A DNA stretch of 64,000 nt from Planctomycetaceae bacterium (GTDB lineage: Bacteria > Planctomycetota > Planctomycetia > Planctomycetales > Planctomycetaceae), in contig JANSXP010000012.1 of NCBI GenBank assembly GCA_024742875.1, positions 62,001 through 126,000 on the forward strand, written 5' to 3'. Made by a program: the position numbers and the translations under genes. This document shows, piece after piece, positions 1 through 64,000 of this stretch (the first letter of the stretch is position 1; every line of letters begins with the position of its first letter). Under the pieces are notes generated by a model. The model worked only from the letters and a program-made list of their open reading frames with translations, was not told the DNA's origin and did not search any database.

Positions 1-1263
1 CGTCTGGGCTCCGGAGAGGCCACCGCGCTCAAAGATGTCGAAGGCCAGTTTGCCCTCGTGCATCGCAACGGTCATATCATCCGCATGGCGCGGTCCATTG
101 GTCGCCCCATGAGATACTTTCTGGCCAAGCAGATTGACGGTCCCTGCCTGGTGGTCGCCGAGCGGATGGACGAAATCCTCGCATGGCTGAAGCAGGAAGG
201 GCTGGACGACCAGTTTCATCCCACCTACACCCGCATGGTGCCTGCGCACTATGTGCTGGAGCTGGCCCTGGTGGGCTGCCCCGATCCCAATCCCGATTAT
301 CAGCGGTTTTTCACACCGGATCGCAACTCGCTGTCGACAGACCTCGACGACATCGGCTACCGCTACATTGCCGCCCTGCAGACGGCCGTCGCCAGCTGGC
401 TGGATCATATCCCTGCGGACGAGCCGATCGGAGTGCTGTTCAGTGGTGGCATCGACAGCGGTGCGGTGTTCTGCGCCGCCTATGACTGCCTGCTGAAACG
501 CGGTGAATCTCCCGCCCGGCTGAAGGCCTTCACACTGTCGGTGGAAGACGACGGACAGGACGCCGCTCAGGCCCATCAGTTCCTGTCGGATCTGGACCTG
601 GGCATGTTTCTGGAAGTCATTGACGTGCCCGCAGAGGCGATTGATTACCGCGAAGCCGTGCGACTGATTGAAGACTACAAACCGCTCGATGTGCAGTCCG
701 CCACGATGGCACTGGCACTGTGCCGCGCCATCCGCGAACGCTATCCGGAATGGATCTATCTGCTGGATGGCGACGGAGGCGATGAAAACCTCAAAGACTA
801 CCCCATTGAAGAAAACAGCGAGCTGACCATCCGCAGCGTGCTGAACAATCTGATGCTGTACCACGAAGGCTGGGGGGTCGATGCCGTCAAGCACTCGCTG
901 ACCTACAGTGGCGGACAGAGTCGAGGCCACGTGCGGTCCTCTGCGCCCGTACGGCACTTTGGCTTCCGGGGACTGAGCCCCTTTGCTCTGCCGCAGGTCA
1001 TCGCCGTCTCGGAAGCCATTCCGTTCATTGAACTGACGGACTGGCAGAACGAAAAGCTGTACGCGCTGAAAGGTGAAATCGTGCGTCGCGGAGTCGAGCA
1101 GGTCACCGGACTGACGATGCCGGTCTTTGAAAAACGGCGTTTCCAGCGGGGCGCGACGGTTGATTCCCGATTTGACAGTCTGTTCCCCGCCGATGAGGAG
1201 TCCTACCGGGCCGCTTTTCGCAGTGCGGTGGTCGCCATGAAGAGCGGCGATTCGACCGTCTGA
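1..1263 (+). CDS. Asparagine synthetase-like protein (5' end outside window)
   Basis: The reading frame is open from the first base, so the gene begins upstream and only its C-terminal part is seen. The PP-loop SGGIDSG (near nt 442-462) and the later DGDGGDEN segment match the ATP-pyrophosphatase domain of asparagine synthetases (SGG(I/L)DSS and SGDGxDE). The first ~100 codons (VEGQFALV, then IGRPMRYF) resemble the tail of a class II glutaminase domain, but the usual arginine-rich text is degenerate. The likely reaction is adenylation of a carboxylate followed by amidation. Substrate is unknown: it could be aspartate, or a different acceptor as in asparagine-synthetase-like amidotransferases. 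The downstream gene is convergent, separated by a terminator. Confidence 0.75.
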   Translation, partial: RLGSGEATALKDVEGQFALVHRNGHIIRMARSIGRPMRYFLAKQIDGPCLVVAERMDEILAWLKQEGLDDQFHPTYTRMVPAHYVLELALVGCPDPNPDYQRFFTPDRNSLSTDLDDIGYRYIAALQTAVASWLDHIPADEPIGVLFSGGIDSGAVFCAAYDCLLKRGESPARLKAFTLSVEDDGQDAAQAHQFLSDLDLGMFLEVIDVPAEAIDYREAVRLIEDYKPLDVQSATMALALCRAIRERYPEWIYLLDGDGGDENLKDYPIEENSELTIRSVLNNLMLYHEGWGVDAVKHSLTYSGGQSRGHVRSSAPVRHFGFRGLSPFALPQVIAVSEAIPFIELTDWQNEKLYALKGEIVRRGVEQVTGLTMPVFEKRRFQRGATVDSRFDSLFPADEESYRAAFRSAVVAMKSGDSTV

Positions 1264-1354
1264 GCAATCATCGGATGTCTGGTTGGCGCTGGCACATCGC
1301 GAACGACGCCTGCTGAATTTATCCGCATGCCAAACCACAGGTGCAAGCGCGACG

Positions 1355-1385
1355 AAAAACGGGTGCCCCTTTCGGGTCACCCGTT
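1355..1385 (-). terminator. Rho-independent terminator, minus strand
   Basis: An 8-bp stem (AACGGGTG at 1358-1365 with CACCCGTT at 1378-1385) is followed on the minus strand by five T residues (1355-1359). It lies about 100 nt past the stop of the BBP7 gene and between two convergent genes, so it probably ends the BBP7 transcript. Confidence 0.5.
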
Positions 1386-1481
1386 CTCAATTGGTCGTTT
1401 GCGTGAGACGTCCTGTTCTGGCCGTTTTGCCTGAACCGCTTTTCCCTATTCAGCACGCTCAGCACACGCAGTGAGCGTCTG

Positions 1482-2735
1482 TTAATAGCGGAAGACACCA
1501 CCAATGCTGAAGCCTCGCGTATAGAAGCTCTCCAGGTCCGACGCATGTTCGATGGACGGAGTGAAGGCTCCGGCAGCACCGGGCAGGCTGTTGTAGACGA
1601 CGTTGTCGTGTGGTCGTGTCAGGCGATAGATCCACATGAAATCGTAACCGCCAAACACAGAGAAGTTGGGAGACAGGTGCAGTTCCCCCGTGAAGCTGAT
1701 CTGCACGATGGGAGTGAAGTCGATGTCCCCGTCACTCAGACGTGTGGGCGTGGTGGCAGTGATTGGATTGGCGTAGGTTTCCGCGGAGTAATCATTCAGA
1801 GCGAACGCAACACGTGGCGTGGCGCTCAGGCTGATCCACTCGTTGCCAATTGACGCCCGACCACCAATTTCCGGACCGTAAAGATTGTTGACCGTATTGC
1901 CACCGATGCGGCTGACTTCCGGAGTCGCCAGCGTACCACCGCTGGTGAACACACCTCGATGATTGAACTCCTCTTCATAGGCCAGATAGCGAAACCCACC
2001 GAGCCACTGCCAGTCCACGCCCTGTCCGGCGTAGTAGGGTTTGGTGAGGAACGTGGCTTCCGCTCCCCACATCTGACTGCTGATATCCACATCAAAAGCA
2101 TCATCGTAAATCAGGTAGTTTGCCGTGGTCGCATCGACGGCCGCTCCGCTGGACAGCAGCGGTGTCACAATATTGGGACGGTTGACGGTTCCGATGGACT
2201 CGGTTCCCACGGCCCGACCGGCGGCGATATCTGTGATGTTGAAGCCATCGGTCACCTGTCCAGTGCCAAAAAACTGCAGTTCGAAATCGGCACTTTGCAG
2301 GTCCACGCCCCAGGTACCGCGAACACCGGGTACATCGTCCAGACCAATGTTGCCCAGTGTGGGCGTCACACCGATACCGGCCGCGATTCCGCCGTTGAGG
2401 TTGTCAAACACGGTCTGAGGATCGACCTGGTTGAGAACGGGTGCCCCAATGGGATCGCTGCCAGGGCGAGCGAACGTCCAGTGGATGTACTCAAACCGCA
2501 TCCAGCTGCGTTTGGCAACCGCAGTCAAAGCCCGTTCAATCGGCTGCTGGTCATCCCACAGCCGAGGCTTCTGCCCCACATGGTAGTCCACAATGGGGGC
2601 CGCGTACTGGCTTTGAGGAATGTGGATTCCCGGATGCCAGTTGCCCTGCGAATAAGTCTGCCCAAACGTAGTGGAACAGCAGGCAACGACAGTCCAGATG
2701 GCTGCGACACATCGGAACAGGTTCGGACGATACAT
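1482..2735 (-). CDS. BBP7 family outer-membrane beta-barrel protein
   Basis: The protein is about 417 residues from the chosen ATG at 2735, which gives a clean signal peptide (MYRPNLFRCVAAIW, ending TTFGQ). The open frame extends 94 codons further upstream, but that part does not look like protein. The mature protein has the features of the planctomycete BBP7 family: an early tryptophan and aromatic-rich segment (RSWMRFEYIHW), long inserts with short amphipathic strands, GGFRYLAYEEEF, and a C-terminal run of alternating strands (FGGYDFMWIYRL) ending in aromatic FRY, as in outer-membrane barrels. Role is unknown; the family is assumed to form outer-membrane pores or surface proteins. The gene is monocistronic, with a candidate promoter upstream and a terminator downstream. 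Confidence 0.8.
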   Translation of the reverse strand: MYRPNLFRCVAAIWTVVACCSTTFGQTYSQGNWHPGIHIPQSQYAAPIVDYHVGQKPRLWDDQQPIERALTAVAKRSWMRFEYIHWTFARPGSDPIGAPVLNQVDPQTVFDNLNGGIAAGIGVTPTLGNIGLDDVPGVRGTWGVDLQSADFELQFFGTGQVTDGFNITDIAAGRAVGTESIGTVNRPNIVTPLLSSGAAVDATTANYLIYDDAFDVDISSQMWGAEATFLTKPYYAGQGVDWQWLGGFRYLAYEEEFNHRGVFTSGGTLATPEVSRIGGNTVNNLYGPEIGGRASIGNEWISLSATPRVAFALNDYSAETYANPITATTPTRLSDGDIDFTPIVQISFTGELHLSPNFSVFGGYDFMWIYRLTRPHDNVVYNSLPGAAGAFTPSIEHASDLESFYTRGFSIGGVFRY

Positions 2736-2877
2736 GCGAACCAGACCTTCACAAATTCGTCGGTGAGCCAGTTGGTGTACGACAGGCGAACAGCGGACTG
2801 TTCGGAGCAGACAGTTCAAAACACCACAAGCACGACCGACCGTGTTGAAAAACACAGTCTGCTGTCGTCGATATCGG

Positions 2878-2905
2878 TTTATATGGGCTGTAATCTTTGC
2901 TCCAA
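2878..2905 (-). promoter_or_regulatory. Candidate sigma70-type promoter for the BBP7 gene
   Basis: On the minus strand, TTGGAG (2900-2905) and TATAAA (2878-2883) are separated by 16 nt. The -10 box matches the consensus at five of six bases; the -35 box is weak. It would give a leader of about 135 nt before the ATG at 2735. Sequence resemblance only. Confidence 0.3.
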
Positions 2906-3079
2906 TTTTGCTGCTGGCGACGTTTTTACCTGTTATAGAATTTGCGTAAGATATGGGGTCCGGGCGTTGCCTCACCGGCCGGCATTCGCAGCGTCTCAAC
3001 AGACGTCCCTCCCACATTGACCCTCACGTTCCGGCAGGAACCGCCGGTTCATCACTCAGCCTTCTGCGGAAAGATCAAC

Positions 3080-3904
3080 ATGAGCCATCCCGCCTCCTTC
3101 CACTTCCCACGTCTTCATCTGCTGCTGATTCCTCTGTGCCTGGCTCTCGGCTGCCAAAGTGAAACCCAGCAGCCAGCGACGAGCGAGGGCAACGAAACAG
3201 ACGAAGAACTGGGCCTGGCCCCCGAGAGTGACTCTGAGCCGGACGCCACGCCTGAATACGCGGCCGCTCCCGAAGGCAAAGTGCTGCGGCACACCGTGTT
3301 CTTTTCGTTTAAGGAAGAGTCGTCAGCAGAGGACGTGCAGTCTGTCGTTGATGCGTTCCGGGGACTGCCGGGCAAAATCGAAGAGATCATCGACTTTGAG
3401 TGGGGCGTGAACAACAGCCCGGAAGGACTGAATGACGGGTTCACTCACTGCTTCATTCTGACATTTGCTGACGAGGCCGGACGGGCCGCCTACCTGCCTC
3501 ACCCGGCCCACAAGGATTTTGGCGACGTCCTTCGTCCCCACATGAAGGACGTGTTTGTCATCGACTATTGGGGAGATAAAGACATGGCCGAAGTGGAGTC
3601 TCCCCTGCGTCACGCCGTCTTCTTCCGATTTAAAGAGGACGCCTCCGATGAAGGCATTCAGCAGGTGGAAGAAGCCTTCGCCGCGCTGCCGGGCAAAATT
3701 GAAGAAATCAAAGCTCTCGAATGGGGCAAAAACAACAGTCCCGAAAAGCACGACGACGGCTTCACTCACTGCTTTTTCGTGACCTTTGCTGATGACGCCG
3801 GACGGGACGTGTATCTGCCGCATCCGGAACACAAGGCCTTTGTGGAAATCGTCGGTCCTGTGCTGGACGCCCCACGCGTGCTGGACTTCAACGCGGCCGA
3901 ATAA
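3080..3904 (+). CDS. Lipoprotein with two tandem Dabb (stress-responsive A/B barrel) domains
   Basis: The protein is 274 residues. The start at 3080 is chosen because it gives a lipoprotein signal with lipobox LALGC (Cys25) and is preceded by GGAAAG; the frame extends upstream without such support. After an acidic, low-complexity linker (residues ~30-66) there are two Dabb domains (about 69-165 and 175-270). Each begins with LRH(T/A)VFF.FKE and carries LPGKIEEI, NNSPE, DGFTHCF and YLPHP.HK, so the copies are a recent internal duplication. Dabb domains are small dimeric ferredoxin-like barrels. A covalent tandem dimer tethered to a membrane is plausible, but the ligand or reaction is unknown. 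It is transcribed divergently from the BBP7 gene. Confidence 0.8.
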   Translation: MSHPASFHFPRLHLLLIPLCLALGCQSETQQPATSEGNETDEELGLAPESDSEPDATPEYAAAPEGKVLRHTVFFSFKEESSAEDVQSVVDAFRGLPGKIEEIIDFEWGVNNSPEGLNDGFTHCFILTFADEAGRAAYLPHPAHKDFGDVLRPHMKDVFVIDYWGDKDMAEVESPLRHAVFFRFKEDASDEGIQQVEEAFAALPGKIEEIKALEWGKNNSPEKHDDGFTHCFFVTFADDAGRDVYLPHPEHKAFVEIVGPVLDAPRVLDFNAAE

Positions 3905-3937
3905 CGGCGGCCAGATCAGGCCTTCCTCTCACAAACG

Positions 3938-3977
3938 CAGCAAACCGTGGCCCCCTGGGACCACGGTTTGCTGATTT
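3938..3977 (+). terminator. Strong hairpin between convergent genes
   Basis: A perfect 13-bp inverted repeat (CAGCAAACCGTGG at 3938-3950 with its complement at 3961-3973) has a 10-nt loop. The trailing T tract is weak (ATTTA). Its place between two convergent stop codons (3904 and 4013) supports a terminator serving one or both strands. Confidence 0.6.
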
Positions 3978-4012
3978 ACGGCCATTTGTCTTTCCCACGT
4001 CGGCACGGGGCG

Positions 4013-5203
4013 TTAATCCAGTTCCACATCACGGATAAAGCAGTGATCGACCACCGTGGGGCTCAGATGCAGGTCGCGTCCCACGCGATGAATGAACGCT
4101 CGTTCCTCATCAGACACTTTCCCGTCGGCGATCGCGATCAGACACAAATCGCGAATGATCTGAATGCGGCGTGCGTGCGGCACCACGCGATTGGCATCTT
4201 CAATGCGTCCCGCCAGGCGCTCCTGCAGTTTGTCCACGTCCAGATGATCGCCAAACGTACCCTCACCAAACAGGCTGTCAAAAGCGCGAATTTCATCGTC
4301 GGTGATTTCTCCATCGACCTGCATGAGCACGCAGCCGGCGGCAAACAGGACTCGTCTCATCATCTCGGCCACTTCGCTGTCTTCTTCCAGGTAGCCGGGT
4401 GCCATCATGGCCATCAGTCGGTGGCATTCCGATTCGAGGGTTGCCCGGTCAGAGCCACCGCTGATGTACAGGTCTGACTGGACAAACTTCTGCAGGGCCT
4501 TCACCCGCAGCGGAGTGAACGGGTGCGTCATGAACCAGTCTTCCTGGTGACTGTCGTCTTCGCTCGGCTCTTCATCCATCGCCATCTCGTCGGCCTGTGC
4601 GGCAAATTCATCGATGCGAATTTCTATCAGATTGGACGTCAGCCCGGACGCCAGCTTAAACAGCGCACGGGCAGAAGCATCCGGATCCGCGGCACACAGA
4701 GCGCCCGCCCGGTCGGCCGAAATCTCCGCATAGCGCGACCACGAAAACAGCTGCAGGGCCAGTCGTGCGTCGACACGGTCTTTGCCTTTCACCAGCAGTC
4801 CGATGGGGATGTCGTGGTGGGCAAACAGATGGTGGCCCAGCTCGTGGCCCATGACAAACAGCAGCTCCTGCTCGTCAAATTTCTCCAGAATCGCGCTGGA
4901 GAACATCAGCAGCAAAGTGCCCTTTTCGGGCTTGATGCAGGCCGCATTGAATTGCGGAGAGTTGTAAACGTAGGTCTCCATCGGGATGTCGACTGACAGA
5001 CGCTCCGCGCAACTTTGCAACATTGTGTGCAGCCGAGGCGACATCGTTTTGGTGAGCCGCAGCGACGTGACCAGCAACTGGCGTCTGGCACTGCGAGACG
5101 GATTTTCCTCAACGTCTTTGCGTACCTTCCTGACCTGTTCCACTTCCAGCAGACTGGTGTGCAGCGCCTCGTCGCCTTCACAGCGAAATTCCGAACTGTC
5201 CAT
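4013..5203 (-). CDS. M48-family zinc metallopeptidase with C-terminal TerB-like domain
   Basis: The protein is 396 residues from the ATG at 5203; an alternative ATG lies 15 codons upstream. The zinc-binding helix HELGHHLFAHH (residues 120-130) gives the two His ligands and catalytic Glu. The glutamate in AEISADRAG (E160, D164) fits the third ligand of M48 peptidases. No transmembrane segment is evident, unlike HtpX/Oma1, so it may be cytoplasmic or peripheral. The C-terminal third (about 285-390) has paired helices with VDGEITDDEIRAFD and ADGKVSDEERAFI, the acidic pattern of TerB/tellurite-resistance-like domains. A protease fused to such a domain suggests a stress-linked or metal-sensing role. 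The substrate is unknown. Confidence 0.82.
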   Translation of the reverse strand: MDSSEFRCEGDEALHTSLLEVEQVRKVRKDVEENPSRSARRQLLVTSLRLTKTMSPRLHTMLQSCAERLSVDIPMETYVYNSPQFNAACIKPEKGTLLLMFSSAILEKFDEQELLFVMGHELGHHLFAHHDIPIGLLVKGKDRVDARLALQLFSWSRYAEISADRAGALCAADPDASARALFKLASGLTSNLIEIRIDEFAAQADEMAMDEEPSEDDSHQEDWFMTHPFTPLRVKALQKFVQSDLYISGGSDRATLESECHRLMAMMAPGYLEEDSEVAEMMRRVLFAAGCVLMQVDGEITDDEIRAFDSLFGEGTFGDHLDVDKLQERLAGRIEDANRVVPHARRIQIIRDLCLIAIADGKVSDEERAFIHRVGRDLHLSPTVVDHCFIRDVELD

Positions 5204-5400
5204 CCGAGTTAATCCTGTTTGCAGCCTCAATGTCAACTTTGCCCGCATCCTGAACTCTATCACATACGAGTGTGAGGAGGCATCTGCGAAGAATAATCCG
5301 GACTGACTCCACGGCGGCGGCGAAAAGCTGTCGAATGGTGTCAGCCGGGTGAGATTCCATCCTCTGGTCAGACGAGAGTGGGCGCACGACCGCGTACCTG

Positions 5401-5428
5401 TTGCCAGACAGCCGGTCAGTGTTACACT
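5401..5428 (+). promoter_or_regulatory. Candidate sigma70-type promoter for the dapF pair
   Basis: TTGCCA (5401-5406) and TACACT (5423-5428) are separated by 16 nt and lie 25 nt before the TTG start at 5454. The -35 box matches the consensus at five of six positions and the -10 box at four of six. Confidence 0.4.
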
Positions 5429-5453
5429 AAAGTGGCCTCGGGAGGAAATCGAT

Positions 5454-5990
5454 TTGAGCATCACGCAGACGTTTCACGCACAGCAGTTTCCCAACGGATA
5501 TGACCTGGTCGACGGTGTCCGCATGCACCAGGAAAACGGGGATCAGTTTCAGATTCCCCCCGACGTACTGAAACGTCATCTGGGCAGTGGGCAGTTTGTG
5601 GAACTTCGCATCAACTCACAGCGGTTTTCCGCGCATGAGGACACGGAAGAGCCGTGTCAGTGCGATTCCTGCCAGGACGTTGCGTCGCACCCGATTCTCG
5701 GCCACCCGGAACCGGAATCACTGTATCCGGCACCGGAGGGTCATGTGCCGGCACGAGGCTGGGGGGAGGACTTCTGGGTGCAGATTGTGGGCCGGGAAGG
5801 GGACCATTTTCTGGGCACTGTGGACAATCGCCTGCATGAATCCCGGCTGCACGAACTTGTGTTTGGAGAATCGATCGCCTTTCATGCGTGCCACGTGCTG
5901 ACCATTCACCCCAGTCACCGGCAGGAACTGGTGCTGGGCATGAACGAAAAAGATCTGCGTGAACTGGTCAACTGGCTGGGCAAACAGTGA
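5454..5990 (+). CDS. Conserved hypothetical protein, DUF2314-like C-terminal region
   Basis: The protein is about 178 residues. The start is a TTG at 5454 with GGAGG (5441-5445) eight nt upstream; upstream in-frame starts have no such site. A small CxxC knuckle (CQCDSCQD, residues ~65-72) precedes a segment (DFWVQIVGREGDHFLGTVDN) that resembles DUF2314-type domains, small folds with alternating strands and a conserved FWV motif. That assignment is tentative. The stop overlaps the dapF start (GTGA at 5987-5990), so the two are translationally coupled. The family function is unknown, and pairing with a lysine/peptidoglycan-precursor gene does not by itself define it. Confidence 0.65.
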   Translation: MSITQTFHAQQFPNGYDLVDGVRMHQENGDQFQIPPDVLKRHLGSGQFVELRINSQRFSAHEDTEEPCQCDSCQDVASHPILGHPEPESLYPAPEGHVPARGWGEDFWVQIVGREGDHFLGTVDNRLHESRLHELVFGESIAFHACHVLTIHPSHRQELVLGMNEKDLRELVNWLGKQ

Positions 5991-6871
5991 CGCAGCTGCC
6001 CTTTGTAAAAATGCAGGGCGCCGGCAACGATTACATTTTCCTGGATGGTTTCCGCTCGGCACTGCCGGCCGATCCGGGCATTCTTGCCCGCGATATCAGT
6101 GATCGTCATACGGGCGTTGGCAGCGACGGTCTGGTCACCATCGAACGTCCGACCGATGACGACTGCGACGCCGTGATGCGCATGTGGAACGCGGACGGCA
6201 GTCAGGGACTGATGTGTGGCAACGCCCTGCGATGTGTGGCCCTGCGACTGCACACTCACCAGTCGTTTGAGCGGGTTCGCATTCGCACGGCGACTCGTGT
6301 CGTTACCGTGATCACGCTTCAGGTCGCAAAAGATGGTCAGTGCGGACAATTCTCAGCCGACCTGGGAACAGCGACGCCGGCAACGACGCTGGTTTGCCCG
6401 CGCAGCGAATTTCCACTGCTGTCCAGTCGGGACGATTTGCCGCAGCAACTGACTTTGCACAGCCTGAGCGTCGGCAATCCGCATGCCGTCGTTTTTACAG
6501 ACCATGCCACCGATGCCCTCGTGCAGGATTTCGGGGCGGCGATTGCCCGCTGGTCCCGCTTCCCGGAAGGCACCAATGTGGAGTGGGTGGAGACCGTCAA
6601 CAACCTTCACCTGCGCGTACGAGTATGGGAACGCGGTAGTGGTGAAACGCTGGCCTGCGGATCGGGCGCGTGTGCTGTTGTGGCGGCCGGCGTGCAACTC
6701 GGACAACTGCCCGTCAATCAGGACGTTACCGTTGAACTGCCGGGAGGCACGCTGCAGGTGCGTCAGGAGCCAAACGAGAGGCTGCAGCTGCGGGGACCAG
6801 CGACGGTGGTGTTTGAAGGCAGCTGGCCCCTGCGAGCGCAGAAGCCGCGCGATCAGTCAGCGATGCCGTAG
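5987..6871 (+). CDS. dapF: Diaminopimelate epimerase
   Basis: The enzyme interconverts LL- and meso-diaminopimelate, for lysine synthesis and for peptidoglycan. It is 294 residues, slightly longer than typical. The N-terminus [13 protein letters not shown] is characteristic. The two catalytic cysteines are visible in MCGNALRC and [16 protein letters not shown] and EGTNVEWV are the usual substrate-binding segments. It starts with GTG overlapping the preceding stop by four nt, and its 3' end overlaps the convergent glycosyltransferase by 19 nt. Planctomycetes were long debated as lacking peptidoglycan; an intact dapF fits a DAP-type pathway. Confidence 0.95.
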
Positions 6872-7683
6872 CGGAAGATGCACCACAGCGCCTGAAAGCC
6901 ATCCCGCCAGCCGATGTGCTTGCCTTCGGCATAGGTACGTCCCGAATAACTCACCGCAATTTCGTAGATTCGATGCCGACGCCTGGCAACGCGAGCCGTA
7001 ATCTCCGGTTCAAAGCCGAATCGATTCTGCTTCAGGCGGGGTGTCAGTTCGTCAATCACACTGCGACGGAACACCTTGTAGCAGGTTTCCATGTCGGTCA
7101 GGTTCAGGTTGGTGAAGCAGTTGGACATCACCGTGAGAAACTTGTTGCCCAGATAGTGCCACCAGTACAGCACACGGTGCGCCTGATCGCCCAGAAAACG
7201 ACTGCCAAACACCACGTCCGCTTTGTCTTCGATGATCGGCTTCAGCAGCCTCGGATACTCACTGGGATCGTATTCCAGATCGGCATCCTGGATGATGACA
7301 ATATCGCCGTCGACTTTGGAAAACCCGGTCCGCAAAGCGGCCCCTTTTCCCTGGTTGACTTCGTGCGCAAACACGCGAATTCTGTTGAAGTCATCCTCGC
7401 CGCCTTCGGCCGCCAGCTCGTCAAGAATTCGCTGCGTGTCGTCGCTGCTGCAGTCGTTGACGAGGATCAGCTCTTTGCGGATCGGCACTTCACGAACACG
7501 ATCGACCAGGTTGCGCAGCGTCGCCTCTTCGTTGTAGACGGGAATCACGACCGACAGCCGCATCTGCTCCGGAATGCAGTACAGTCCCAGCTGGCGACAC
7601 GCCGATTCGCCGAGCGTCTGGCGATGATTTTCGTACCACTTTGGCGACCACGGCCGCAGTTCTGTTTGCTGTTCGTCCGTCAT
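6853..7683 (-). CDS. Family 2 glycosyltransferase (polyprenyl-phosphate mannose synthase-like)
   Basis: The protein is 276 residues. After ~40 N-terminal residues the GT-A fold starts with [11 protein letters not shown], followed by [22 protein letters not shown], the metal-binding [11 protein letters not shown] and GSRFLG. These match the DPM1/GtrB group that transfers a sugar from a nucleotide donor to a polyprenyl phosphate. The C-terminal part has the [15 protein letters not shown] ending common in this group, without clear transmembrane segments. Such enzymes supply lipid-linked sugars for glycolipids or protein glycosylation. The gene stands 60 nt downstream of the ATP-grasp-like gene on the same strand and may share its transcript. 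Confidence 0.85.
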
Positions 7684-7743
7684 TTCCAGTCCTGTTGCTG
7701 CCGTCCCGGGGGCAACCGTCCAGTATGTTGAGGCAGGCTCCGG

Positions 7744-8940
7744 TCAGCCATGTTGTGCCAGATGCTCACGAAGAGTCCGCTCGGCTGTTTTGAGCCGATT
7801 CAGGCAGTTCCCTGACAGCAGCAGCGTGGTCGTGCGGACCGGTCGACTCCCCATAGCCAGCGGACTGACTCTGGTGATACGTACGCCTTTGAGATCATAC
7901 GTCGCGAGAAGCATTCGAGCGGTTTCAGAAGGATCGGAAAATTCTGAATCCTGCTTTGATACGTCTTTCGCTGCCGTACGAATTTGACACCACAGCACCC
8001 GATCAACCGGTTGACACAGCCGACGGCCGGCCAGCGCCAGCCGCCCCATCGAATATCTTGCGTTAATATCGTTGCAGATTCGAATACCCGCATTTCCGTT
8101 GGCATCACGAAAGCGAAACCCGTCCAGCCCCAGCGGCCCCCAATAGCCCGCCTGACCACACTCCCGGGCCAACTGTCGGGCGCTGATCAGAACTTCGTCG
8201 GGAAGCTGCAGTTCTTCCGGGGAACAGACCAGATTTCCGGCATAGCGGCCCATCTTGTCGTTGATCAGTTCCGTCGCACCGATCAGCGCCATGTCGCCTT
8301 CAGGCGTCACATCAAAATGCAGACTCCATTCCTGTGTGATCTGTCGCCACGGCTCCACATACACACCGCCGGCCTGCAGCTGACGATTCCGCCAGCCCCG
8401 TTGCTGGTCATTGAGCGTGCTGCCACTACCGAGCAGGCGATTTCGCCCCGCATGACTGTATTGCGGTTTGGCACACCATCGCGATGGGGCGGCCGGCATC
8501 TGATCGATCGCCTCCGCCCATTCCGACTCGGTGCGACAAAACCTGCCAAACGGCTGCTCCTGCCAGCCGCCGTCCATCAGCCACACTCGATCGTGCCGGG
8601 CCAGAAACTCGCGGCTGTTCACGCACTGCACATCGATTTGGTCCGGAGGTGCAGGGCCCTCACCGCTGTGCCAGCGGCGACACTCCTGCGTCCAGCCCCA
8701 GGGCAACAGTCGACCTGATACCGGTCGCTGGCCAGCGGTGACAAATTGATCAACAGCAAGCCAGTCAGGCAGGCCAGCCGGCCGCTGTTCAGTCGGCAGC
8801 AACACCCGGTCATTCGGTTCCGCCAGTACGGCCATCGTGCTGGCAAGGTCTTCCAGCGCCGCCACCGTCTGGCCGCCGGGGCAGAATGCCGGGTTGCGGA
8901 GGGTGTCTTCGAACTGAAAGTTGGGCAGCAGTAACCTCAT
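7744..8940 (-). CDS. ATP-grasp-like protein of unknown substrate
   Basis: The protein is 398 residues from the ATG at 8940. I do not recognise a named family. The C-terminal half has ATP-grasp features: a possible glycine-rich loop (KPQYSHAGRNRLLGSGS), an acceptor strand region (VEPWRQITQEWSLHF then GDMALIGATE), and a metal-binding-like tail (GPLGLDGFRF followed by RICNDINARYSMGRLAL), which parallels the E/D...N-x-R segment of carboxylate-amine ligases. The N-terminal ~150 residues resemble a pre-ATP-grasp domain. Related planctomycete proteins are usually annotated hypothetical. If correct, it joins a carboxylate to an amine or thiol using ATP. It precedes the glycosyltransferase gene. Confidence 0.6.
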   Translation of the reverse strand: MRLLLPNFQFEDTLRNPAFCPGGQTVAALEDLASTMAVLAEPNDRVLLPTEQRPAGLPDWLAVDQFVTAGQRPVSGRLLPWGWTQECRRWHSGEGPAPPDQIDVQCVNSREFLARHDRVWLMDGGWQEQPFGRFCRTESEWAEAIDQMPAAPSRWCAKPQYSHAGRNRLLGSGSTLNDQQRGWRNRQLQAGGVYVEPWRQITQEWSLHFDVTPEGDMALIGATELINDKMGRYAGNLVCSPEELQLPDEVLISARQLARECGQAGYWGPLGLDGFRFRDANGNAGIRICNDINARYSMGRLALAGRRLCQPVDRVLWCQIRTAAKDVSKQDSEFSDPSETARMLLATYDLKGVRITRVSPLAMGSRPVRTTTLLLSGNCLNRLKTAERTLREHLAQHG

Positions 8941-9039
8941 GAATCCTCCGCGGACGATGGCCAGGCTCTCGCCTTCACCATGGCGGCCGATCTACAATCC
9001 CGACGTCTGCCACGATACCTCATCATTACGGAATCCCAA

Positions 9040-9654
9040 ATGAAGCCAACCCTTTTTTGCCTGGTCGTCTCAGCGTCCCTGTGCGCCGCCTTTTCTGTGC
9101 GTGGCCTTCGCTCCGCGGCCCATGCAACCGGAGCGCAATCAGGCAAACAATCCGGAGCGCAACTCGCGGGCCGGCAGACGGCGGTCCCTGCGTCATCAGG
9201 CAGTCAGCTGGAAACGGAAAATGCCATTCGCAAAGTCCTGTCGGATCAGTCGATGGCCTGGAACTCGGGCGACATCCCCGGGTTTATGGACGGCTATCGA
9301 AAGTCCTCAAAGCTCAGGTTTGCCTCGGGAGACTCGATCACGTTTGGCTGGCGGCCCACACTCGAACGTTATCAGAAGCGGTACACAGATCGCGACATCA
9401 TGGGTCGTCTGGAGTTTCGTGATCTGAAGATTCTGATCCTGAGCGAAACCTACGCTGAAGTTTTCGGCAGCTGGCATCTGAGTCGAAAAGACAAGATCGG
9501 CGATGCGTCGGGGCTGTTCACGCTGCTGATGCAGCATACTCCCGACGGCTGGAAGGTGATTCACGATCACACATCGTCAGCCGCAAAGACTCCCGGTGAA
9601 GACAACTCCACAGCGGGCGGCTCAGACAGCGGCGCAAAAAAACAGCCACAGTAA
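9040..9654 (+). CDS. Secreted NTF2/SnoaL-like (DUF4440-type) protein
   Basis: The protein is 204 residues. The ATG at 9040 gives an export signal (MKPTLFCLVVSASLCAAFS); the frame begins 20 codons earlier without one. Residues ~65-180 form a cystatin/NTF2-like fold: AIRKVLSDQSMAWNSGD, IPGFMDGYRKS, and the final strand DGWKVIHDHTS match DUF4440/SnoaL-like proteins that often carry extra secreted domains in planctomycetes. The tail is rich in Ser, Gly and Lys. No catalytic set can be assigned. A terminator overlaps its stop codon. Confidence 0.72.
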   Translation: MKPTLFCLVVSASLCAAFSVRGLRSAAHATGAQSGKQSGAQLAGRQTAVPASSGSQLETENAIRKVLSDQSMAWNSGDIPGFMDGYRKSSKLRFASGDSITFGWRPTLERYQKRYTDRDIMGRLEFRDLKILILSETYAEVFGSWHLSRKDKIGDASGLFTLLMQHTPDGWKVIHDHTSSAAKTPGEDNSTAGGSDSGAKKQPQ

Positions 9655-9671
9655 AACTGCGGCTGTTTCTC
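9640..9671 (+). terminator. Terminator overlapping the stop of the NTF2-like gene
   Basis: A 12-bp stem with one mismatch (AAACAGCCACAG at 9640-9651 with CTGCGGCTGTTT at 9657-9668) has a 5-nt loop holding the TAA stop and ends in TTTCT. The stem begins with an A tract, so it could act on both strands; the convergent gene ends at 9708. Confidence 0.6.
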
Positions 9672-9707
9672 ACGGTGGGATGGGCGTTGCCAGAGGCGAA
9701 GGGCGGA

Positions 9708-11306
9708 CTACAGATTCAGTGGACTGCGAATCTTGTTGAGCTCTGCGCCAATTTCGTAGGCGATACTCTTCAGATGAGCGCGATCCTCCGTGCGACAGCG
9801 GCCGAGGTATCCGTAGATGCGTTCAAATTCGACATACAGGTTTTCCACTTCCCGCTTCAGCTCCGCGGCTGTGGGACGGCTTTGCAGACTGCGGTGCAGT
9901 CGCTGGGCCTGCTGCACGAATCGGTCCGAAGCCTGTGCGGCCTGAGTGGCGAACGATGGTCGCTCGTAATTGAGCCACTGGGTGACGTCCATCTCCAGAT
10001 GATCGGCCAGCACCTCCAGGCGAGCGGCCGTCTGAATCAGACTGCGAACGTCAACAGCATCGACCGTGCCGGCAATATTCAGTTCGTTACGCAAAGCCAG
10101 CATGCCGTCTTCGATTTCCCGCAGGACCACGCGGCCGGAACTGCTTCGCAACGGTTCAAACGCTCGCACAAACTGAGTGCCGTAGTCTTCCACGTGGCGA
10201 TAGCACTCGCGAATTTCCTGGTCGGACTCATTACGTTCGATGCAGTCCTGCAGGTTCTGCACAGTGCCGTAAAAGTCATCGGCGGTCTGCAGAATACTGG
10301 CCACGTTTTTGAAGTGCAGCAGCAGTCGCAAAGGCACGCGGTTGAAAAACTCATCCACGTCTCGTGACAGAGACTCAGCAATCATCTTCAGATTTTCGCG
10401 GCTGGTCTGATGTTCCAGCCACAGCAGATCGTGCAGTCGAGTGTCGGACAGCACCACGTTGGCCACGCTGCGTTCGATGTATCGATTGTTGAGCCGTCGC
10501 AGACGCGGCACGAGATTGCGCCACATCTGACTGAATCGGCTGTAGTCATTGACAATGTCCGTGTAAGTGTACTGGTCAAACACCCGGCTCTGCAGCAGAG
10601 AAGCCTGCTGATCCAGTTTGCGAGCATCGTAAATCAGCTGCATCACATCGTCACCGTTGCCGCGATCCAGCTCCAGTTCCTGAACCAGATTGCTGATCGC
10701 GCTTTCCAGTCGGGAGAACTCTGTCAGCAGGGCCAGCCGATCAAACTGTGGCTCCATCTTGAACAGCTTTTCCAGTTCACGCTCCAGACGATCAATGCGT
10801 TCCACACTGTCGACGGTGGCGCGGCTGAGCTGGCGGCTTTGGGACATGCGGTGCGACACATTGCGCCACTCGCTGCCAAGCTGCTGAAATTCGGGCAGCA
10901 GGCGATCCAGTCCGACGCCCCGCTGAATGTCCTGAGAGGCACGGGAAGCCCGCATCCGCATCGAGGAAACACTCGTCAGAAACGAGCGAATCTCCGGTGC
11001 CCGACGGTAATCCTGTTCCAGCGCTCGATAGAGTCGTTCAGATTCCGTCACACATTCCGTCAACAGGTTTCTGACAACGCGGCTGTCCACTCGGGCAATA
11101 TCCACCTGCGTTTGCGGGCGGAAAGGATCGGCCCGACGCCCCAGTCCCTGTGTGCCTTCACGAATGACGCGGTCGAAGTTGCCGAACTCACTGCTGTTGT
11201 CGCCAATGCGCGTCGGCGGCTGGGCAACACTGGATGCTGCCACAGAAATTGTCAAAAGAGCGGCCAGCGCTGACCTGCCCCACTCCATCCATTGATTCGC
11301 CATCAT
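9708..11306 (-). CDS. Secreted helical protein of unknown function
   Basis: The protein is about 532 residues. The ATG at 11306 is preceded by GGAAAGGAAACCA and gives a signal peptide (residues 1-29, ending SVAQ); a TTG five codons upstream has no site. The mature protein is almost all predicted helix with heptad-like runs (RIDRLERELEKLFKM; LRRLNNRYIERSV) and no cysteines of note. It resembles long hypothetical planctomycete periplasmic proteins with repeated helical bundles. No enzyme motif is present; a structural or scaffold role is possible but only inferred. Confidence 0.7.
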   Translation of the reverse strand: MMANQWMEWGRSALAALLTISVAASSVAQPPTRIGDNSSEFGNFDRVIREGTQGLGRRADPFRPQTQVDIARVDSRVVRNLLTECVTESERLYRALEQDYRRAPEIRSFLTSVSSMRMRASRASQDIQRGVGLDRLLPEFQQLGSEWRNVSHRMSQSRQLSRATVDSVERIDRLERELEKLFKMEPQFDRLALLTEFSRLESAISNLVQELELDRGNGDDVMQLIYDARKLDQQASLLQSRVFDQYTYTDIVNDYSRFSQMWRNLVPRLRRLNNRYIERSVANVVLSDTRLHDLLWLEHQTSRENLKMIAESLSRDVDEFFNRVPLRLLLHFKNVASILQTADDFYGTVQNLQDCIERNESDQEIRECYRHVEDYGTQFVRAFEPLRSSSGRVVLREIEDGMLALRNELNIAGTVDAVDVRSLIQTAARLEVLADHLEMDVTQWLNYERPSFATQAAQASDRFVQQAQRLHRSLQSRPTAAELKREVENLYVEFERIYGYLGRCRTEDRAHLKSIAYEIGAELNKIRSPLNL

Positions 11307-11545
11307 TGGTTTCCTTTCCAATCGATATGGAACGATCTCGAACCTGCCGCTTACGTCACAGGACAGGATTCGCGCCGTGTCGCGCCGAACTCACTGTCTG
11401 CCAGGCGTCCTCCGACGTCCGTGCGGTGTGACAGACCACAATTCCGGCTGCAGGATGCGACATCCGCCTCCCTGCCGGGCAGTTTAGTCAAAATTCCGAA
11501 TCCACCGGAATACCGGTTTTTTGTGCCGATCGTTCAGGTGATCTG

Positions 11546-11848
11546 TCACAAATGCACCGGAATAAAACGCTGGGATTCGCCGTTCCCGGGCGTTTCGGGC
11601 GGCTCAATCCACGGGATCTGTTCACCACGTTCCGTGAATCCCTGAGTGACGGCGCGGAATTTTTTCATAATTGCCGTCAGGAGATCACGCTCAGAGGCGC
11701 CCTCAGCCGTGATGCCCGCCAGATTGGCCACGCGGGCCTGCCGTTTGCCTGAGTCATCCGGTTGTCCCAAAATCACAATGCAGCTGAACACGGGAACCGG
11801 ATTCAGCTCGTTTTCGGGGATCAGTTTCAGCGGATTGGGATCGTTCAT
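11546..11848 (-). CDS. Small conserved hypothetical protein (~100 aa)
   Basis: The ATG at 11848 is preceded by AGAGAG. The 100-residue product is soluble, with a compact strand-rich start (VPVFSCIVILGQPDDSG) followed by a helix (SERDLLTAIMKKFRAVT) and a short tail rich in Pro and Glu. It resembles small planctomycete proteins annotated hypothetical. The frame extends 22 codons upstream without a better start. The neighbour at 12065 is divergent. Confidence 0.55.
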   Translation of the reverse strand: MNDPNPLKLIPENELNPVPVFSCIVILGQPDDSGKRQARVANLAGITAEGASERDLLTAIMKKFRAVTQGFTERGEQIPWIEPPETPGNGESQRFIPVHL

Positions 11849-12064
11849 CGCAACTCTCTGCAGACAACAAACCGACCGGCCGTCAGACCGATCCGGGCGG
11901 CAATCGAAATCCACGCGGCGAATGCCGAGCGAGATTACTTGATCGCGGCCCCGGAGCGATAGAATAGCGGGATGTTTGGGGGCTCGTCCAGACGGGCGTG
12001 GTCCGATCTGAACTCCCCGCCCAGAACCAATCGGCGTTTGTCCGACTGCATTGAGGAATCACGT

Positions 12065-13159
12065 ATGTTCCGCTTCCCAGGAATGACTCGACCGGTCGTC
12101 TGTGCCCTGACAGCCATCACTCTTTGCGGTGTCAGCCTGGCCGACGAAAGCCCTCTTGCCGGCATGCGGGCCCGATCCATTCGCTTTCTCAGAATGACGC
12201 AGGCCAAAGATGGCTCGTGGACAGAAAGTGAACTGGTGGGAGTGACGGGCCTGGTCACACGCTCTCTTCTGGCATCCGGGCTGAAACCCGACGATCCCAC
12301 AGTGGCTCGGGGGATCGCCAACCTGCTGTCTCACCAGAAGCGGGATGGCGGCTTTTACACGAAGGACAGCCTGCAGCGCAACTACGAGACCTGCATCACC
12401 ATCATGGTGCTGGCTGCGGCCAATGAAGAGGGTCAGTACGACGAACGCATCAAACGCGCCGAAGGCTTCCTGCGGGAGCTGCAATGGGATCAGGGCGAAG
12501 GCATCGAATCCTCAGACCCTGCCTGGGGAGGCGGAGGATACGGCAAACACGAGCGGCCCGACCTGTCCAACACCCAGTATCTGCTGGAGGCACTTACAGC
12601 GGCCGGCGTGAAGTCAGACGATCCGGCCATGCAGCGCATCAAAGTATTTGTTTCGCGAACGCAGAACTTTGAGTCCGAAGCCAACAACACACCGTTCGCC
12701 GGCAAAATCAATGACGGTGGCTTTTATTACACACCGGCGGCCGGCGGAGAATCCAAAGCGGGCGTCACAGAAGACGGGGGACTGCGTTCTTATGGCAGCA
12801 TGACCTATGCGGGACTGAAGAGCCTGATCTATGCCGGGCTGAGCAAAGACGATCCTCGGATCGTCGCCGCCAGAAACTGGATTCGTCAGAACTACACGCT
12901 TTCGGAAAACCCAGGCATGGGGGCTCAGGGGCTGTATTACTATTTCCATACGTTTGGCAAAACGATGGACACTCTGGGCGACGACGAGTTTGTGGATGCC
13001 CAGGGCAACAAGCACGACTGGAAAGCCGAACTGATCTCACGACTGCAGCAGTTGCAGCGTCCTAATGGCAGCTGGCTGAATCCTCAGGACCGCTGGTACG
13101 AAGGCGATCCCAACCTCGTGTCTGCGTATTGTCTGCTGGCGCTGAGCCACTGCGATTAA
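12065..13159 (+). CDS. Exported prenyltransferase/squalene-oxidase-repeat protein
   Basis: The protein is 364 residues. GAGG at 12053-12056 lies eight nt before the ATG at 12065, and the start gives a signal peptide (MFRFPGMTRPVVCALT, ending SLADE). The mature part is an alpha/alpha barrel of repeats marked by QAKDGSW, HQKRDGGFY, SSDPAWGGGGYG, INDGGFYY, GMGAQGLYYYF and QRPNGSWLN, like the SQHop/terpene-cyclase repeat. The acidic catalytic DxDD of squalene-hopene cyclase is absent. Exported proteins of this kind are common in planctomycetes and probably use the fold for binding. The gene is alone, divergent from the small hypothetical gene at 11848. Confidence 0.8.
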   Translation: MFRFPGMTRPVVCALTAITLCGVSLADESPLAGMRARSIRFLRMTQAKDGSWTESELVGVTGLVTRSLLASGLKPDDPTVARGIANLLSHQKRDGGFYTKDSLQRNYETCITIMVLAAANEEGQYDERIKRAEGFLRELQWDQGEGIESSDPAWGGGGYGKHERPDLSNTQYLLEALTAAGVKSDDPAMQRIKVFVSRTQNFESEANNTPFAGKINDGGFYYTPAAGGESKAGVTEDGGLRSYGSMTYAGLKSLIYAGLSKDDPRIVAARNWIRQNYTLSENPGMGAQGLYYYFHTFGKTMDTLGDDEFVDAQGNKHDWKAELISRLQQLQRPNGSWLNPQDRWYEGDPNLVSAYCLLALSHCD

Positions 13160-13345
13160 AACTCCCGCTGCCGCACGCCATCCATTCGTGGTCGGCCACG
13201 AAAAACGGCCTTCCGAACAGCGGGAATTGCACGCTGCGACTGTCGCCACACCCGTCAGGTCGTCCGGGTCTGGTATCCTCACCGGTTAACCACTGTCAGG
13301 GGCAGCGGTTAGACTCAGATGACTACAGCAACCCGGGAGCCTCCC

Positions 13346-14074
13346 ATGCCCGTCGATAAGTCCGGCAGTCGCATCCGCCAGATGTTTGGTGAGATCGCTG
13401 GCCGCTATGACTTTATGAACCACTTTTTGTCCGGCGGCACAGATATCTACTGGCGCTGGCGGACCGTTCGCATGGCCCGCCCGGCTGGCAGCGCACCCAT
13501 TCTGGATGTGTGTACGGGCACCGGAGATCTGGCGTTTGCCTGGCGCAAATCGGCGGCCGCCGATACGCCCGTGATTGCGACCGACTTCACGCATGGCATG
13601 CTGAAGCTGGCCGAAGACAAACGCAAAGACCGCAATGTCGTCTTTCTGGAAGCCGACACCCAGACCCTGCCGTTCGATGACGATCAGTTTCAGCTGGTGT
13701 CTGTGGCCTTCGGTCTGCGAAATGTGTCCAGCACCATTGGCGGGCTGCAGGAGATGACGCGTGTCTGCCGACCGGGCGGACGGGTGGTGGTGCTTGAGTT
13801 TTCCCTGCCAGACAACCGCCTGCTGAGCCGCACTTACCAGTGGTACTTTCGCAACATCCTGCCAAAACTGGGTCAACTGCTCGTCCGCAATCGACAGGCG
13901 GCCTACGAGTATCTGCCACAGTCGGTTTCTGAGTTCCCCTGCGGCAATGACCTGACAGGAATCATGGAAGAAGCAGGCCTGGAACGCACATCGTTCAAAA
14001 AACTGACGGGCGGAATTGCGACGGTGTATATCGGATACAAACCTGAACAACCGGGACAGGATGTGACGTCCTGA
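13346..14074 (+). CDS. ubiE: Demethylmenaquinone/ubiquinone methyltransferase
   Basis: The protein is about 242 residues. GGGAG (13335-13339) sits six nt before the ATG at 13346; an ATG nine codons upstream at 13319 is also in frame. Family motifs are FGEIAGRYDFMNHFLSGGTDIYWR, the SAM loop DVCTGTGDLAF, FGLRNVS, EMTRVCRPGGRVVVLEFS and the C-terminal LTGGIATVYIGYK. It methylates the quinone ring carbon in menaquinone or ubiquinone synthesis; which product applies depends on the organism, and planctomycetes usually use menaquinone (menG). The next gene is 135 nt downstream. Confidence 0.93.
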   Translation: MPVDKSGSRIRQMFGEIAGRYDFMNHFLSGGTDIYWRWRTVRMARPAGSAPILDVCTGTGDLAFAWRKSAAADTPVIATDFTHGMLKLAEDKRKDRNVVFLEADTQTLPFDDDQFQLVSVAFGLRNVSSTIGGLQEMTRVCRPGGRVVVLEFSLPDNRLLSRTYQWYFRNILPKLGQLLVRNRQAAYEYLPQSVSEFPCGNDLTGIMEEAGLERTSFKKLTGGIATVYIGYKPEQPGQDVTS

Positions 14075-14209
14075 ACGGGGAAAAAAATCGTTCTGGATCC
14101 CCCATTCGAGCGTTGACTCTGGGTCCGCTCCCCCTTCATTCTCCAGGCTGGTTGCTCGACAACCAGTTTCATCAGTCTCACCTCATGGTGAAAACAAAGG
14201 GGAATGAAC

Positions 14210-14824
14210 ATGTCCAAACGATTCCGAATCTGCCTGGCAGTGTGGATTGCCGTTGTGATCGCATCGGCCTGCACCAACAGCCTGCACGCTCAGGTCAGCG
14301 AACTGACGCCAATTCCACAGCCGGCAGAAATCTCGGCTCCCGCTGCTCCAGCGGCCGCGATCACACAGCCCGTCGCCGTGGAGACGGTTGTCTCCCAGCC
14401 TGACACCGTCACGATCGATGACGAAAACTGGCAGATCACCATCATCCCGGCTCGCAAAGCCAGCGATCTGATGCCCGTTCAGCCAGTCGCTCAGTGCGAT
14501 GACTGCAACCAGGTCGACGTCACGGCCTACAAACGCATTTACAACTCGATTCCCTTCAATCGAGCTCAGTTCAACGCCAACCCCAACTACCGTCACGATT
14601 CGACGATGGAAATCCTGACCGGCAACGCACGCCATCAGACCATCGTCCGTCACAGCACGGCGCCCCCACGAGAGCCGGGCCGAATTCGCACAGCTCCCGT
14701 GGCACCTTATGGCAACCCTTACCAGTTCGGCTATCTGCGTCCCGCTTTGCGACTGAATTACTACCGTGACTTTCCGTCGCTCAATCCGTACCTGAACATC
14801 TGGAACCTCAGCGGCGCGTTTTAA
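14210..14824 (+). CDS. Secreted hypothetical protein
   Basis: The protein is about 204 residues. AAGGGG (14197-14202) is seven nt before the ATG at 14210, which fits better than the ATG at 14204. A signal peptide covers residues 1-27 (ending LHAQ). An Ala/Pro-rich linker is followed by a short cysteine pair (QCDDCNQ) and a Tyr/Asn/Arg-rich tail (NPYQFGYLRPALRLNYYRD). No domain was recognised. It ends at a strong terminator. Confidence 0.65.
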   Translation: MSKRFRICLAVWIAVVIASACTNSLHAQVSELTPIPQPAEISAPAAPAAAITQPVAVETVVSQPDTVTIDDENWQITIIPARKASDLMPVQPVAQCDDCNQVDVTAYKRIYNSIPFNRAQFNANPNYRHDSTMEILTGNARHQTIVRHSTAPPREPGRIRTAPVAPYGNPYQFGYLRPALRLNYYRDFPSLNPYLNIWNLSGAF

Positions 14825-14915
14825 CATCCGAGTAGCCGTACGCGGGCTGATCCACGTGCGGCGTCACGGCAGAAACTCCCGGCGACGATCCTCGATCGTT
14901 ACGTCAGGTCCCCGC

Positions 14916-14950
14916 AGCGGTCGTCTTATCCCCTGAGACGACCGCTTTTT
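14916..14950 (+). terminator. Rho-independent terminator
   Basis: A perfect 11-bp stem (AGCGGTCGTCT at 14916-14926 with AGACGACCGCT at 14936-14946) is followed by TTTTT. It ends the transcript of the gene stopping at 14824. Confidence 0.85.
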
Positions 14951-15008
14951 CATGCGCGGCAGACCCAGGTGCGTGCAGCGCACACTGCAGACACTAACGC
15001 GCCCGCCG

Positions 15009-16382
15009 CTACGCATATTCCCGATTTTTGATCAGCCCCGGATAGGGAATCGGATATTTTCCCTGGGCGTTGGGCATCACGGGAGAATCGGACTCAAAGG
15101 TGAGTTCCTCGATCCCCGGTGCAAACTCATGTTCGCAGTTCATCATCTGCTCCAGTGTGATCACCTGCCCGGTGTGCGCCGCCATACGGCCCATGGAGGT
15201 AACCACGCTGGCCATGGCGCCTCGTTCCACTTCGTTGTAAGGCGCATCGTCACGAACCGCGGCCAGCAGATGTTCCCACTCCGCCTGATAAGGATTGTGG
15301 CGCTCCGGCTGCGGATACTCCCAGACGAGTTTCTCTTTGGTGGCGTTGTGCCCATCGTAGATGCGGGCACGTGATGGCCAGTGCGAGCGTGAGGAAATAA
15401 TGCCCAGCCCTTTGGTGCCGTGCGCATAGCTGGCGAATTCAGAATGGCAGCCCGGCATCGTGCGGCCATTGACAAACAGCTTTGTGCCATCGGCAAATGT
15501 GTACTCGATGGAGTAGGTGTCGAAATTCTGATCAATCGTATCACCGCGATAATGGCGTCCACCGCACGCTTTGGCTTCGACCGGCCAGTCGTTTTTCATC
15601 CAGCACGATTCATCGATGTTGTGAATCAGAAAATCGCTCACCGCGCCGCCACTGAGCCACAGAAACCCGTGAAAGTGTTTGATCTGATGCATCAGGTCAC
15701 TGATGCCCTCAGGCTTGGGGGGGGCCGCAGCCGACCCAGTGGGCCCCGCCATGCGATAGGCCCGCAGCATCGTCAGCTCGCCGATTTCCCCGCTTTGAAT
15801 CCGGTCAAACAACTCACGGCGTGCGTCGCAGTGGCGACACATCAATCCCACGCCCACTTTCAGATTCTTCTCCAGCGCCTTTTCATTCAGCGCCAGCATC
15901 TTGCGGGTGGCCGGGCCATCCACGGTGATGGGTTTCTCCATGAACACATTCAGGCCGCGCTCAATGGCGTATTTGTAGTGCACCCAGCGAAAGCCAGGTG
16001 GCGTGGTGAGAATGACGATATCACCCGGCTTCAGGCAGTCCATCGCTTTTTGATAGCCGTCAAAGCCGATGAACTTGCGGTCTTCCGGCACATCCAGTTT
16101 GCCTTCCTGATCGCCAAACGATTTGGACAGATTGCCATAGCTGTTTTTCAGATTGCCCTCAAAGACATCCGCCATCGCCACCAGACGTACCGGGCCTGCA
16201 TCCACAGACAGGGCATTGGTCGTGGCGCCAGTGCCGCGGCCCCCGCATCCCACCAGCGCCAGCTGAATGGTGTTGTCTTCGTCAGCGTGCACGCCCGCCG
16301 CCAGGTCGGTCGCCATGGCGCCGGCGGCCGCCGCCGCACCAGCAGTTTTCAAAAACGTTCGACGATCAGAAAAATTAGACAT
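15009..16382 (-). CDS. Tat-exported Gfo/Idh/MocA-family oxidoreductase
   Basis: The protein is 457 residues. The ATG at 16382 has GGAG eight nt upstream; a GTG two codons earlier is weaker. A twin-arginine-type signal (DRRTFLKTAGAAAAAGAM) precedes the NAD(P)-binding Rossmann domain (LALVGCGGRGTG). EKPITVDG carries the conserved lysine of the family, and VGLMCRHCDARRELFD and later segments form the C-terminal substrate domain. Planctomycetes have many exported members thought to act on sugars or sugar derivatives; the substrate is unknown. It follows the SUMF1-fold gene on the same strand by 84 nt, so the two could be co-transcribed. Confidence 0.9.
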   Translation of the reverse strand: MSNFSDRRTFLKTAGAAAAAGAMATDLAAGVHADEDNTIQLALVGCGGRGTGATTNALSVDAGPVRLVAMADVFEGNLKNSYGNLSKSFGDQEGKLDVPEDRKFIGFDGYQKAMDCLKPGDIVILTTPPGFRWVHYKYAIERGLNVFMEKPITVDGPATRKMLALNEKALEKNLKVGVGLMCRHCDARRELFDRIQSGEIGELTMLRAYRMAGPTGSAAAPPKPEGISDLMHQIKHFHGFLWLSGGAVSDFLIHNIDESCWMKNDWPVEAKACGGRHYRGDTIDQNFDTYSIEYTFADGTKLFVNGRTMPGCHSEFASYAHGTKGLGIISSRSHWPSRARIYDGHNATKEKLVWEYPQPERHNPYQAEWEHLLAAVRDDAPYNEVERGAMASVVTSMGRMAAHTGQVITLEQMMNCEHEFAPGIEELTFESDSPVMPNAQGKYPIPYPGLIKNREYA

Positions 16383-16466
16383 CGCCACAGCTCCAGGCAG
16401 GAATTGAAGGAGGAGAGAACGGGGAAGAGAAAAGGAAGGCGTCAGGCAAAACAGTCGAGCCTGTCG

Positions 16467-17477
<1,011 letters not shown>

Positions 17478-17514
17478 AGAGCCACTCTACTTCGGGGCGG
17501 TCGGTACGCTGAAA

Positions 17515-18432
17515 ATGGTATCCTGTCCGATCCAGAAAGTCGAAACCCGGCGTAAAGTTCCCAGCGTGTCAGGCCTCCCTCCGCAACAGACCATCACCAG
17601 CGCGCAATTTGCAGCCGACCTTCTCTGGGCGGTGGCGAGTCCGTCGCTAATTACTGCAGCAGCGATAACAGAATGCCGATTGCCTGAACGGCCCACGCTG
17701 GATGACCGCGCTGCGGACTGCGGCCCTCGGTCTTTGGGACCGGGAGATCATCGTGTCGGTCGCTATTTTGAGCGCCTGATCGAACACCACATCCGTCAGC
17801 AACCCGACTGGGAACTGCTGCACTGTGGTCGGCAGATCGAAGAAGCCGGGCGGACGGTGGGGGAACTGGATTTCGTCTTTCGCAGCGGCGGCGATGTGTA
17901 TCACGTTGAAACGGCGGTGAAGTTTTATCTGTACCTGCCCGATCGCACGTGTGGCGGCAGTCAGTTTGTGGGCCCCAACTCCAGGGACAATTTTGAAACC
18001 AAGCTCCAGCGCCTGCTGACCCATCAGTTGCCACTCAGCAGGATCTGGCAGCCCGAAGTGACCATTCGTCAGCCGCACGTGAAGGGCATCATCTTCTATC
18101 CCGTTGATGACGCCGGTCCCGACAACCTGCTGGAGGGGATGTCGCCCGATCATCAGCGCGGCGTCTGGTTTCCTGCCGCACATCTTCCCGAGTTTCTGGC
18201 AAGACGGCCGGACCCACAACGCGCGCTGTTTCACATCCATGGCAAGCCGCACTGGCTTGCGACGCCCACGGATTCCAACACCGCTCTGACGGGCGTCCAG
18301 TTGACAGAGGCCGTTCGCCGCCACTTTCAGACGAGCCCCGATCGCCCGCTGATGATCAGCCAGTTTGACTCCGCACAGGACAACCCCCACAGCCGTCGCC
18401 TGTTCTGCATGCCCGATCACTGGCCGGATTGA
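17515..18432 (+). CDS. DUF1853 family protein
   Basis: The protein is about 305 residues from the ATG at 17515. An earlier in-frame start would overlap the divergent gene and is less likely. FAADLLWAVASPSLI, GRYFERLIEHHI, ELLHCGRQIEEAGRTVGELDFVF, HVETAVKFYLY and QFVGPNSRDNFETKLQRLL match DUF1853. The alternating E..D.. / E.K pattern (GELDF, ETAVKF) resembles the active site of PD-(D/E)XK nuclease folds, an inference only. The family is best known from proteobacteria. Function is unknown. Confidence 0.8.
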   Translation: MVSCPIQKVETRRKVPSVSGLPPQQTITSAQFAADLLWAVASPSLITAAAITECRLPERPTLDDRAADCGPRSLGPGDHRVGRYFERLIEHHIRQQPDWELLHCGRQIEEAGRTVGELDFVFRSGGDVYHVETAVKFYLYLPDRTCGGSQFVGPNSRDNFETKLQRLLTHQLPLSRIWQPEVTIRQPHVKGIIFYPVDDAGPDNLLEGMSPDHQRGVWFPAAHLPEFLARRPDPQRALFHIHGKPHWLATPTDSNTALTGVQLTEAVRRHFQTSPDRPLMISQFDSAQDNPHSRRLFCMPDHWPD

Positions 18433-18598
18433 TTCGCCCGTTCTTCCTGGCTCCCGCGATCACGACAAACCGCGCCGGTTTCTTCACGGAATCCCCCCTC
18501 CGGATTCCCCGCAAGAACTCACATACGCTGGTTGAGTGGTCACGATCCGACCAGCAGGCCGCCTAGTCTGCTTTCCTGGATTCGATGAGGAGGATCAT

Positions 18599-18994
18599 AT
18601 GGGAATGGTTCACGAGACCACCTGCAATCACTGCGACCTGCAATTCGAACTGGCGGTCGGCGGTAGCATGCTGGCGGAAATGTTTCACTGCCACCAGTGC
18701 GATGAGGCCACAGCCGTCGAACGCGACCGGTTGCGCGACGCCCATGCTGAGCACGCCAACGCGATTGATGCCACCCAATGTGATAAGACGCGGGATTCGT
18801 CAATAGATTCATCAATGGCACAACAGCAACGAGCGGAACTGGCGGCCGCTCCCGGCGGCTTCGATGAACGACTGCAACAGTTGGCCGGCCTTTGTCCGTG
18901 CGGCGGCCAGTTTGGCCTGTATGCACAACCTCGCTGCCCAGCGTGCAAGTCGACCAATCTTAGCCTGGGTGACGTGACGATGTGCTTTGACTAG
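18599..18994 (+). CDS. Small zinc-ribbon protein
   Basis: The protein is 131 residues. GAGGAGG (18587-18593) precedes the ATG at 18599 by five nt. The N-terminus holds two CxxC knuckles (CNHCD and CHQCD, residues ~10-40). The C-terminus holds CPCGG and CPACKS (about 100-122), so it may bind two zinc ions, one per end. A charged helical linker lies between. This looks like an adaptor or nucleic-acid-binding small protein. It opens the accessory-looking stretch. Confidence 0.65.
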   Translation: MGMVHETTCNHCDLQFELAVGGSMLAEMFHCHQCDEATAVERDRLRDAHAEHANAIDATQCDKTRDSSIDSSMAQQQRAELAAAPGGFDERLQQLAGLCPCGGQFGLYAQPRCPACKSTNLSLGDVTMCFD

Positions 18995-19143
18995 TCATCC
19001 ATTGCGTTGACACGTCACCGCGGTTGCGCCATCGCCCCGGAACAGACCTCACAGCAACATTTGCTGCTCAACCACGCGGCGGCCTGAACTCATATCAAGG
19101 CCAGTCGACTCTTGCCCCAACGATCTACTTTTCGAAGACTCAC

Positions 19144-19977
19144 ATGAGACAAACCATTCTGTCACTCCTCACCGTATCAGTCGTCCCTTTAATGGCAGCG
19201 CCGCCGGATCAGCCCCACTCAGAACGATCGGCAGCCCCATTTGCCAAAGAGGCACAGCGGTACAGCGACATCGCGAAGCACGAGAGAACACCTCCAGGAC
19301 GTTCGCCCAAACAGATCGCAAAACCCGGTGCCCTCAGCAAGGATGAGCAAGCCATACAGAGAAATCGCGTGAGCGCATCTCGCACTCGACTCAGGACACT
19401 CAAAGAAAAACTGCAGAACGCGAAGAGGCAGGCCGCCGTGAAGACTGAGGGAGCTGCCGCCGCGATCGCTCGTTTTCTGACGCTCGCGGATTCCACATTT
19501 CTTGACGGAGTCTCTCTGGTGGAACAGAAACGCCTGAAAGACGGATGGGTTAAGATGCTGGAAGTCTTCGACGAAATCGACCAGTCACGCATGCATGCGT
19601 ACGCCAGGGACGGGCTCGTGCACGAGGTATCGGATCTCTGCGAGTCCTGCCTGGGCGACTTTTCTGTAAAAGTGGTGCCCGGAGGGATGGAGTTTTACAA
19701 CTTCGGCAATGTGACGGCAGCGGACGTCTACTACTACAGTTTTGAAAATCGTCTGCTTGTTCGATCCCAACTCTCAATTCGCGGACCACGAAACTTTGTT
19801 CCGCTCCCCAATCTGGCAACCAGCGCAGGCCGGCTGGAAATCCACACGTCCAACACACATCGTGTCTACGGCTGGCCCGATTTTCGCAGAATCTGGCCGG
19901 AGGGCTCGACACGTGGTGACTCTCAGTTTCCGACGGCTCACTCCCATGACGACTCGGTTTACCGACGGGCGAATTGA
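19144..19977 (+). CDS. Secreted hypothetical protein
   Basis: The protein is 277 residues from the ATG at 19144, which yields a signal peptide (MRQTILSLLTVSVVPLMAA). The next ~130 residues are basic and helical (SRTRLRTLKEKLQNAKRQAAVK), possibly coiled coil, and the C-terminal half has strand-rich text (YNFGNVTAADVYYYSFEN). Two cysteines sit in DLCESCLGDF. No family is recognised. The gene is flanked by non-coding gaps of 149 and 193 nt. Confidence 0.5.
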   Translation: MRQTILSLLTVSVVPLMAAPPDQPHSERSAAPFAKEAQRYSDIAKHERTPPGRSPKQIAKPGALSKDEQAIQRNRVSASRTRLRTLKEKLQNAKRQAAVKTEGAAAAIARFLTLADSTFLDGVSLVEQKRLKDGWVKMLEVFDEIDQSRMHAYARDGLVHEVSDLCESCLGDFSVKVVPGGMEFYNFGNVTAADVYYYSFENRLLVRSQLSIRGPRNFVPLPNLATSAGRLEIHTSNTHRVYGWPDFRRIWPEGSTRGDSQFPTAHSHDDSVYRRAN

Positions 19978-20170
19978 GGACCACTGTACGGACGCGACAG
20001 TCAGGAAATCGCCGCGCTCGTCAGGATTGATGGCTGAACGATTTGGCGTCCCCCACCCCTAGGTAAACCTTGAGGAATCCACCAGGCAACGCGTCAATTC
20101 GACTCACGCTCAGCCTTGCGGAGGTTAATATGCCGAAGGTCTTCCACCACACTGGCTTTTCGAGGTTCTT

Positions 20171-20401
20171 ATGAAACCATCCGTCTTTCTGGTTACAACA
20201 AGTTTTTCCTTTGGTGTCTTCGGTTTTATCGTGGCACTGGCGGCCAGCTACTTTACAGACGATTTGCCTCGACAGGGTCCTATGCTGCTCATGGTCGCTC
20301 TGACGGCCGTTGGTGTTGCGGCGGGTTTCGGCATTGCATTGTTTGGCCTGAAACTGGATGCGAGCCACAGACCATCTGACGTCCGGCTGTCCACAAACTG
20401 A
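20171..20401 (+). CDS. Small two-helix membrane protein
   Basis: The protein is 76 residues with GAGG seven nt before the ATG. Two transmembrane segments are clear (SFSFGVFGFIVALAASYF and LMVALTAVGVAAGFGIALF), separated by a short polar turn. The tail is polar. No enzyme motif. Small membrane proteins of this shape are common and of unknown role. Confidence 0.5.
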   Translation: MKPSVFLVTTSFSFGVFGFIVALAASYFTDDLPRQGPMLLMVALTAVGVAAGFGIALFGLKLDASHRPSDVRLSTN

Positions 20402-20754
20402 CCACAGTGTGACAGTCAGGTCAGGGCGAGCCCCGCTCACTCGTCGCAGGCCTCGAACCGGTATGGTCACACCCCGCGTCAAATCGCTTAGACCGGGCCA
20501 TGCCCCGCCCTGGACCCCATGGCCGGCCCTGGCTCGACTTGGCTCCGACCGCCTCCATTTGCTTTGGAGCCGTCGCCTCACTGATCCCAATATCGCCAGT
20601 TCATATTCGTGTCCCGGATTTCGGACAAATTGTGGACATAGCGATTGGCGAACGTCAGCATCACGCAAAGTCGACAGGATCGAGCGCACATCTGGAAAGA
20701 CACTGATCCAGCTTCAGCGCACTTCCGTTTGAAGCGCACTTAAAGAAGACAGCG
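20402..20754. other. 353-nt gap with no supported gene
   Basis: Reading both strands shows only frames that are shadows of each other, without ribosome sites or signal peptides. No stable hairpin with a T tract was seen. The gap precedes the ATG at 20755 and probably holds its promoter. Confidence 0.45.
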
Positions 20755-21402
20755 ATGCCGGAAACTCAGCTGCAACGTGTCACAGACTTGTCCCGCCTGA
20801 ACTGGAAAGGCTGGCTGCTGTTGACGCTCACGATCATATTCCTGTTCTGCGGGGTCATTGCCGCTGGACTTCCGGAGACAGCCGGCGGCATGATGGATTA
20901 TCGTGGTGGTCGCAAGATCCTCGCGTGCGGGGTGGCGTTCATGTCCTTCGCGGGATTCATAACGGTCGCCAGCGGACTGAGGAAAATTGGGATTTCGATC
21001 TGGAAGCCTGGCCTGGACCCGCTCGACCATCTGGAGCCACAATCGGAAGACGGGCCGCCTGCCGTGTTGACAGCGGCAACCATCAAGGGATTGGAAGCCG
21101 CAGAATCCGCGGACCGCAAATCGAGTGATGCTGCACAGGCGGCCAGCGTTCAGTCACCGGGAAATGGTCCCGCCCCTGGGTCGCCCGCCTATTCGAGCGG
21201 ACCGGCCGTGCCGGGTGCACCAGATTATTCCTCAGCGGCAGGCAACACGACAGCGGCGGTGCCTTCGAACCTGGCCGTCTCGCCCGATGTCTCGCACATG
21301 GCTGATGTCTCCAACGTGACCGATGTCTCCAGCGCGACCGACATTTCAGACCTCGCCGCCGACCTGATCGACAGTCCTGTTGACTTCACCGATTTTCTGT
21401 AG
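20755..21402 (+). CDS. Membrane protein with low-complexity cytoplasmic tail
   Basis: The protein is 215 residues. Two transmembrane segments (WLLLTLTIIFLFCGVIAAG at ~18-37; LACGVAFMSFAGFITVASG at ~56-75) are followed by a long Ala/Ser/Pro-rich tail. The tail ends in a degenerate repeat of DVS (DVSHMADVSNVTDVSSATDIS) before an acidic terminus. No family is recognised. It heads a plus-strand run of four genes with little or no spacing. Confidence 0.6.
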   Translation: MPETQLQRVTDLSRLNWKGWLLLTLTIIFLFCGVIAAGLPETAGGMMDYRGGRKILACGVAFMSFAGFITVASGLRKIGISIWKPGLDPLDHLEPQSEDGPPAVLTAATIKGLEAAESADRKSSDAAQAASVQSPGNGPAPGSPAYSSGPAVPGAPDYSSAAGNTTAAVPSNLAVSPDVSHMADVSNVTDVSSATDISDLAADLIDSPVDFTDFL

Positions 21403-21916
21403 GTTGATCAATCTCAAAGGAGAGTTGCCCTTCGCAAACACCAATCCGAAGCCTTCACTGGAAGCACAAATCTCAGCGTTACTCTGGGACTGGCGTTTCG
21501 CAGTGGACGATAACAGCGCGGCTAACCAGCGCGATGCCATGACCGCCGAAATTGCGCTCCATCTGGAATACTGGATGCCTTACACACAAATCCCGATGAT
21601 GCAGCGGCATCAGGCATGGTGCGACGGGATACCGCTGCTGCACATCAGTGACCTGTCGCGAACATCATTTTTCATAGTCGGGGCGGGCTACTTTCCCTCC
21701 AGGTTCGCGGCCTTCGAAGTCGAATTTCACTTCGCACGCAGACGCGACCTGCTCACCAGTCGAATCATGCTGCGGTGGGGACATGTGGATGGTCGCGGAA
21801 GACTGATCACAGCCAGCTGCAGCGATCCGCAGCATGTGATCGACCGTCGGCCTGAAAAACTTTCCGAATGGGCGGTGGCGGTGGAGCTGACCCCCGAACC
21901 GGAACGCCGCCGATGA
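21380..21916 (+). CDS. Hypothetical protein (start uncertain)
   Basis: The frame is open from a TTG at 21380 that overlaps the previous gene by 23 nt. Other in-frame starts are a TTG at 21425, with GGAG too close, and an ATG at 21539. The product is about 125-178 residues, soluble, with aromatic and arginine-rich strands (FFIVGAGYFPSRFAAFEVEFHF, RIMLRWGHVDGRGRLITAS). No family is recognised. Its stop overlaps the methyltransferase start (ATGA at 21913-21916), which supports it as a real gene in the run. Confidence 0.55.
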   Translation: MTSPIFCRLINLKGELPFANTNPKPSLEAQISALLWDWRFAVDDNSAANQRDAMTAEIALHLEYWMPYTQIPMMQRHQAWCDGIPLLHISDLSRTSFFIVGAGYFPSRFAAFEVEFHFARRRDLLTSRIMLRWGHVDGRGRLITASCSDPQHVIDRRPEKLSEWAVAVELTPEPERRR

Positions 21917-22482
21917 GGTCACAGCAGGCACCAAGTGATCACAGGGACCTCACAGGCGACCGGCAGGCTGTCACCATGGATGAGCTGCACGACAACGAAC
22001 AGTACTTTTTTGACGAACCCACTTTGGAGCAGCTTGCCGAGTTTGTCTCCGGCTGGTCACGTCCCTGCTGTCTGTGTGCGCCGCTTTTGGGTCAGCGTCT
22101 GGCATCCCGCGGCGTCGACGTGACCATTCTGGATGTAGATCGGCGTTTCGCCACCACGCCCGGATTTCACCGCTGGGATCTTCATCGCCCGCAGTGGCTG
22201 GGAATCGAGTTTGATCTGATCATCTGCGATCCGCCCTTCTTTAACCTGTCGCTTTTCCAGTTGTTCACGGCCATCCGCACTCTGGCATGCAATCGGTTTG
22301 AACAGTCTTTGCTGCTGTTTTATCTGCAGCGCCGCAGCCAGGCCGTTACGCAGTCGTTCGCTCGCTTTGGCCTGACACCCACGGGATACTGTCCCCAATA
22401 CCAGACCGTGCAGAACGTCGATCGCAATGTCGTGGAGATGTTCGGCAACCTGAGTGAAGATCAACTCTCACAATTGCTTTGA
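21913..22482 (+). CDS. N6-adenine / EEF1AKMT1-type methyltransferase family protein
   Basis: The protein is 189 residues from the ATG at 21913 (ATGA overlap); an ATG at 21976 would give a shorter form that starts at the domain. The layout EQYFFDEPTLEQLAEFV, a strand ending ILDVDRRF, WDLHRPQW and LIICDPPFF (DPPF at ~106-109) matches the probable N6-adenine methyltransferase family (Pfam N6-adenineMlase), whose eukaryotic members EEF1AKMT1/EFM5 methylate lysine in elongation factor 1A. The classical GxGxG SAM loop is replaced by CLCAPLLGQRL, as in that family. Target here could be nucleic acid or protein. It is followed 17 nt later by the immunity-like gene. Confidence 0.72.
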   Translation: MRSQQAPSDHRDLTGDRQAVTMDELHDNEQYFFDEPTLEQLAEFVSGWSRPCCLCAPLLGQRLASRGVDVTILDVDRRFATTPGFHRWDLHRPQWLGIEFDLIICDPPFFNLSLFQLFTAIRTLACNRFEQSLLLFYLQRRSQAVTQSFARFGLTPTGYCPQYQTVQNVDRNVVEMFGNLSEDQLSQLL

Positions 22483-22499
22483 TCACAGTGGAACCTGCC

Positions 22500-22997
22500 A
22501 TGAAACTACGCCCCGAACTTCAGCCAAAGCCTGTGGATGAGCGTTTGGCGCACCAACTGGCCGACCTGGCGGCACAGCTTGATGGGGCCCCGTCTGGCGT
22601 GGGGGACGACTGGCTCGAAGAATTTAACCGGCTGGCCGGCACATCGATCCCCTTTGACCATTTCCAGGGGATCTACGGGGCAGAGGAACACATCGACTGG
22701 GTGCGACGTCTGCTGGGTGAACAGGCCGCTCAACCGGTCGCGGACGTGACACGCGAAGAGCTGATCGAAATCGTCAGGCGGGCCATGCCGCAGAATGGCC
22801 ACCGCGATGCAGAAGCGTATATGACCGTTTTTGACACCAATGTGTCACGGCCAAACGCTTCTAACCTCATCTTCTACCCTCCCGATTTTGACGCCGCGAC
22901 GAACACCTGGGGTGGCGGGCGCATGATCGGGGAATACGATCCCACGCCCGAACAGATTGTCGATTGGGCCCGGCAACGAGCAGGCGACACAGCTTAG
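22500..22997 (+). CDS. Protein with colicin/pyocin-immunity-like C-terminal domain
   Basis: The protein is 165 residues from the ATG at 22500. Residues ~83-160 follow the layout of colicin E-type (Im9-like) immunity proteins: TREELIEIVRRAM (helix I), a helix with FDTNVSRPNAS (helix II), then SNLIFYPPDFD in place of the SDLIYYP of Im proteins, and a last helix EQIVDWARQR. In Im proteins that Tyr-Tyr-Pro segment contacts the nuclease; here it is Phe-Tyr-Pro (residues 125-127). The first ~80 residues are extra, with an EEFNRLAG..IPFDHFQGIYG segment. No cognate nuclease was seen nearby. The family is named from motif resemblance, not a search. Confidence 0.65.
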   Translation: MKLRPELQPKPVDERLAHQLADLAAQLDGAPSGVGDDWLEEFNRLAGTSIPFDHFQGIYGAEEHIDWVRRLLGEQAAQPVADVTREELIEIVRRAMPQNGHRDAEAYMTVFDTNVSRPNASNLIFYPPDFDAATNTWGGGRMIGEYDPTPEQIVDWARQRAGDTA

Positions 22998-23095
22998 ACC
23001 GCCTGACTGCCACCCTGCCGTTGTGCGGGATGACCTGGCGAGCGAGTTGGTCCGTGCGCTGCGGGCGGCTGGTCAATTCACCGGCCGGAGGCCTG

Positions 23096-23431
23096 TCAGC
23101 GGTAGTACCCCGACTCACGGATTTCAGCCGTGAGCTGTTTGAACTCGGTCTTCACCTTTTCCGGAACATCACGCCAGTCCAGGTCGTGGATGGCGGCGTA
23201 CAGGGCATACAGCCACGCGGCATGCACGGCTTTGGCGGCCGTGCCCTTTTGAGCTTTGCCTTCAAGCATCTTCAGAAACGCGCCCTCAGGGCCCAGGTCA
23301 ATGACCTGCTGCGCGGTCACAATGCCCACTGCGTTCAGGTCACGCTCCACCGCCGGGCCCAGATTGCGCATCTGAGAAATGCGACGCGTGTCTTTGGCCT
23401 TTGCTGTCTGCTTTGACGAACGCTTCGACAT
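23096..23431 (-). CDS. TfoX/Sxy C-terminal domain protein
   Basis: The protein is 111 residues. After a basic tail, RRISQMRNLGPAVERDLNAVGI, and later LEGKAQKGTAAKAVHAAWLYALYAAIHDLDW match the TfoX_C domain, a helix-hairpin-helix-related fold. The TfoX N-terminal domain is missing, so a competence-activator role cannot be assumed; stand-alone TfoX_C proteins are common. It starts eight nt after the dehydratase stop on the same strand, so the two likely form an operon. Confidence 0.85.
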   Translation of the reverse strand: MSKRSSKQTAKAKDTRRISQMRNLGPAVERDLNAVGIVTAQQVIDLGPEGAFLKMLEGKAQKGTAAKAVHAAWLYALYAAIHDLDWRDVPEKVKTEFKQLTAEIRESGYYR

Positions 23432-23439
23432 CCGGAATT

Positions 23440-24417
23440 CTACTCAGATGATGAGAGGATGCGGGCGAAGACGTCCAGCTCGGCGTTGCCACCGGAGATG
23501 ATCAGGCCGACCCGCCGGCCGGCAAATCGAGAACCATTGGCCAGCACCGCGCCCAGTGGCACAGCACCAGACGGTTCAACCACCAGTCGCGTCTGGCAGA
23601 TAGACTGACGGGTGGCCTCCCTGATCATGTCCTCACTGACCGGCAGAATGTCGTCAATCAGCTGAGAGATAATTGGATAGGTCAGACTGCCCAGCGGCGC
23701 TCGCAGTCCGTCGGCAATCGAATCGAACCGTTCGGGAGGCTGCATGCTGCCGGCCTTTAGACTGCGTATTGCGTCATCCGCCCAGGCAGGTTCCGCCCCG
23801 ATCACCTCAAGATCCGGCTGCAGCGCCCGGGCGGCAATCAGCGCTCCACTGGCCAGCCCCCCGCCGCCGACCGGCACCACCAGCACGTCGAGATCCGTCA
23901 CCTGCTGCAGAAACTCCAGTGTGGCTGTCCCCTGGCCGGCAATGATGTGTGGATCGTTGTAGGGATGAACGAGCGTCGCTCCGGTTTCTGCCGCCACCTG
24001 GTCGGCCATTTCAGCTCGCGCAGCGGCTGTTGGCTCACAAAATCGCGGCTCCACTCCGAGTCCTCGGACCGCCGCAATTTTGGCGGCCGAAGAATTGTGC
24101 GGCATGACGATATGGGCCGCGATGCCCCGCGTGCGGGCCGCGCGGGCTAAAGCGGCCGCATGGTTGCCCGAAGAATGGGTCACCACACCGGCAGCCGCCT
24201 GCTCGTCTGTCAACTGCAGCACGGCATTGCAGGCCCCCCGCGCCTTGAAGGCGCCAATATGCTGCAGGTTTTCGCATTTGAAGAACAGGTCGGCCCCGAC
24301 GGACCGACTGAGTGTCTCCGCCGGCACCGCTGGCGTGGTCAGCACATAGTCCTGAATTCGGCTTGCCGCCTGCCGGATATCATTAAAACAGACGGACTGT
24401 TGATCGGTGGTGTTCAT
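23440..24417 (-). CDS. PLP-dependent threonine/serine dehydratase or racemase
   Basis: The protein is 325 residues; the ATG at 24417 was chosen over a frame running 41 codons further. The fold-type II set is present: HIGAFKARGACNAV with the PLP lysine, THSSGNHAAALA, the phosphate loop VPVGGGGLASG, and SGGNAELD near the C-terminus. It has no ACT regulatory domain, so it resembles catabolic threonine dehydratase or serine racemase rather than biosynthetic IlvA. It deaminates threonine or serine to the 2-oxo acid, or racemises serine; the sequence does not decide. TfoX_C lies directly downstream. Confidence 0.85.
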   Translation of the reverse strand: MNTTDQQSVCFNDIRQAASRIQDYVLTTPAVPAETLSRSVGADLFFKCENLQHIGAFKARGACNAVLQLTDEQAAAGVVTHSSGNHAAALARAARTRGIAAHIVMPHNSSAAKIAAVRGLGVEPRFCEPTAAARAEMADQVAAETGATLVHPYNDPHIIAGQGTATLEFLQQVTDLDVLVVPVGGGGLASGALIAARALQPDLEVIGAEPAWADDAIRSLKAGSMQPPERFDSIADGLRAPLGSLTYPIISQLIDDILPVSEDMIREATRQSICQTRLVVEPSGAVPLGAVLANGSRFAGRRVGLIISGGNAELDVFARILSSSE

Positions 24418-24562
24418 AGCACTCAGGATAACCGCACAGGGCGATGGCGGCAGCTGCCAGCGTCTGTCGTTCGCCACAATTTCCCAGGCCGATTGACGCT
24501 TTGCACAACAGACCAGGGGCCACTGCCTGGGCACGCTCACCGGGTGCTTTGCCCGGAGTCGC

Positions 24563-25642
24563 TCACTGCCGCCGTGCTGGTTTGCTCTTGCCGCGGTAGG
24601 ATGGTCGTCGATCCATCATGCGACGGCGAAAATCTTCCAGCCGCTGCAGAAAGATTTCATACTCTTCCAGCAGTGCCTGCACTTTCTCACCTTCTGATGC
24701 CTTGATGGCCGAAAGCTCCATTTGCCGACGGGCCGTGGAAATGTCGGCAAACATCTGCTGCTGCTGATCCCGCTTCATATCACTCAATGCCGTCAGCAGT
24801 CGCTCTTCGTCGGGTGGCGGTGATTCTTTCGCCAGCTTTCTGCCGAAATGCGTCATTCCGGCATGCAGCACACGCCACACGAGGATGGGCATGCGGCTGC
24901 GGTTGTTGTCTTCCCACTTGAGCACCACCGTTCGGGCGGGCACCAGTTGCTGAGTGTCCGGATCCTGCACATAGCCGTAGCCGAGCAAATGACTGTAGAC
25001 CTTGCGGTACACACCGTCGATGGCCCGAAACATCAAAGACAGGTCCTTAAAGTCGCGTCCGCCAAACAGCCCCTGAGTAATCCACGTGCATTTGGCCAGC
25101 ATCACTGCCGTGCTGCTTTCGTAGCCATTGAGCTCTGCCTGAACCTCAGGAGAAAAGTCGGCCACAATCTCTTCAATGAAGGCCGCATAGTCGTGCTCAG
25201 TCACGGTGAAGCGAGCCCCCATCGGAGTGTCACCCAGATAGATGACAATCTCATCGACCCGGTTCTGGTCTTCGTGATATTTTTCACTGACCAGCATCGC
25301 CCAGTTGTCGGCAAACTCTCCACTGGGACGCAATTCGTTGCGGCGTTCCTGATTGAGGGTGGTGTGCCAGGCATTGAATGCAGTCAGCTTGCGGTCCAGT
25401 TCCGGATCAGCAGCCACAGCTTCATGCAGTTCTTTTAGCTGCTGCAGCTCGTCATTGTCCTGATACTGCTGGGCGAAACGGCGCACGTCCTGCTGCTCAC
25501 GGTCATCCATTTCCTCGAATGCCGCGACGGACTGCTTTTGTTCCGCACTGAGCCCCAGAAACTGTGACGAAATCACAACTGCACACACCAGCCCCGCCAG
25601 CAAAGAGGCTGTCGGTATCACAACAAACGCGGCGCGATTCAT
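24563..25642 (-). CDS. Membrane-anchored hypothetical protein of the sigma operon
   Basis: The protein is 359 residues with one N-terminal membrane anchor (AAFVVIPTASLLAGLVCAVVI) and a large, mostly helical extracytoplasmic part rich in Glu and Gln. Arg-rich helices near the end (LQRLEDFRRRMMDRRPSYRG) form a basic tail. No enzyme motif. It overlaps the anti-sigma gene by 4 nt (ATGA), so it is the third gene of an ECF operon and probably acts with the regulator, for example as a sensor. That role is inferred from position. Confidence 0.7.
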   Translation of the reverse strand: MNRAAFVVIPTASLLAGLVCAVVISSQFLGLSAEQKQSVAAFEEMDDREQQDVRRFAQQYQDNDELQQLKELHEAVAADPELDRKLTAFNAWHTTLNQERRNELRPSGEFADNWAMLVSEKYHEDQNRVDEIVIYLGDTPMGARFTVTEHDYAAFIEEIVADFSPEVQAELNGYESSTAVMLAKCTWITQGLFGGRDFKDLSLMFRAIDGVYRKVYSHLLGYGYVQDPDTQQLVPARTVVLKWEDNNRSRMPILVWRVLHAGMTHFGRKLAKESPPPDEERLLTALSDMKRDQQQQMFADISTARRQMELSAIKASEGEKVQALLEEYEIFLQRLEDFRRRMMDRRPSYRGKSKPARRQ

Positions 25643-26262
25643 GGTAACTCTCCTGAGGATGGCTCCGGCACAGGATCAGACGGAACGGCCGGATCGACAG
25701 CGTCCCGCAGTTCCACTTCGCGCAGCTGCTCAGCAGACGGAATTTCCTGGTAACGCCCCGCATTGCGGAGGACCTCCAGATTATTGATCACGATGTCGTT
25801 GAGCATCATATCATTGTTGGGGCGTCGGCCCTCGCCCGGTGGACCACCCCGGCCAGCGTTGCGTCCTCCCGCCACGAGTCCTCCAATCGCCAGTCCCAGC
25901 AGACCGGCAATCAGCCCCAGTGCAAACGCGGGAATCACGTTGTAGGTGGACAGAAAAGCGAGCCATTGCCGAGATGACTTTGTGGTAGTGGTCGAGCCGG
26001 AAGATTCCGTGGCTTCGGCCTGAATCGTGGCCATCGTGTCCTGCGTAAACGTGTCGCTCACGGGCACATCTTCGAGGCTGTCGAGCATCGACCACGTCCG
26101 CGACAGGATGTCCGCGTGACTGCGCATCTGGTTGTTGTCCGCCAGTTCCTGCTCGACCTGAGTCATCTGAGACTCATCGAGTTCGCCGTCGAGGTAGCTG
26201 ACCAGCTGGGTCAGCTCCTCGTCGAGGGCCTCATCTCGATTGATGTCTCTCTGATCATTCAT
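25639..26262 (-). CDS. Membrane anti-sigma factor
   Basis: The protein is 207 residues. The N-terminus (LTQLVSYLDGELDESQMTQVEQELADN) is the usual cytoplasmic sigma-binding layout of anti-sigma proteins, though without a full H-x3-C-x2-C zinc motif. One transmembrane segment (VIPAFALGLIAGLLGLAIGG, about 108-127) is followed by a Gly/Arg-rich patch and an acidic Pro-rich tail. It begins 24 nt after the sigma gene, the standard order for a sigma/anti-sigma pair. Confidence 0.75.
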   Translation of the reverse strand: MNDQRDINRDEALDEELTQLVSYLDGELDESQMTQVEQELADNNQMRSHADILSRTWSMLDSLEDVPVSDTFTQDTMATIQAEATESSGSTTTTKSSRQWLAFLSTYNVIPAFALGLIAGLLGLAIGGLVAGGRNAGRGGPPGEGRRPNNDMMLNDIVINNLEVLRNAGRYQEIPSAEQLREVELRDAVDPAVPSDPVPEPSSGELP

Positions 26263-26286
26263 AATGTCAGCTCAGCCGCCGGGTTC

Positions 26287-26895
26287 TCACATGTGCTTTT
26301 CCAGAACCTCTTTGAGTCTTCCTCGAGCGCGGGACAACAGCGACTTCACGGCAACCACGTTCAGATCCATGATGTCGCCGATTTCCTGATAACTCATGCC
26401 CTGAAACTTATGCAACAGCACGGCCGTTTTCTGCCGCTCGTTCAGGGACTCCAGTGCTTCCCGCACGATGTCCTGCGTCTCTCGGGAATCAAGCAGTCTA
26501 GTCGGCATAAGTGCCGATTTTTCTGCCAGAATTTCTGCCGGCCCCTGGATTCCGCTCTCCGCGGGGTTGGAACCGGCCAGCGACACTTCTTTGCGTCGAG
26601 CCAGTCCCCGCCGCTGATTGCTGGCAAAGTTATGGGCAATGCGAAACAGCCACGTCGAAAAACGGGCCCGGGCTGTGTAGCGTTCTCTCGACCGATAGAC
26701 GCGCAGGAACACCTCCTGGGCCATGTCTTCGGCCATCGTGCGATCGCGCACCAGGTGGTAAAAAAAGCCGATCAGGCGGTCCTGGTACTTGTTGACGATG
26801 TCTTCGAACGCCGCATCATCGCCATCCGCAACGCGCAGCATCAGCTGCACGTCCGGGTCGGCCAGATAGAGATTCGGCAGTGATTGAGAAACCAA
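26287..26895 (-). CDS. ECF-type RNA polymerase sigma factor
   Basis: The protein is 202 residues. The start is a TTG at 26895 with GGGAG six nt upstream. Region 2 (FEDIVNKYQDRLIGFFYHLV, AEDMAQEVFLRVYRS, FSTWLFRIAHNFASNQRRG) and region 4 (LESLNERQKTAVLLHKFQGMSYQEIGDIMDLNVVAVKSLLSRARGRLKE) are complete, separated by a longer-than-usual linker. It should direct RNA polymerase to its own regulon, held by the membrane anti-sigma next to it. The three-gene operon runs 26895 to 24563. Confidence 0.92.
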   Translation of the reverse strand: MVSQSLPNLYLADPDVQLMLRVADGDDAAFEDIVNKYQDRLIGFFYHLVRDRTMAEDMAQEVFLRVYRSRERYTARARFSTWLFRIAHNFASNQRRGLARRKEVSLAGSNPAESGIQGPAEILAEKSALMPTRLLDSRETQDIVREALESLNERQKTAVLLHKFQGMSYQEIGDIMDLNVVAVKSLLSRARGRLKEVLEKHM

Positions 26896-27130
26896 CGGCA
26901 GCTCCCGGCTGACGGCTTCTGAAAGTCCGCGTCAATCTTCGCAGAACTTCCGAGGTGCAGGCGTACGGTCGTCGCCGTCAATTTAGAACCAATACGAGCG
27001 AATTGACAGGCTTTCAGTGAACAGTTTTCACCCGATTCCCCGCCTGCTGGGCTGCCCGCCTCCTCAGGGAACAAACGCTCAGATGGTACAGGAGCATCGG
27101 AAAAAGCGACGAAACCAAAGCCAGCGCACG

Positions 27131-27160
27131 AAAAAACCCCATCCAGAGGTCTGGATGGGG
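27131..27160 (-). terminator. Terminator after the tRNA gene
   Basis: A perfect 10-bp stem (CCCCATCCAG at 27137-27146 with its complement at 27151-27160) has a 4-nt loop and, on the minus strand, is followed by TTTTTT (27131-27136). It lies 18 nt past the tRNA 3' end. Confidence 0.85.
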
Positions 27161-27177
27161 CTGTTTGTCAGCTGAAG

Positions 27178-27253
<76 letters not shown>

Positions 27254-27337
27254 AAGTCTTAGCTTAGGTCGGATGGCTCCGACCCGGGACTTCAAAGATT
27301 ATTGCGATTCCGCGAGATTGCCAAGCGTGCCGCCCGA

Positions 27338-27529
27338 CTATTCGCTGGAAGATTCGCTTTTCTGATTTCCGCGAAGAATGGCGTCCAGCACTTCTTTTCT
27401 GTGGACAGGTACGGACCGTGGCGCGTTGATTCCCAGACGAACTTTGTCACCACGGACCTCGACGATGGTGATCGTGATGTCGTCGTTGATGACGATGCTT
27501 TCGCTTTTTTTGCGGGATAGAACCAACAT
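27338..27529 (-). CDS. csrA: Carbon storage regulator CsrA (RNA-binding)
   Basis: The protein is 63 residues: MLVLSRKKSESIVINDDITITIVEVRGDKVRLGINAP, the characteristic CsrA beta sheet, followed by the R/H-containing VPVHRKEVLDAI helix. The ATG at 27529 is preceded by GAGGG. The open frame runs 72 codons upstream but that part is not protein-like. It binds GGA-bearing loops in mRNA leaders to alter translation; in many bacteria it also interacts with FliW. No FliW gene is seen here. Confidence 0.92.
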   Translation of the reverse strand: MLVLSRKKSESIVINDDITITIVEVRGDKVRLGINAPRSVPVHRKEVLDAILRGNQKSESSSE

Positions 27530-28077
27530 GATGAGCCCTCGCAGGTCGCGGACAGGCTTATCCCGAAGCAGAATGCCAACGTCGCATTCAAATGCAGTAA
27601 AGAGGGGCAGTTCAGAAAGCAGCCTGTCAGACCGGTAGCGGATTGCCAGTATTGTAGGCTGGCCAACCTGGCGGTCAACCAGTGCAATCGTTAGATTCCC
27701 GCGTGTTCGGAGGCCGCCGTAGGGGGGAATGTACCAAATTCCCATCTCCAGGGGCCGTATTCGCGTCCGATCGTCGCCGGGATCGCCAGTTCACAGCCAA
27801 AGTTGGACGAGCCGACGTCGAACCCTCGGCAAACACTCTGTTTGAGTACAGATCGCATCGTCCTGGGTGCCAAAGGCCGGTATGCGGTGGGTTCCACGAT
27901 AACGGGGCGTTCCACGATATCGGGGCGTTCCACGATATCGGGGCGTTCCGGTTGGCGTCGTGGGTCCGCCACCGCTGAGGGACGGTCATCTCACCGAGGA
28001 TCATCTGGCCGAGAAAACAGTCAAAGCCCCCATCGCAGCGTTGTGCGAGAAGGGGCAAATTCCGCTGTCCGACAGGA
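27530..28077. other. 548-nt gap between hup and csrA
   Basis: Several overlapping frames exist on both strands but none has a convincing ribosome site or protein-like composition. The gap holds an 18-bp tandem repeat and is the likely csrA upstream region (csrA is read from right to left). Confidence 0.5.
27891..27949. repeat. 18-bp tandem repeat, 3.3 copies
   Basis: The unit GTTCCACGATATCGGGGC occurs at 27909-27926 and 27927-27944, with a variant (AA for AT at the centre) at 27891-27908 and a partial GTTCC after. Two copies contain the palindrome CGATATCG. There are no spacers, so it is not a CRISPR array. In frame it would encode a six-residue repeat on either strand, but no good gene covers it. 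Confidence 0.85.
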
Positions 28078-28383
28078 CTAGATCATTTCTTTCAGCTTTT
28101 TCAGAGGCCGTACTTTGACAACCTTTGTGGCGGGCTTGGCCTTGATGATGATGGGCTGGCCGGTGGCCGGATTGCGGCCTTCGCGTTCTTCTGTGGCCTT
28201 CTTATGGTGGACGTAGATCTTGAGCAATCCGGGAAGGTTGAAGATCTGAGCACCTTCCGTCAGGCACTTACCGATCAGCGTTTCCAGTTCATCAAGGACG
28301 TTCTGAACGTCCTTCCGGCTCAACCCCGTGGATTCCGCCAATGAGTTCAGGATCTCTGATTTGGAGAGAGGCTTGTCCGCCAT
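28078..28383 (-). CDS. HU/IHF-family DNA-binding protein
   Basis: The protein is 101 residues: MADKPLSKSEILNSLAE (helical base), SRKDVQNVLDELETLIGKCL, GAQIFNLPGLLKIYVHH (strand before the arm), the DNA-binding arm REGRNPATGQPIIIKA and a basic tail. GRNPATG is the HU arm signature. AGGAG lies eight nt before the ATG. It bends DNA as a dimer. The C-terminal KVRPLKKLKEMI tail is short, unlike long Lys-rich HU tails. Confidence 0.92.
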   Translation of the reverse strand: MADKPLSKSEILNSLAESTGLSRKDVQNVLDELETLIGKCLTEGAQIFNLPGLLKIYVHHKKATEEREGRNPATGQPIIIKAKPATKVVKVRPLKKLKEMI

Positions 28384-28658
28384 CGTAGAAAGCTCCTTGA
28401 GTTTTCTTTGGAATCACGCCAATGGAGAAGTCCGATTGACGGGGAGGTAGATTACTTACCTCGCAAATGGAGGTTAAACGTGCAGCCCATCGTGTCAATG
28501 TCATCAACGGCACCAAGCCCTTAAATTGCAGGGTTTTGAGCCAAAAATGGCCCAAAAATGCGGCAAACGGACGTGTCTGAGCCCTTCAGATGCCCAGACT
28601 GTCAGGAGGCCGCTGGCAACAGCGCACACACGTACACTAAACAAGCAGAGCAAAAACT

Positions 28659-29300
28659 ATGTCCCTGCGAATCATCGGAGGTCAGTATCGGCGACGGCAC
28701 TTGAAAACTCCGCACGGCAAAACCACGCGCCCTTACACCGACCGCGTTCGCCAGATTGTCTTTGACCGTCTGGGAGACAGCGTGGAATCCGCGCGGGTGG
28801 CCGACATCTTCAGCGGTGTTGGCACCATGGGTCTGGAAGCACTCAGCCGCGGGGCTGCCTCGTGCGTCTTCATCGAAGGTGACGCAGATGTTCACGCATC
28901 ATTAACCGAAAATGTCAGCAAAATTGTCCAGGAGCGGCCAACAGTCTGCTGGAAAACAAGTGTCCACCGAACATCGTTCAGTCCCAAAAACGCGGACGCC
29001 TGTTTGCCCTACGACCTGATCTTCTTCGATCCTCCTTATGTCCAGTGCCCGCTGATGAATGACGGGGGTGTGCTGCAAAAGTCGATGGATCGCCTGGCAA
29101 AAGATCGTGTTTCCACGAACGACGCGCGACTGATTCTGAGAACCCCGTTTCGGTTTGATTTTTGCGAATCCGCGGCCTGGAAGATCCACGAGTGCTGGCG
29201 TATATCGTCAATGAAAATTTATACGCTCAAGAAGTTCCCGCCGCCGTCCAGTGACCAGGACGTCGAAGCGGAGTCAACGAAGCAGGGAGATGGGGAATGA
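28659..29300 (+). CDS. rsmD: 16S rRNA (guanine966-N2)-methyltransferase family protein
   Basis: The protein is 213 residues: the start MSLRIIGGQYRRRHLKTP and RPYTDRVRQIVFDRLG are typical for RsmD, the SAM site DIFSGVGTMGLEALSRGA follows, and FFDPPYVQCP carries the catalytic DPPY. It methylates G966 of 16S rRNA in the 30S subunit. The C-terminus has an extra acidic tail. Its stop overlaps the htpG start by 4 nt (ATGA). Confidence 0.88.
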   Translation: MSLRIIGGQYRRRHLKTPHGKTTRPYTDRVRQIVFDRLGDSVESARVADIFSGVGTMGLEALSRGAASCVFIEGDADVHASLTENVSKIVQERPTVCWKTSVHRTSFSPKNADACLPYDLIFFDPPYVQCPLMNDGGVLQKSMDRLAKDRVSTNDARLILRTPFRFDFCESAAWKIHECWRISSMKIYTLKKFPPPSSDQDVEAESTKQGDGE

Positions 29301-31207
29301 CGACCGAAACCGGCAAAGAACAATTCACGTTTCAGGCGGAAATCAGCCGCCTGCTGCACCTGCTTTCCGAGTCGCTCTACCAGAACAAAGAGATCACGAT
29401 TCGAGAGCTGGTCTCCAACGCGTCTGATGCGCTCGATAAACTGCGTCACGCTTCGCTGACCAACTCCGACATCGACGCGTCCGACCTGTCCATCACGCTG
29501 GCCCCGGACAAAGACGAGAACGTCCTGATCATCCGTGACAACGGCGTGGGCATGACGCGGGACGAACTCGTCCAGAACATCGGCACCATCGCGCACAGCG
29601 GGTCGCTGGAGTTCATTCAGAAACTGCAGCAGTCCGACAACAAGGATGATGTGTCACTGATCGGTCAGTTCGGCGTGGGATTCTACTCTTCGTTCATGCT
29701 GTCAGAGCGCGTCGAGGTGAGGACCCGCAGCTACACCGAACAGAAGGGCTGGATCTGGGAATCCACCGGTGACGGCTCGTTCACGATTGCCGAGCCGGAA
29801 GCTCCACTGCAGCGGGGTACCGAGATCGTGCTGCATCTGAAGAAGGACCTGGGAGAATTTGCGGACGCCACGCGGCTGAAGTACATCCTGCGCAAGTACT
29901 CCACTTTTGTACCGCATCCCATCAAAGTGGAAGATGAGCACATCAACGACCAGCCGCCCATCTGGGTGGAGCCGAAGTCCACCGTCACCGAAGAGCAGTA
30001 TCAGAATTTCTATGAGTACCTGACGCACTTTCCGGGTCAGCAGCCGCTGTGGCATCTGCATCTGACGGCCGACTCTCCGTTTCAGTTTCACAGCATCCTG
30101 TACTGCCCGGATTCCAATCTGGAACGCATGGGGTTTGGTCGATCAGAGCATGGACTGCATTTGTGTGCCAAACGCATTCTCGTGCAAAACGATAACCGCG
30201 ACCTGCTGCCCGACTACCTGCGATTTCTGCGGGGCATTGTGGACTCGGCCGACCTGCCGCTGAACGTCTCCCGCGAAGCTCTGCAGGACAACACCGTGTT
30301 TCGCAAGATGAAGAAGGTGCTCACCAAAAAGGTGCTGGATCATCTGGACTCCACCGCCGGCGAAGACGCGGCCGCTTACGGCAAATTCTACCGCGAGTTT
30401 GGTTCTGTGCTGCGAGAAGGCATTGGCGAAGATTTTGACAACAAAGATCGCCTGGCCAAACTGCTGCGATTCTCCTCCAGCAACTCCACGGCCGAAGATG
30501 GGCTGGCGTCGCTGGCCGGCTACTGCGAACGCAAGCCCGAAGATCAGACGCAGATCTACTTCGCCACGGGCACGGACTCCGCCGCCGTGCTGCGGGATCC
30601 CAACATGGAAGTGTTCCGTGACCGCGGACTGGAAGTGCTGATCCTGACCGATCCTGTGGATGAGTATGTGCTGAACAATCTGCAGGCCTTCGATGACTGC
30701 GATATCGTTTCCATCGATTCCGCCGATCTGAAGTTACCGGGCGCGGCCGAGGAAAACGAAGACGGAGAAGAAACGGAAGACAAGCCGGCCACCAAAGAAG
30801 ACGATCCGGCCGGATTCGATAAAGTGCTCACGCTGATCCGTGAAGCACTGGGGGATCAGGTGGAAGATGTGCGACGTTCAGAGCGTCTAACCGAAAGTGC
30901 GTGCTGTCTGGTGAACAGCGCGGGCGCCCAAAGCACCACCATGCAGAAGGTCCTGCAGACCAACGTGCCGGACTTCGAGATGTCCAAAATGATTCTGGAA
31001 CTGAATCCCAGTGCCTCGCTGATCGCTCGCCTGTGCGAACTGAGCGTCAACTCGGATAACGATGCTTTTGTGAAAACGTGCGGCCAGCAGCTGTACTCCA
31101 ATGCGATGATCATGGCAGGCCTGGCGCCCAACGGCTCGGAAATGGCCGATCGTGTACAGGGATTTATGATGGAACTGGCCAAAGACCGATCGTCCATTTC
31201 CACCTAG
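29297..31207 (+). CDS. htpG: HSP90-family chaperone HtpG
   Basis: The protein is 636 residues, the normal HtpG length. The GHKL ATP site is intact: [34 protein letters not shown] and [12 protein letters not shown]. The middle domain is present (FVPHPIKV and [12 protein letters not shown] with the conserved arginine). A Glu-rich insert lies near residues ~480-500. It refolds client proteins in the cytoplasm. It is translationally coupled to rsmD. Confidence 0.97.
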
Positions 31208-31264
31208 TTCGCTGCTGCTGCGACGTGGCAGCCGCCCCTTCACACGTTTGTTGATGCCGGGACC

Positions 31265-32338
31265 ATGTCGACACTTTTTCAGACAGACTCGTTTCAGAAT
31301 CTGCTGAGCCACCTGGCATCGCTGCCGTGTGAGGACTCAAGTGATTTCTGGCCGGCAGCGCAGCTGACCGCAATGGCGCAGGCGGGCGTCACCACGTGGG
31401 ACATTCCGCCTGACTTTGCTGGTCTGGATCTGCCACCGGTCGACATGCTGGAAGGTCTGCGACAGCTGGCGTCCGCGTCTCTGGTGGCCACGTTTGTGCT
31501 GACACAGCGGACGGCGGCCGTGCGCCGCATCGCCACGTCAGACAACACGACCGCGCGTCAAACACTGCTGCCGGCTTTGTGCCGCGGGGACATCTTTGCC
31601 ACAGTTGGCATTTCCCATCTGACAACCTCCGGCCAGCATCTGGACAAACCACTGGTTGGTGTTCACGAAACGGAAAGCGGCTTTGAATTGTCCGGTCTGG
31701 TCCCGTGGTCAACGGGCGCAACGCAGGCCGACATTCTGGTCACTGGCGGTACACTGGATGACGGACGGCAGATTCTGACCGCCATCCCGACCGATCGGAA
31801 GGGACTGGCTGTGCAGCCTCCCATGCAGCTGATGGCCATGAACGCCTCCCAAACCGGCGCTGTTCGGCTGGACCGCGTGCAAATCACGGCAGACGAAGTG
31901 CTGCACGGCCCGATTGAACGGGTGATGTCACAGGGAACAGGCGGCGGCGCGGGGTCTCTGGGAACCTCCGCTTTGGCCATGGGCGCGGCCGGCGGAACAC
32001 TGCACGGCATGCGGCATGAAACCGATCGCCGTCCTGAGTTGCTGGAGTACGTGACTCCCCTGCAGCGTGAGCACGATGAACTGCTGACTGGTCTGCGACA
32101 GGCCATTGCCGGGGAACATCCGCAGGGAGCCAAAGCGGGCGAGCAGATTCGACAGCAGGCCAATTCGCTGGTGATGAGATCGGCACAGGCTTGGCTGGCC
32201 GCCACGAAAGGGGCGGGGTATGTGGCCGGTCATCCGGCCGAACGAGCGGTCCGCGAAAGCATGTTCTTTCTGGTGTGGTCCTGCCCGCAGCCGGTCCTGG
32301 CCGCCAACCTGCAGGAATTTGCCTGCCCGGTTCGCTAA
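31265..32338 (+). CDS. Acyl-CoA-dehydrogenase-like flavoprotein
   Basis: The protein is 357 residues. The layout fits acyl-CoA dehydrogenases: an N-terminal helical part, then ATVGISHLTTS (flavin-contact region, normally TEP.AGSD), ALTGG-like segments, and a C-terminal helical bundle with GYVAGHPAERAVRESMFFLVW. The usual catalytic glutamate and the RY.RDA motif are not evident, so substrate and activity are uncertain. It lies 57 nt after htpG on the same strand. It may act on a non-standard substrate. Confidence 0.65.
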   Translation: MSTLFQTDSFQNLLSHLASLPCEDSSDFWPAAQLTAMAQAGVTTWDIPPDFAGLDLPPVDMLEGLRQLASASLVATFVLTQRTAAVRRIATSDNTTARQTLLPALCRGDIFATVGISHLTTSGQHLDKPLVGVHETESGFELSGLVPWSTGATQADILVTGGTLDDGRQILTAIPTDRKGLAVQPPMQLMAMNASQTGAVRLDRVQITADEVLHGPIERVMSQGTGGGAGSLGTSALAMGAAGGTLHGMRHETDRRPELLEYVTPLQREHDELLTGLRQAIAGEHPQGAKAGEQIRQQANSLVMRSAQAWLAATKGAGYVAGHPAERAVRESMFFLVWSCPQPVLAANLQEFACPVR

Positions 32339-32488
32339 CCGACCGGATCGGCACGCTGCCGCCAGGGCGGATGCCTGAGTTGCCCGGGGACGCCCCCTGA
32401 GTTCCCCTGAAATTCACCTTTTTTTCAGGTCCCCTGTCCGGCTACAGTCTGAGATCGGCTGCACAGAACACACGCAGGAGACTGGCAG

Positions 32489-33685
32489 ATGGGACGACTG
32501 ACGGGCGAGATGGATTCCAGTGAACGGCACTTTGGCTCCGGCTGGATCAGCGGCATGCTCAGCGTCATTCTGGGTGTGGCCGGGCTGTCGACCGTCCTTT
32601 GCCTGCTTTATCCGCAACTACTGACGACCGCCGATGCGCGCAGCTATTACAACGTGGGCTGGATTCGCCTGATCGTCCACGTCGTGCTCATTGCCGCTTT
32701 CGTGCTGGGGCTGCTGAGCGTGACACTGCGGCAGAGCAAATGGCTGGGCGCGGCTGGCATGCTGCTGGTACTGGTCGCATCGCTCATGGGCGGGTCGCGC
32801 GCGAGCCAGCGACTGGAAGGGCAGTCCGACGTCTATTTGGGGCTGGATTTCTTCCTGCTGAACCTGATTCTGCTGGGCACTATTTTCATTCCCATCGAGC
32901 GGTTGTTCAAAAAGCGTGACCAGCCGATCTTTCGCGGGGAATGGCGGGAAGACCTGTTCTACTTTTTCATCAGTGCTCTGTTTGTGCAGGCACTCGCCTA
33001 TCTGTCACTCACCCCGGCCTTCACGGTTCTGGCCAGCACACAGTGGGCCAGCGGCTTTCGCGAAATGATCGCCAGCCAGCCGCTGCTGCTGCAGTTTCTG
33101 GAGATCATGTTCTTTACGGACCTGGTGCAGTACTGGTTCCATCGCTGCTTTCACGAAATCCCCTGGCTGTGGAAGTTTCATGCCGTCCATCACTCAGCGA
33201 AACACATGGACTGGCTGGCCGGATCACGCATGCACCTGGTTGAGATTGTTCTGTTAAGAGCGTTCACCACGCTGCCCATGTACGTGATGGGATTTGCAGA
33301 ACCCGCCCTGTACGCCTACATCTTTTTCGTTTATCTGCTGTCCACGTTTGTGCATTCCAACGTGCGATTCCACTTCGGTTTTTTGCAGCACGTCATTGCC
33401 ACACCCCGATTCCATCACTGGCATCACGGCATCGAAAAAGAGGCGATCAACGTCAACTACGCCGTCCATTTCCCGCTGCTCGACCGACTGTTTGGAACCC
33501 ATCACCTGCCGGGGGACGAATGGCCGGAAGGCTACGGCATCGCCAGCCATCCCGTACCGACAGGATACTGGCGGCAGTTTCTGTACCCTTTCAGAAAGTC
33601 TGTGCCAAAATCGGCTGAGTCTGCTGACTCGTCCGCGTCAAAGTCAGACGATGTTGCCAGTAATGATGAGACGGCATCAATGTGA
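32489..33685 (+). CDS. Sterol-desaturase / fatty-acid-hydroxylase family membrane protein
   Basis: The protein is 398 residues with AGGAG eight nt before the ATG. Six or more transmembrane segments precede the di-iron histidine boxes: HRCFH, HAVHHSAKH and HHWHHG, the pattern of the fatty-acid hydroxylase superfamily. Such enzymes hydroxylate or desaturate lipids at the membrane using oxygen. The substrate is unknown; sterol-like lipids and hopanoids are candidates because planctomycetes can make them. The C-terminal tail is Ser/Asp-rich. Confidence 0.88.
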   Translation: MGRLTGEMDSSERHFGSGWISGMLSVILGVAGLSTVLCLLYPQLLTTADARSYYNVGWIRLIVHVVLIAAFVLGLLSVTLRQSKWLGAAGMLLVLVASLMGGSRASQRLEGQSDVYLGLDFFLLNLILLGTIFIPIERLFKKRDQPIFRGEWREDLFYFFISALFVQALAYLSLTPAFTVLASTQWASGFREMIASQPLLLQFLEIMFFTDLVQYWFHRCFHEIPWLWKFHAVHHSAKHMDWLAGSRMHLVEIVLLRAFTTLPMYVMGFAEPALYAYIFFVYLLSTFVHSNVRFHFGFLQHVIATPRFHHWHHGIEKEAINVNYAVHFPLLDRLFGTHHLPGDEWPEGYGIASHPVPTGYWRQFLYPFRKSVPKSAESADSSASKSDDVASNDETASM

Positions 33686-33761
33686 CACGGCATCAATGGG
33701 GACCGCGCATCGACGTGATGGCTCTGCGGCACGAATGAAGGCGACCATAACAGACGCGGTG

Positions 33762-35123
33762 CTACATCAGATTGCGCATCTTGATGGTCAGATACTCATT
33801 GATCAGTCGTTCGGTCAGAAGATCGGGAGACGTCTCCACAATCATCACGCCGTTGTCGCGCAGCTGGCGAACCTGTTGTGACTGACCGGTGAGAATCTGT
33901 GCCGCAGCCGCACTGTGAAACGCATCCAGATCCGTTTCCGGAATCTTGTCGGCCATCTCCCGCAGCCCAACATCCTGCAGCAGCACGCACAGCGGCAGGT
34001 AGGGAATCGAACGCAGTTGCAGGCTTTCGCCAATAATCTTCAACTGAGTCTCATCAGTCACAAACGTAATCAGCACCACCAGGGCTCGCTTACGCTGCAT
34101 TTTTCCCAGGTATTCCAGTGCCATACTGTAATCTGCGGCAGCCGTGCTGGCCTGAATGTCGTAGGTGGAACGCAGGATCGACTGGATGCCAGGTTTGCCG
34201 CGAACCGGCCGCACAAACCGCTCAATGCGGTTGGAGAAGGCCAGCAAAGACACATTGTCGCCCTGTCCCAGCGCGATATAGCTGAGCATGATGGCCGAAT
34301 TCAGCGCCCGATCGAGATACGAAATCCCGTCGGTTTCGTTCCGCATGAAGCGGCCGCAGTCCACCATGAACACCACATTCTGATTGCGTTCGACAGTGAA
34401 CTCGCGCGTGATCAGTTCCCGCTGGCGTGCGGTGGCCTTCCAGTCGACGTGACGAATTTCATCGCCGTAGCGGTACTCCCGCAGTCGCTCAAACTCCCGT
34501 CCCTGACCTGGCATGCGTGTCATCCGCACGCCGATTTCCGCCAGACGATTGCGACTGGCCATCAGTTCGTAGCGGTACACCGCACGAATGTCGGGATAGA
34601 TTCGCACGGGCGTCTCAAGCGAGCGCACTTCGTGCCGCGTCCACAGTTTGAGCAGAGTGGGAAATCGCAGATGCACGGCCTGCATCAAAGCCGCTCCGCG
34701 CTTGCGGGGGATCACCGTATAGGTGACGGTCGTTTCCTTCCACGGCGGCAGCGTCACCGTTTGCGGCATCCGTTCGGTTTCACACAGCGAGCCCACGTCA
34801 TCATGAACGCTGACCTCCAGCGACAGTCGACACCGGCTGCGCAGCAGCAGTTTGGAAGGATTGGGGGTGCCCACGCTCAGCACGTCAGAGATTTCACGCT
34901 CCACCTCCACATCATCGGGCCTGCCACTGATCAAAAGATCGACGCCAGCCACAATCAGCAGGGCAACGTTGCATAACAGAGCAAGGTCAGCCACGGAACG
35001 ACCGGACAGATTCACCGCCTGACCACCGGGCAGAAAATTGGGGTAGACGTCTGGCGCCCCGCCAACGAGCAGCGGCGTGGCCAGCAGCAGCACCAGAAAA
35101 ATCAGACGGGCAGAGGGAATCAT
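33762..35123 (-). CDS. DUF58 protein (MoxR partner with VWA-like domain)
   Basis: The protein is 453 residues. Two membrane segments near the N-terminus (LIFLVLLLATPLLVGG; LALLCNVALLIVAGVDLL) precede a beta domain. The DUF58 signature GREFERLREYRYGDEIRHVDWKATAR is intact, followed by the VWA-like NVVFMVDCGRFMR. It is last in the operon and overlaps MoxR by 4 nt (ATGA). DUF58/MoxR pairs act as chaperone-like assembly machines for exported or membrane proteins. Confidence 0.9.
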   Translation of the reverse strand: MIPSARLIFLVLLLATPLLVGGAPDVYPNFLPGGQAVNLSGRSVADLALLCNVALLIVAGVDLLISGRPDDVEVEREISDVLSVGTPNPSKLLLRSRCRLSLEVSVHDDVGSLCETERMPQTVTLPPWKETTVTYTVIPRKRGAALMQAVHLRFPTLLKLWTRHEVRSLETPVRIYPDIRAVYRYELMASRNRLAEIGVRMTRMPGQGREFERLREYRYGDEIRHVDWKATARQRELITREFTVERNQNVVFMVDCGRFMRNETDGISYLDRALNSAIMLSYIALGQGDNVSLLAFSNRIERFVRPVRGKPGIQSILRSTYDIQASTAAADYSMALEYLGKMQRKRALVVLITFVTDETQLKIIGESLQLRSIPYLPLCVLLQDVGLREMADKIPETDLDAFHSAAAAQILTGQSQQVRQLRDNGVMIVETSPDLLTERLINEYLTIKMRNLM

Positions 35124-36079
35124 GAACGAGGCGCCTCAACACTGTCCATAATCTGACGAATGGTCTCATCGGGCGTGCTGCCCTCAATCTCCGCTTCCGG
35201 CCGCAGACGCAGACGATGCCGCAGCACCCAGGGAGCCAGTTCCTTGATGTCGTCGGGCGTGACAAAGTCGCGATCGCGACAGGCGGCCAGCGTGCGGGCA
35301 GCGATCAGCATATTCACCCCGGCACGGGGACTGGGGCCCACCGTGACGGATCCCCATGTGCGGGAAGCAGACACGATTTCCACGATGTACTGCAAAATCT
35401 TCTCTTCCACAATGACGCTCTTCACCGCCTCCTGTATGTCGGCCACTTCATGCGCCTGCAGAACGGCTTCCAGCCCAAATCCCGACAGCTGTCGCGGGTC
35501 TTTGCCGGACGTGTAATGCCGCAGAATGTCCACTTCGTCCGGGACCGGCGGGTAGTCCACCAGCAGCTTGAACATAAACCGGTCCACCTGGGCCTCTGGC
35601 AGCGGATAAGTGCCTTCATGCTCGATCGGGTTCTGCGTGGCAATCACCAGAAACGGGCGATCCAGAGAATGCGTGGTGCCATCCACCGTCACCTGCCGCT
35701 CCTGCATCACTTCCAGCAGTGACGCCTGAGTTTTGGGTGGCGAGCGGTTGATTTCGTCGGCCAGCAGAATGTTGGTAAACACGGGACCACGATTGAATCG
35801 AAACTGCTGGTCCTTCATGTCATAGATGCTGTGGCCGGTCAGGTCAGACGGCATCAGGTCGGGGGTGAACTGCACACGACTAAAGCCGCAGGACACGGTG
35901 TTGGACAGCACGTTGACCAGCAGCGTCTTGCCCAGTCCCGGTGGTCCTTCGATCAGCACGCTGCCTTCGGAAAACAGGGCGATCAGCACGCCCTCGATCA
36001 GTTCCTGCTGACCCACAACGACTTTGCCAATCTGATCGATGGCCCGATTAAAGACGGAAGCAACGTTTGAGAGTTCCAT
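35120..36079 (-). CDS. MoxR-family AAA+ ATPase
   Basis: The protein is 319 residues: Walker A EGPPGLGKTLL, Walker B LLADEINRSPPKTQASLLEVMQE, sensor 1 VIATQNPIEHEGTYPLPEAQ and the arginine finger area LDRFMFK. It is expected to form a hexameric ring that remodels its DUF58 partner. The DUF4350 gene stop is 57 nt upstream. Confidence 0.95.
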   Translation of the reverse strand: MELSNVASVFNRAIDQIGKVVVGQQELIEGVLIALFSEGSVLIEGPPGLGKTLLVNVLSNTVSCGFSRVQFTPDLMPSDLTGHSIYDMKDQQFRFNRGPVFTNILLADEINRSPPKTQASLLEVMQERQVTVDGTTHSLDRPFLVIATQNPIEHEGTYPLPEAQVDRFMFKLLVDYPPVPDEVDILRHYTSGKDPRQLSGFGLEAVLQAHEVADIQEAVKSVIVEEKILQYIVEIVSASRTWGSVTVGPSPRAGVNMLIAARTLAACRDRDFVTPDDIKELAPWVLRHRLRLRPEAEIEGSTPDETIRQIMDSVEAPRS

Positions 36080-36136
36080 GGTTTTCAGATTTCAGTAGGT
36101 TGAATGGGCAGTGCGACAGCTGATCGGTGATTCCGC

Positions 36137-37534
36137 TCAGTCGCCTCTGGCGCCAGAGAGTCGTTTCATAACGTCAGACAGCTGCCGAATGGCGGTCGCC
36201 GCCTGAGGGGGAGTGGTGGACCTTGAGCCGGACAGCCCGATGGCCTGGTCGACCCGTTCACGCACGTCATCGGGCTCGAGTCCACAGCGTCGCGCGATCA
36301 GTTTCGTGTCTTCCAGACGGACGGATGATCCGAACTGTTCCTGAATTCGTGACCGCACATAATCCAGATAACGGGCGACCGCTTCGCCACCACTGTGCGT
36401 TCGAAAAAACAGGTTGCCCACCGCCGAAGCGCTTTCCGTCAGTGTGCGTCGCTCCGCCGCAGTATCAGGTTCCGCCGGTCCGAAACGGTGAAAGCCAAAC
36501 CAGCCAGCCAGTACGGCCAGCAGAATCAGCTGCAGTGTCCCGGATCGCAGGCCGGGATTCATCAGCACACCTGTGCCCCGATAAGAATCACTGGCGTTCA
36601 GGTACTCGGACACCACGATCTTTGTGCCGGCCGGGTCGTCGTGCGTCTCATGCAGCCGCTCTACCAGCCGAACGGCCAGTTCCGCCTCCCGACGAAACAG
36701 CATGGAACGATTGGAAAAAATGTCCGCGCTGGCACAAAGCAGCACATTGCCCAGACCGTAATCCCAGGTGGCGGCCTGTGGCGTGCCAGCGCCGGTCTGG
36801 ACCAGCACCGTGGGATCCGTGCGGAAAAACTGAATGCCCGCACGGGTCCGCCATTTCACGGAGCCCTCCACGAGGGGACTGCTGGTCTTCAGATCGGCGA
36901 CCGTCGCCTCAATCGTCTCTTCAAATTCTGTGATCAACTCCGGCTGTGTGCCGTCGCGCGCGATGGCGTCCTGAACGTCCCTGAGATTGTCGGGCGTATC
37001 GTCAGACTCCGCCTTCGATTCCCCCTCCTGCGCGGCCGAAGAGGCGACCTCCGGGGCGTCCTCCTCCTTTTCCGCCTGCATCGTCGGGGCAGGGGAGGCC
37101 GGAGCGGCCGTCGGGACAACCGTATCTTCCTCGGCGAAATACGTTTCCGTCGTTTCAATCCGCAGGGCAGGAATCCTGCAGTTGGGGGCCACCCAGTTGG
37201 GAGCAAACAGCAGATTGCCTCCTTCGCGGACGAACCGTGTCAGTTCCTCCTGCTCATACTCGTTGGGATAGCGATCCGGACTGAGGACAATCAGTGTGCA
37301 CGGTTCCTCCGGTACCAGGCGGTCTGTCGTGCGTTCGACGGACGGCAGATGACCGGCGTTTGCCAGGGCCTGCAGCGTTTGAAAAAAGCCCCGCTGGCCG
37401 GCAATCGTGCTGCTAAACGTGTCATCCGGCGTTCTGGGCGCACCGGGCAGCCACCAGAACTGCAGCAGCAGCAACAGCAGCGCCGCAAACAGCCACAGTC
37501 GATCAGACTTCAGCAGTCGTTTTTTCGTCTTCAC
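36137..37534 (-). CDS. DUF4350-like membrane protein
   Basis: The protein is about 465 residues from the GTG at 37534, which has AGGAG eight nt upstream and overlaps the DUF4129 gene by 32 nt. One transmembrane segment (LWLFAALLLLLLQFWWLPG) precedes an extracytoplasmic domain with TIVLSPDRYPNEYEQEELTRFVREGGNLLFAP, the DUF4350 pattern. A long Glu/Ser-rich linker (about 140-220) and a second transmembrane segment (LQLILLAVLAGWFGFHRFG) follow. Role within the MoxR system is unknown. Confidence 0.8.
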   Translation of the reverse strand: MKTKKRLLKSDRLWLFAALLLLLLQFWWLPGAPRTPDDTFSSTIAGQRGFFQTLQALANAGHLPSVERTTDRLVPEEPCTLIVLSPDRYPNEYEQEELTRFVREGGNLLFAPNWVAPNCRIPALRIETTETYFAEEDTVVPTAAPASPAPTMQAEKEEDAPEVASSAAQEGESKAESDDTPDNLRDVQDAIARDGTQPELITEFEETIEATVADLKTSSPLVEGSVKWRTRAGIQFFRTDPTVLVQTGAGTPQAATWDYGLGNVLLCASADIFSNRSMLFRREAELAVRLVERLHETHDDPAGTKIVVSEYLNASDSYRGTGVLMNPGLRSGTLQLILLAVLAGWFGFHRFGPAEPDTAAERRTLTESASAVGNLFFRTHSGGEAVARYLDYVRSRIQEQFGSSVRLEDTKLIARRCGLEPDDVRERVDQAIGLSGSRSTTPPQAATAIRQLSDVMKRLSGARGD

Positions 37535-38363
37535 GGAAAGACTCCTGAAACAGGCGAAGGCAGTTCTCAAAAGAATCGCGCGTGGCGTCGCGTCGACCAA
37601 AATAAATGCGTTCAAACTCACGCGCGGTCTGCTGATAGGCGTCCCGACGTTCCGGCTGGCGCCAGACGGCCCGCACATAATCCCGATTCGTCAGTCCCCG
37701 TCGAAAACGAATCAGGCCCGCGCGTTCAATCCAGCTCATTCCTCCAATCAGCAGTTCCCGGACGGCCAGCCGATAATTGCCATCACCGGCCATCTGAATC
37801 GCACGCGACTCATAAGTGGAGGCGGCGAGCTCGCCGGGAGGAACCGCCAGGTCCGTCACCCCGTCCAGGTCATCACCAAACAGTCCATCCCGATTGAGAC
37901 GACGCCCGGGGTCAGCACGTCGCACGAGCGTGGCAATGATCCAGATCGTCACCAGAATGAGGGCCGCCAGCCCCATATAGAGCATGATGGAACCAAAGTT
38001 GAACTCCATGCCACCGCCACTGGAGGTTGAGGAGGGTGGTGCGGCCGGCGTGGGCGCAGGGCGGACACGTCGAGGACGACTTGTGAACAGCCCGCGAAAC
38101 AGCCATTCGAAAAAATCGCTGACGGAGGCACCGGCAGACCGCAGACTCTCGAGCAAAAAGCCATCATCTGACATCTGATCGGCCGGCAGGTTCTCCAGGA
38201 CGCGACGACGCACCCCGTTGAAATCCGAGTTTTCCATCACGCGACTGGCGGCGTCCTGAATCTGCTGCGGCGTGAGCCCGGACTGCGGCACGGCCACGGC
38301 GGGCCGCGGCCACACAGTCAGCAGCAGGACGACAAAACTGCCCGAAAGGAAAGCGTGTCTCAT
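37503..38363 (-). CDS. DUF4129 membrane protein
   Basis: The protein is 286 residues. The ATG at 38363 gives a signal peptide (MRHAFLSGSFVVLLLTV) and overlaps the preceding gene by 4 nt. A low-complexity Pro/Ser/Gly linker and a transmembrane segment (IMLYMGLAALILVTIWIIATLV) precede the cytoplasmic DUF4129 domain, with MAGDGNYRLAVRELLIGGMSWIERAGLIRFRRGLTNRDYVRAV. This family accompanies MoxR/DUF58 systems. Confidence 0.82.
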   Translation of the reverse strand: MRHAFLSGSFVVLLLTVWPRPAVAVPQSGLTPQQIQDAASRVMENSDFNGVRRRVLENLPADQMSDDGFLLESLRSAGASVSDFFEWLFRGLFTSRPRRVRPAPTPAAPPSSTSSGGGMEFNFGSIMLYMGLAALILVTIWIIATLVRRADPGRRLNRDGLFGDDLDGVTDLAVPPGELAASTYESRAIQMAGDGNYRLAVRELLIGGMSWIERAGLIRFRRGLTNRDYVRAVWRQPERRDAYQQTAREFERIYFGRRDATRDSFENCLRLFQESFREDEKTTAEV

Positions 38364-39187
38364 GACGACTGCTCCTGCAGGCGGATGGATTCCACGCGAA
38401 ACTGAAGTTCCAGGTCCCAGCACTCGTTGCGAATCCGCTGATCAAGATAGCAGAAAAACCAGGCCAGACGCACAATCGGGAAAGTGAGCCACAGCGTCAG
38501 CTGCAGAATCACCACCACCAGCGGATCGTCGAGCAGGCGGCTGGTGATATCATCCCACCAGTCCGGCCCGGCCACCAGTGTGCCGGCGACAATCGGCGCG
38601 TTGAACACCATCCCGGAAATGACGTCGAAAATCATGAACAGGCCGAACGCAAACAGCAGCCAGAAGCTGACAATCGTAATTAGACGTCCCACGTTGCGTG
38701 AGTAGCCGCCACCTTTACCGAGCCACGACAGCCGCTGAGAAATCTGATTGAATGACGTGCGTTCCAAAAACATCACCTCCGGCAGATGCCCGGCCCACGC
38801 CATGACAAACAACAGTGGCAGCACCAGGCACAAACCACTGAGTCGGAAGATAGTTCCCACGAGAATATAAGCCAGCGCCCGCTTTCCAAGGCTCTTCAGG
38901 GCAAACCGCACACTGATTGGCACGCCAAAAACCTGAGGTCCGACGGTGGCCACCATCGCCCCGCTGGCGAGCATCGAAAAGAAGGCAAAGATCACCATCG
39001 ACGGCACAAAAACGTCGTGCCGCATGGCATCCCCGAGCAGCCACACCAGCACGGAACACGGTATGGCAAAGCAGGCGGTCAGCTGCATCAGTGGCAAAGC
39101 AAAATGCCGGAAGAAAACAAACCCCAGATCGAGGCAGCCACCCACAGTTCGCCGTTCGACGGAGACAATGCAGTCTTCGACTTTCAC
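38360..39187 (-). CDS. Polytopic membrane protein of the MoxR operon
   Basis: The protein is 275 residues starting at a GTG that overlaps the SpoIIM-like gene by 4 nt (GTGA). Five or six transmembrane segments are visible, for example ALPLMQLTACFAIPCSVLVWL, FSMLASGAMVATVGPQ, IFRLSGLCLVLPLLFVMAWAG and TIVSFWLLFAFGLFMIFDVI. It resembles the DUF4013-type or similar membrane proteins of this operon class, but I cannot name it. It probably completes the membrane part of the machine. Confidence 0.72.
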   Translation of the reverse strand: MKVEDCIVSVERRTVGGCLDLGFVFFRHFALPLMQLTACFAIPCSVLVWLLGDAMRHDVFVPSMVIFAFFSMLASGAMVATVGPQVFGVPISVRFALKSLGKRALAYILVGTIFRLSGLCLVLPLLFVMAWAGHLPEVMFLERTSFNQISQRLSWLGKGGGYSRNVGRLITIVSFWLLFAFGLFMIFDVISGMVFNAPIVAGTLVAGPDWWDDITSRLLDDPLVVVILQLTLWLTFPIVRLAWFFCYLDQRIRNECWDLELQFRVESIRLQEQSS

Positions 39188-40242
39188 GCGTCCGACTCCT
39201 CGACAGAGCCCTGGCGACCGTCCATTTTCCCCTCTGTTTTGCCCTCAGCTCTGCCGTAGCTGGTGGCAATCTCAAACGTGCGGCGACCGCCGAATCGCAG
39301 ATACATAAACACGAGGATCCACAGCAGGCTGCCGACCGTATACTTCACGGCATCCGGTAAAGGTGATGGCGAGAAATAGGCTTCAATCAGCGCGGCGATG
39401 GCCAGCATAAAGCCGGCCCCGCACGCCAGTTTCACGGCATCCAGTCCGTGCACACGCAATGACTGCAACCGGGAGTACTGCCCAGGATGCACCATCCCCC
39501 AGCCCAGCAGCAGACCGGCAGCGCCAGCCACCACAATGGCCGTCAGTTCAAAGGAACCGTGCGAGATGGCAAAGCTGAAGAAGTTATTGCCCAGCCCCTG
39601 ATTGATCAGATAGCCGGTCACAGCCCCCAGACTGATGCCGTTGAACAGCAGCGTCACCACAGAGCCAATGCCAAACAGCACACCGCGGGAGAAACACTGA
39701 AAGGCGATACCGATGTTGTGCTTCACGTAAAACCCGGCCATCAGCGTTCGCTCTTCGCCGTAGCGACGATCCATCTCATCGTAGAATTTCTGAGAGTAGC
39801 TTTCGCTGGCATGCTCCAGTGCCACTTTGTCAGTCAGCAGCTCAGCCCGGACGGGATCTGTGGCCGCCACAATCATCGACACCACAAAGGGGATCACAAA
39901 CAGAGCCAGCGCCACAAAAAAGAAGGCGGCCCGCTCCCGCAGCAGGGCCGGAAATCCGTCGGACAAAAAATGCAGTGCCGTATGCACGGATCGGGGAGGT
40001 GAGCGATACAGGCAGTTATGCCCCTGGGCGACCAGGTCATTCAGATACTGCTCCAGGCGACTGCCCCATTCGCGACTTTGCACCAGCGACAGGTCGTAGC
40101 AGACAGAGCGGTACAGCGAAGACAGCCGCGTGATATCGCTCCCGTTCCACTTGCGCAGACGTTTGCCCTTCATGTCCTGCAGCAGCGATTCAAACTTCTG
40201 CCAGTCGGAACGACGCTGACGAATAAAGCGTTCACGATTCAT
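39184..40242 (-). CDS. SpoIIM-like (stage II sporulation protein M family) membrane protein
   Basis: The protein is 352 residues. The N-terminal helical part (RRSDWQKFESLLQDM, LSSLYRSVCYDLSLVQ) and the membrane core (FGIGSVVTLLFNGISLGAVTGYLI, SHGSFELTAIVVAGAAGLLLGWGMVHPG) match the SpoIIM/DUF95 family. SpoIIM in sporulating bacteria works with peptidoglycan hydrolases during engulfment; here it sits in a MoxR operon, a common non-sporulating context. It overlaps RDD by 4 nt. Confidence 0.88.
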   Translation of the reverse strand: MNRERFIRQRRSDWQKFESLLQDMKGKRLRKWNGSDITRLSSLYRSVCYDLSLVQSREWGSRLEQYLNDLVAQGHNCLYRSPPRSVHTALHFLSDGFPALLRERAAFFFVALALFVIPFVVSMIVAATDPVRAELLTDKVALEHASESYSQKFYDEMDRRYGEERTLMAGFYVKHNIGIAFQCFSRGVLFGIGSVVTLLFNGISLGAVTGYLINQGLGNNFFSFAISHGSFELTAIVVAGAAGLLLGWGMVHPGQYSRLQSLRVHGLDAVKLACGAGFMLAIAALIEAYFSPSPLPDAVKYTVGSLLWILVFMYLRFGGRRTFEIATSYGRAEGKTEGKMDGRQGSVEESDA

Positions 40243-41399
40243 GAGGTCGCCTCCGTGCTGCCAGTGTCTCCCCCAGCCCGATCAGTCGGGTGGGGCGCGG
40301 TGCCCGAATGATCGCCAACTGGCGGCTGCTCGGATGGAGACGCGGGCGATGAGACAGATGGAGGCCCGGAGGAAAGCCCGGACGGTGACGCGGCCGGCAG
40401 CGGATCCGCATCGGGCGAAACCAGCGTGACGGCCGATGGGTCGACGATCTGATCGATATTCAGGTCAGCCGCCGTCAGGGTTTCGGCCGCATCATACCGA
40501 CCGGGATCCTGACTGAGCCGTTCTTCCTCCTGTCGCTTACGTGCCGCCGCATCTTCCGGGTCATCAGAAAACGTCTTCAGGACACGCTTGAGAAACAGCG
40601 TGTTAATCACGGGCGAATTGACAAAGTAGGTATTGGGATTTCGCGGATCCGGCGGCAGGTCTTCGTAACCCAGTCGTTCTCGCAGCGCTTCGGCCAGCGG
40701 ACGCGCGATTTCTTCGCGGCGGCCATCGGAAATCAGTCGGTCGCCTTCGAACAGTCGCTCAATGACGGCCAGGGTCCGTTCCGGCACGTGAAACCGCCCC
40801 GAACACTGGGAGCGGGGAATGATGTCGACACCATGCGTCACTCCCGGCGTGCGGGTGATGAACTCTCGCGACTCATCGACCACCATCGTGTCAAAAGCCA
40901 GATCGCCCAGACGCTGCATGCGTCGGTTGGCGGCCATTGTGACCAGCCCCGCGGTGTTCAGCGGGAATGGGGGCGTCTGTCCGCCCATGGCCAGAGGCAG
41001 CGAAGGAAAATACAGCAGGCCATCAGCCACCAGAAGCAGATTGCGACCGAACGCTTCAAACCAGCCTATGGGCGTTCCGTTAGTCCTGACAACGCGCAGA
41101 TTCTGCATCCGCTTGCCGGGTGTCTGGCCATTCCAGAACGCCTCAAAGCAGGCGCCGTAAAGCCACGACATAAAAAACCAGAGCATAAAGACGAGCCCGG
41201 TCGCTGTCCCAAAGGACAGTCCCCAGGCACCGAACAGCAGATACACCAGCACAATGACGATGATCGCGATCAGGATTTTCAACAGCAGATCGAGCACCCA
41301 CGACACGGCCCGCTTACCGGCTCCGGCAATGAGAAACTGAAAGTCGACGCCTTCCGGCGTTTCCACAGTGACTCGCGTGTCGACTTTTAGCTTGGACAT
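40239..41399 (-). CDS. RDD family membrane protein
   Basis: The protein is 386 residues and is first in the operon. The RDD domain has GAGKRAVSWVLDLLLKI (with the Arg of the RDD motif), a transmembrane hairpin (ILIAIIVIVLVYLLFGAWG; LVFMLWFFMSWLYGACFEAFWNG), QTPGKRMQNLRVV and GWFEAFGRNLLLVAD. The C-terminal ~180 residues are soluble and end in a Pro/Ser/Asp-rich tail. Role: probably a membrane partner in the MoxR system. Confidence 0.88.
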   Translation of the reverse strand: MSKLKVDTRVTVETPEGVDFQFLIAGAGKRAVSWVLDLLLKILIAIIVIVLVYLLFGAWGLSFGTATGLVFMLWFFMSWLYGACFEAFWNGQTPGKRMQNLRVVRTNGTPIGWFEAFGRNLLLVADGLLYFPSLPLAMGGQTPPFPLNTAGLVTMAANRRMQRLGDLAFDTMVVDESREFITRTPGVTHGVDIIPRSQCSGRFHVPERTLAVIERLFEGDRLISDGRREEIARPLAEALRERLGYEDLPPDPRNPNTYFVNSPVINTLFLKRVLKTFSDDPEDAAARKRQEEERLSQDPGRYDAAETLTAADLNIDQIVDPSAVTLVSPDADPLPAASPSGLSSGPPSVSSPASPSEQPPVGDHSGTAPHPTDRAGGDTGSTEATS

Positions 41400-41657
41400 G
41401 AACGGGAAAGTTATTGTTCAGTGAACGGGATCAACACGTGATACCGAGGATGACAGAAGGCGGCAATGGCTGCAAGTTGTCTGTTTTTTGCCTCACTTTC
41501 GCGATGTCCGTCAGAATCCCGGGATAACCGTAAACGGACCGACAATAGCGGCAAAACGGTCATCCGCAGTCACGAAGCAACGCAGGTCATGGGCCGCCAG
41601 ATCAAAATGTCTGCCAAAACGCCTTTCCGCTGTCTTCGTTGGCGGCCGTCCAAACGC

Positions 41658-42587
41658 TCACCGCAGCGGCAGATAAATGTCGGTCAGTAGTTCTTCGCTG
41701 GGAACGTCATCCGAGCAGTTGTGGTAAATCTCGAAAGTGCCGATCTTCTGCTGCTTCAGTTTGCGATAGCGAATGTGCTGGTGCGCAATGCTCCACGGAT
41801 TGCCCAGGTGTTCGTAGCTGCCCGTGTGAGTCACCTGAAAGGCCTGAGACTCCGGCATCGACCAGACAGACATCGTGGACGGTGGCTTAACGTCCTGATC
41901 GATCATGTATCCGGCCGTAAAATCAAACTTCAACTGCTTCACGTCGAAGCCATGGTAGACGGCCATCACGCGTCCCTCCGGACAGAGGCCGGCCGCCTCC
42001 AGCTGCTGCTTTGCCTGCTGGACCGCCTGATGCATCACCGGGCCAATGTCTTTCATCTCGCACGTTTGACGCACGCCCGCCATTCGCACCGGCCCCACAA
42101 ACGTGGGGCCCACGATGTTGTTGTCGCTCAAAACCCGACCGGTCTCAATCCACTCTTTGAGCATCTTCAGCCCGCGGGCGTAGTCCATGCCAATAAATGA
42201 CTTCAGCGACGGAATCATCCAGAACAGAAACCACGGCATGGAACCCTTCATGGACCAGGTAATCGTCGTCCCGCTGCCTTCAGGCACCAGATCGAAGCCC
42301 ACTTCCGCCACCGACTTAAACGGTTTGAGGAAACGAATCTCCGAGACAATCTTTGATGGCGATGTCAGCTCCTGATGCGTCATCCCGCCAGCCCCTGTGA
42401 CTTCGCCTTCCCACGAATACGTGGAGCCGACAGACGAGGGGTCATCGGAGACCGTAACCTTCGCATCAGGCTCGGCAATCAGCCACGGTGACCACCTGGT
42501 CCACGTTCCAAAGTCACTGACAACGGCAAAAACCTGTTCCGGCGCGGCGTCGATGAAGATCGAACGTTCAACAAGGTAAGAGGGCAT
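41658..42587 (-). CDS. SRPBCC (polyketide-cyclase-like) and GyrI-like domain fusion
   Basis: The protein is 309 residues from the ATG at 42587. Residues ~1-150 form an SRPBCC/START-like ligand pocket (VERSIFIDAAPEQVFAVVSDFGTWTRWSPW, GTTITWSMKGSMPWFLFWM). Residues ~165-309 form a GyrI/effector-binding domain (GYMIDQDVKPPSTMSVWSMPESQAFQVTHTGSYEHLGNPWSIAHQHIR, IEIYHN). Both folds bind small hydrophobic or cationic compounds. No DNA-binding part exists, so it is a binding or enzymatic protein rather than a transcription factor. The pairing itself is known in bacteria. Confidence 0.85.
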   Translation of the reverse strand: MPSYLVERSIFIDAAPEQVFAVVSDFGTWTRWSPWLIAEPDAKVTVSDDPSSVGSTYSWEGEVTGAGGMTHQELTSPSKIVSEIRFLKPFKSVAEVGFDLVPEGSGTTITWSMKGSMPWFLFWMIPSLKSFIGMDYARGLKMLKEWIETGRVLSDNNIVGPTFVGPVRMAGVRQTCEMKDIGPVMHQAVQQAKQQLEAAGLCPEGRVMAVYHGFDVKQLKFDFTAGYMIDQDVKPPSTMSVWSMPESQAFQVTHTGSYEHLGNPWSIAHQHIRYRKLKQQKIGTFEIYHNCSDDVPSEELLTDIYLPLR

Positions 42588-42754
42588 AGATACGACTTTA
42601 CGAAAAACGAAAACACGCATTCGGTCCCGCCTGACGTGCTCTCAAACGGTCACCTGCGGTAAACGGTACGAGCGGTCCGTACTTGTGGCAAGTCGGCCGA
42701 GATTCTGCGCGATATTCGGCCCACTTTTGTTGTTCTGTGCGACACGTGATCCAC

Positions 42755-42786
42755 AAAAAGGCGAGTTGACTCATCGCCAACTCGCC
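42755..42786 (-). terminator. Terminator downstream of the DUF1559 gene
   Basis: A perfect 9-bp stem (GGCGAGTTG at 42760-42768 with CAACTCGCC at 42778-42786) has a 9-nt loop and, on the minus strand, ends in TTTTT (42755-42759). Confidence 0.8.
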
Positions 42787-42832
42787 CCTCGATCATTGCA
42801 GATAACGGCGGTCGCCGTGGCATCTGTCGGCC

Positions 42833-43816
42833 CTAAAACTCACCCACCACTTCGCCGTCGGCTCGCTCGCCAAGACGGCGAAACGTGTCGAAATCAATGT
42901 TCTGGCTCAGAAAGTGAACCGAACCATCGGCCAGCAGAAACTGCACACCGCCGGTGTGCTGGCTGCTGAAGTGGACGATGTGGTTGGTCTGATTGGGCGT
43001 ATTGTGCATCTGCATCATGCCCATCATGGCCGGCTGCCCGACGTGTCCGAGAATCATCGACGCCGGACCTTCGGTCATACCGGTCATCATACCCTGCATG
43101 CCGGCGTTGCGAATGACGCCAGGAATGGCGGCATACCATGTCGTAAAGGCGTCCACCGGCTGAGCCACCTGATTGAACTGATGCCGCGCTTGGCGTTCTC
43201 CCACACAAATCGTGTTGGAGGTGCCGTCAGTGATATCACGAAATCGAATTCGACTGTTACGAAAGAAGATGCCCGAAGCGCGCCCTGGGTTCATCGTGGC
43301 GCTGGCGTAGCCGAGGATGCCCGGGTAATTCGAACGTGGCAGACGATAGGTCACGCCGTTGGTATCGGTGACCTCAAACGTGTCCGGAGCGGAGTCAGAG
43401 GGACACAGGAACGACGTCAGAACCGTGTTCTGTACAAATGCGCGATTGACGACATCCGCCGCGTCCAGATTCGTATCCACCTGCTCAAACAGATTGCCCT
43501 GTTCGATCTGCGGCAGCAGAGCAAAAGACCACGCGTAGCCGGGACCCGTTTCGGCGCTGATTGGGTCAGCGGACGACATGCCACGTGCCGTGTAACCGGG
43601 CGGAAAGGTGCTGTAGATGTCGTGATAGTTGTGCAGCGCGATGCCCAGTTGCCTGAGGTTGTTGCGGCACTGGGTGCGTCGAGCGGCTGCTCTTGCCTGC
43701 TGCACGGCGGGCAGGAGCAGGGCGATCAGGATAGCGATGATGGCAATCACCACCAGAAGTTCAATGAGTGTAAAACCACGCTGACGTGGTGAAGAGTGTT
43801 TGCTGAAATAGCGCAT
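42833..43816 (-). CDS. DUF1559 prepilin-like secreted protein
   Basis: The protein is 327 residues. The type IV prepilin cleavage site and hydrophobic helix are present (RGFTLIELLVVIAIIAILIALLLPAVQQAR), followed by the conserved RRTQCRNNLRQLGIALHNYHD. The mid-domain has FPPGY, ALLPQIEQGNLF and CPSD, and the end has HFSSQHTGGVQFLLADGSVHFLS (the H-x-GG and DGS signature). Planctomycetes encode many such proteins, thought to be exported by a type II/IV-like system and surface exposed. A Met-rich stretch (GMQGMMTGMTEGPAS, then MMGMMQMH) is unusual for the family. Confidence 0.93.
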   Translation of the reverse strand: MRYFSKHSSPRQRGFTLIELLVVIAIIAILIALLLPAVQQARAAARRTQCRNNLRQLGIALHNYHDIYSTFPPGYTARGMSSADPISAETGPGYAWSFALLPQIEQGNLFEQVDTNLDAADVVNRAFVQNTVLTSFLCPSDSAPDTFEVTDTNGVTYRLPRSNYPGILGYASATMNPGRASGIFFRNSRIRFRDITDGTSNTICVGERQARHQFNQVAQPVDAFTTWYAAIPGVIRNAGMQGMMTGMTEGPASMILGHVGQPAMMGMMQMHNTPNQTNHIVHFSSQHTGGVQFLLADGSVHFLSQNIDFDTFRRLGERADGEVVGEF

Positions 43817-44158
43817 AAGAAATAGATCCGTTTGCGTAAGGTGTGGACAAAAGAGCGTGCATCAGAGCGCAGCCGAATGCCGCGAAACCGGTCGGTCATA
43901 AGAGCGGGCGGCGAGTCGGCCGGCACGAAAGCAATCAGCCAAAGCGGCGGACGGCGTGTCGCAATCAGACGGCCGCGCGGGCCCGGACTGGGCACAACAC
44001 ACAGTCAGACTCTGCATTCACCGAATGGCAGTTTGCCCCGTGAGGGCACTGACGCATCACGAACAGACGGCCGCGGCTAAGACCCGGCCCTGACACATTT
44101 CAAGATGCCTCAGAGGCGAATCACTGACGTGCCTCAGCGCAGGCTGAGGCCGCAGCGG
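43817..44158. other. 342-nt gap between same-strand genes
   Basis: It should hold the promoter of the DUF1559 gene. An 8-bp inverted repeat (GCCTCAGC/GCTGAGGC at 44131-44150, 4-nt loop) lies nine nt after the stop of the Cys-rich gene and may be a weak terminator without a T tract. Nothing else is supported. Confidence 0.45.
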
Positions 44159-44779
44159 TCAGGCGATTTTCGAACCACCCAGCTGCTGGGGCGGACGCAA
44201 AGGAGGTTCCGGAGGCTGAGCCGAGCAGTGCTCACTGAGTAGCCGTAACCGCTGCGTCATCGTCAGCATCGAAGACACTCGGACACGCAGCGGCCGCACG
44301 CGCGGCATATGCACGGCCACATGAGTGACCGTGTCACCGCACGGACACCGAGAGACAGCTCCCCAGCGTGGAATTTCGCCAGCCGGCAGCGTCTTGCCAG
44401 CGTCGGCCACTCTATTCACATTGTTGCAGCACGAGCCTGATGACGACTTAGCCGCCTTTTCGCAGGCCGGACAGGTCGCACTGGCACTGGCACTGGCTGG
44501 ACTGGTCGTCGCCGCGTTTGCCTGCTTTTTCTCGGCCTGCCCTGTGTCGGCCTGCCCGGTGTCGGCCTGCCCGGTGTCGGCCTGCTGACAGCAGACTCGC
44601 GACAAACGGGTCGTCATTGATGGATCAGTCGTGCAACAGCAGGTACCCGCCGCGCGATCAGCGACGGAACACTGACAGTGGTCGCCGCAGCACGAGCCCG
44701 AAACCAGACGCACCCCTTCTGTGGGCACAAACGTGGTGCTCAACAGCAGAATGATTTGTAACAGGGCCACATTTCGCAC
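44159..44779 (-). CDS. Exported Cys-rich protein with QADTG repeat
   Basis: The protein is 206 residues from a GTG at 44779, which has AGGAG six nt upstream; the TTG two codons earlier is too close to that site. A signal-like segment (VALLQIILLLSTTF) opens it. Sixteen cysteines follow in clusters: SCCGDHCQC, TCCCTT, VCCQQ, CPAC, SCC and RCPC. Three QADTG pentapeptides (about 66-80) sit in the middle. Clusters of this kind are seen in metal-binding or disulfide-rich surface proteins. No family is recognised. The basic C-terminal part has no cysteine except one near the end. Confidence 0.6.
   Translation of the reverse strand: MRNVALLQIILLLSTTFVPTEGVRLVSGSCCGDHCQCSVADRAAGTCCCTTDPSMTTRLSRVCCQQADTGQADTGQADTGQAEKKQANAATTSPASASASATCPACEKAAKSSSGSCCNNVNRVADAGKTLPAGEIPRWGAVSRCPCGDTVTHVAVHMPRVRPLRVRVSSMLTMTQRLRLLSEHCSAQPPEPPLRPPQQLGGSKIA
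44532..44585. repeat. 15-bp tandem repeat inside the Cys-rich gene
   Basis: The unit TCGGCCTGCCCGGTG is repeated at 44532 (one base different), 44547 and 44562, with a partial copy after. It encodes the QADTG pentapeptide on the minus strand, so its length is a multiple of three and copy number can vary without a frameshift. Confidence 0.8.
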
Positions 44780-44918
44780 AACCAACTCCTGCCGACCAGC
44801 GTAGACGTGCTCCGTTGATCACGTCAATCCGGCAGAATTCCGTTTGGCAGAATTCCCAATCTGGAAAACCTTCTCCCGAAAGGCGGCGAGTTGGCTTCGC
44901 TGCGGCAATCAGAAGCGC

Positions 44919-44953
44919 AAAAAAAAGCCCCCATCCCAACGTGGGACAGGGGC
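44919..44953 (-). terminator. Strong terminator after the EF-hand gene
   Basis: A 12-bp stem (including two G-T pairs) between 44927-44938 and 44942-44953, with a 3-nt loop, is followed on the minus strand by eight T residues (44919-44926). Confidence 0.88.
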
Positions 44954-45001
44954 GATCAATGTTCATCAATCCGATGACCCTGCGGGCTTAACGCACAGTG
45001 T

Positions 45002-45541
45002 CTACTGCCCCGGCTTTTTCGGCTTGATGCCCGCGCCGCCAATGGTCTCCTCGGCGCCCGCGCCTTTACCTTTGCCTCTGCCAGCGCCGCCTTTGCCCTT
45101 GCCCGCTCCCTGGGCACCACCGGCTCCTCCTTTGCCCCGGCCGCGCTGGCCCGCCTGACCGCCCGCACGACGTTCCTGCATGGCTTTGAGCGCCATTGTC
45201 AGTTCCGCCAGACTCAGCTTCTGGTCACCGTCTTTGTCAAACTCCTGAATCATGCGTTTGGCAACAGCAGCCGGATCGCGGTCGCCCATTTGCCCACTAC
45301 CCTGCTGGCCCTTTCCTTTGCCCTTGCCCTGACCGCCCTGGCCCTGACCGCCCTGGCCCTGACCACCTTTGCCTTTGCCGCCTTTCCCCTTGCCTTTGCC
45401 ATCCTGCTGCGGGGCGGCAAATGCGACAGTCGACATCACGGGCAGTGCCACACTGCCTGCCAGCATCTTCGCCAGAAAGCCGCGGCGTTTCGGGTCAACG
45501 TGTTCCAGGGCCTTTGTCGTTTCGGTTACGTTCGGTTTCAT
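45002..45541 (-). CDS. Exported EF-hand protein with Gly/Lys/Gln low complexity
   Basis: The protein is 179 residues. AGGAG sits six nt before the ATG at 45541. A Tat/Sec-like signal is present (RRGFLAKMLAGSVALPVMST, ending AFAA). It is followed by a Gly/Lys/Gln-rich tract (residues 48-80), one EF-hand (DKDGDQKLSLAE, loop 102-113) and a second Gly/Lys/Arg-rich tract. One EF-hand would bind calcium, possibly by pairing between molecules. Such proteins are frequent in planctomycetes; the surface role is unknown. It lies 88 nt after the PqqD-methyltransferase gene on the same strand. Confidence 0.78.
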   Translation of the reverse strand: MKPNVTETTKALEHVDPKRRGFLAKMLAGSVALPVMSTVAFAAPQQDGKGKGKGGKGKGGQGQGGQGQGGQGKGKGKGQQGSGQMGDRDPAAVAKRMIQEFDKDGDQKLSLAELTMALKAMQERRAGGQAGQRGRGKGGAGGAQGAGKGKGGAGRGKGKGAGAEETIGGAGIKPKKPGQ

Positions 45542-45629
45542 CGATTGCTCCTGATGGGAGGTGACAGGTTGAGGTGCAGGCTTGCGGACGTTGCCGACAG
45601 AACAGTCAGCATCGTCTGCAGCCCGCCAG

Positions 45630-46835
45630 CTAAAATCCGGACAGGCAAACAAACAGCCCGTCCACAGGTGATCCATATTCCATACGCAGGAAGGCTTCCC
45701 GGTCGTACGCGACGCTCAGCCCCGCTGATCTGGCCGCTGCATCCACATGCGTTCGATGGTGCACATAGCGGCCGTTGTCCGTCAGCTGATGCTGCCCGGA
45801 GTCCGCCCGTTCCACAGAAAAAGCGATCACACCATCTTCGCTGAGCCGCTCTGCGGCCAGACGCAGGACGGGGCTCAGATCGCCAAAGTAAATGAATGTG
45901 TCGCAGGCAATGATCAGGTCAAATGTCTCGCAGGTGTGCTGCAGCCAGTCGGTGACTTCGGCGGTGTGCAGGTCGTCGTAAATGCCGCGCTCCGCCGCCC
46001 GCTCGACCATTTCTGCAGACAGATCCACGCCCACCAGACGTTCGGCCCGCGCGTGAACGGCCAATCCGGCAAGCCCCGTGCCGCAGCCCAGATCCAGAAT
46101 GCGCAGGCCGCTTCGATCCGCCAGAACTTCATCGATCACACTGGTCAGATGCACTGGCCCTTCATACCCCAGTTCGCCGCACATGTTCGATTCATAAAAG
46201 GAGGCAAACCGCTGATACAACTGACGAATGCATTCATCAGGCACACGCTCCGGCGGCGCTTCATCCCGCAGGGAGGTCAGGAGATGCCGCACTTCGGCAT
46301 CGTCGGGAACCAGTTTCAGGTAGCTACCAAAGGCCTCACGAGCGGCTTCGCGTCGCCCCAGGATATGGGCCAGTTCGCCCAGTTCACGCAGCAGTTGCGG
46401 CTGATCGGGAGCCAGTTGCACGGCGTGTTCCTGACACACGAACGCGGCCTGCACATAACCGTCGTCCCGCAGGCTGTCAGCACGCTCCGCCAGATCGGCG
46501 GCCGTCAGTCTGCCGGCATCGCCCTCCGCCTGTGCGTCTGCGGACGCCGCCTCGTCCGGCTGTTGCAGCAGGCGGCTGGAGGTCGCTTCGGCAATCCAGG
46601 CCAGGACGGCGACGCGGGTATCGATGGCGTCGTCAGCGGCGTCAGCGGCGTTTGGCAAAACGCCGGCAGCGATGTCGACAATCTGCTCCACCGTGTTGGA
46701 GCCATTGCACAGTTCCAGCAGGAACGCGGCAGCCGGATTCAGCTCATGAAACTGATTGCTGTCCAGGTCGTAGACCACATAGCCGTCGGCCACCAGAGAA
46801 ACCAGCGCACGCGGGTTGAGCACAGGAACGTTCAT
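45630..46835 (-). CDS. PqqD-like / TPR / SAM-methyltransferase fusion
   Basis: The protein is 401 residues from the ATG at 46835. Residues ~1-92 match PqqD-type peptide chaperones (VVYDLDSNQFHELNPAAAFLLELCNGSNTVEQIVDIAAG, the LN..A..L..L.G pattern). Residues ~115-190 hold TPR-like helices (LRELGELAHILGRREAAREAF). The rest is a class I methyltransferase: RILDLGCGTGLAG (246-257), VGVDLSAEMVERA, FDLIIACDTFIYFGDL. PqqD domains present precursor peptides to modifying enzymes, so this may methylate a peptide or protein. The target is unknown. It is followed by the EF-hand gene. Confidence 0.82.
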   Translation of the reverse strand: MNVPVLNPRALVSLVADGYVVYDLDSNQFHELNPAAAFLLELCNGSNTVEQIVDIAAGVLPNAADAADDAIDTRVAVLAWIAEATSSRLLQQPDEAASADAQAEGDAGRLTAADLAERADSLRDDGYVQAAFVCQEHAVQLAPDQPQLLRELGELAHILGRREAAREAFGSYLKLVPDDAEVRHLLTSLRDEAPPERVPDECIRQLYQRFASFYESNMCGELGYEGPVHLTSVIDEVLADRSGLRILDLGCGTGLAGLAVHARAERLVGVDLSAEMVERAAERGIYDDLHTAEVTDWLQHTCETFDLIIACDTFIYFGDLSPVLRLAAERLSEDGVIAFSVERADSGQHQLTDNGRYVHHRTHVDAAARSAGLSVAYDREAFLRMEYGSPVDGLFVCLSGF

Positions 46836-46905
46836 CAACGAGCCCCCCCAGCGTGTTTGTGGCAGATCTGATTTGACCAGCAGCGATCCATAAACACCTC
46901 CCGAC

Positions 46906-48294
46906 TTAAGCGAAAATATCGTGCGCGACTTTGCCGCCCACGTTGGTCAGGCGGAAGTCGCGGCCCGAGTATCGATAGGTCAGTTTTTCATGATCCAGCC
47001 CCATCAGGTGCAGAATCGTGGCGTGCCAGTCGTGTGTATGCATGCGATTTTCTGACGCTTCGTAGCCCAGTTCATCGGTGGCCCCGTAGCTGAACCCACC
47101 CTTGACGCCGCCACCCGCCATCCACGTGGTGTAGCCCCGATTGTTGTGTCCACGACCACCACTGCCGTGCGGCGTGCGACCAAACTCGCCGGCAAAAATC
47201 ACAAGCGTGTCCTTCAGCAGATCACGCTGCTTGAGATCCGCCAGCAGTCCGGCGATGGGCTTGTCGACCGCCTGACACGATTCGGGCAGCAGTTCGGCCA
47301 GCCGGGCGTGGTGATCCCAGCCACTGGTCCCCACTTCCACAAACCGCACGCCGGCCTCCACCATCCGGCGAGCCAGCAGACACTGGGTACCAAAATCAGA
47401 CGTGGCCGCTTCACCGATGCCGTACATCGCTTTGGTGCGCTCGGTCTCCGCCGACAGATCCATCACTGTGGGCATCGAAGACTGCATGCGGAACGCCAGT
47501 TCATACGACTGCATGATGCCTTCCACCTGTGGCTGATGGCGCTCCTGTTTGAGGGTTGCCTGATTCAGCCGAGCCAGCAGATTCAGCTGCGTGCGCTGCG
47601 CGCTTTCGGACAGCGAGCTGTTGCTGATGTTCGGAATCGCCTCTGCGGAACCACCTGGGCCACCGGCACTGCGGCCGCCACGCCCGGCCCCCAGTCCGGC
47701 GTTGACCTGTGTGGCCTGATAGCGGGCCGGCAGGAACGAACTGCCAAAGCACACGCGTCCAGCCCGACCTCCCTGCCCCATCACCACAAAGCCAGGCAGG
47801 TCAGCATTCTCTGTGCCCAGCCCGTAAACACTCCAGGCTCCCAGAGACGGCCGCACAAACTGCGCCGACCCGGTGTGGGCCGCGCGTTCTGCCGTCGGGT
47901 GATTCGGCTGATCGCTGTGCATGCTGCGAATCAGACACAAATCGTCCGCGTGCCGGCTGACGTTGGGAAACAGATCGGAGATCCACAGACCACTGTTGCC
48001 CCGCTGACGAAACGGAGAGATCGGCCCCATCAGTCGACCACGTCCACCGCCCGATTTGCCGTCCGCTTCCGCCAGTTCGGGTTTGTAGTCGAACGTGTCC
48101 ACGTGCGACGGCGCGCCATTCATGAACAGCATGATGACCCGTTTGGCTCTGGCAGGAAAATGGGTCTCCCGGGGAGCCATGGGATTTTCCTGTCTGGCAT
48201 AGGCCAACGCCTCGCGCGTTGTCATCGCGGTAAACGCCAGTGAGCCCAAACTGGTCGAAATTGTCTGCACGGCCTGTCGACGGTTCATATTCAT
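46906..48294 (-). CDS. DUF1501 protein (sulfatase-like, exported)
   Basis: The protein is 462 residues. A Tat-like signal (MNRRQAVQTISTSLGSLAF) starts it. Family text follows: RAKRVIMLFMNGAPSHVDTFDYKPEL, RHADDLCLIRSMHSDQPNH, GTSGWDHHARL and FAGEFGRTP, which resemble the alkaline-phosphatase/sulfatase superfamily core. A Gly/Ser/Arg-rich insert (GAGRGGRSAGGPGGSAE) interrupts the middle. These proteins are paired with PSD1-type genes in planctomycetes, and the activity is not established. Confidence 0.92.
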   Translation of the reverse strand: MNMNRRQAVQTISTSLGSLAFTAMTTREALAYARQENPMAPRETHFPARAKRVIMLFMNGAPSHVDTFDYKPELAEADGKSGGGRGRLMGPISPFRQRGNSGLWISDLFPNVSRHADDLCLIRSMHSDQPNHPTAERAAHTGSAQFVRPSLGAWSVYGLGTENADLPGFVVMGQGGRAGRVCFGSSFLPARYQATQVNAGLGAGRGGRSAGGPGGSAEAIPNISNSSLSESAQRTQLNLLARLNQATLKQERHQPQVEGIMQSYELAFRMQSSMPTVMDLSAETERTKAMYGIGEAATSDFGTQCLLARRMVEAGVRFVEVGTSGWDHHARLAELLPESCQAVDKPIAGLLADLKQRDLLKDTLVIFAGEFGRTPHGSGGRGHNNRGYTTWMAGGGVKGGFSYGATDELGYEASENRMHTHDWHATILHLMGLDHEKLTYRYSGRDFRLTNVGGKVAHDIFA

Positions 48295-48369
48295 GACACG
48301 GCTTTCTGTTTGTGGCAGGAGTGAGCCAGCGGCCCGCCTCCTGTTGACAAAGTAAAGTTCACTGAACGA

Positions 48370-50946
48370 CTAGTTGAGAATGCGGAAGCGGGCACTGGCC
48401 ATCAGCGTCTGACAGAACACGGCCAGCGCCTGATCACTGGTGGCTGCCGCTGACACGCCACCGCGACCGCGACCGGCCGCCGTTCGACCACCGGGACCGC
48501 GACGTCCCCGCGGGCCGGCACCGCCCCGATTCATTCCCTGTTCGCGGTTCATGCCAGGATCGCGGCCTCCCGGACGACCACCACCCGCCATGCCGCGTCC
48601 CGCCGCCTGCCCTGCGCGTCCGGCACGCCCGCGTGGCCCGGCGGCCGGCTCAATGGAAATGGGCGTACCCTGAGCGGTGGGCACAAACTCGCGGAAGAAG
48701 GCCACACTGGCCTGCAGTTCCTCGCTGGTCGCCGGCCGACTGTACGCCCACAGAAAGGCCGTGCGAACCTGTTCCTCACGGCTGGAAGACTGCTGCTGCA
48801 GTGCGGCCGCCATAGCGGATGCCTGAGCCTGCACAAACTCACCATTCATCAGATACAGCGCCTGTGTGGGCACAATGGACTCATTGCGGCCCGTGCTGGA
48901 CATATTGGGATCCGGAAAATCAAACAGGTCGAGCGATTCAGGCAGGTTGTCGCGAACAACAGGCAGGTAAATCGAACGATAAGTGTTGTCCGGCAGATTC
49001 ACTGAGCCCGGACGACCACCCATTCCGGCCAGTACAGAGCCGCCCGGACGTTCCGCACTGAGCTGACCGGACAGTGCGAGCATGGCATCCCGCAGCACCT
49101 CGGCATCCACCTGTCGCGGATTGGCCCGCCACAGCAGCTTGTTGTCCGGATCTTCCTCATAGTTGGTCACCACATACTGGGAGCTGCGACGGTAGGTCTT
49201 TGACATCACAATCTCACGAATCATGGCCTTGACGTCCCAGTCCTTTGCCATGAACCGCACGGCCAGATGATCGAGCAGTTCCGGATGAGTGGGTGCAGTT
49301 CCTGACAGACCAAAGTTGCTGGTGGTTTCGACCAGCGGACTGCCCAGCAGATGCATCCACACCCGATTCATCATCACTCGCGCGGTCAGCGGGTTGTCTT
49401 TGGACGTGAGGGCTTCGGCCAGTTCCAGCCGACCGGACTCCCGACGACTGCTGACTGCAAAATCGAGATCGCCCAGCACCTGCACAAAACCACGCTGCAC
49501 TTCCTGAGCGGGCTTGTCCACTTCGCCACCCAGCAGAATGCTGGCATTGATCATCTCACCGTTTTCCTGCACACCCATGCCAAAGGCTTTGGCGGTGCCA
49601 TCCGGATTCAGCGACTGCAGCTGGCTGACAAGTCGGTTGCGAGAATTCCGGAGATTGCGACGGTCCTTGCCCGCCACACCCCGCATCTGCCGATCCAACT
49701 CATCAATCCGCTGCTGAATGCTGGCCATGGACTGAGTCCGGCCACCTCGCGCTGCCGGCGTGCCGCCATCCTGAACGGGCAGCAGCAGCAGGTCACTGGG
49801 CCGATGATTCTGGCCAATCCGCGTCGTGCCGTAATAGGTCTTCGTGCTGTAGAAGATCCCCGCCAGTCGATAGTAATCGTCCGTGGGAATGGGGTCGTAC
49901 TTGTGATCGTGGCAGCGAGCACAGGCGACCGTCAGACCCAGCACGGCCTGGGTTGTGGTGTCGATCTGCTCATCCACCATGTCCGACATAAACTTGCGGG
50001 GATTCTTCTCATCGTGGTGCTTCATCCCGATGGCCAGAAAGCCGGTGGCAATCAGATTGTTCTGCCATTGTTCATCCGTTTTGGCCGGCAGCAGGTCCCC
50101 GGCAATCTGCTCCTTAATGAACTGATCGTAGTGGGTGTCGTTGTTGAAAGCATCAATGACATAATCCCGATAACGCCATGCGTGGGGATAGCTGACATTG
50201 CGCGACCCTGATGACTCCGCATAGCGGGCCACATCCAGCCAGTGTCGTCCCCAGCGTTCACCAAACTGAGGCCGAGCCAGCAGCTCATCCACCTTGCTGG
50301 AGACGGCCGCATCCGGATTGACCTTGAAGGCGTCTGCAAAAACTTCAATCTCAGATGGCGTGGGAGGCAGCCCCACAATGTCAAAATTCAAACGTCGCAG
50401 CAGAGTGAAAGCGTCGGCCGCGCGAGTGGGCTGCAGGCCCGATTCTGCCAGCCCTGCGGCCACCAGACTGTCAATGTCCTGACCGGCCTGCGGCTGGGGC
50501 GGCTGAAAAGCCCAGTGCGAACGCCCCTGCTCAATATCGTCTTTGGTGATTTTGGTTTTGAATTCCAGCGTCTCGCGAACGCGCGGGTCAGGCGCTCCCA
50601 TGTCGATCCATGTTTTGAATTTGTCAATCACTGATGCAGGCATCTGCTGACTGGGCGGCATTTCGTAGCCCTCCCAGGTGATGGCTTCCCACAGCAGGCT
50701 GTCCGCATGGTTGCCGGGAACGATGGCTGGTCCGCTGTCGCCTCCCTGCATCAGTCCCTCGCGCGTATCCACCAGCAGCCCCGCGCGACTGTCACCCGCA
50801 TCAACGGAGTGGCAGTCGTAGCAGTATTTGACCAAAGCGGGGCGAATGTGTGTTTCAAAATACTTCAGCTGCTCGGCCGAGTATTCCTGTCCGCGTGCCG
50901 TCACGGTCAGGGTGATCAGCAGCAGAAAAAGGGTCGCCTGTTTCAT
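48370..50946 (-). CDS. PSD1 cytochrome-c-like protein with DUF1549 and DUF1553
   Basis: The protein is 858 residues with a signal peptide (MKQATLFLLLITLTVTARG). A c-type heme motif CYDCH (about 42-46) opens the PSD1 domain. DUF1549 follows (LLRRLNFDIVGLPPTP, RWGRHWLDVARYAESSGS) and DUF1553 (NPLTARVMMNRVWMHLLGSPLVETTSNFGLSGTAPTHPELLDHLAVRF). Near the C-terminus, residues ~768-830 are a Gly/Arg/Pro-rich stretch before the normal end VFCQTLMASARFRILN. It is probably a periplasmic electron-transfer or degradation protein. It precedes DUF1501 by 75 nt. Confidence 0.94.
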   Translation of the reverse strand: MKQATLFLLLITLTVTARGQEYSAEQLKYFETHIRPALVKYCYDCHSVDAGDSRAGLLVDTREGLMQGGDSGPAIVPGNHADSLLWEAITWEGYEMPPSQQMPASVIDKFKTWIDMGAPDPRVRETLEFKTKITKDDIEQGRSHWAFQPPQPQAGQDIDSLVAAGLAESGLQPTRAADAFTLLRRLNFDIVGLPPTPSEIEVFADAFKVNPDAAVSSKVDELLARPQFGERWGRHWLDVARYAESSGSRNVSYPHAWRYRDYVIDAFNNDTHYDQFIKEQIAGDLLPAKTDEQWQNNLIATGFLAIGMKHHDEKNPRKFMSDMVDEQIDTTTQAVLGLTVACARCHDHKYDPIPTDDYYRLAGIFYSTKTYYGTTRIGQNHRPSDLLLLPVQDGGTPAARGGRTQSMASIQQRIDELDRQMRGVAGKDRRNLRNSRNRLVSQLQSLNPDGTAKAFGMGVQENGEMINASILLGGEVDKPAQEVQRGFVQVLGDLDFAVSSRRESGRLELAEALTSKDNPLTARVMMNRVWMHLLGSPLVETTSNFGLSGTAPTHPELLDHLAVRFMAKDWDVKAMIREIVMSKTYRRSSQYVVTNYEEDPDNKLLWRANPRQVDAEVLRDAMLALSGQLSAERPGGSVLAGMGGRPGSVNLPDNTYRSIYLPVVRDNLPESLDLFDFPDPNMSSTGRNESIVPTQALYLMNGEFVQAQASAMAAALQQQSSSREEQVRTAFLWAYSRPATSEELQASVAFFREFVPTAQGTPISIEPAAGPRGRAGRAGQAAGRGMAGGGRPGGRDPGMNREQGMNRGGAGPRGRRGPGGRTAAGRGRGGVSAAATSDQALAVFCQTLMASARFRILN

Positions 50947-51093
50947 TCGATCAACCTTTGCAAGTTGCCTTTGCGAATCGTCTTCGTTGTCGTCTTCGTT
51001 GTCGTTGTCTGACGGTCAGGCAGCATCCTCTTTTCTGGCTGACACGTGTTAAAGCCGTGGTGCACGGCCGTTCCCGTCTCCATCTCAGCCAGC

Positions 51094-52566
51094 TCAGCGT
51101 TCCGGCTCGTCCGCTTCCACAATGACGCGGACCAGGTCAGACGACCGTCCCGGTGAAACAAAGCTGACTGTTAGCGTGCGGCGATCCTCACTGAGCGTGA
51201 TGCGATCTCCAAAGTCGTCGCCCGTTAAATCCAGTTGGCGACGCTGCTGACGCTCGCCAGCCGGCCGTCGGGAGAACCGACGGCTGCTGGCAAACAGTTC
51301 TTCATGCAAAACAATCAGGCCGGCAATCGGCCGATCAAACGTGATGGATCCCTCCACGCGTCCGGCGCGCCGCGGCCGCGACTGCGACCGAGGCATGTAG
51401 TGCAGTACATAGCTGCGAATCCGCTGTTCCGGTGATAGTGTGATGGGCGTTAGCTGTTGAACCCGCGAGTAGTCTCCGGGTGCCGAAATATTTACGTCCA
51501 GTGGCTGGACCAGATCAACCGCCCGCCCCTCGGCCGCCACAAACACGTGTCGGTCGCTGTGCACGAATCGAATCTGCTTGGGCCAGGGTGGCACAAAGCG
51601 AAACACGTCACTGGAGCCGGTAATTCCCGAAGCAACCGGCCACAGCCTTTCGAAGCGATCCACGTCAAACTGCGTGTCACTGATGGACTGGTCTGCGCTG
51701 ATTTTGACCGACTGTCCTTCGGTCAGCAGGCGTTTTTCTGTGGAGTCCAGCGCGGCCACTTCCACTTCTCCATCAAAGACGGACACGCTGGAGAAACCTG
51801 ATTCCCGCAAATCGATGCCAAACGACGTGCCCAGATCCACCACCTCGGCGGTCGGCGTGGCAACCGTGAATCCTTCGGCGCCCGCTGGCACGGTGGCGGC
51901 CAGCACGCCGGACACCAGACGGGTGCTGCCGGGTTTCACCAGTTCATATTCGGCCGGACCTTCCAGAGTGACTTCCACACCGTCGTCAAACACAAGACGC
52001 AGCACGCCAGACTGAAAAACAATCGTCTGACTGTCCAGACGTGTCCCCGCATCAAATGCCTGGTCCGACCAGACCACGTCGCTGGCCTGCGCCACCACAG
52101 CAAATCCCAGGGGAGCCTTTGGCGGTGAGCCAATGCCACCTGACGGCGTTTGCCCGACGGGCCACAGCACTCGCACGACCATCAGCACGCAGGCGGCGAC
52201 GGCCGTCAGTAAAGCCGCTCGTCGACCGGGCCGGTTGAGCGCTGCGTTTGATGAAGCAGCCTTGTTTCCTCTTTGCCGATCGGATGGCTTACGCCCCGCC
52301 TCATGCGGTTCAGCTGCAAAGTCTCCTGACTGGGCTGCCGGGTCCGCCGCCGGGCTGGCGGGGGAAGAGAGTGGCTTCAAATCGGTAAGCGTCGGATCAG
52401 TCGCCAGCACGGCGTGCAGATCAACGAGCGTCAAATATTCGTCCCGCGCCGCTTCACTGGCACGCAGGATGTTCGTGAGTTCGTCCAGTTCTGCCGGCCC
52501 GGCCGTTTCATCCAGCACAGCATTTGTCAGTGTCCGCAGGCGAACAGAATCGTGGTTGTTCGTCAT
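51094..52566 (-). CDS. FecR-type membrane anti-sigma/regulator
   Basis: The protein is 490 residues. The cytoplasmic N-terminus (RLRTLTNAVLDETAGPAELDELTNILRAS) resembles FecR sigma-binding parts. One transmembrane segment (ALLTAVAACVLMVVRVLWPV, about 133-152) precedes a FecR domain (RLDSQTIVFQSGVLRLVFDDGVEVTLEGPAEYELV, LTEGQSVKISADQ). A further C-terminal domain follows. It overlaps the sigma gene by 4 nt and should hold that sigma factor at the membrane. Confidence 0.88.
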   Translation of the reverse strand: MTNNHDSVRLRTLTNAVLDETAGPAELDELTNILRASEAARDEYLTLVDLHAVLATDPTLTDLKPLSSPASPAADPAAQSGDFAAEPHEAGRKPSDRQRGNKAASSNAALNRPGRRAALLTAVAACVLMVVRVLWPVGQTPSGGIGSPPKAPLGFAVVAQASDVVWSDQAFDAGTRLDSQTIVFQSGVLRLVFDDGVEVTLEGPAEYELVKPGSTRLVSGVLAATVPAGAEGFTVATPTAEVVDLGTSFGIDLRESGFSSVSVFDGEVEVAALDSTEKRLLTEGQSVKISADQSISDTQFDVDRFERLWPVASGITGSSDVFRFVPPWPKQIRFVHSDRHVFVAAEGRAVDLVQPLDVNISAPGDYSRVQQLTPITLSPEQRIRSYVLHYMPRSQSRPRRAGRVEGSITFDRPIAGLIVLHEELFASSRRFSRRPAGERQQRRQLDLTGDDFGDRITLSEDRRTLTVSFVSPGRSSDLVRVIVEADEPER

Positions 52567-53096
52567 GACGAAGCCTCCACACGGGAGAGCTTGCCATCAA
52601 TGCATTCCATCAGAGCCGATCGCAGTCGCTGCAGCGACTTATACAGCGCCTCGGTCGAACGTCCGACACGCTGTGAGATGTCTTCAATAGACGTGCGTTC
52701 AAAATAGTAGTCCCGCACCAGCTGACGATTTTCTGTCGGGAGATGTTCCAGGCAGTCCCGCAGAGGTTCGACACGGCGATCCAGCTGCGAAGTCAGTTGC
52801 TCGCGGCGGGACAACAGCAGCGACGCCACATCGTCGTCGAGAAAGCCCGCCCAGCGACCCTGCGTCCGCAGGTGCTGTTTCGCCTTGTTGGCGGCAAAGC
52901 GACACGCCCACGGCACAAACGGCAGCGCGGGATCGTAGTCGGCGATTCGACTCCACAACGCGACGGCGGTCTCCTGCAGGATCTCCTGGGCATCCTGGGG
53001 GTGGGGCACGATCGCCATCACGTACCGCAGGATCTCCCGCTCGCTTTGCAGCAGCAGACGCAGAAAGTCTTCCTGTGGGAGTTGTGGCGGATTCAA
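52563..53096 (-). CDS. ECF sigma factor (planctomycete FecR-linked type)
   Basis: The protein is 177 residues from a TTG at 53096 with AGGG six nt upstream. Region 2 (ILRYVMAIVPHPQDAQEILQETAVALWSRI, FVPWACRFAANKAKQHLR) and region 4 (LPTENRQLVRDYYFERTSIEDISQRVGRSTEALYKSLQRLRSALMECI) are clear. It starts the operon sigma - FecR - PSD1 - DUF1501 (the last two 148 and 75 nt apart), the standard planctomycete order. Confidence 0.92.
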   Translation of the reverse strand: MNPPQLPQEDFLRLLLQSEREILRYVMAIVPHPQDAQEILQETAVALWSRIADYDPALPFVPWACRFAANKAKQHLRTQGRWAGFLDDDVASLLLSRREQLTSQLDRRVEPLRDCLEHLPTENRQLVRDYYFERTSIEDISQRVGRSTEALYKSLQRLRSALMECIDGKLSRVEASS

Positions 53097-53601
53097 AACA
53101 GACCCTATTTGGTTTCCGTGACTACTTCCACTTTGCGCTACCGACGTCAGATTGGACAGGAATCTGCGAGTTTCCAGCCGCCCACACCACGGTCAGCCAC
53201 AACCCATTGCCAGACAGCAACTTAGGACCTTTACCATTCTGACATTCGGCTACCAAATATCCCGCATCCCCCCCCTCATGATCGCTGTCCCTCCTCCAGC
53301 TTTCGCAACCACTCCGGCAACCATCACCGCCGGGCGGCCACACGGCACGGTGGGACGATTTTCCGCCAGAGCCGCGAACAACGGGCGAGCCGGCGGTCGT
53401 CTGAGGAATGTGCAGGGGGCCGCCTTTAAAATGTCCGGGCAATCCATATCGGCAAATTCACGGTGCTGTCAGAATTCGCTGTTAGATCATCTGTCAGCCA
53501 GAAGAATCAGCCCTCAGATCAGCCCGAGTCTCCTCTGGGGCGGACGTCACTTTGCCGACCATCGCCGCCCATCACAAATTCTGCCACATTCAGGCCCCTT
53601 C
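53097..53601. other. 505-nt divergent intergenic region
   Basis: It separates the ECF sigma gene (left, minus strand) from the first kinase (right, plus strand). The kinase frame stays open through most of it, but no start with a ribosome site or protein-like sequence was seen before the ATG at 53602. It presumably holds both promoters. No repeat or hairpin with a T tract was found. Confidence 0.45.
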
Positions 53602-56600
53602 ATGACAGAAACGGTGCAATCCTGCCCAGACGACAATGTACTGCAGGGTTTTCTGAACGAATCCGGTACGGCTGACGACCAGCAGTTCGTCCATGACCAC
53701 ATCGACGCCTGCCCGCGCTGCGTGGCTCGGCTGGAACAACTGGCCGGAAAGCCCCGCTGGCAACAGCTGGTCCCGCACGGCCACGCCCTCGTTGATACGG
53801 ACACACGACACGCCACCGATGACGGGCGGGCGACAGCAGAGCGTGCCGAACCTCTCACGATTGAAGGCTACACGATTGTTGATGAACTGGGCCGCGGTGG
53901 CATGGGGGTCGTGTATCGCGCGGTGCATCATCGCCTCAAACGCGACGTGGCGCTAAAGGTGCTGACTGCCTCTGCGGCCGTCAATCCGGAGCGGTGGCTG
54001 CGTTTTCAGACGGAAGCCCAGGCCATTGCCCGACTGCAGCATGTTGGGATTGTGCAGGTCTTCGACTCAGGTGAGTCCCACCGCACTCCTTTTGTCGCCA
54101 TGGAGATCGCCAGCGACGGATCTTTGGCTGATCAGCTTAGTGGCATCCCGGTCGAGCCTGCACGGTCGGCCGGGATTCTGCGACAGCTGGCTCTGGCTGT
54201 GGCCCATGCGCACGATCGAGACGTGCTGCATCGCGACATCAAACCCACCAACATTCTGAATGCCGACGGGCAGTTCAAACTGGCCGACTTCGGACTGGCC
54301 AAGATCACCGATGACACCATCAGCCTGACAGAAACCGAAGACATTATCGGTACACCGGTCTACATGGCGCCCGAACAGTCGGCCGGTCAGCGGTCTCAGA
54401 TTGGACGGGCCACCGATATTCATGCTCTGGGAGTCGTGCTTTACGAAATGCTGTGTGGCACGGTGCCTTACCGCGGCTCTTCGGCCGTGGAAACGCTGCG
54501 ACTGATCGTCGAAAAAGAGCCCGTACGCCCTCGCCAGCATGTGCCCTCCGTGCCCAGAGATCTGGAGACCATCTGCCTGAAATGCCTGGAGAAGGATGTT
54601 GGACAGCGTTACGGCACGGCGGAAGAACTGGCCGACGATCTGCAGCGGTTTCTGGACGGCCGCCCCATTCTCGCGCAGCCGGCCAGCTCTTTTTCCCGGG
54701 TCGTGAAGTGGGCACGAAGACAGCCTCTGGCCGCCACTCTGGTCTCGGCGGTTCTGATGATTGCCGTAGCACTGGTGGCCGTGTGGATTAACTTCACGGC
54801 GGAAGTGACTTCCCTGAATACCGAGCTAACGTCCCGCAACAGTGACCTGAATCAAACCAACGAGCAGCTTCGAGAGCAAACCCGACTGGCCGACGAGAAA
54901 GCATTTCTGGCCAGCAGTGTCAGTACGTTTCTGCGGAACGATTTGCTCAGCCAGGTGTCTGCGGAGGCCCAGTTTGACTGGCTGGCCTCCATCGGCATGT
55001 CCGTCTCCAGCTACAAACGCGACCCCACTGTGCGTGATGTGCTGCAGCGTGTCGAAGGACGACTGGAAGCCGACACCTTTGACGAACATCCGCGGGTCAA
55101 AGGGCAGCTGTACCTGACCGTGGGCAACAGTTACCACAGCCTCGGTCGATACAGGGACGCCATTCGGCTGCTGCAGCGGGCACAGGACATTCTTCACGAG
55201 CACCCGCAGCCCAAAGACGCAGATCTGCTTGCATGTCAACGTCATCTGGCCATGAGTCTGACGGCCGAGGAAGACTACCAGCAGGCCCGGACGGTCCTGA
55301 CAGCGGCTCACGAAATGGCCGTGCGGGACTTTGGAACAGACAGTTATGAAGCCATGGTGACGCAGGTGGACCTGGCGGGGATCAACGGGCTGTTCGGCGA
55401 CAAACAGCAGGCCGTGACTTCGGGCACCGCAGCGCTTGAGGCTCTGGAAGCCCAGCTTGGTGAAGATCATCCGGCGGTGCTGAAAGCCGCCTCTTTGATG
55501 GGCGATCTTCTGCTCACTCTGGAGCAGTATGATGCCGCGCTGCCGCTGATGGAACGCGTGGCGCGTGTGGCCGAAGAACGCTTCGGCCCGCGACACCCGA
55601 CAACTCTGCAGGCCCGGCATCGACTGGCCGAAGCGTGTCATTACAACCTGCAGACAGATCGCTCGGCGATCCTGGTGCAGTCTGTCTGGGAAACGGCCGA
55701 GGACGTGTTTGGTCCAGAGCACCCGGTGACTCACGTCTATCAGCTGGCCGCCGTTCAGGGAGTCTCGCACGAACGTGATCTGCCCCGAGCGGTCACCCTG
55801 ACGGAGCAGTCCCACAAAGTCCTGACCGAGTTCTATCCAGTTGGACACCCGCTGGTCTGGAAAGCCGAAAAGCGACTCGCCGAGATGTACGCGGACGCCC
55901 ACCGCTATGAAGAGGCGCTGGCGGTTTCCAGCCGTCTGCTGCAGATGAGCCGGACGCACTTTGGAAAAGACTCCCGCAAAGCCTTTATTGCCGCGCTGAT
56001 GCAGGCACAGCACCTGTCACGAACAGGGGACCATGACGGTGCCCTGTCACGCCTGCGGGAACTGGAGCAGACACGCGATGCCGTTTCCCCATCCACTTCG
56101 CGCACCCTGATTGAAGTGCGTCGCGGAATTGGTCGGGCGCTGCATCAGTCAGGGCGGCTGGATGAGGCGCTGCAGGTGCTGAAGCAAAGCCATCAGGAGC
56201 ACCGGGACTTCTTCGGGGCGGACAGCATGGCCGCGTTCAACGCCGGAATTTCTGTGATGCTTGTGGTTCAGGCCAAACAGGATCACGAAGAGATGATCAC
56301 CATCACGCGGCAGATCCTCGATGACACGCGTGACACCTTTCCCGAAGAAGAACGCACTCTGCTTGTTGTTCGACAGGCGCTCGCGCACGCTCAGTCGTCA
56401 CTGTTGCGGTGGGACGAGGCCGAAGTCACGCTGGTGGAAACATCAGAAATCTATCTGCGGAAGTGGCCCGAAGATCCCAACGCGCATTTCTACCTGGCCA
56501 TGCTGGCGGCCTGCTATGTGCGTCAGGATCGGCTCGACAAAGGCGAACAGACGGCTTTGGCCGCGTGGGAAGGACTGCAGAAATATGGTCCCTCGCCGCC

Positions 56601-56940
56601 GACCCCCGTGCAGACCGGACGACTGCAGCAGTTGTGTCGCGTCCTGATCACCGTTTACGAGGCCAGGTCCGAAACGGAAAAACGTCAGCAGTGGCAGGAC
56701 ACGCTCGATCAACTCAGTGGAACACGGGCGTCGGACGCTAAAACGGCGGAACCCGACAAGCCGGATGAACAAACGAGCGACAACTCTGCAGAGTCTCCCG
56801 ATAAAGCGAGACCTGACTCAGAAGAAGGCGGATCGGGGCCGGGCGATTCGCCGGACACGGCGTCCTCGTCTCACGCGAATGCCCACGACGCAATCAGGGA
56901 CACTGCACGACGCGTCGTCGGTAATGACCATCGGACTTAA
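53602..56940 (+). CDS. Transmembrane Ser/Thr protein kinase with N-terminal ZAS-like motif and TPR domain
   Basis: The protein is 1112 residues from the ATG at 53602. The N-terminus has HIDACPRC (H33, C37, C40), the H-x3-C-x2-C pattern of zinc-binding anti-sigma domains. A complete kinase domain follows (residues ~90-355): GRGGMGVVYRA, VALKVL with the lysine, HRDIKPTNIL, DFGLAKI and GTPVYMAPEQ. One transmembrane segment (LAATLVSAVLMIAVALVAVWI) is followed by ~600 residues of tetratricopeptide-type repeats (LYLTVGNSYHSLGRYRDAIRLLQRAQ, FGPRHPTTLQARHRLAEA). The tail is acidic and disordered. The outside TPR part could sense a ligand or partner. An ECF sigma gene follows 170 nt later. Confidence 0.92.
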   Translation: MTETVQSCPDDNVLQGFLNESGTADDQQFVHDHIDACPRCVARLEQLAGKPRWQQLVPHGHALVDTDTRHATDDGRATAERAEPLTIEGYTIVDELGRGGMGVVYRAVHHRLKRDVALKVLTASAAVNPERWLRFQTEAQAIARLQHVGIVQVFDSGESHRTPFVAMEIASDGSLADQLSGIPVEPARSAGILRQLALAVAHAHDRDVLHRDIKPTNILNADGQFKLADFGLAKITDDTISLTETEDIIGTPVYMAPEQSAGQRSQIGRATDIHALGVVLYEMLCGTVPYRGSSAVETLRLIVEKEPVRPRQHVPSVPRDLETICLKCLEKDVGQRYGTAEELADDLQRFLDGRPILAQPASSFSRVVKWARRQPLAATLVSAVLMIAVALVAVWINFTAEVTSLNTELTSRNSDLNQTNEQLREQTRLADEKAFLASSVSTFLRNDLLSQVSAEAQFDWLASIGMSVSSYKRDPTVRDVLQRVEGRLEADTFDEHPRVKGQLYLTVGNSYHSLGRYRDAIRLLQRAQDILHEHPQPKDADLLACQRHLAMSLTAEEDYQQARTVLTAAHEMAVRDFGTDSYEAMVTQVDLAGINGLFGDKQQAVTSGTAALEALEAQLGEDHPAVLKAASLMGDLLLTLEQYDAALPLMERVARVAEERFGPRHPTTLQARHRLAEACHYNLQTDRSAILVQSVWETAEDVFGPEHPVTHVYQLAAVQGVSHERDLPRAVTLTEQSHKVLTEFYPVGHPLVWKAEKRLAEMYADAHRYEEALAVSSRLLQMSRTHFGKDSRKAFIAALMQAQHLSRTGDHDGALSRLRELEQTRDAVSPSTSRTLIEVRRGIGRALHQSGRLDEALQVLKQSHQEHRDFFGADSMAAFNAGISVMLVVQAKQDHEEMITITRQILDDTRDTFPEEERTLLVVRQALAHAQSSLLRWDEAEVTLVETSEIYLRKWPEDPNAHFYLAMLAACYVRQDRLDKGEQTALAAWEGLQKYGPSPPTPVQTGRLQQLCRVLITVYEARSETEKRQQWQDTLDQLSGTRASDAKTAEPDKPDEQTSDNSAESPDKARPDSEEGGSGPGDSPDTASSSHANAHDAIRDTARRVVGNDHRT

Positions 56941-57110
56941 CTGAGGGAGACAGGTCAGCTGAGCGGTACGCCCTAACCATCTGCCCTCACTATGGTTACA
57001 CTTGAGCGTTCACGGGGCGCGACGGCGAAATGGCGTGGACGGCCGTTTTTCTCTGGATTCGTGTCAGAATCACACGACGCCCTGAGTTTGACACCTCAGG
57101 AGACCAGTGC

Positions 57111-57701
57111 ATGACCGAATTCCCTGAAACACGAGCCACTCTGCTGGCCGGCGTCAAAGCCAGAGAAAACCGCGAAGCGTGGGAGGATTTTCTCCTGACC
57201 TATCGCCCGGTGATCTACCGCATGGCGCGTCGCCGGGGTCTGCAGGATGCCGACGCCCAGGACGCCGTGCAGAATATTCTGGTCCGGGTGTCCGCCGCGA
57301 TTGCCGACTACGAACCGCAACCGGGAACCAAATTTCGGCACTGGCTGCGTCGCGTCGCTCGCAACGCGATATTGTCCGCTTTGTCGCGGGGCCCCAAAGA
57401 TGCAGCAGTCGGCGGCACGGCGGCTGACGAACAACTGCAGCGACAACCAGAACAGGACGACGCCAGCCGGGAGCTGGCCCACGAGCATCGCCGGGAACAG
57501 TTTCATCGCGCGGCGGCGGTTGTGCGATCAGACGTCAACACAGAAACGTGGCAGGCCTTTGAGCTGACTGTCGTACAGGGGCTCAGCTGCGAGGACGCGG
57601 CAAAGACCATCGGCAAGAGTGTGGGCACGGTCTACGCCGCCCGCAGTCGCATCATCAAACGACTCCGCGAACAACTGGATCGCATGCAGGAACTCAACTG
57701 A
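57111..57701 (+). CDS. ECF sigma factor located between two kinases
   Basis: The protein is 196 residues. AGGAG lies eight nt before the ATG at 57111. Region 2 (AWEDFLLTYRPVIYRMARRRGLQDADAQDAVQNILVRVSAAIADYE, FRHWLRRVARNAILSALSR) and region 4 (WQAFELTVVQGLSCEDAAKTIGKSVGTVYAARSRIIKRLREQLDRM) are present. It has the features of the kinase-associated ECF groups described in planctomycetes. There is no separate anti-sigma gene next to it; the flanking kinases carry the zinc-type motif instead. The second kinase begins about 47 nt after its stop. Confidence 0.92.
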   Translation: MTEFPETRATLLAGVKARENREAWEDFLLTYRPVIYRMARRRGLQDADAQDAVQNILVRVSAAIADYEPQPGTKFRHWLRRVARNAILSALSRGPKDAAVGGTAADEQLQRQPEQDDASRELAHEHRREQFHRAAAVVRSDVNTETWQAFELTVVQGLSCEDAAKTIGKSVGTVYAARSRIIKRLREQLDRMQELN

Positions 57702-57748
57702 ACGGCCCTTTTTCCGGCCTCACCGATGATTGACCTGTGATCGGATTT

Positions 57749-60661
<2,913 letters not shown>

Positions 60662-60759
60662 CAACCCGACGGGGCAGGGCAGGCACGGCATTGGTCGACC
60701 GCAGTCTGTCAGCCCACTGCCCCACCCGCTGCAGTGGGTCGGCCGCCGTGCGATCACTG

Positions 60760-62049
60760 CTACGCAAAGTCCAAACCGCTGATGCGGCCGGTGCCGGTGG
60801 CGAAGGAATCGGTTTCGATCCCCAGTCTCTGCAGCATGCTGACATACACGCACGACAGTGGCGTGTTGTGCTGGCGATCAAACACCAGATGCTGCCCGTG
60901 GCGAAAACCGCCGCCGGCCAGCAACACCGGCAGATTGGTGGTATCGTGCCGTCCCGCGTGCCCCAGGTTACTGCCCTGGAGCACCATCGTGCGGTCCAGC
61001 AGGGACGCTCCCTCTTCGGTTGCCGTTCGCAGGCCCTCCAGCAGGCGGCCCAGTTCGGCCATCTCCGCTTCCTCGACTGTGCGCAACTGCTCCCGTGACT
61101 GCTGCTGCTGGCTTTGATGAGTGAGCGCGTGGTGTGGCAGATCCACGCCGGGCAGATCGACCTTGGGATTGAACTGCTGCGTCACAAACACAGTCACCAG
61201 TCGCGTCGAGTCCGTCTCCAGAGCCAGTCGGGCCAGGTCGTACATGCTGCGCAGCCGCTTCACCAGCGCACCCGGATCACGCACGTCCTGCGGCGGCTTC
61301 AGTTTCACCTGAGGTTTGGGGCGACGTTCCCATTCTTCGCTGCTCGCCAGTCGCTGCTCCACATCTCGAACAGAAGAAAAGAACTGATCCAGCCGCGCCC
61401 GATCAGCGCCACCCACATCCCGGGACAGCGACTTAATCTGTCCGGCAAACGAGTCCATCAGGCTCTGGCCTTCACGCAGACGGCGAACCTGGGCGTCCAC
61501 CTCAGCCGCAGTTCCCTGCACAAACAACTGACGAAACACGCGCGATGGTCGTTCTTCGGAGGGAATGCGAACCCCGTCCCCGGTGTAAGACAGCGAACCA
61601 CCGCCGGGCCCCACACGCAGATTGAGCGTGGGGAACCGCGTCAGATGGCCAATCTGACGCGCGGCCAGCTGGTCCAGCGAAATGGAATTGCGAAATCCGG
61701 CGCTGCGAGGATGCGGCGCACCAGTCAGAAAGCACTTGTCCCCCTGATGGCCACCATCGACTTCGGGGTGAGAGACACCGCTGAACACAGTGAAATCATC
61801 TCGAAGCGACTTCAGCACCTGCAAGTGAGGCGAAAGTTCGTAATCGCGTCCGGACGAATGTGGGAAGAACTCCTCGGGCATAAATCCCAGGTCCACGTTC
61901 ACGGCCACCATCCGCCGCGGCACGTCTTGCATGGCAGCCGCCTGGCAGGCTGGCGTCATCGCGTCCAGCATCGGCAGAGCCACAGAGACGCCCGCAGCTC
62001 GCAGCACGGTGCGGCGGGGAAGACTCTTTTTTCTTAGCAGGTTCGGCAT
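60760..62049 (-). CDS. DUF1552 exported protein
   Basis: The protein is 429 residues. A Tat-like signal (PRRTVLRAAGVSVALPMLDAM) is followed by the DUF1552 core: RRMVAVNVDLGFMPEEFFP, DFTVFSGVSHPEVDGGHQGDKCFLTG, SLDQLAA, and the C-terminal segment MVLQGSNLGHAGRHDTTNLPVLLAGGGFRHGQHL. The family pairs with DUF1592-type cytochromes in planctomycetes and verrucomicrobia. It starts 36 nt after the neighbouring gene, so the two are one operon. The activity is unknown. Confidence 0.93.
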   Translation of the reverse strand: MPNLLRKKSLPRRTVLRAAGVSVALPMLDAMTPACQAAAMQDVPRRMVAVNVDLGFMPEEFFPHSSGRDYELSPHLQVLKSLRDDFTVFSGVSHPEVDGGHQGDKCFLTGAPHPRSAGFRNSISLDQLAARQIGHLTRFPTLNLRVGPGGGSLSYTGDGVRIPSEERPSRVFRQLFVQGTAAEVDAQVRRLREGQSLMDSFAGQIKSLSRDVGGADRARLDQFFSSVRDVEQRLASSEEWERRPKPQVKLKPPQDVRDPGALVKRLRSMYDLARLALETDSTRLVTVFVTQQFNPKVDLPGVDLPHHALTHQSQQQQSREQLRTVEEAEMAELGRLLEGLRTATEEGASLLDRTMVLQGSNLGHAGRHDTTNLPVLLAGGGFRHGQHLVFDRQHNTPLSCVYVSMLQRLGIETDSFATGTGRISGLDFA

Positions 62050-62085
62050 CAGCTCAGTTCCGTTTCCAATCCAGCGTCCCGCGCA

Positions 62086-63999
62086 TCACTTGCGGCGAAA
62101 CAACTCACTTTGCACGACAGCGTGAAGCATCGATCTGATGCCGTAGCTCTTTACGGCGAGCGACTCCATCATCTTGTCCACGCAGGCCTGATCGGCGAAA
62201 CCGACCGGCTCGCCGGTCGCATAGACAATCAATTGTTCGAGCAGATGACGAGCGATCTGTGGTTCCCGGCTTTTGAGTAGTTCACGGAACTCGCGTATGT
62301 CGGCAAACGTCCGACCGTCAGGCAGTTGCCCGGCTGACTCCACGGGCGGCCCCTGGCGATACCAGATCGGACGGCCATTGAGACGCCCCGGCACTCCCCT
62401 GTCCACCTTCGCCAGCGCGCGATAGTTGTCTCGCCAGGCGCCCATCACATCAAAACTCTCCAGCGCAAATCCGGGAGGATCGATCTTCTGATGACAGGAG
62501 GCACACGCCTCGAGAGATCGATGCGCGGCCAGTTGCTCGCGAACAGTGGTCGCCCCGCTGATATCCGGCTCAATGGCGGGCACCGAAGGAGGTGGCGGTG
62601 GCGGCGGATCACCCAGCAGACGACTGAGCACAAACGTGCCCCGCACCACCGGAGACGTGGTTGTGCCATTGGCCGTGATTTTCAGCAGACTGCCCTGTGT
62701 CAGCAGCCCACCCCGCACGCTGTCTGCCGGGATGGACACTCGACGAATGTGCGACCCCGACACGCCTTCGATGCCGTAGTTTTCTGCCAGCCGCTGATTA
62801 AGCATCAGAAAGTCTGAGTCAATGATGCTGCGTACGGGCAGATCATGACGAATCGTCTCAGCAAACCACGCCCGCGTTTCCTGGAGCATGGATTCGGTCA
62901 GAAGTTCGTTGTGTTCCGGATACAAATTGTCATCCGGCTCGGTGAGCGTGATATTTCGCAGATCGAGCCAGTCGTCCAGAAAGTGATTCACAAAGCGGGC
63001 GTTTTCAGGCGACTCCAGCAGTCGATTGGTGTGCAGGCGCAGGCTTTCCGGATCCTGCAACTGATTGGCGGCGGCCGCTTCCCGCAGGGCCCGGTCGGGT
63101 CCGGCATTGATGAGCAAACAGGACAATCGGGAAGCCATCGCCCAGGAATCCAGCTCTCCTGGTGATTCCTGCAACAGCAGAAACTCGGGCGACACCAAAA
63201 TGGCGCGGTAGCCGGCCAGCAGTGATTCCACAAAGGACTGCTTCTGCTGCAGACGACGACGAAACTGCTGCATGGGCACCACCAAATCACTGCCGCGGAT
63301 CGGCCGTCTCAAAGCCCGCACGGCAAAACGCCGCAGCAGTCTTTTGGCATCGGCTTCCGGAGTGTCCGTCTCGATGGTGTAGTGCCGCCCATTGGGCCGC
63401 TCGTTGGGCTGCTGGCTGGTCGCACGTCGCTGCATTGTTCCCAGCAGGCGGCGATGCCGCTCCGGTGGCCACTTCTGATCAGGCTCCGGCAGGGGACCTT
63501 CCATCTCCAGCCACTGCAGGCCAATGCCGTCGGAGGCAAACCCTGCGTATTTGGGATCCTCACGAAATGGAAAGTTAAAGCGTTCGTACTCAGTGGAAAT
63601 GGCCAGGTACTCCACTCGTTCCTCGGCGTTCAGCCACGCGGTCATCTCACTGGTCGTCGGTGTTCCCGTCAGGTCACAGCGGCCCAGCAGTCGGCCGGTT
63701 GGCGAGTAGAAGGCGACCGTCTGCGTGCGGTCACTGGGCTTGATCGTGCCGTACTCATTGCGCAGCGCCCAGCCGTGCATGCGAATTTTGTAGTAGCCGT
63801 CACGCGGCACAACAAAAGGCTTCACTGTCACGTTGTGGTTGAAGCGACTGTTCATGAAAGTGGCCACGCCGTCAAACTTTGGTGCCGGATCAATAATGCG
63901 ACCGGGGTCGCGTTTTTTGAAGTCCCCTTTGATCCGCTCAAACGTGGGGTCCACCTGCTGCCCCACCAGCGGAATGGCGACTCCCTGCTTCAGCTGCAC
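62086..63999 (-). CDS. DUF1592/DUF1588/DUF1585 cytochrome-c-type protein (start outside window)
   Basis: The frame runs out of the right edge, so about 637 C-terminal residues are seen. They show a DUF1595-type helical part (DAKRLLRRFAVRALRRP), DUF1592 (LLAGYRAILVSPEFLLLQE), DUF1588 (GGLLTQGSLLKITANGTTTSPVVRG and the heme-type CASCHQKIDPPGFALE), then DUF1585 (FRELLKSREPQIARHLLEQLIVYATGEPV). A run of Pro (GDPPPPPPPSVP) joins parts of DUF1588. The missing N-terminus should hold the DUF1587 and first heme parts. It is the first gene of an operon with DUF1552. Confidence 0.93.
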   Translation of the reverse strand: MQLKQGVAIPLVGQQVDPTFERIKGDFKKRDPGRIIDPAPKFDGVATFMNSRFNHNVTVKPFVVPRDGYYKIRMHGWALRNEYGTIKPSDRTQTVAFYSPTGRLLGRCDLTGTPTTSEMTAWLNAEERVEYLAISTEYERFNFPFREDPKYAGFASDGIGLQWLEMEGPLPEPDQKWPPERHRRLLGTMQRRATSQQPNERPNGRHYTIETDTPEADAKRLLRRFAVRALRRPIRGSDLVVPMQQFRRRLQQKQSFVESLLAGYRAILVSPEFLLLQESPGELDSWAMASRLSCLLINAGPDRALREAAAANQLQDPESLRLHTNRLLESPENARFVNHFLDDWLDLRNITLTEPDDNLYPEHNELLTESMLQETRAWFAETIRHDLPVRSIIDSDFLMLNQRLAENYGIEGVSGSHIRRVSIPADSVRGGLLTQGSLLKITANGTTTSPVVRGTFVLSRLLGDPPPPPPPSVPAIEPDISGATTVREQLAAHRSLEACASCHQKIDPPGFALESFDVMGAWRDNYRALAKVDRGVPGRLNGRPIWYRQGPPVESAGQLPDGRTFADIREFRELLKSREPQIARHLLEQLIVYATGEPVGFADQACVDKMMESLAVKSYGIRSMLHAVVQSELFRRK

Positions 64000-64000
64000 G

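What the first reader, a model, noticed from the sequence alone, without database searches (positions are those of the whole stretch)
53602..60661. Two kinases with anti-sigma-like zinc motifs flanking one ECF sigma factor
Both transmembrane Ser/Thr kinases open with H-x3-C-x2-C (H33/C37/C40 and H30/C34/C37), the signature of zinc-binding anti-sigma domains, and no separate anti-sigma gene accompanies the ECF factor between them. ECF factors next to kinases are described in planctomycetes. The inference is that the anti-sigma function is fused to the kinase, so phosphorylation or an outside signal (TPR repeats in one, TIGR03067-like domain in the other) frees the same sigma factor. Two sensors for one sigma would be a branched input.
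Basis: partly seen in the sequence, partly recalled or inferred. Interest (0 to 1): 0.75.

Follow-up and report, generated by a model that had tools for sequence, protein, structure and literature searches.

The report
Membrane kinases carrying built-in anti-sigma domains
In this planctomycete a membrane protein kinase carries, at its inner end, a zinc-binding domain of the kind that normally holds a gene-switching sigma factor inactive, and it is encoded right behind such a sigma factor; the pairing recurs across the group, whereas the second such kinase beside it probably belongs to a different sigma factor.

Summary
K1 (53602-56940) and K2 (57749-60661) are transmembrane Ser/Thr kinases opening with H-x3-C-x2-C, flanking one ECF sigma factor (57111-57701). 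The N-termini are class I zinc anti-sigma domains (ZAS): a profile of 44 finds solved anti-sigma factors (DdvA, RsiW, RslA). In this genome 23 of 106 kinase domains carry a ZAS; 19 of the 23 have an ECF directly upstream, against 28 of 83 others (p 3.5e-5). Of 163 distinct ECF loci, 138 are followed by a ZAS-kinase; three keep the ZAS without a kinase. AlphaFold of a linked ECF-ZAS chain gives pTM 0.78, the ECF alone 0.59. So ECF+K2 is best read as a sigma factor whose anti-sigma domain is fused to a sensor kinase. 'Two sensors, one sigma' is unlikely for K1: 1 of 48 relatives has a same-strand kinase upstream, with its own ECF, and K1 matches another ECF clade. How kinase activity frees sigma is inferred. 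The papers searched do not describe the fusion; the main ECF classification papers were not held.

The parts
53602..56940 (+). K1: ZAS - Hanks-type Ser/Thr kinase - transmembrane helix - TPR repeats; orphan ZAS-kinase
   Evidence: phylogeny
53623..53781 (+). K1 ZAS domain (residues about 8-60), H33 at 53698-53700, C37 at 53710-53712, C40 at 53719-53721, W53
   Evidence: ZAS profile E 2.5e-15, 9.6e-16 on the translated window; K1 is one of the 44 profile rows
53869..54630 (+). K1 kinase domain (residues 90-343)
   Evidence: Pkinase E 1.1e-49
54727..54783 (+). K1 transmembrane segment (residues 376-394)
   Evidence: hydropathy maximum 2.7
57111..57701 (+). ECF sigma factor, region 2.2 motif DAQD (residues 48-51)
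   Evidence: Sigma70_r2 E 2.9e-14; TIGR02937 E 3.4e-22
57749..60661 (+). K2: ZAS - Hanks-type Ser/Thr kinase - transmembrane helix - TIGR03067 domain; predicted anti-sigma partner of the ECF
57758..57994 (+). K2 ZAS domain, slice used in the profile (H30 at 57836-57838, C34 at 57848-57850, C37 at 57857-57859, W51)
   Evidence: alignment A5; ZAS profile E 1.8e-22; K2 is one of the 44 profile rows
58073..58825 (+). K2 kinase domain (residues 109-359)
   Evidence: Pkinase E 4.9e-48
58955..59011 (+). K2 transmembrane segment (residues 403-421)
   Evidence: hydropathy maximum 2.8
59744..60031 (+). K2 TIGR03067 domain (residues 666-761), on the far side of the membrane from the ZAS
   Evidence: E 7.7e-18, 64.7 bits, cut-off 40.15

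Best explanation
ECF + K2 is a two-gene sigma/anti-sigma module in which the anti-sigma factor is a membrane Ser/Thr kinase. The cytoplasmic N-terminal ZAS domain of K2 binds the ECF and keeps it from RNA polymerase. The outer C-terminal part (TIGR03067 domain) senses something; the kinase between them is switched, and (auto)phosphorylation of the ZAS, of the linker between ZAS and kinase, or of the ECF loosens the grip and frees the sigma factor. K1 has the same design, but its lineage evolved with another ECF clade; it is best read as an orphan whose partner, if any, is probably a clade-B ECF elsewhere in the genome (such as C4, C150 or C99:136484), not the ECF next to it. Shown: domain identity, fusion, gene linkage, conservation, phylogenetic fit. 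Predicted by model: the ECF-ZAS contact. Inferred: direction of the signal and the role of phosphorylation.
For: ZAS identity: the profile of 44 N-termini hits DdvA 4.9e-6, RsiW 5.3e-5, RslA 9.7e-5, a CHAT protein 1.1e-4, ChrR 0.085 among PDB chains; zf-HC2 at E 0.05 or better in 40 of 44; NCBIfam RsrA model in 36 of 44 and ChrR in 8 of 44. Linkage: 19 of 23 own ZAS-kinases have an ECF domain ending within 1 kb upstream of the kinase domain on the same strand, against 28 of 83 others. Relatives: of 170 ECF loci (one the window's own) 144 have a ZAS-kinase directly downstream, 4 divergently, 7 a ZAS without a kinase in the same ORF, 2 a kinase without detected ZAS, 8 neither, 5 end at the contig edge; seven loci are repeats, so 138 of 163 distinct. 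Phylum sample: of 30 loci from 294 genomes 22 have a ZAS-kinase downstream and 1 divergently. Coupling: ECF stop and kinase start can overlap as ATGA in 73 of 144 pairs and GTGA in 4 of 144. ZAS without kinase after the same ECF family: L044 (WD40), L230 (Secretin_N), L275 (rest unidentified). Model: ECF+ZAS pTM 0.78, mean pLDDT 84.1; ECF alone with the same 16 ECF rows 0.59 and 76.6. TM-scores (by target length) to ECFs bound by class I anti-sigma factors or RsbN rise by 0.05-0.11 (1or7_B 0.35 to 0.45, 8z6g_B 0.35 to 0.44, 4nqw_A 0.35 to 0.43), to RNAP-bound ECFs by -0.01 to 0.05 (9m9e_F 0.31 to 0.31, 6koo_F 0.30 to 0.35). The ECF keeps acidic residues at 48 and 51 (126 of 132 rows, the window ECF counted twice), so it is not inactive by itself in the way of ECF43. 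Catalytic motifs kept: HxDxKxxN 139 of 144, DFG 129 of 144. For K1.
Against: No binding was measured, and no interface scores or coordinates were available; only pTM and pLDDT. The modelled chain is an artificial read-through of a relative (L202), not the window pair, with a linker of about 20 residues that could force proximity; no unrelated tandem was run as a control. Among the 50 rows shown no Foldseek match exceeds TM 0.45, and ECFs bound by NepR (5uxx) gain only 0-0.02. The kinase domain tracks the ECF better (r 0.73) than the ZAS does (r 0.39; partial 0.30, 0 of 999 permutations reach it), so linkage could be driven by the kinase. Column-level coevolution is weak and mixed: the MI top-50 mean exceeds all 200 shuffles, but shuffles do not control for phylogeny, and the largest excess (sigma2 with ZAS helix 1, 10 against 1.7) is not the published helix1-sigma4 and helix4-sigma2 pattern. 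In the closest own paralogue (C44) the ZAS has lost His and Cys. Four of 23 ZAS-kinases have no directly upstream ECF. Mirror-tree ranks are imperfect (true ECF first in 7 of 19 by kinase, 8 of 19 by ZAS), and C13 and L293 look like partner switches, so K1's exclusion is not proof.
Confidence: 0.7

Rival explanations
1. One reading: K1 and K2 both hold and release the ECF between them, each answering its own outer signal.
For: Both carry an intact ZAS and lie on the same strand beside the ECF, with 170 bp between K1 and the ECF and no terminator-like or promoter-like site found in 56700-57800. K1's closest relative, own C4:2203, also sits in a cluster with one ECF and another ZAS-kinase.
Against: K1 position not conserved: 1 of 48 loci has a same-strand kinase upstream, with its own ECF; no kinase or ZAS match upstream of the 61% orthologue in the same genus. 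K1 kinase and ZAS fit a different ECF clade: the adjacent ECF ranks 17th and 18th of 19; trees.
Confidence: 0.15
2. Activation by phosphorylation of the sigma factor, as in EcfP/PknT and EcfK/PknS (ECF43): the kinase phosphorylates the ECF, and the ZAS only docks it.
For: ECF and kinase are linked and their distances match (r 0.73); reviews predict phosphorylation for ECF59, 61, 62 and 217 of planctomycetes (passages of PMC8999054). Thr7 of the ECF is invariant (120 of 120 rows with a residue there) and position 10 is Ser/Thr in 93%.
Against: The ECF keeps acidic residues of the DAED motif (126 of 132 rows), whose loss defines the ECF43 mode; ECFs paired with non-ZAS kinases keep it mostly too (18 of 28, 6 unaligned), so this point does not set the ZAS group apart. 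An inhibitory-type domain is kept even where the kinase is missing.
Confidence: 0.2
3. The ZAS is a zinc or redox sensor or dimerisation part of the kinase that no longer touches any sigma factor.
For: Orphan ZAS-kinases exist without a neighbouring ECF (C149, C152); zinc ligands serve redox sensing in some anti-sigma factors (PMC7406223 passages).
Against: ECF linkage of 19 of 23 and 138 of 163; ECF-ZAS model; C44 lost the zinc ligands but kept ECF linkage, so zinc sensing is not what is conserved there.
Confidence: 0.12

Closest known systems
Class I zinc anti-sigma factors (RsiW, RslA, RsrA, ChrR, DdvA)
   Same: Hx3Cx2C domain at the N-terminus, Trp soon after CxxC in many members here, gene directly behind the ECF gene, often membrane-bound
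   Different: Here the domain is followed by a Hanks-type Ser/Thr kinase before the membrane helix; I know of no kinase in the named ones (recalled)
STK-associated ECF groups of planctomycetes (ECF59, 61, 62, 217)
   Same: Planctomycete ECF encoded next to a Ser/Thr kinase, no separate anti-sigma gene (PMC8999054 passages)
   Different: There described as activated by phosphorylation; here the kinase itself carries an anti-sigma domain. Group membership not testable: profiles not on hand
EcfP/PknT and EcfK/PknS (ECF43)
   Same: ECF plus neighbouring Hanks kinase
   Different: ECF43 lost the DAED motif and is intrinsically inactive; this ECF keeps it. A word search of the PknS paper found no mention of zinc
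M. tuberculosis PknB acting on RshA/SigH and RseA/SigE
   Different: There kinase and anti-sigma factor are separate proteins; here they would be one
ECF48/52/53 with C-terminal zinc anti-sigma fusions, and a CHAT protein with a ZAS-like N-terminus (PDB 8rot)
   Same: Anti-sigma(-like) domain fused to another functional part (passages)
   Different: Fusion partner is the sigma factor itself or a CHAT domain, not a kinase

Membership tests
Class I zinc anti-sigma domain (ZAS) | Hx3Cx2C spanning helices 2-3 | tested here: met
   K1, K2; 141 of 144 relatives; lost in own C44 paralogue
Class I zinc anti-sigma domain (ZAS) | Sequence kinship with proven anti-sigma factors | tested here: met
   Profile against PDB, zf-HC2 40 of 44, RsrA model 36 of 44; K2 taken singly matches none
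Class I zinc anti-sigma domain (ZAS) | Helix 4 after CxxC (sigma2-binding) | tested here: inconclusive
   Trp within 22 residues after CxxC in 109 of 143; helix 258-268 in the model; no clear sigma2-helix 4 coupling excess (1 against 0.3)
Class I zinc anti-sigma domain (ZAS) | Encoded with its ECF | tested here: met
   K2. Not met for K1:
Class I zinc anti-sigma domain (ZAS) | Binds and inhibits the ECF | not testable with these tools
   Only indirect: pTM 0.78 against 0.59
Hanks-type Ser/Thr kinase | Catalytic motifs | tested here: met
   HRDIKPTN and DFG in K1, HRDIKPEN and DFG in K2; Pkinase
ECF43-type phosphorylation-activated ECF | Loss of the acidic DAED motif in region 2.2 | tested here: not met
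   DAQD in the window; acidic at both ends in 126 of 132 rows
ECF groups 59/61/62/217 | Match to the group profile | not tested
   Group models not seen in the libraries used; classification paper not held

The most novel reading that the evidence does not exclude
A class of anti-sigma kinases: single membrane proteins in which an outer sensor, a Ser/Thr kinase and a class I anti-sigma domain are one polypeptide, so that autophosphorylation directly sets sigma-factor release. About twenty paralogous pairs in one genome, plus orphan ZAS-kinases such as K1 that act on non-adjacent ECFs of their own clade, would form a cross-wired sigma network unlike one-to-one sigma/anti-sigma pairs.
Probability: 0.4. 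Interest if true: 0.78.

Novelty: new variant of a known kind. Interest (0 to 1): 0.62.

Why it matters
[quoted passage not shown] If the kinase is itself the anti-sigma factor, that reading needs revising for this large set, and the open question of how these ECFs are kept off becomes a simple binding and reporter test on a domain of about 65 residues. Relatives with the same arrangement occur in named strains (Rhodopirellula baltica L243, Neorhodopirellula pilleata L196, Stieleria sedimenti L191).

Tried and rejected
Contrast of region 2.2: I expected ECFs paired with non-ZAS kinases to lack DAED. They do not (18 of 28 acidic at both ends, 6 of the 28 not aligned there; ZAS-paired 18 of 19), so this does not separate two modes.

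Column-level coevolution was too weak and mixed to define an interface; with 113 non-redundant pairs, mean-field DCA had one coupling above the maximum of 20 shuffles.

A lost ECF remnant upstream of K1: none found by profile. The divergent ECF at 52563-53096 as K1's partner: it is of another group (TIGR02989) with its own FecR-domain neighbour; not supported, not excluded.

A conserved PTDD motif before the kinase as phospho-switch: 61 of 144 only. A TPR part in L275, seen by eye, was not confirmed by Pfam.

The first cross-tabulation had nine loci read in the wrong orientation; one search showed it and one search corrected it. Alignment A3 placed the ZAS-only rows wrongly and was replaced by A6. 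Dropped rows: two regex hits judged spurious (raw figures); 31 of 144 pairs removed as redundant or gappy for the statistics. The 'next 60' loci were taken in list order, leaving out own-genome hits and, by oversight, G003:C59.

Full report
Observation. K1 (1112 residues) and K2 (970 residues) each have a Pkinase domain, a strong hydrophobic segment and a C-terminal part of TPRs or TIGR03067. Both N-termini lie before the kinase and thus, by inference, on its cytoplasmic side of the membrane. The ECF has sigma regions 2 and 4 (Sigma70_r4_2 just under its cut-off in Pfam, the whole over the TIGR02937 cut-off). The window lies in an 8.18 Mb genome with 113 Pkinase and 120 sigma70-ECF matches. 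One genome placed by the tool in the same genus (G001) has a contig of 20,457 bases that carries the same ECF as L248, titled Fuerstiella sp., so the genus is probably Fuerstiella.

Is it an anti-sigma domain? Singly the two N-termini are weak (zf-HC2 E 0.03 for K1, nothing for K2). A profile of 44 such N-termini, 42 of them from the relatives described below (A5), finds solved anti-sigma factors: DdvA 4.9e-6, RsiW 5.3e-5, RslA 9.7e-5, then a CHAT-domain protein 1.1e-4, ChrR 0.085 and RsrA 0.91. Of these names, that chain 3hug_B is RslA is recalled (the table says 'probable conserved membrane protein'); the others stand in the table. Member by member, zf-HC2 matches 40 of 44 at E 0.05 or better, and NCBIfam anti-sigma models match up to 36 of 44. 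The signature Hx3Cx2C is the one used for zinc-binding class I anti-sigma domains in PMC7406223 (passages).

Genome-wide test. The 106 kinase domains of the genome (113 matches, seven pairs of pieces merged by hand) were taken out with their upstream DNA. The ZAS profile picks 23, with a clean gap. Of these 23, 19 have an ECF domain ending within 1 kb upstream of the kinase domain on the same strand; of the other 83, 28 do (Fisher p 3.5e-5; paralogues are not independent). By the bare motif it is 18 of 22 against 29 of 84 after dropping two hits by hand, 19 of 24 against 28 of 82 without dropping. The four exceptions are K1, C4:2203, C149:33495 and C152:13598. C149 and C152 have no ECF in the 13 and 15 kb fetched around them. 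At C4 an ECF (5996-6652) is followed by a ZAS-kinase (3289-6060) and then by a second one (730-3237), all on the minus strand.

Relatives. Searching with the ECF and looking at the neighbours gave: best locus in each of 30 genomes (one is the window), 27 ZAS-kinase downstream, 2 ZAS without kinase in the same ORF, 1 neither; 80 named genome contigs (the best 80 of 268 found), 71, 2, 2 neither and 5 at a contig end; next 60 loci by score (own genome and one hit left out), 46 downstream, 4 divergent, 3 ZAS only, 2 kinase without detected ZAS, 5 neither. Seven loci of the second set repeat the first, so 138 of 163 distinct loci have a ZAS-kinase downstream. Of the seven ZAS-only loci, four are fragments, cut contigs or frames broken by stops (L054, L208, L252, L277). 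The ZAS profile was built mostly from these loci, so the fairer figure is the motif: Hx3Cx2C in 141 of the 144, only Cx2C in 3. A wider sample of 294 genomes of the phylum gave 51 with an ECF match at 1e-25; of the 30 loci shown, 22 have a ZAS-kinase downstream (one is the window itself), 1 divergent, 2 a kinase without detected ZAS, 1 a kinase upstream whose N-terminus lies outside the fetched DNA, 4 neither; several of these genomes are also in the first set. ECF stop and kinase start can overlap as ATGA in 73 of 144 pairs; in the window they are 47 bp apart. Three neighbours have the ZAS but no kinase: L044, where a ZAS is joined to WD40 repeats where the kinase domain should be; L230, with a Secretin_N domain; and L275, rest unidentified. 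L044 comes from a draft genome and could be a decayed gene or an assembly join. That the ZAS persists without the kinase behind the same kind of ECF argues that it is the part that deals with the sigma factor.

Contact. A single chain of ECF, spacer and ZAS from L202 (stop codon read as a residue), with 6 such paired rows, 10 ECF rows and 60 ZAS rows, gave pTM 0.78 and mean pLDDT 84.1; five blocks of the ZAS reach 94-95. The same ECF alone, with the same 16 ECF rows, gave pTM 0.59 and pLDDT 76.6. If the ZAS floated free, pTM should fall, not rise. Among the 50 rows shown of each Foldseek search, TM-scores to ECFs bound by class I anti-sigma factors or RsbN go up by 0.05-0.11 on adding the ZAS, to RNAP-bound ECFs by -0.01 to 0.05, and to NepR-bound RpoE by 0-0.02. 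No match exceeds 0.45, no interface scores were available, and no unrelated tandem was modelled, so this is support and not proof.

Coevolution. In 113 non-redundant pairs, distance matrices correlate at 0.73 (ECF-kinase) and 0.39 (ECF-ZAS); the partial correlation ECF-ZAS given the kinase is 0.30 and no permutation of 999 reached it. The kinase thus tracks the ECF better than the fast-evolving ZAS does. Column-level analyses were weak and did not reproduce the published dual interface cleanly.

K1. Its best-scoring relative among the candidates scored in 58 genomes is C4:2203 of the same genome (42%); in a FastTree tree the two are sisters (local support 0.986) next to the kinase of L287. Most ECFs paired with that kinase group form, with C4, C150, C99:136484 and C101:9399, a clade with support 1.0 that excludes the window ECF; the ECFs of L293 and C13 are exceptions. 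The mirror-tree ranks agree: window ECF 17th of 19 (kinase) and 18th of 19 (ZAS) for K1, but 2nd and 1st for K2. The true partner was in the top three for 14 of 19 (kinase) and 12 of 19 (ZAS), so the method errs at times. Upstream of 48 relatives with at least 3.6 kb of DNA there is one same-strand kinase, and it follows its own ECF. In the 6 of 80 loci with more than one ZAS-kinase there are at least as many ECFs. I therefore reject the branched input for this locus as the likeliest reading; C4 remains a better place to look for it.

Mechanism. ECF region 2.2 keeps its acidic ends in 126 of 132 rows (the window ECF is there twice), so the ECF should be able to bind polymerase unless held; in ECF43 that motif is lost and phosphate replaces it (PMC8999054 passages). 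With an anti-sigma domain present and no other holder seen, inhibition by the ZAS is the simplest step; release on kinase activation is inferred, with the precedent that phosphorylation of separate anti-sigma factors by PknB frees sigma factors in M. tuberculosis (same passages). Zinc itself may be structural: the closest own paralogue C44 lost the ligands yet keeps the domain (profile E 4e-9) and the linkage.

Novelty. Nine literature searches were made. Of their listings I opened six papers, by word search for passages only (PMC8103513, PMC7406223, PMC11032199, PMC8999054, PMC13147305, PMC8567305); none of the listings or passages describes a kinase-fused anti-sigma domain. No paper of the library holds both 'zf-HC2' and 'pkinase'. 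The central papers (ECF reclassification of 2021, Jogler 2012, ECF evolution 2020; identifiers partly recalled) are not held, so prior description cannot be excluded. Both halves are known; the combination is a new variant.

Noticed in passing
51094-53096 (-): A second ECF (TIGR02989 type, 52563-53096) with a FecR-domain protein (51094-52566) behind it, divergent from K1, next to PSCyt1/PSCyt2/PSD1 (48370-50946) and DUF1501 (46906-48294) genes.
   Followed up: partly
L044, L230, L275 (loci of other planctomycetes): Behind the same kind of ECF, ZAS proteins without a kinase: joined to WD40 repeats (L044), to a Secretin_N domain (L230), to an unidentified part (L275).
   Followed up: partly
own genome, 28 further ECF-kinase pairs (e.g. 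L121, L126, L123, L030): 28 other kinases have an ECF directly upstream but no ZAS; several share a different N-terminal motif resembling EEY..xHP (by eye).
   Followed up: no
L099 (own genome C20:49309-50598): ECF and kinase matches share one open frame of 532 residues, apparently a natural sigma-kinase fusion without ZAS.
   Followed up: no
L002 (own genome C44): Closest own paralogue of the ECF-K2 pair; the ZAS has lost His and both Cys but still fits the profile.
   Followed up: partly
ECF 57111-57701, residues 7 and 10: Thr7 is invariant (120 of 120 rows with a residue there) and position 10 is Ser/Thr in 93% of ECF rows: possible phosphosites or a helix cap.
   Followed up: no
33762-41399 (-): A run of DUF58/VWA, DUF4350, SpoIIM and RDD membrane-protein genes; the AT skew of 0.28 at 38-40 kb falls in this densely coded minus-strand run.
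   Followed up: partly
60760-63999 (-): DUF1552 and PSD4/PSCyt3/PSD2/PSD5 genes convergent with K2.
   Followed up: no
L346 (own genome C99:136484-139870, beyond the window end): Another ECF with a ZAS-kinase about 10 kb past the window end; by phylogeny one of the candidate partners of K1.
   Followed up: partly
27178-27252 (-): A tRNA gene, the only Rfam match in the window at gathering thresholds.
   Followed up: no
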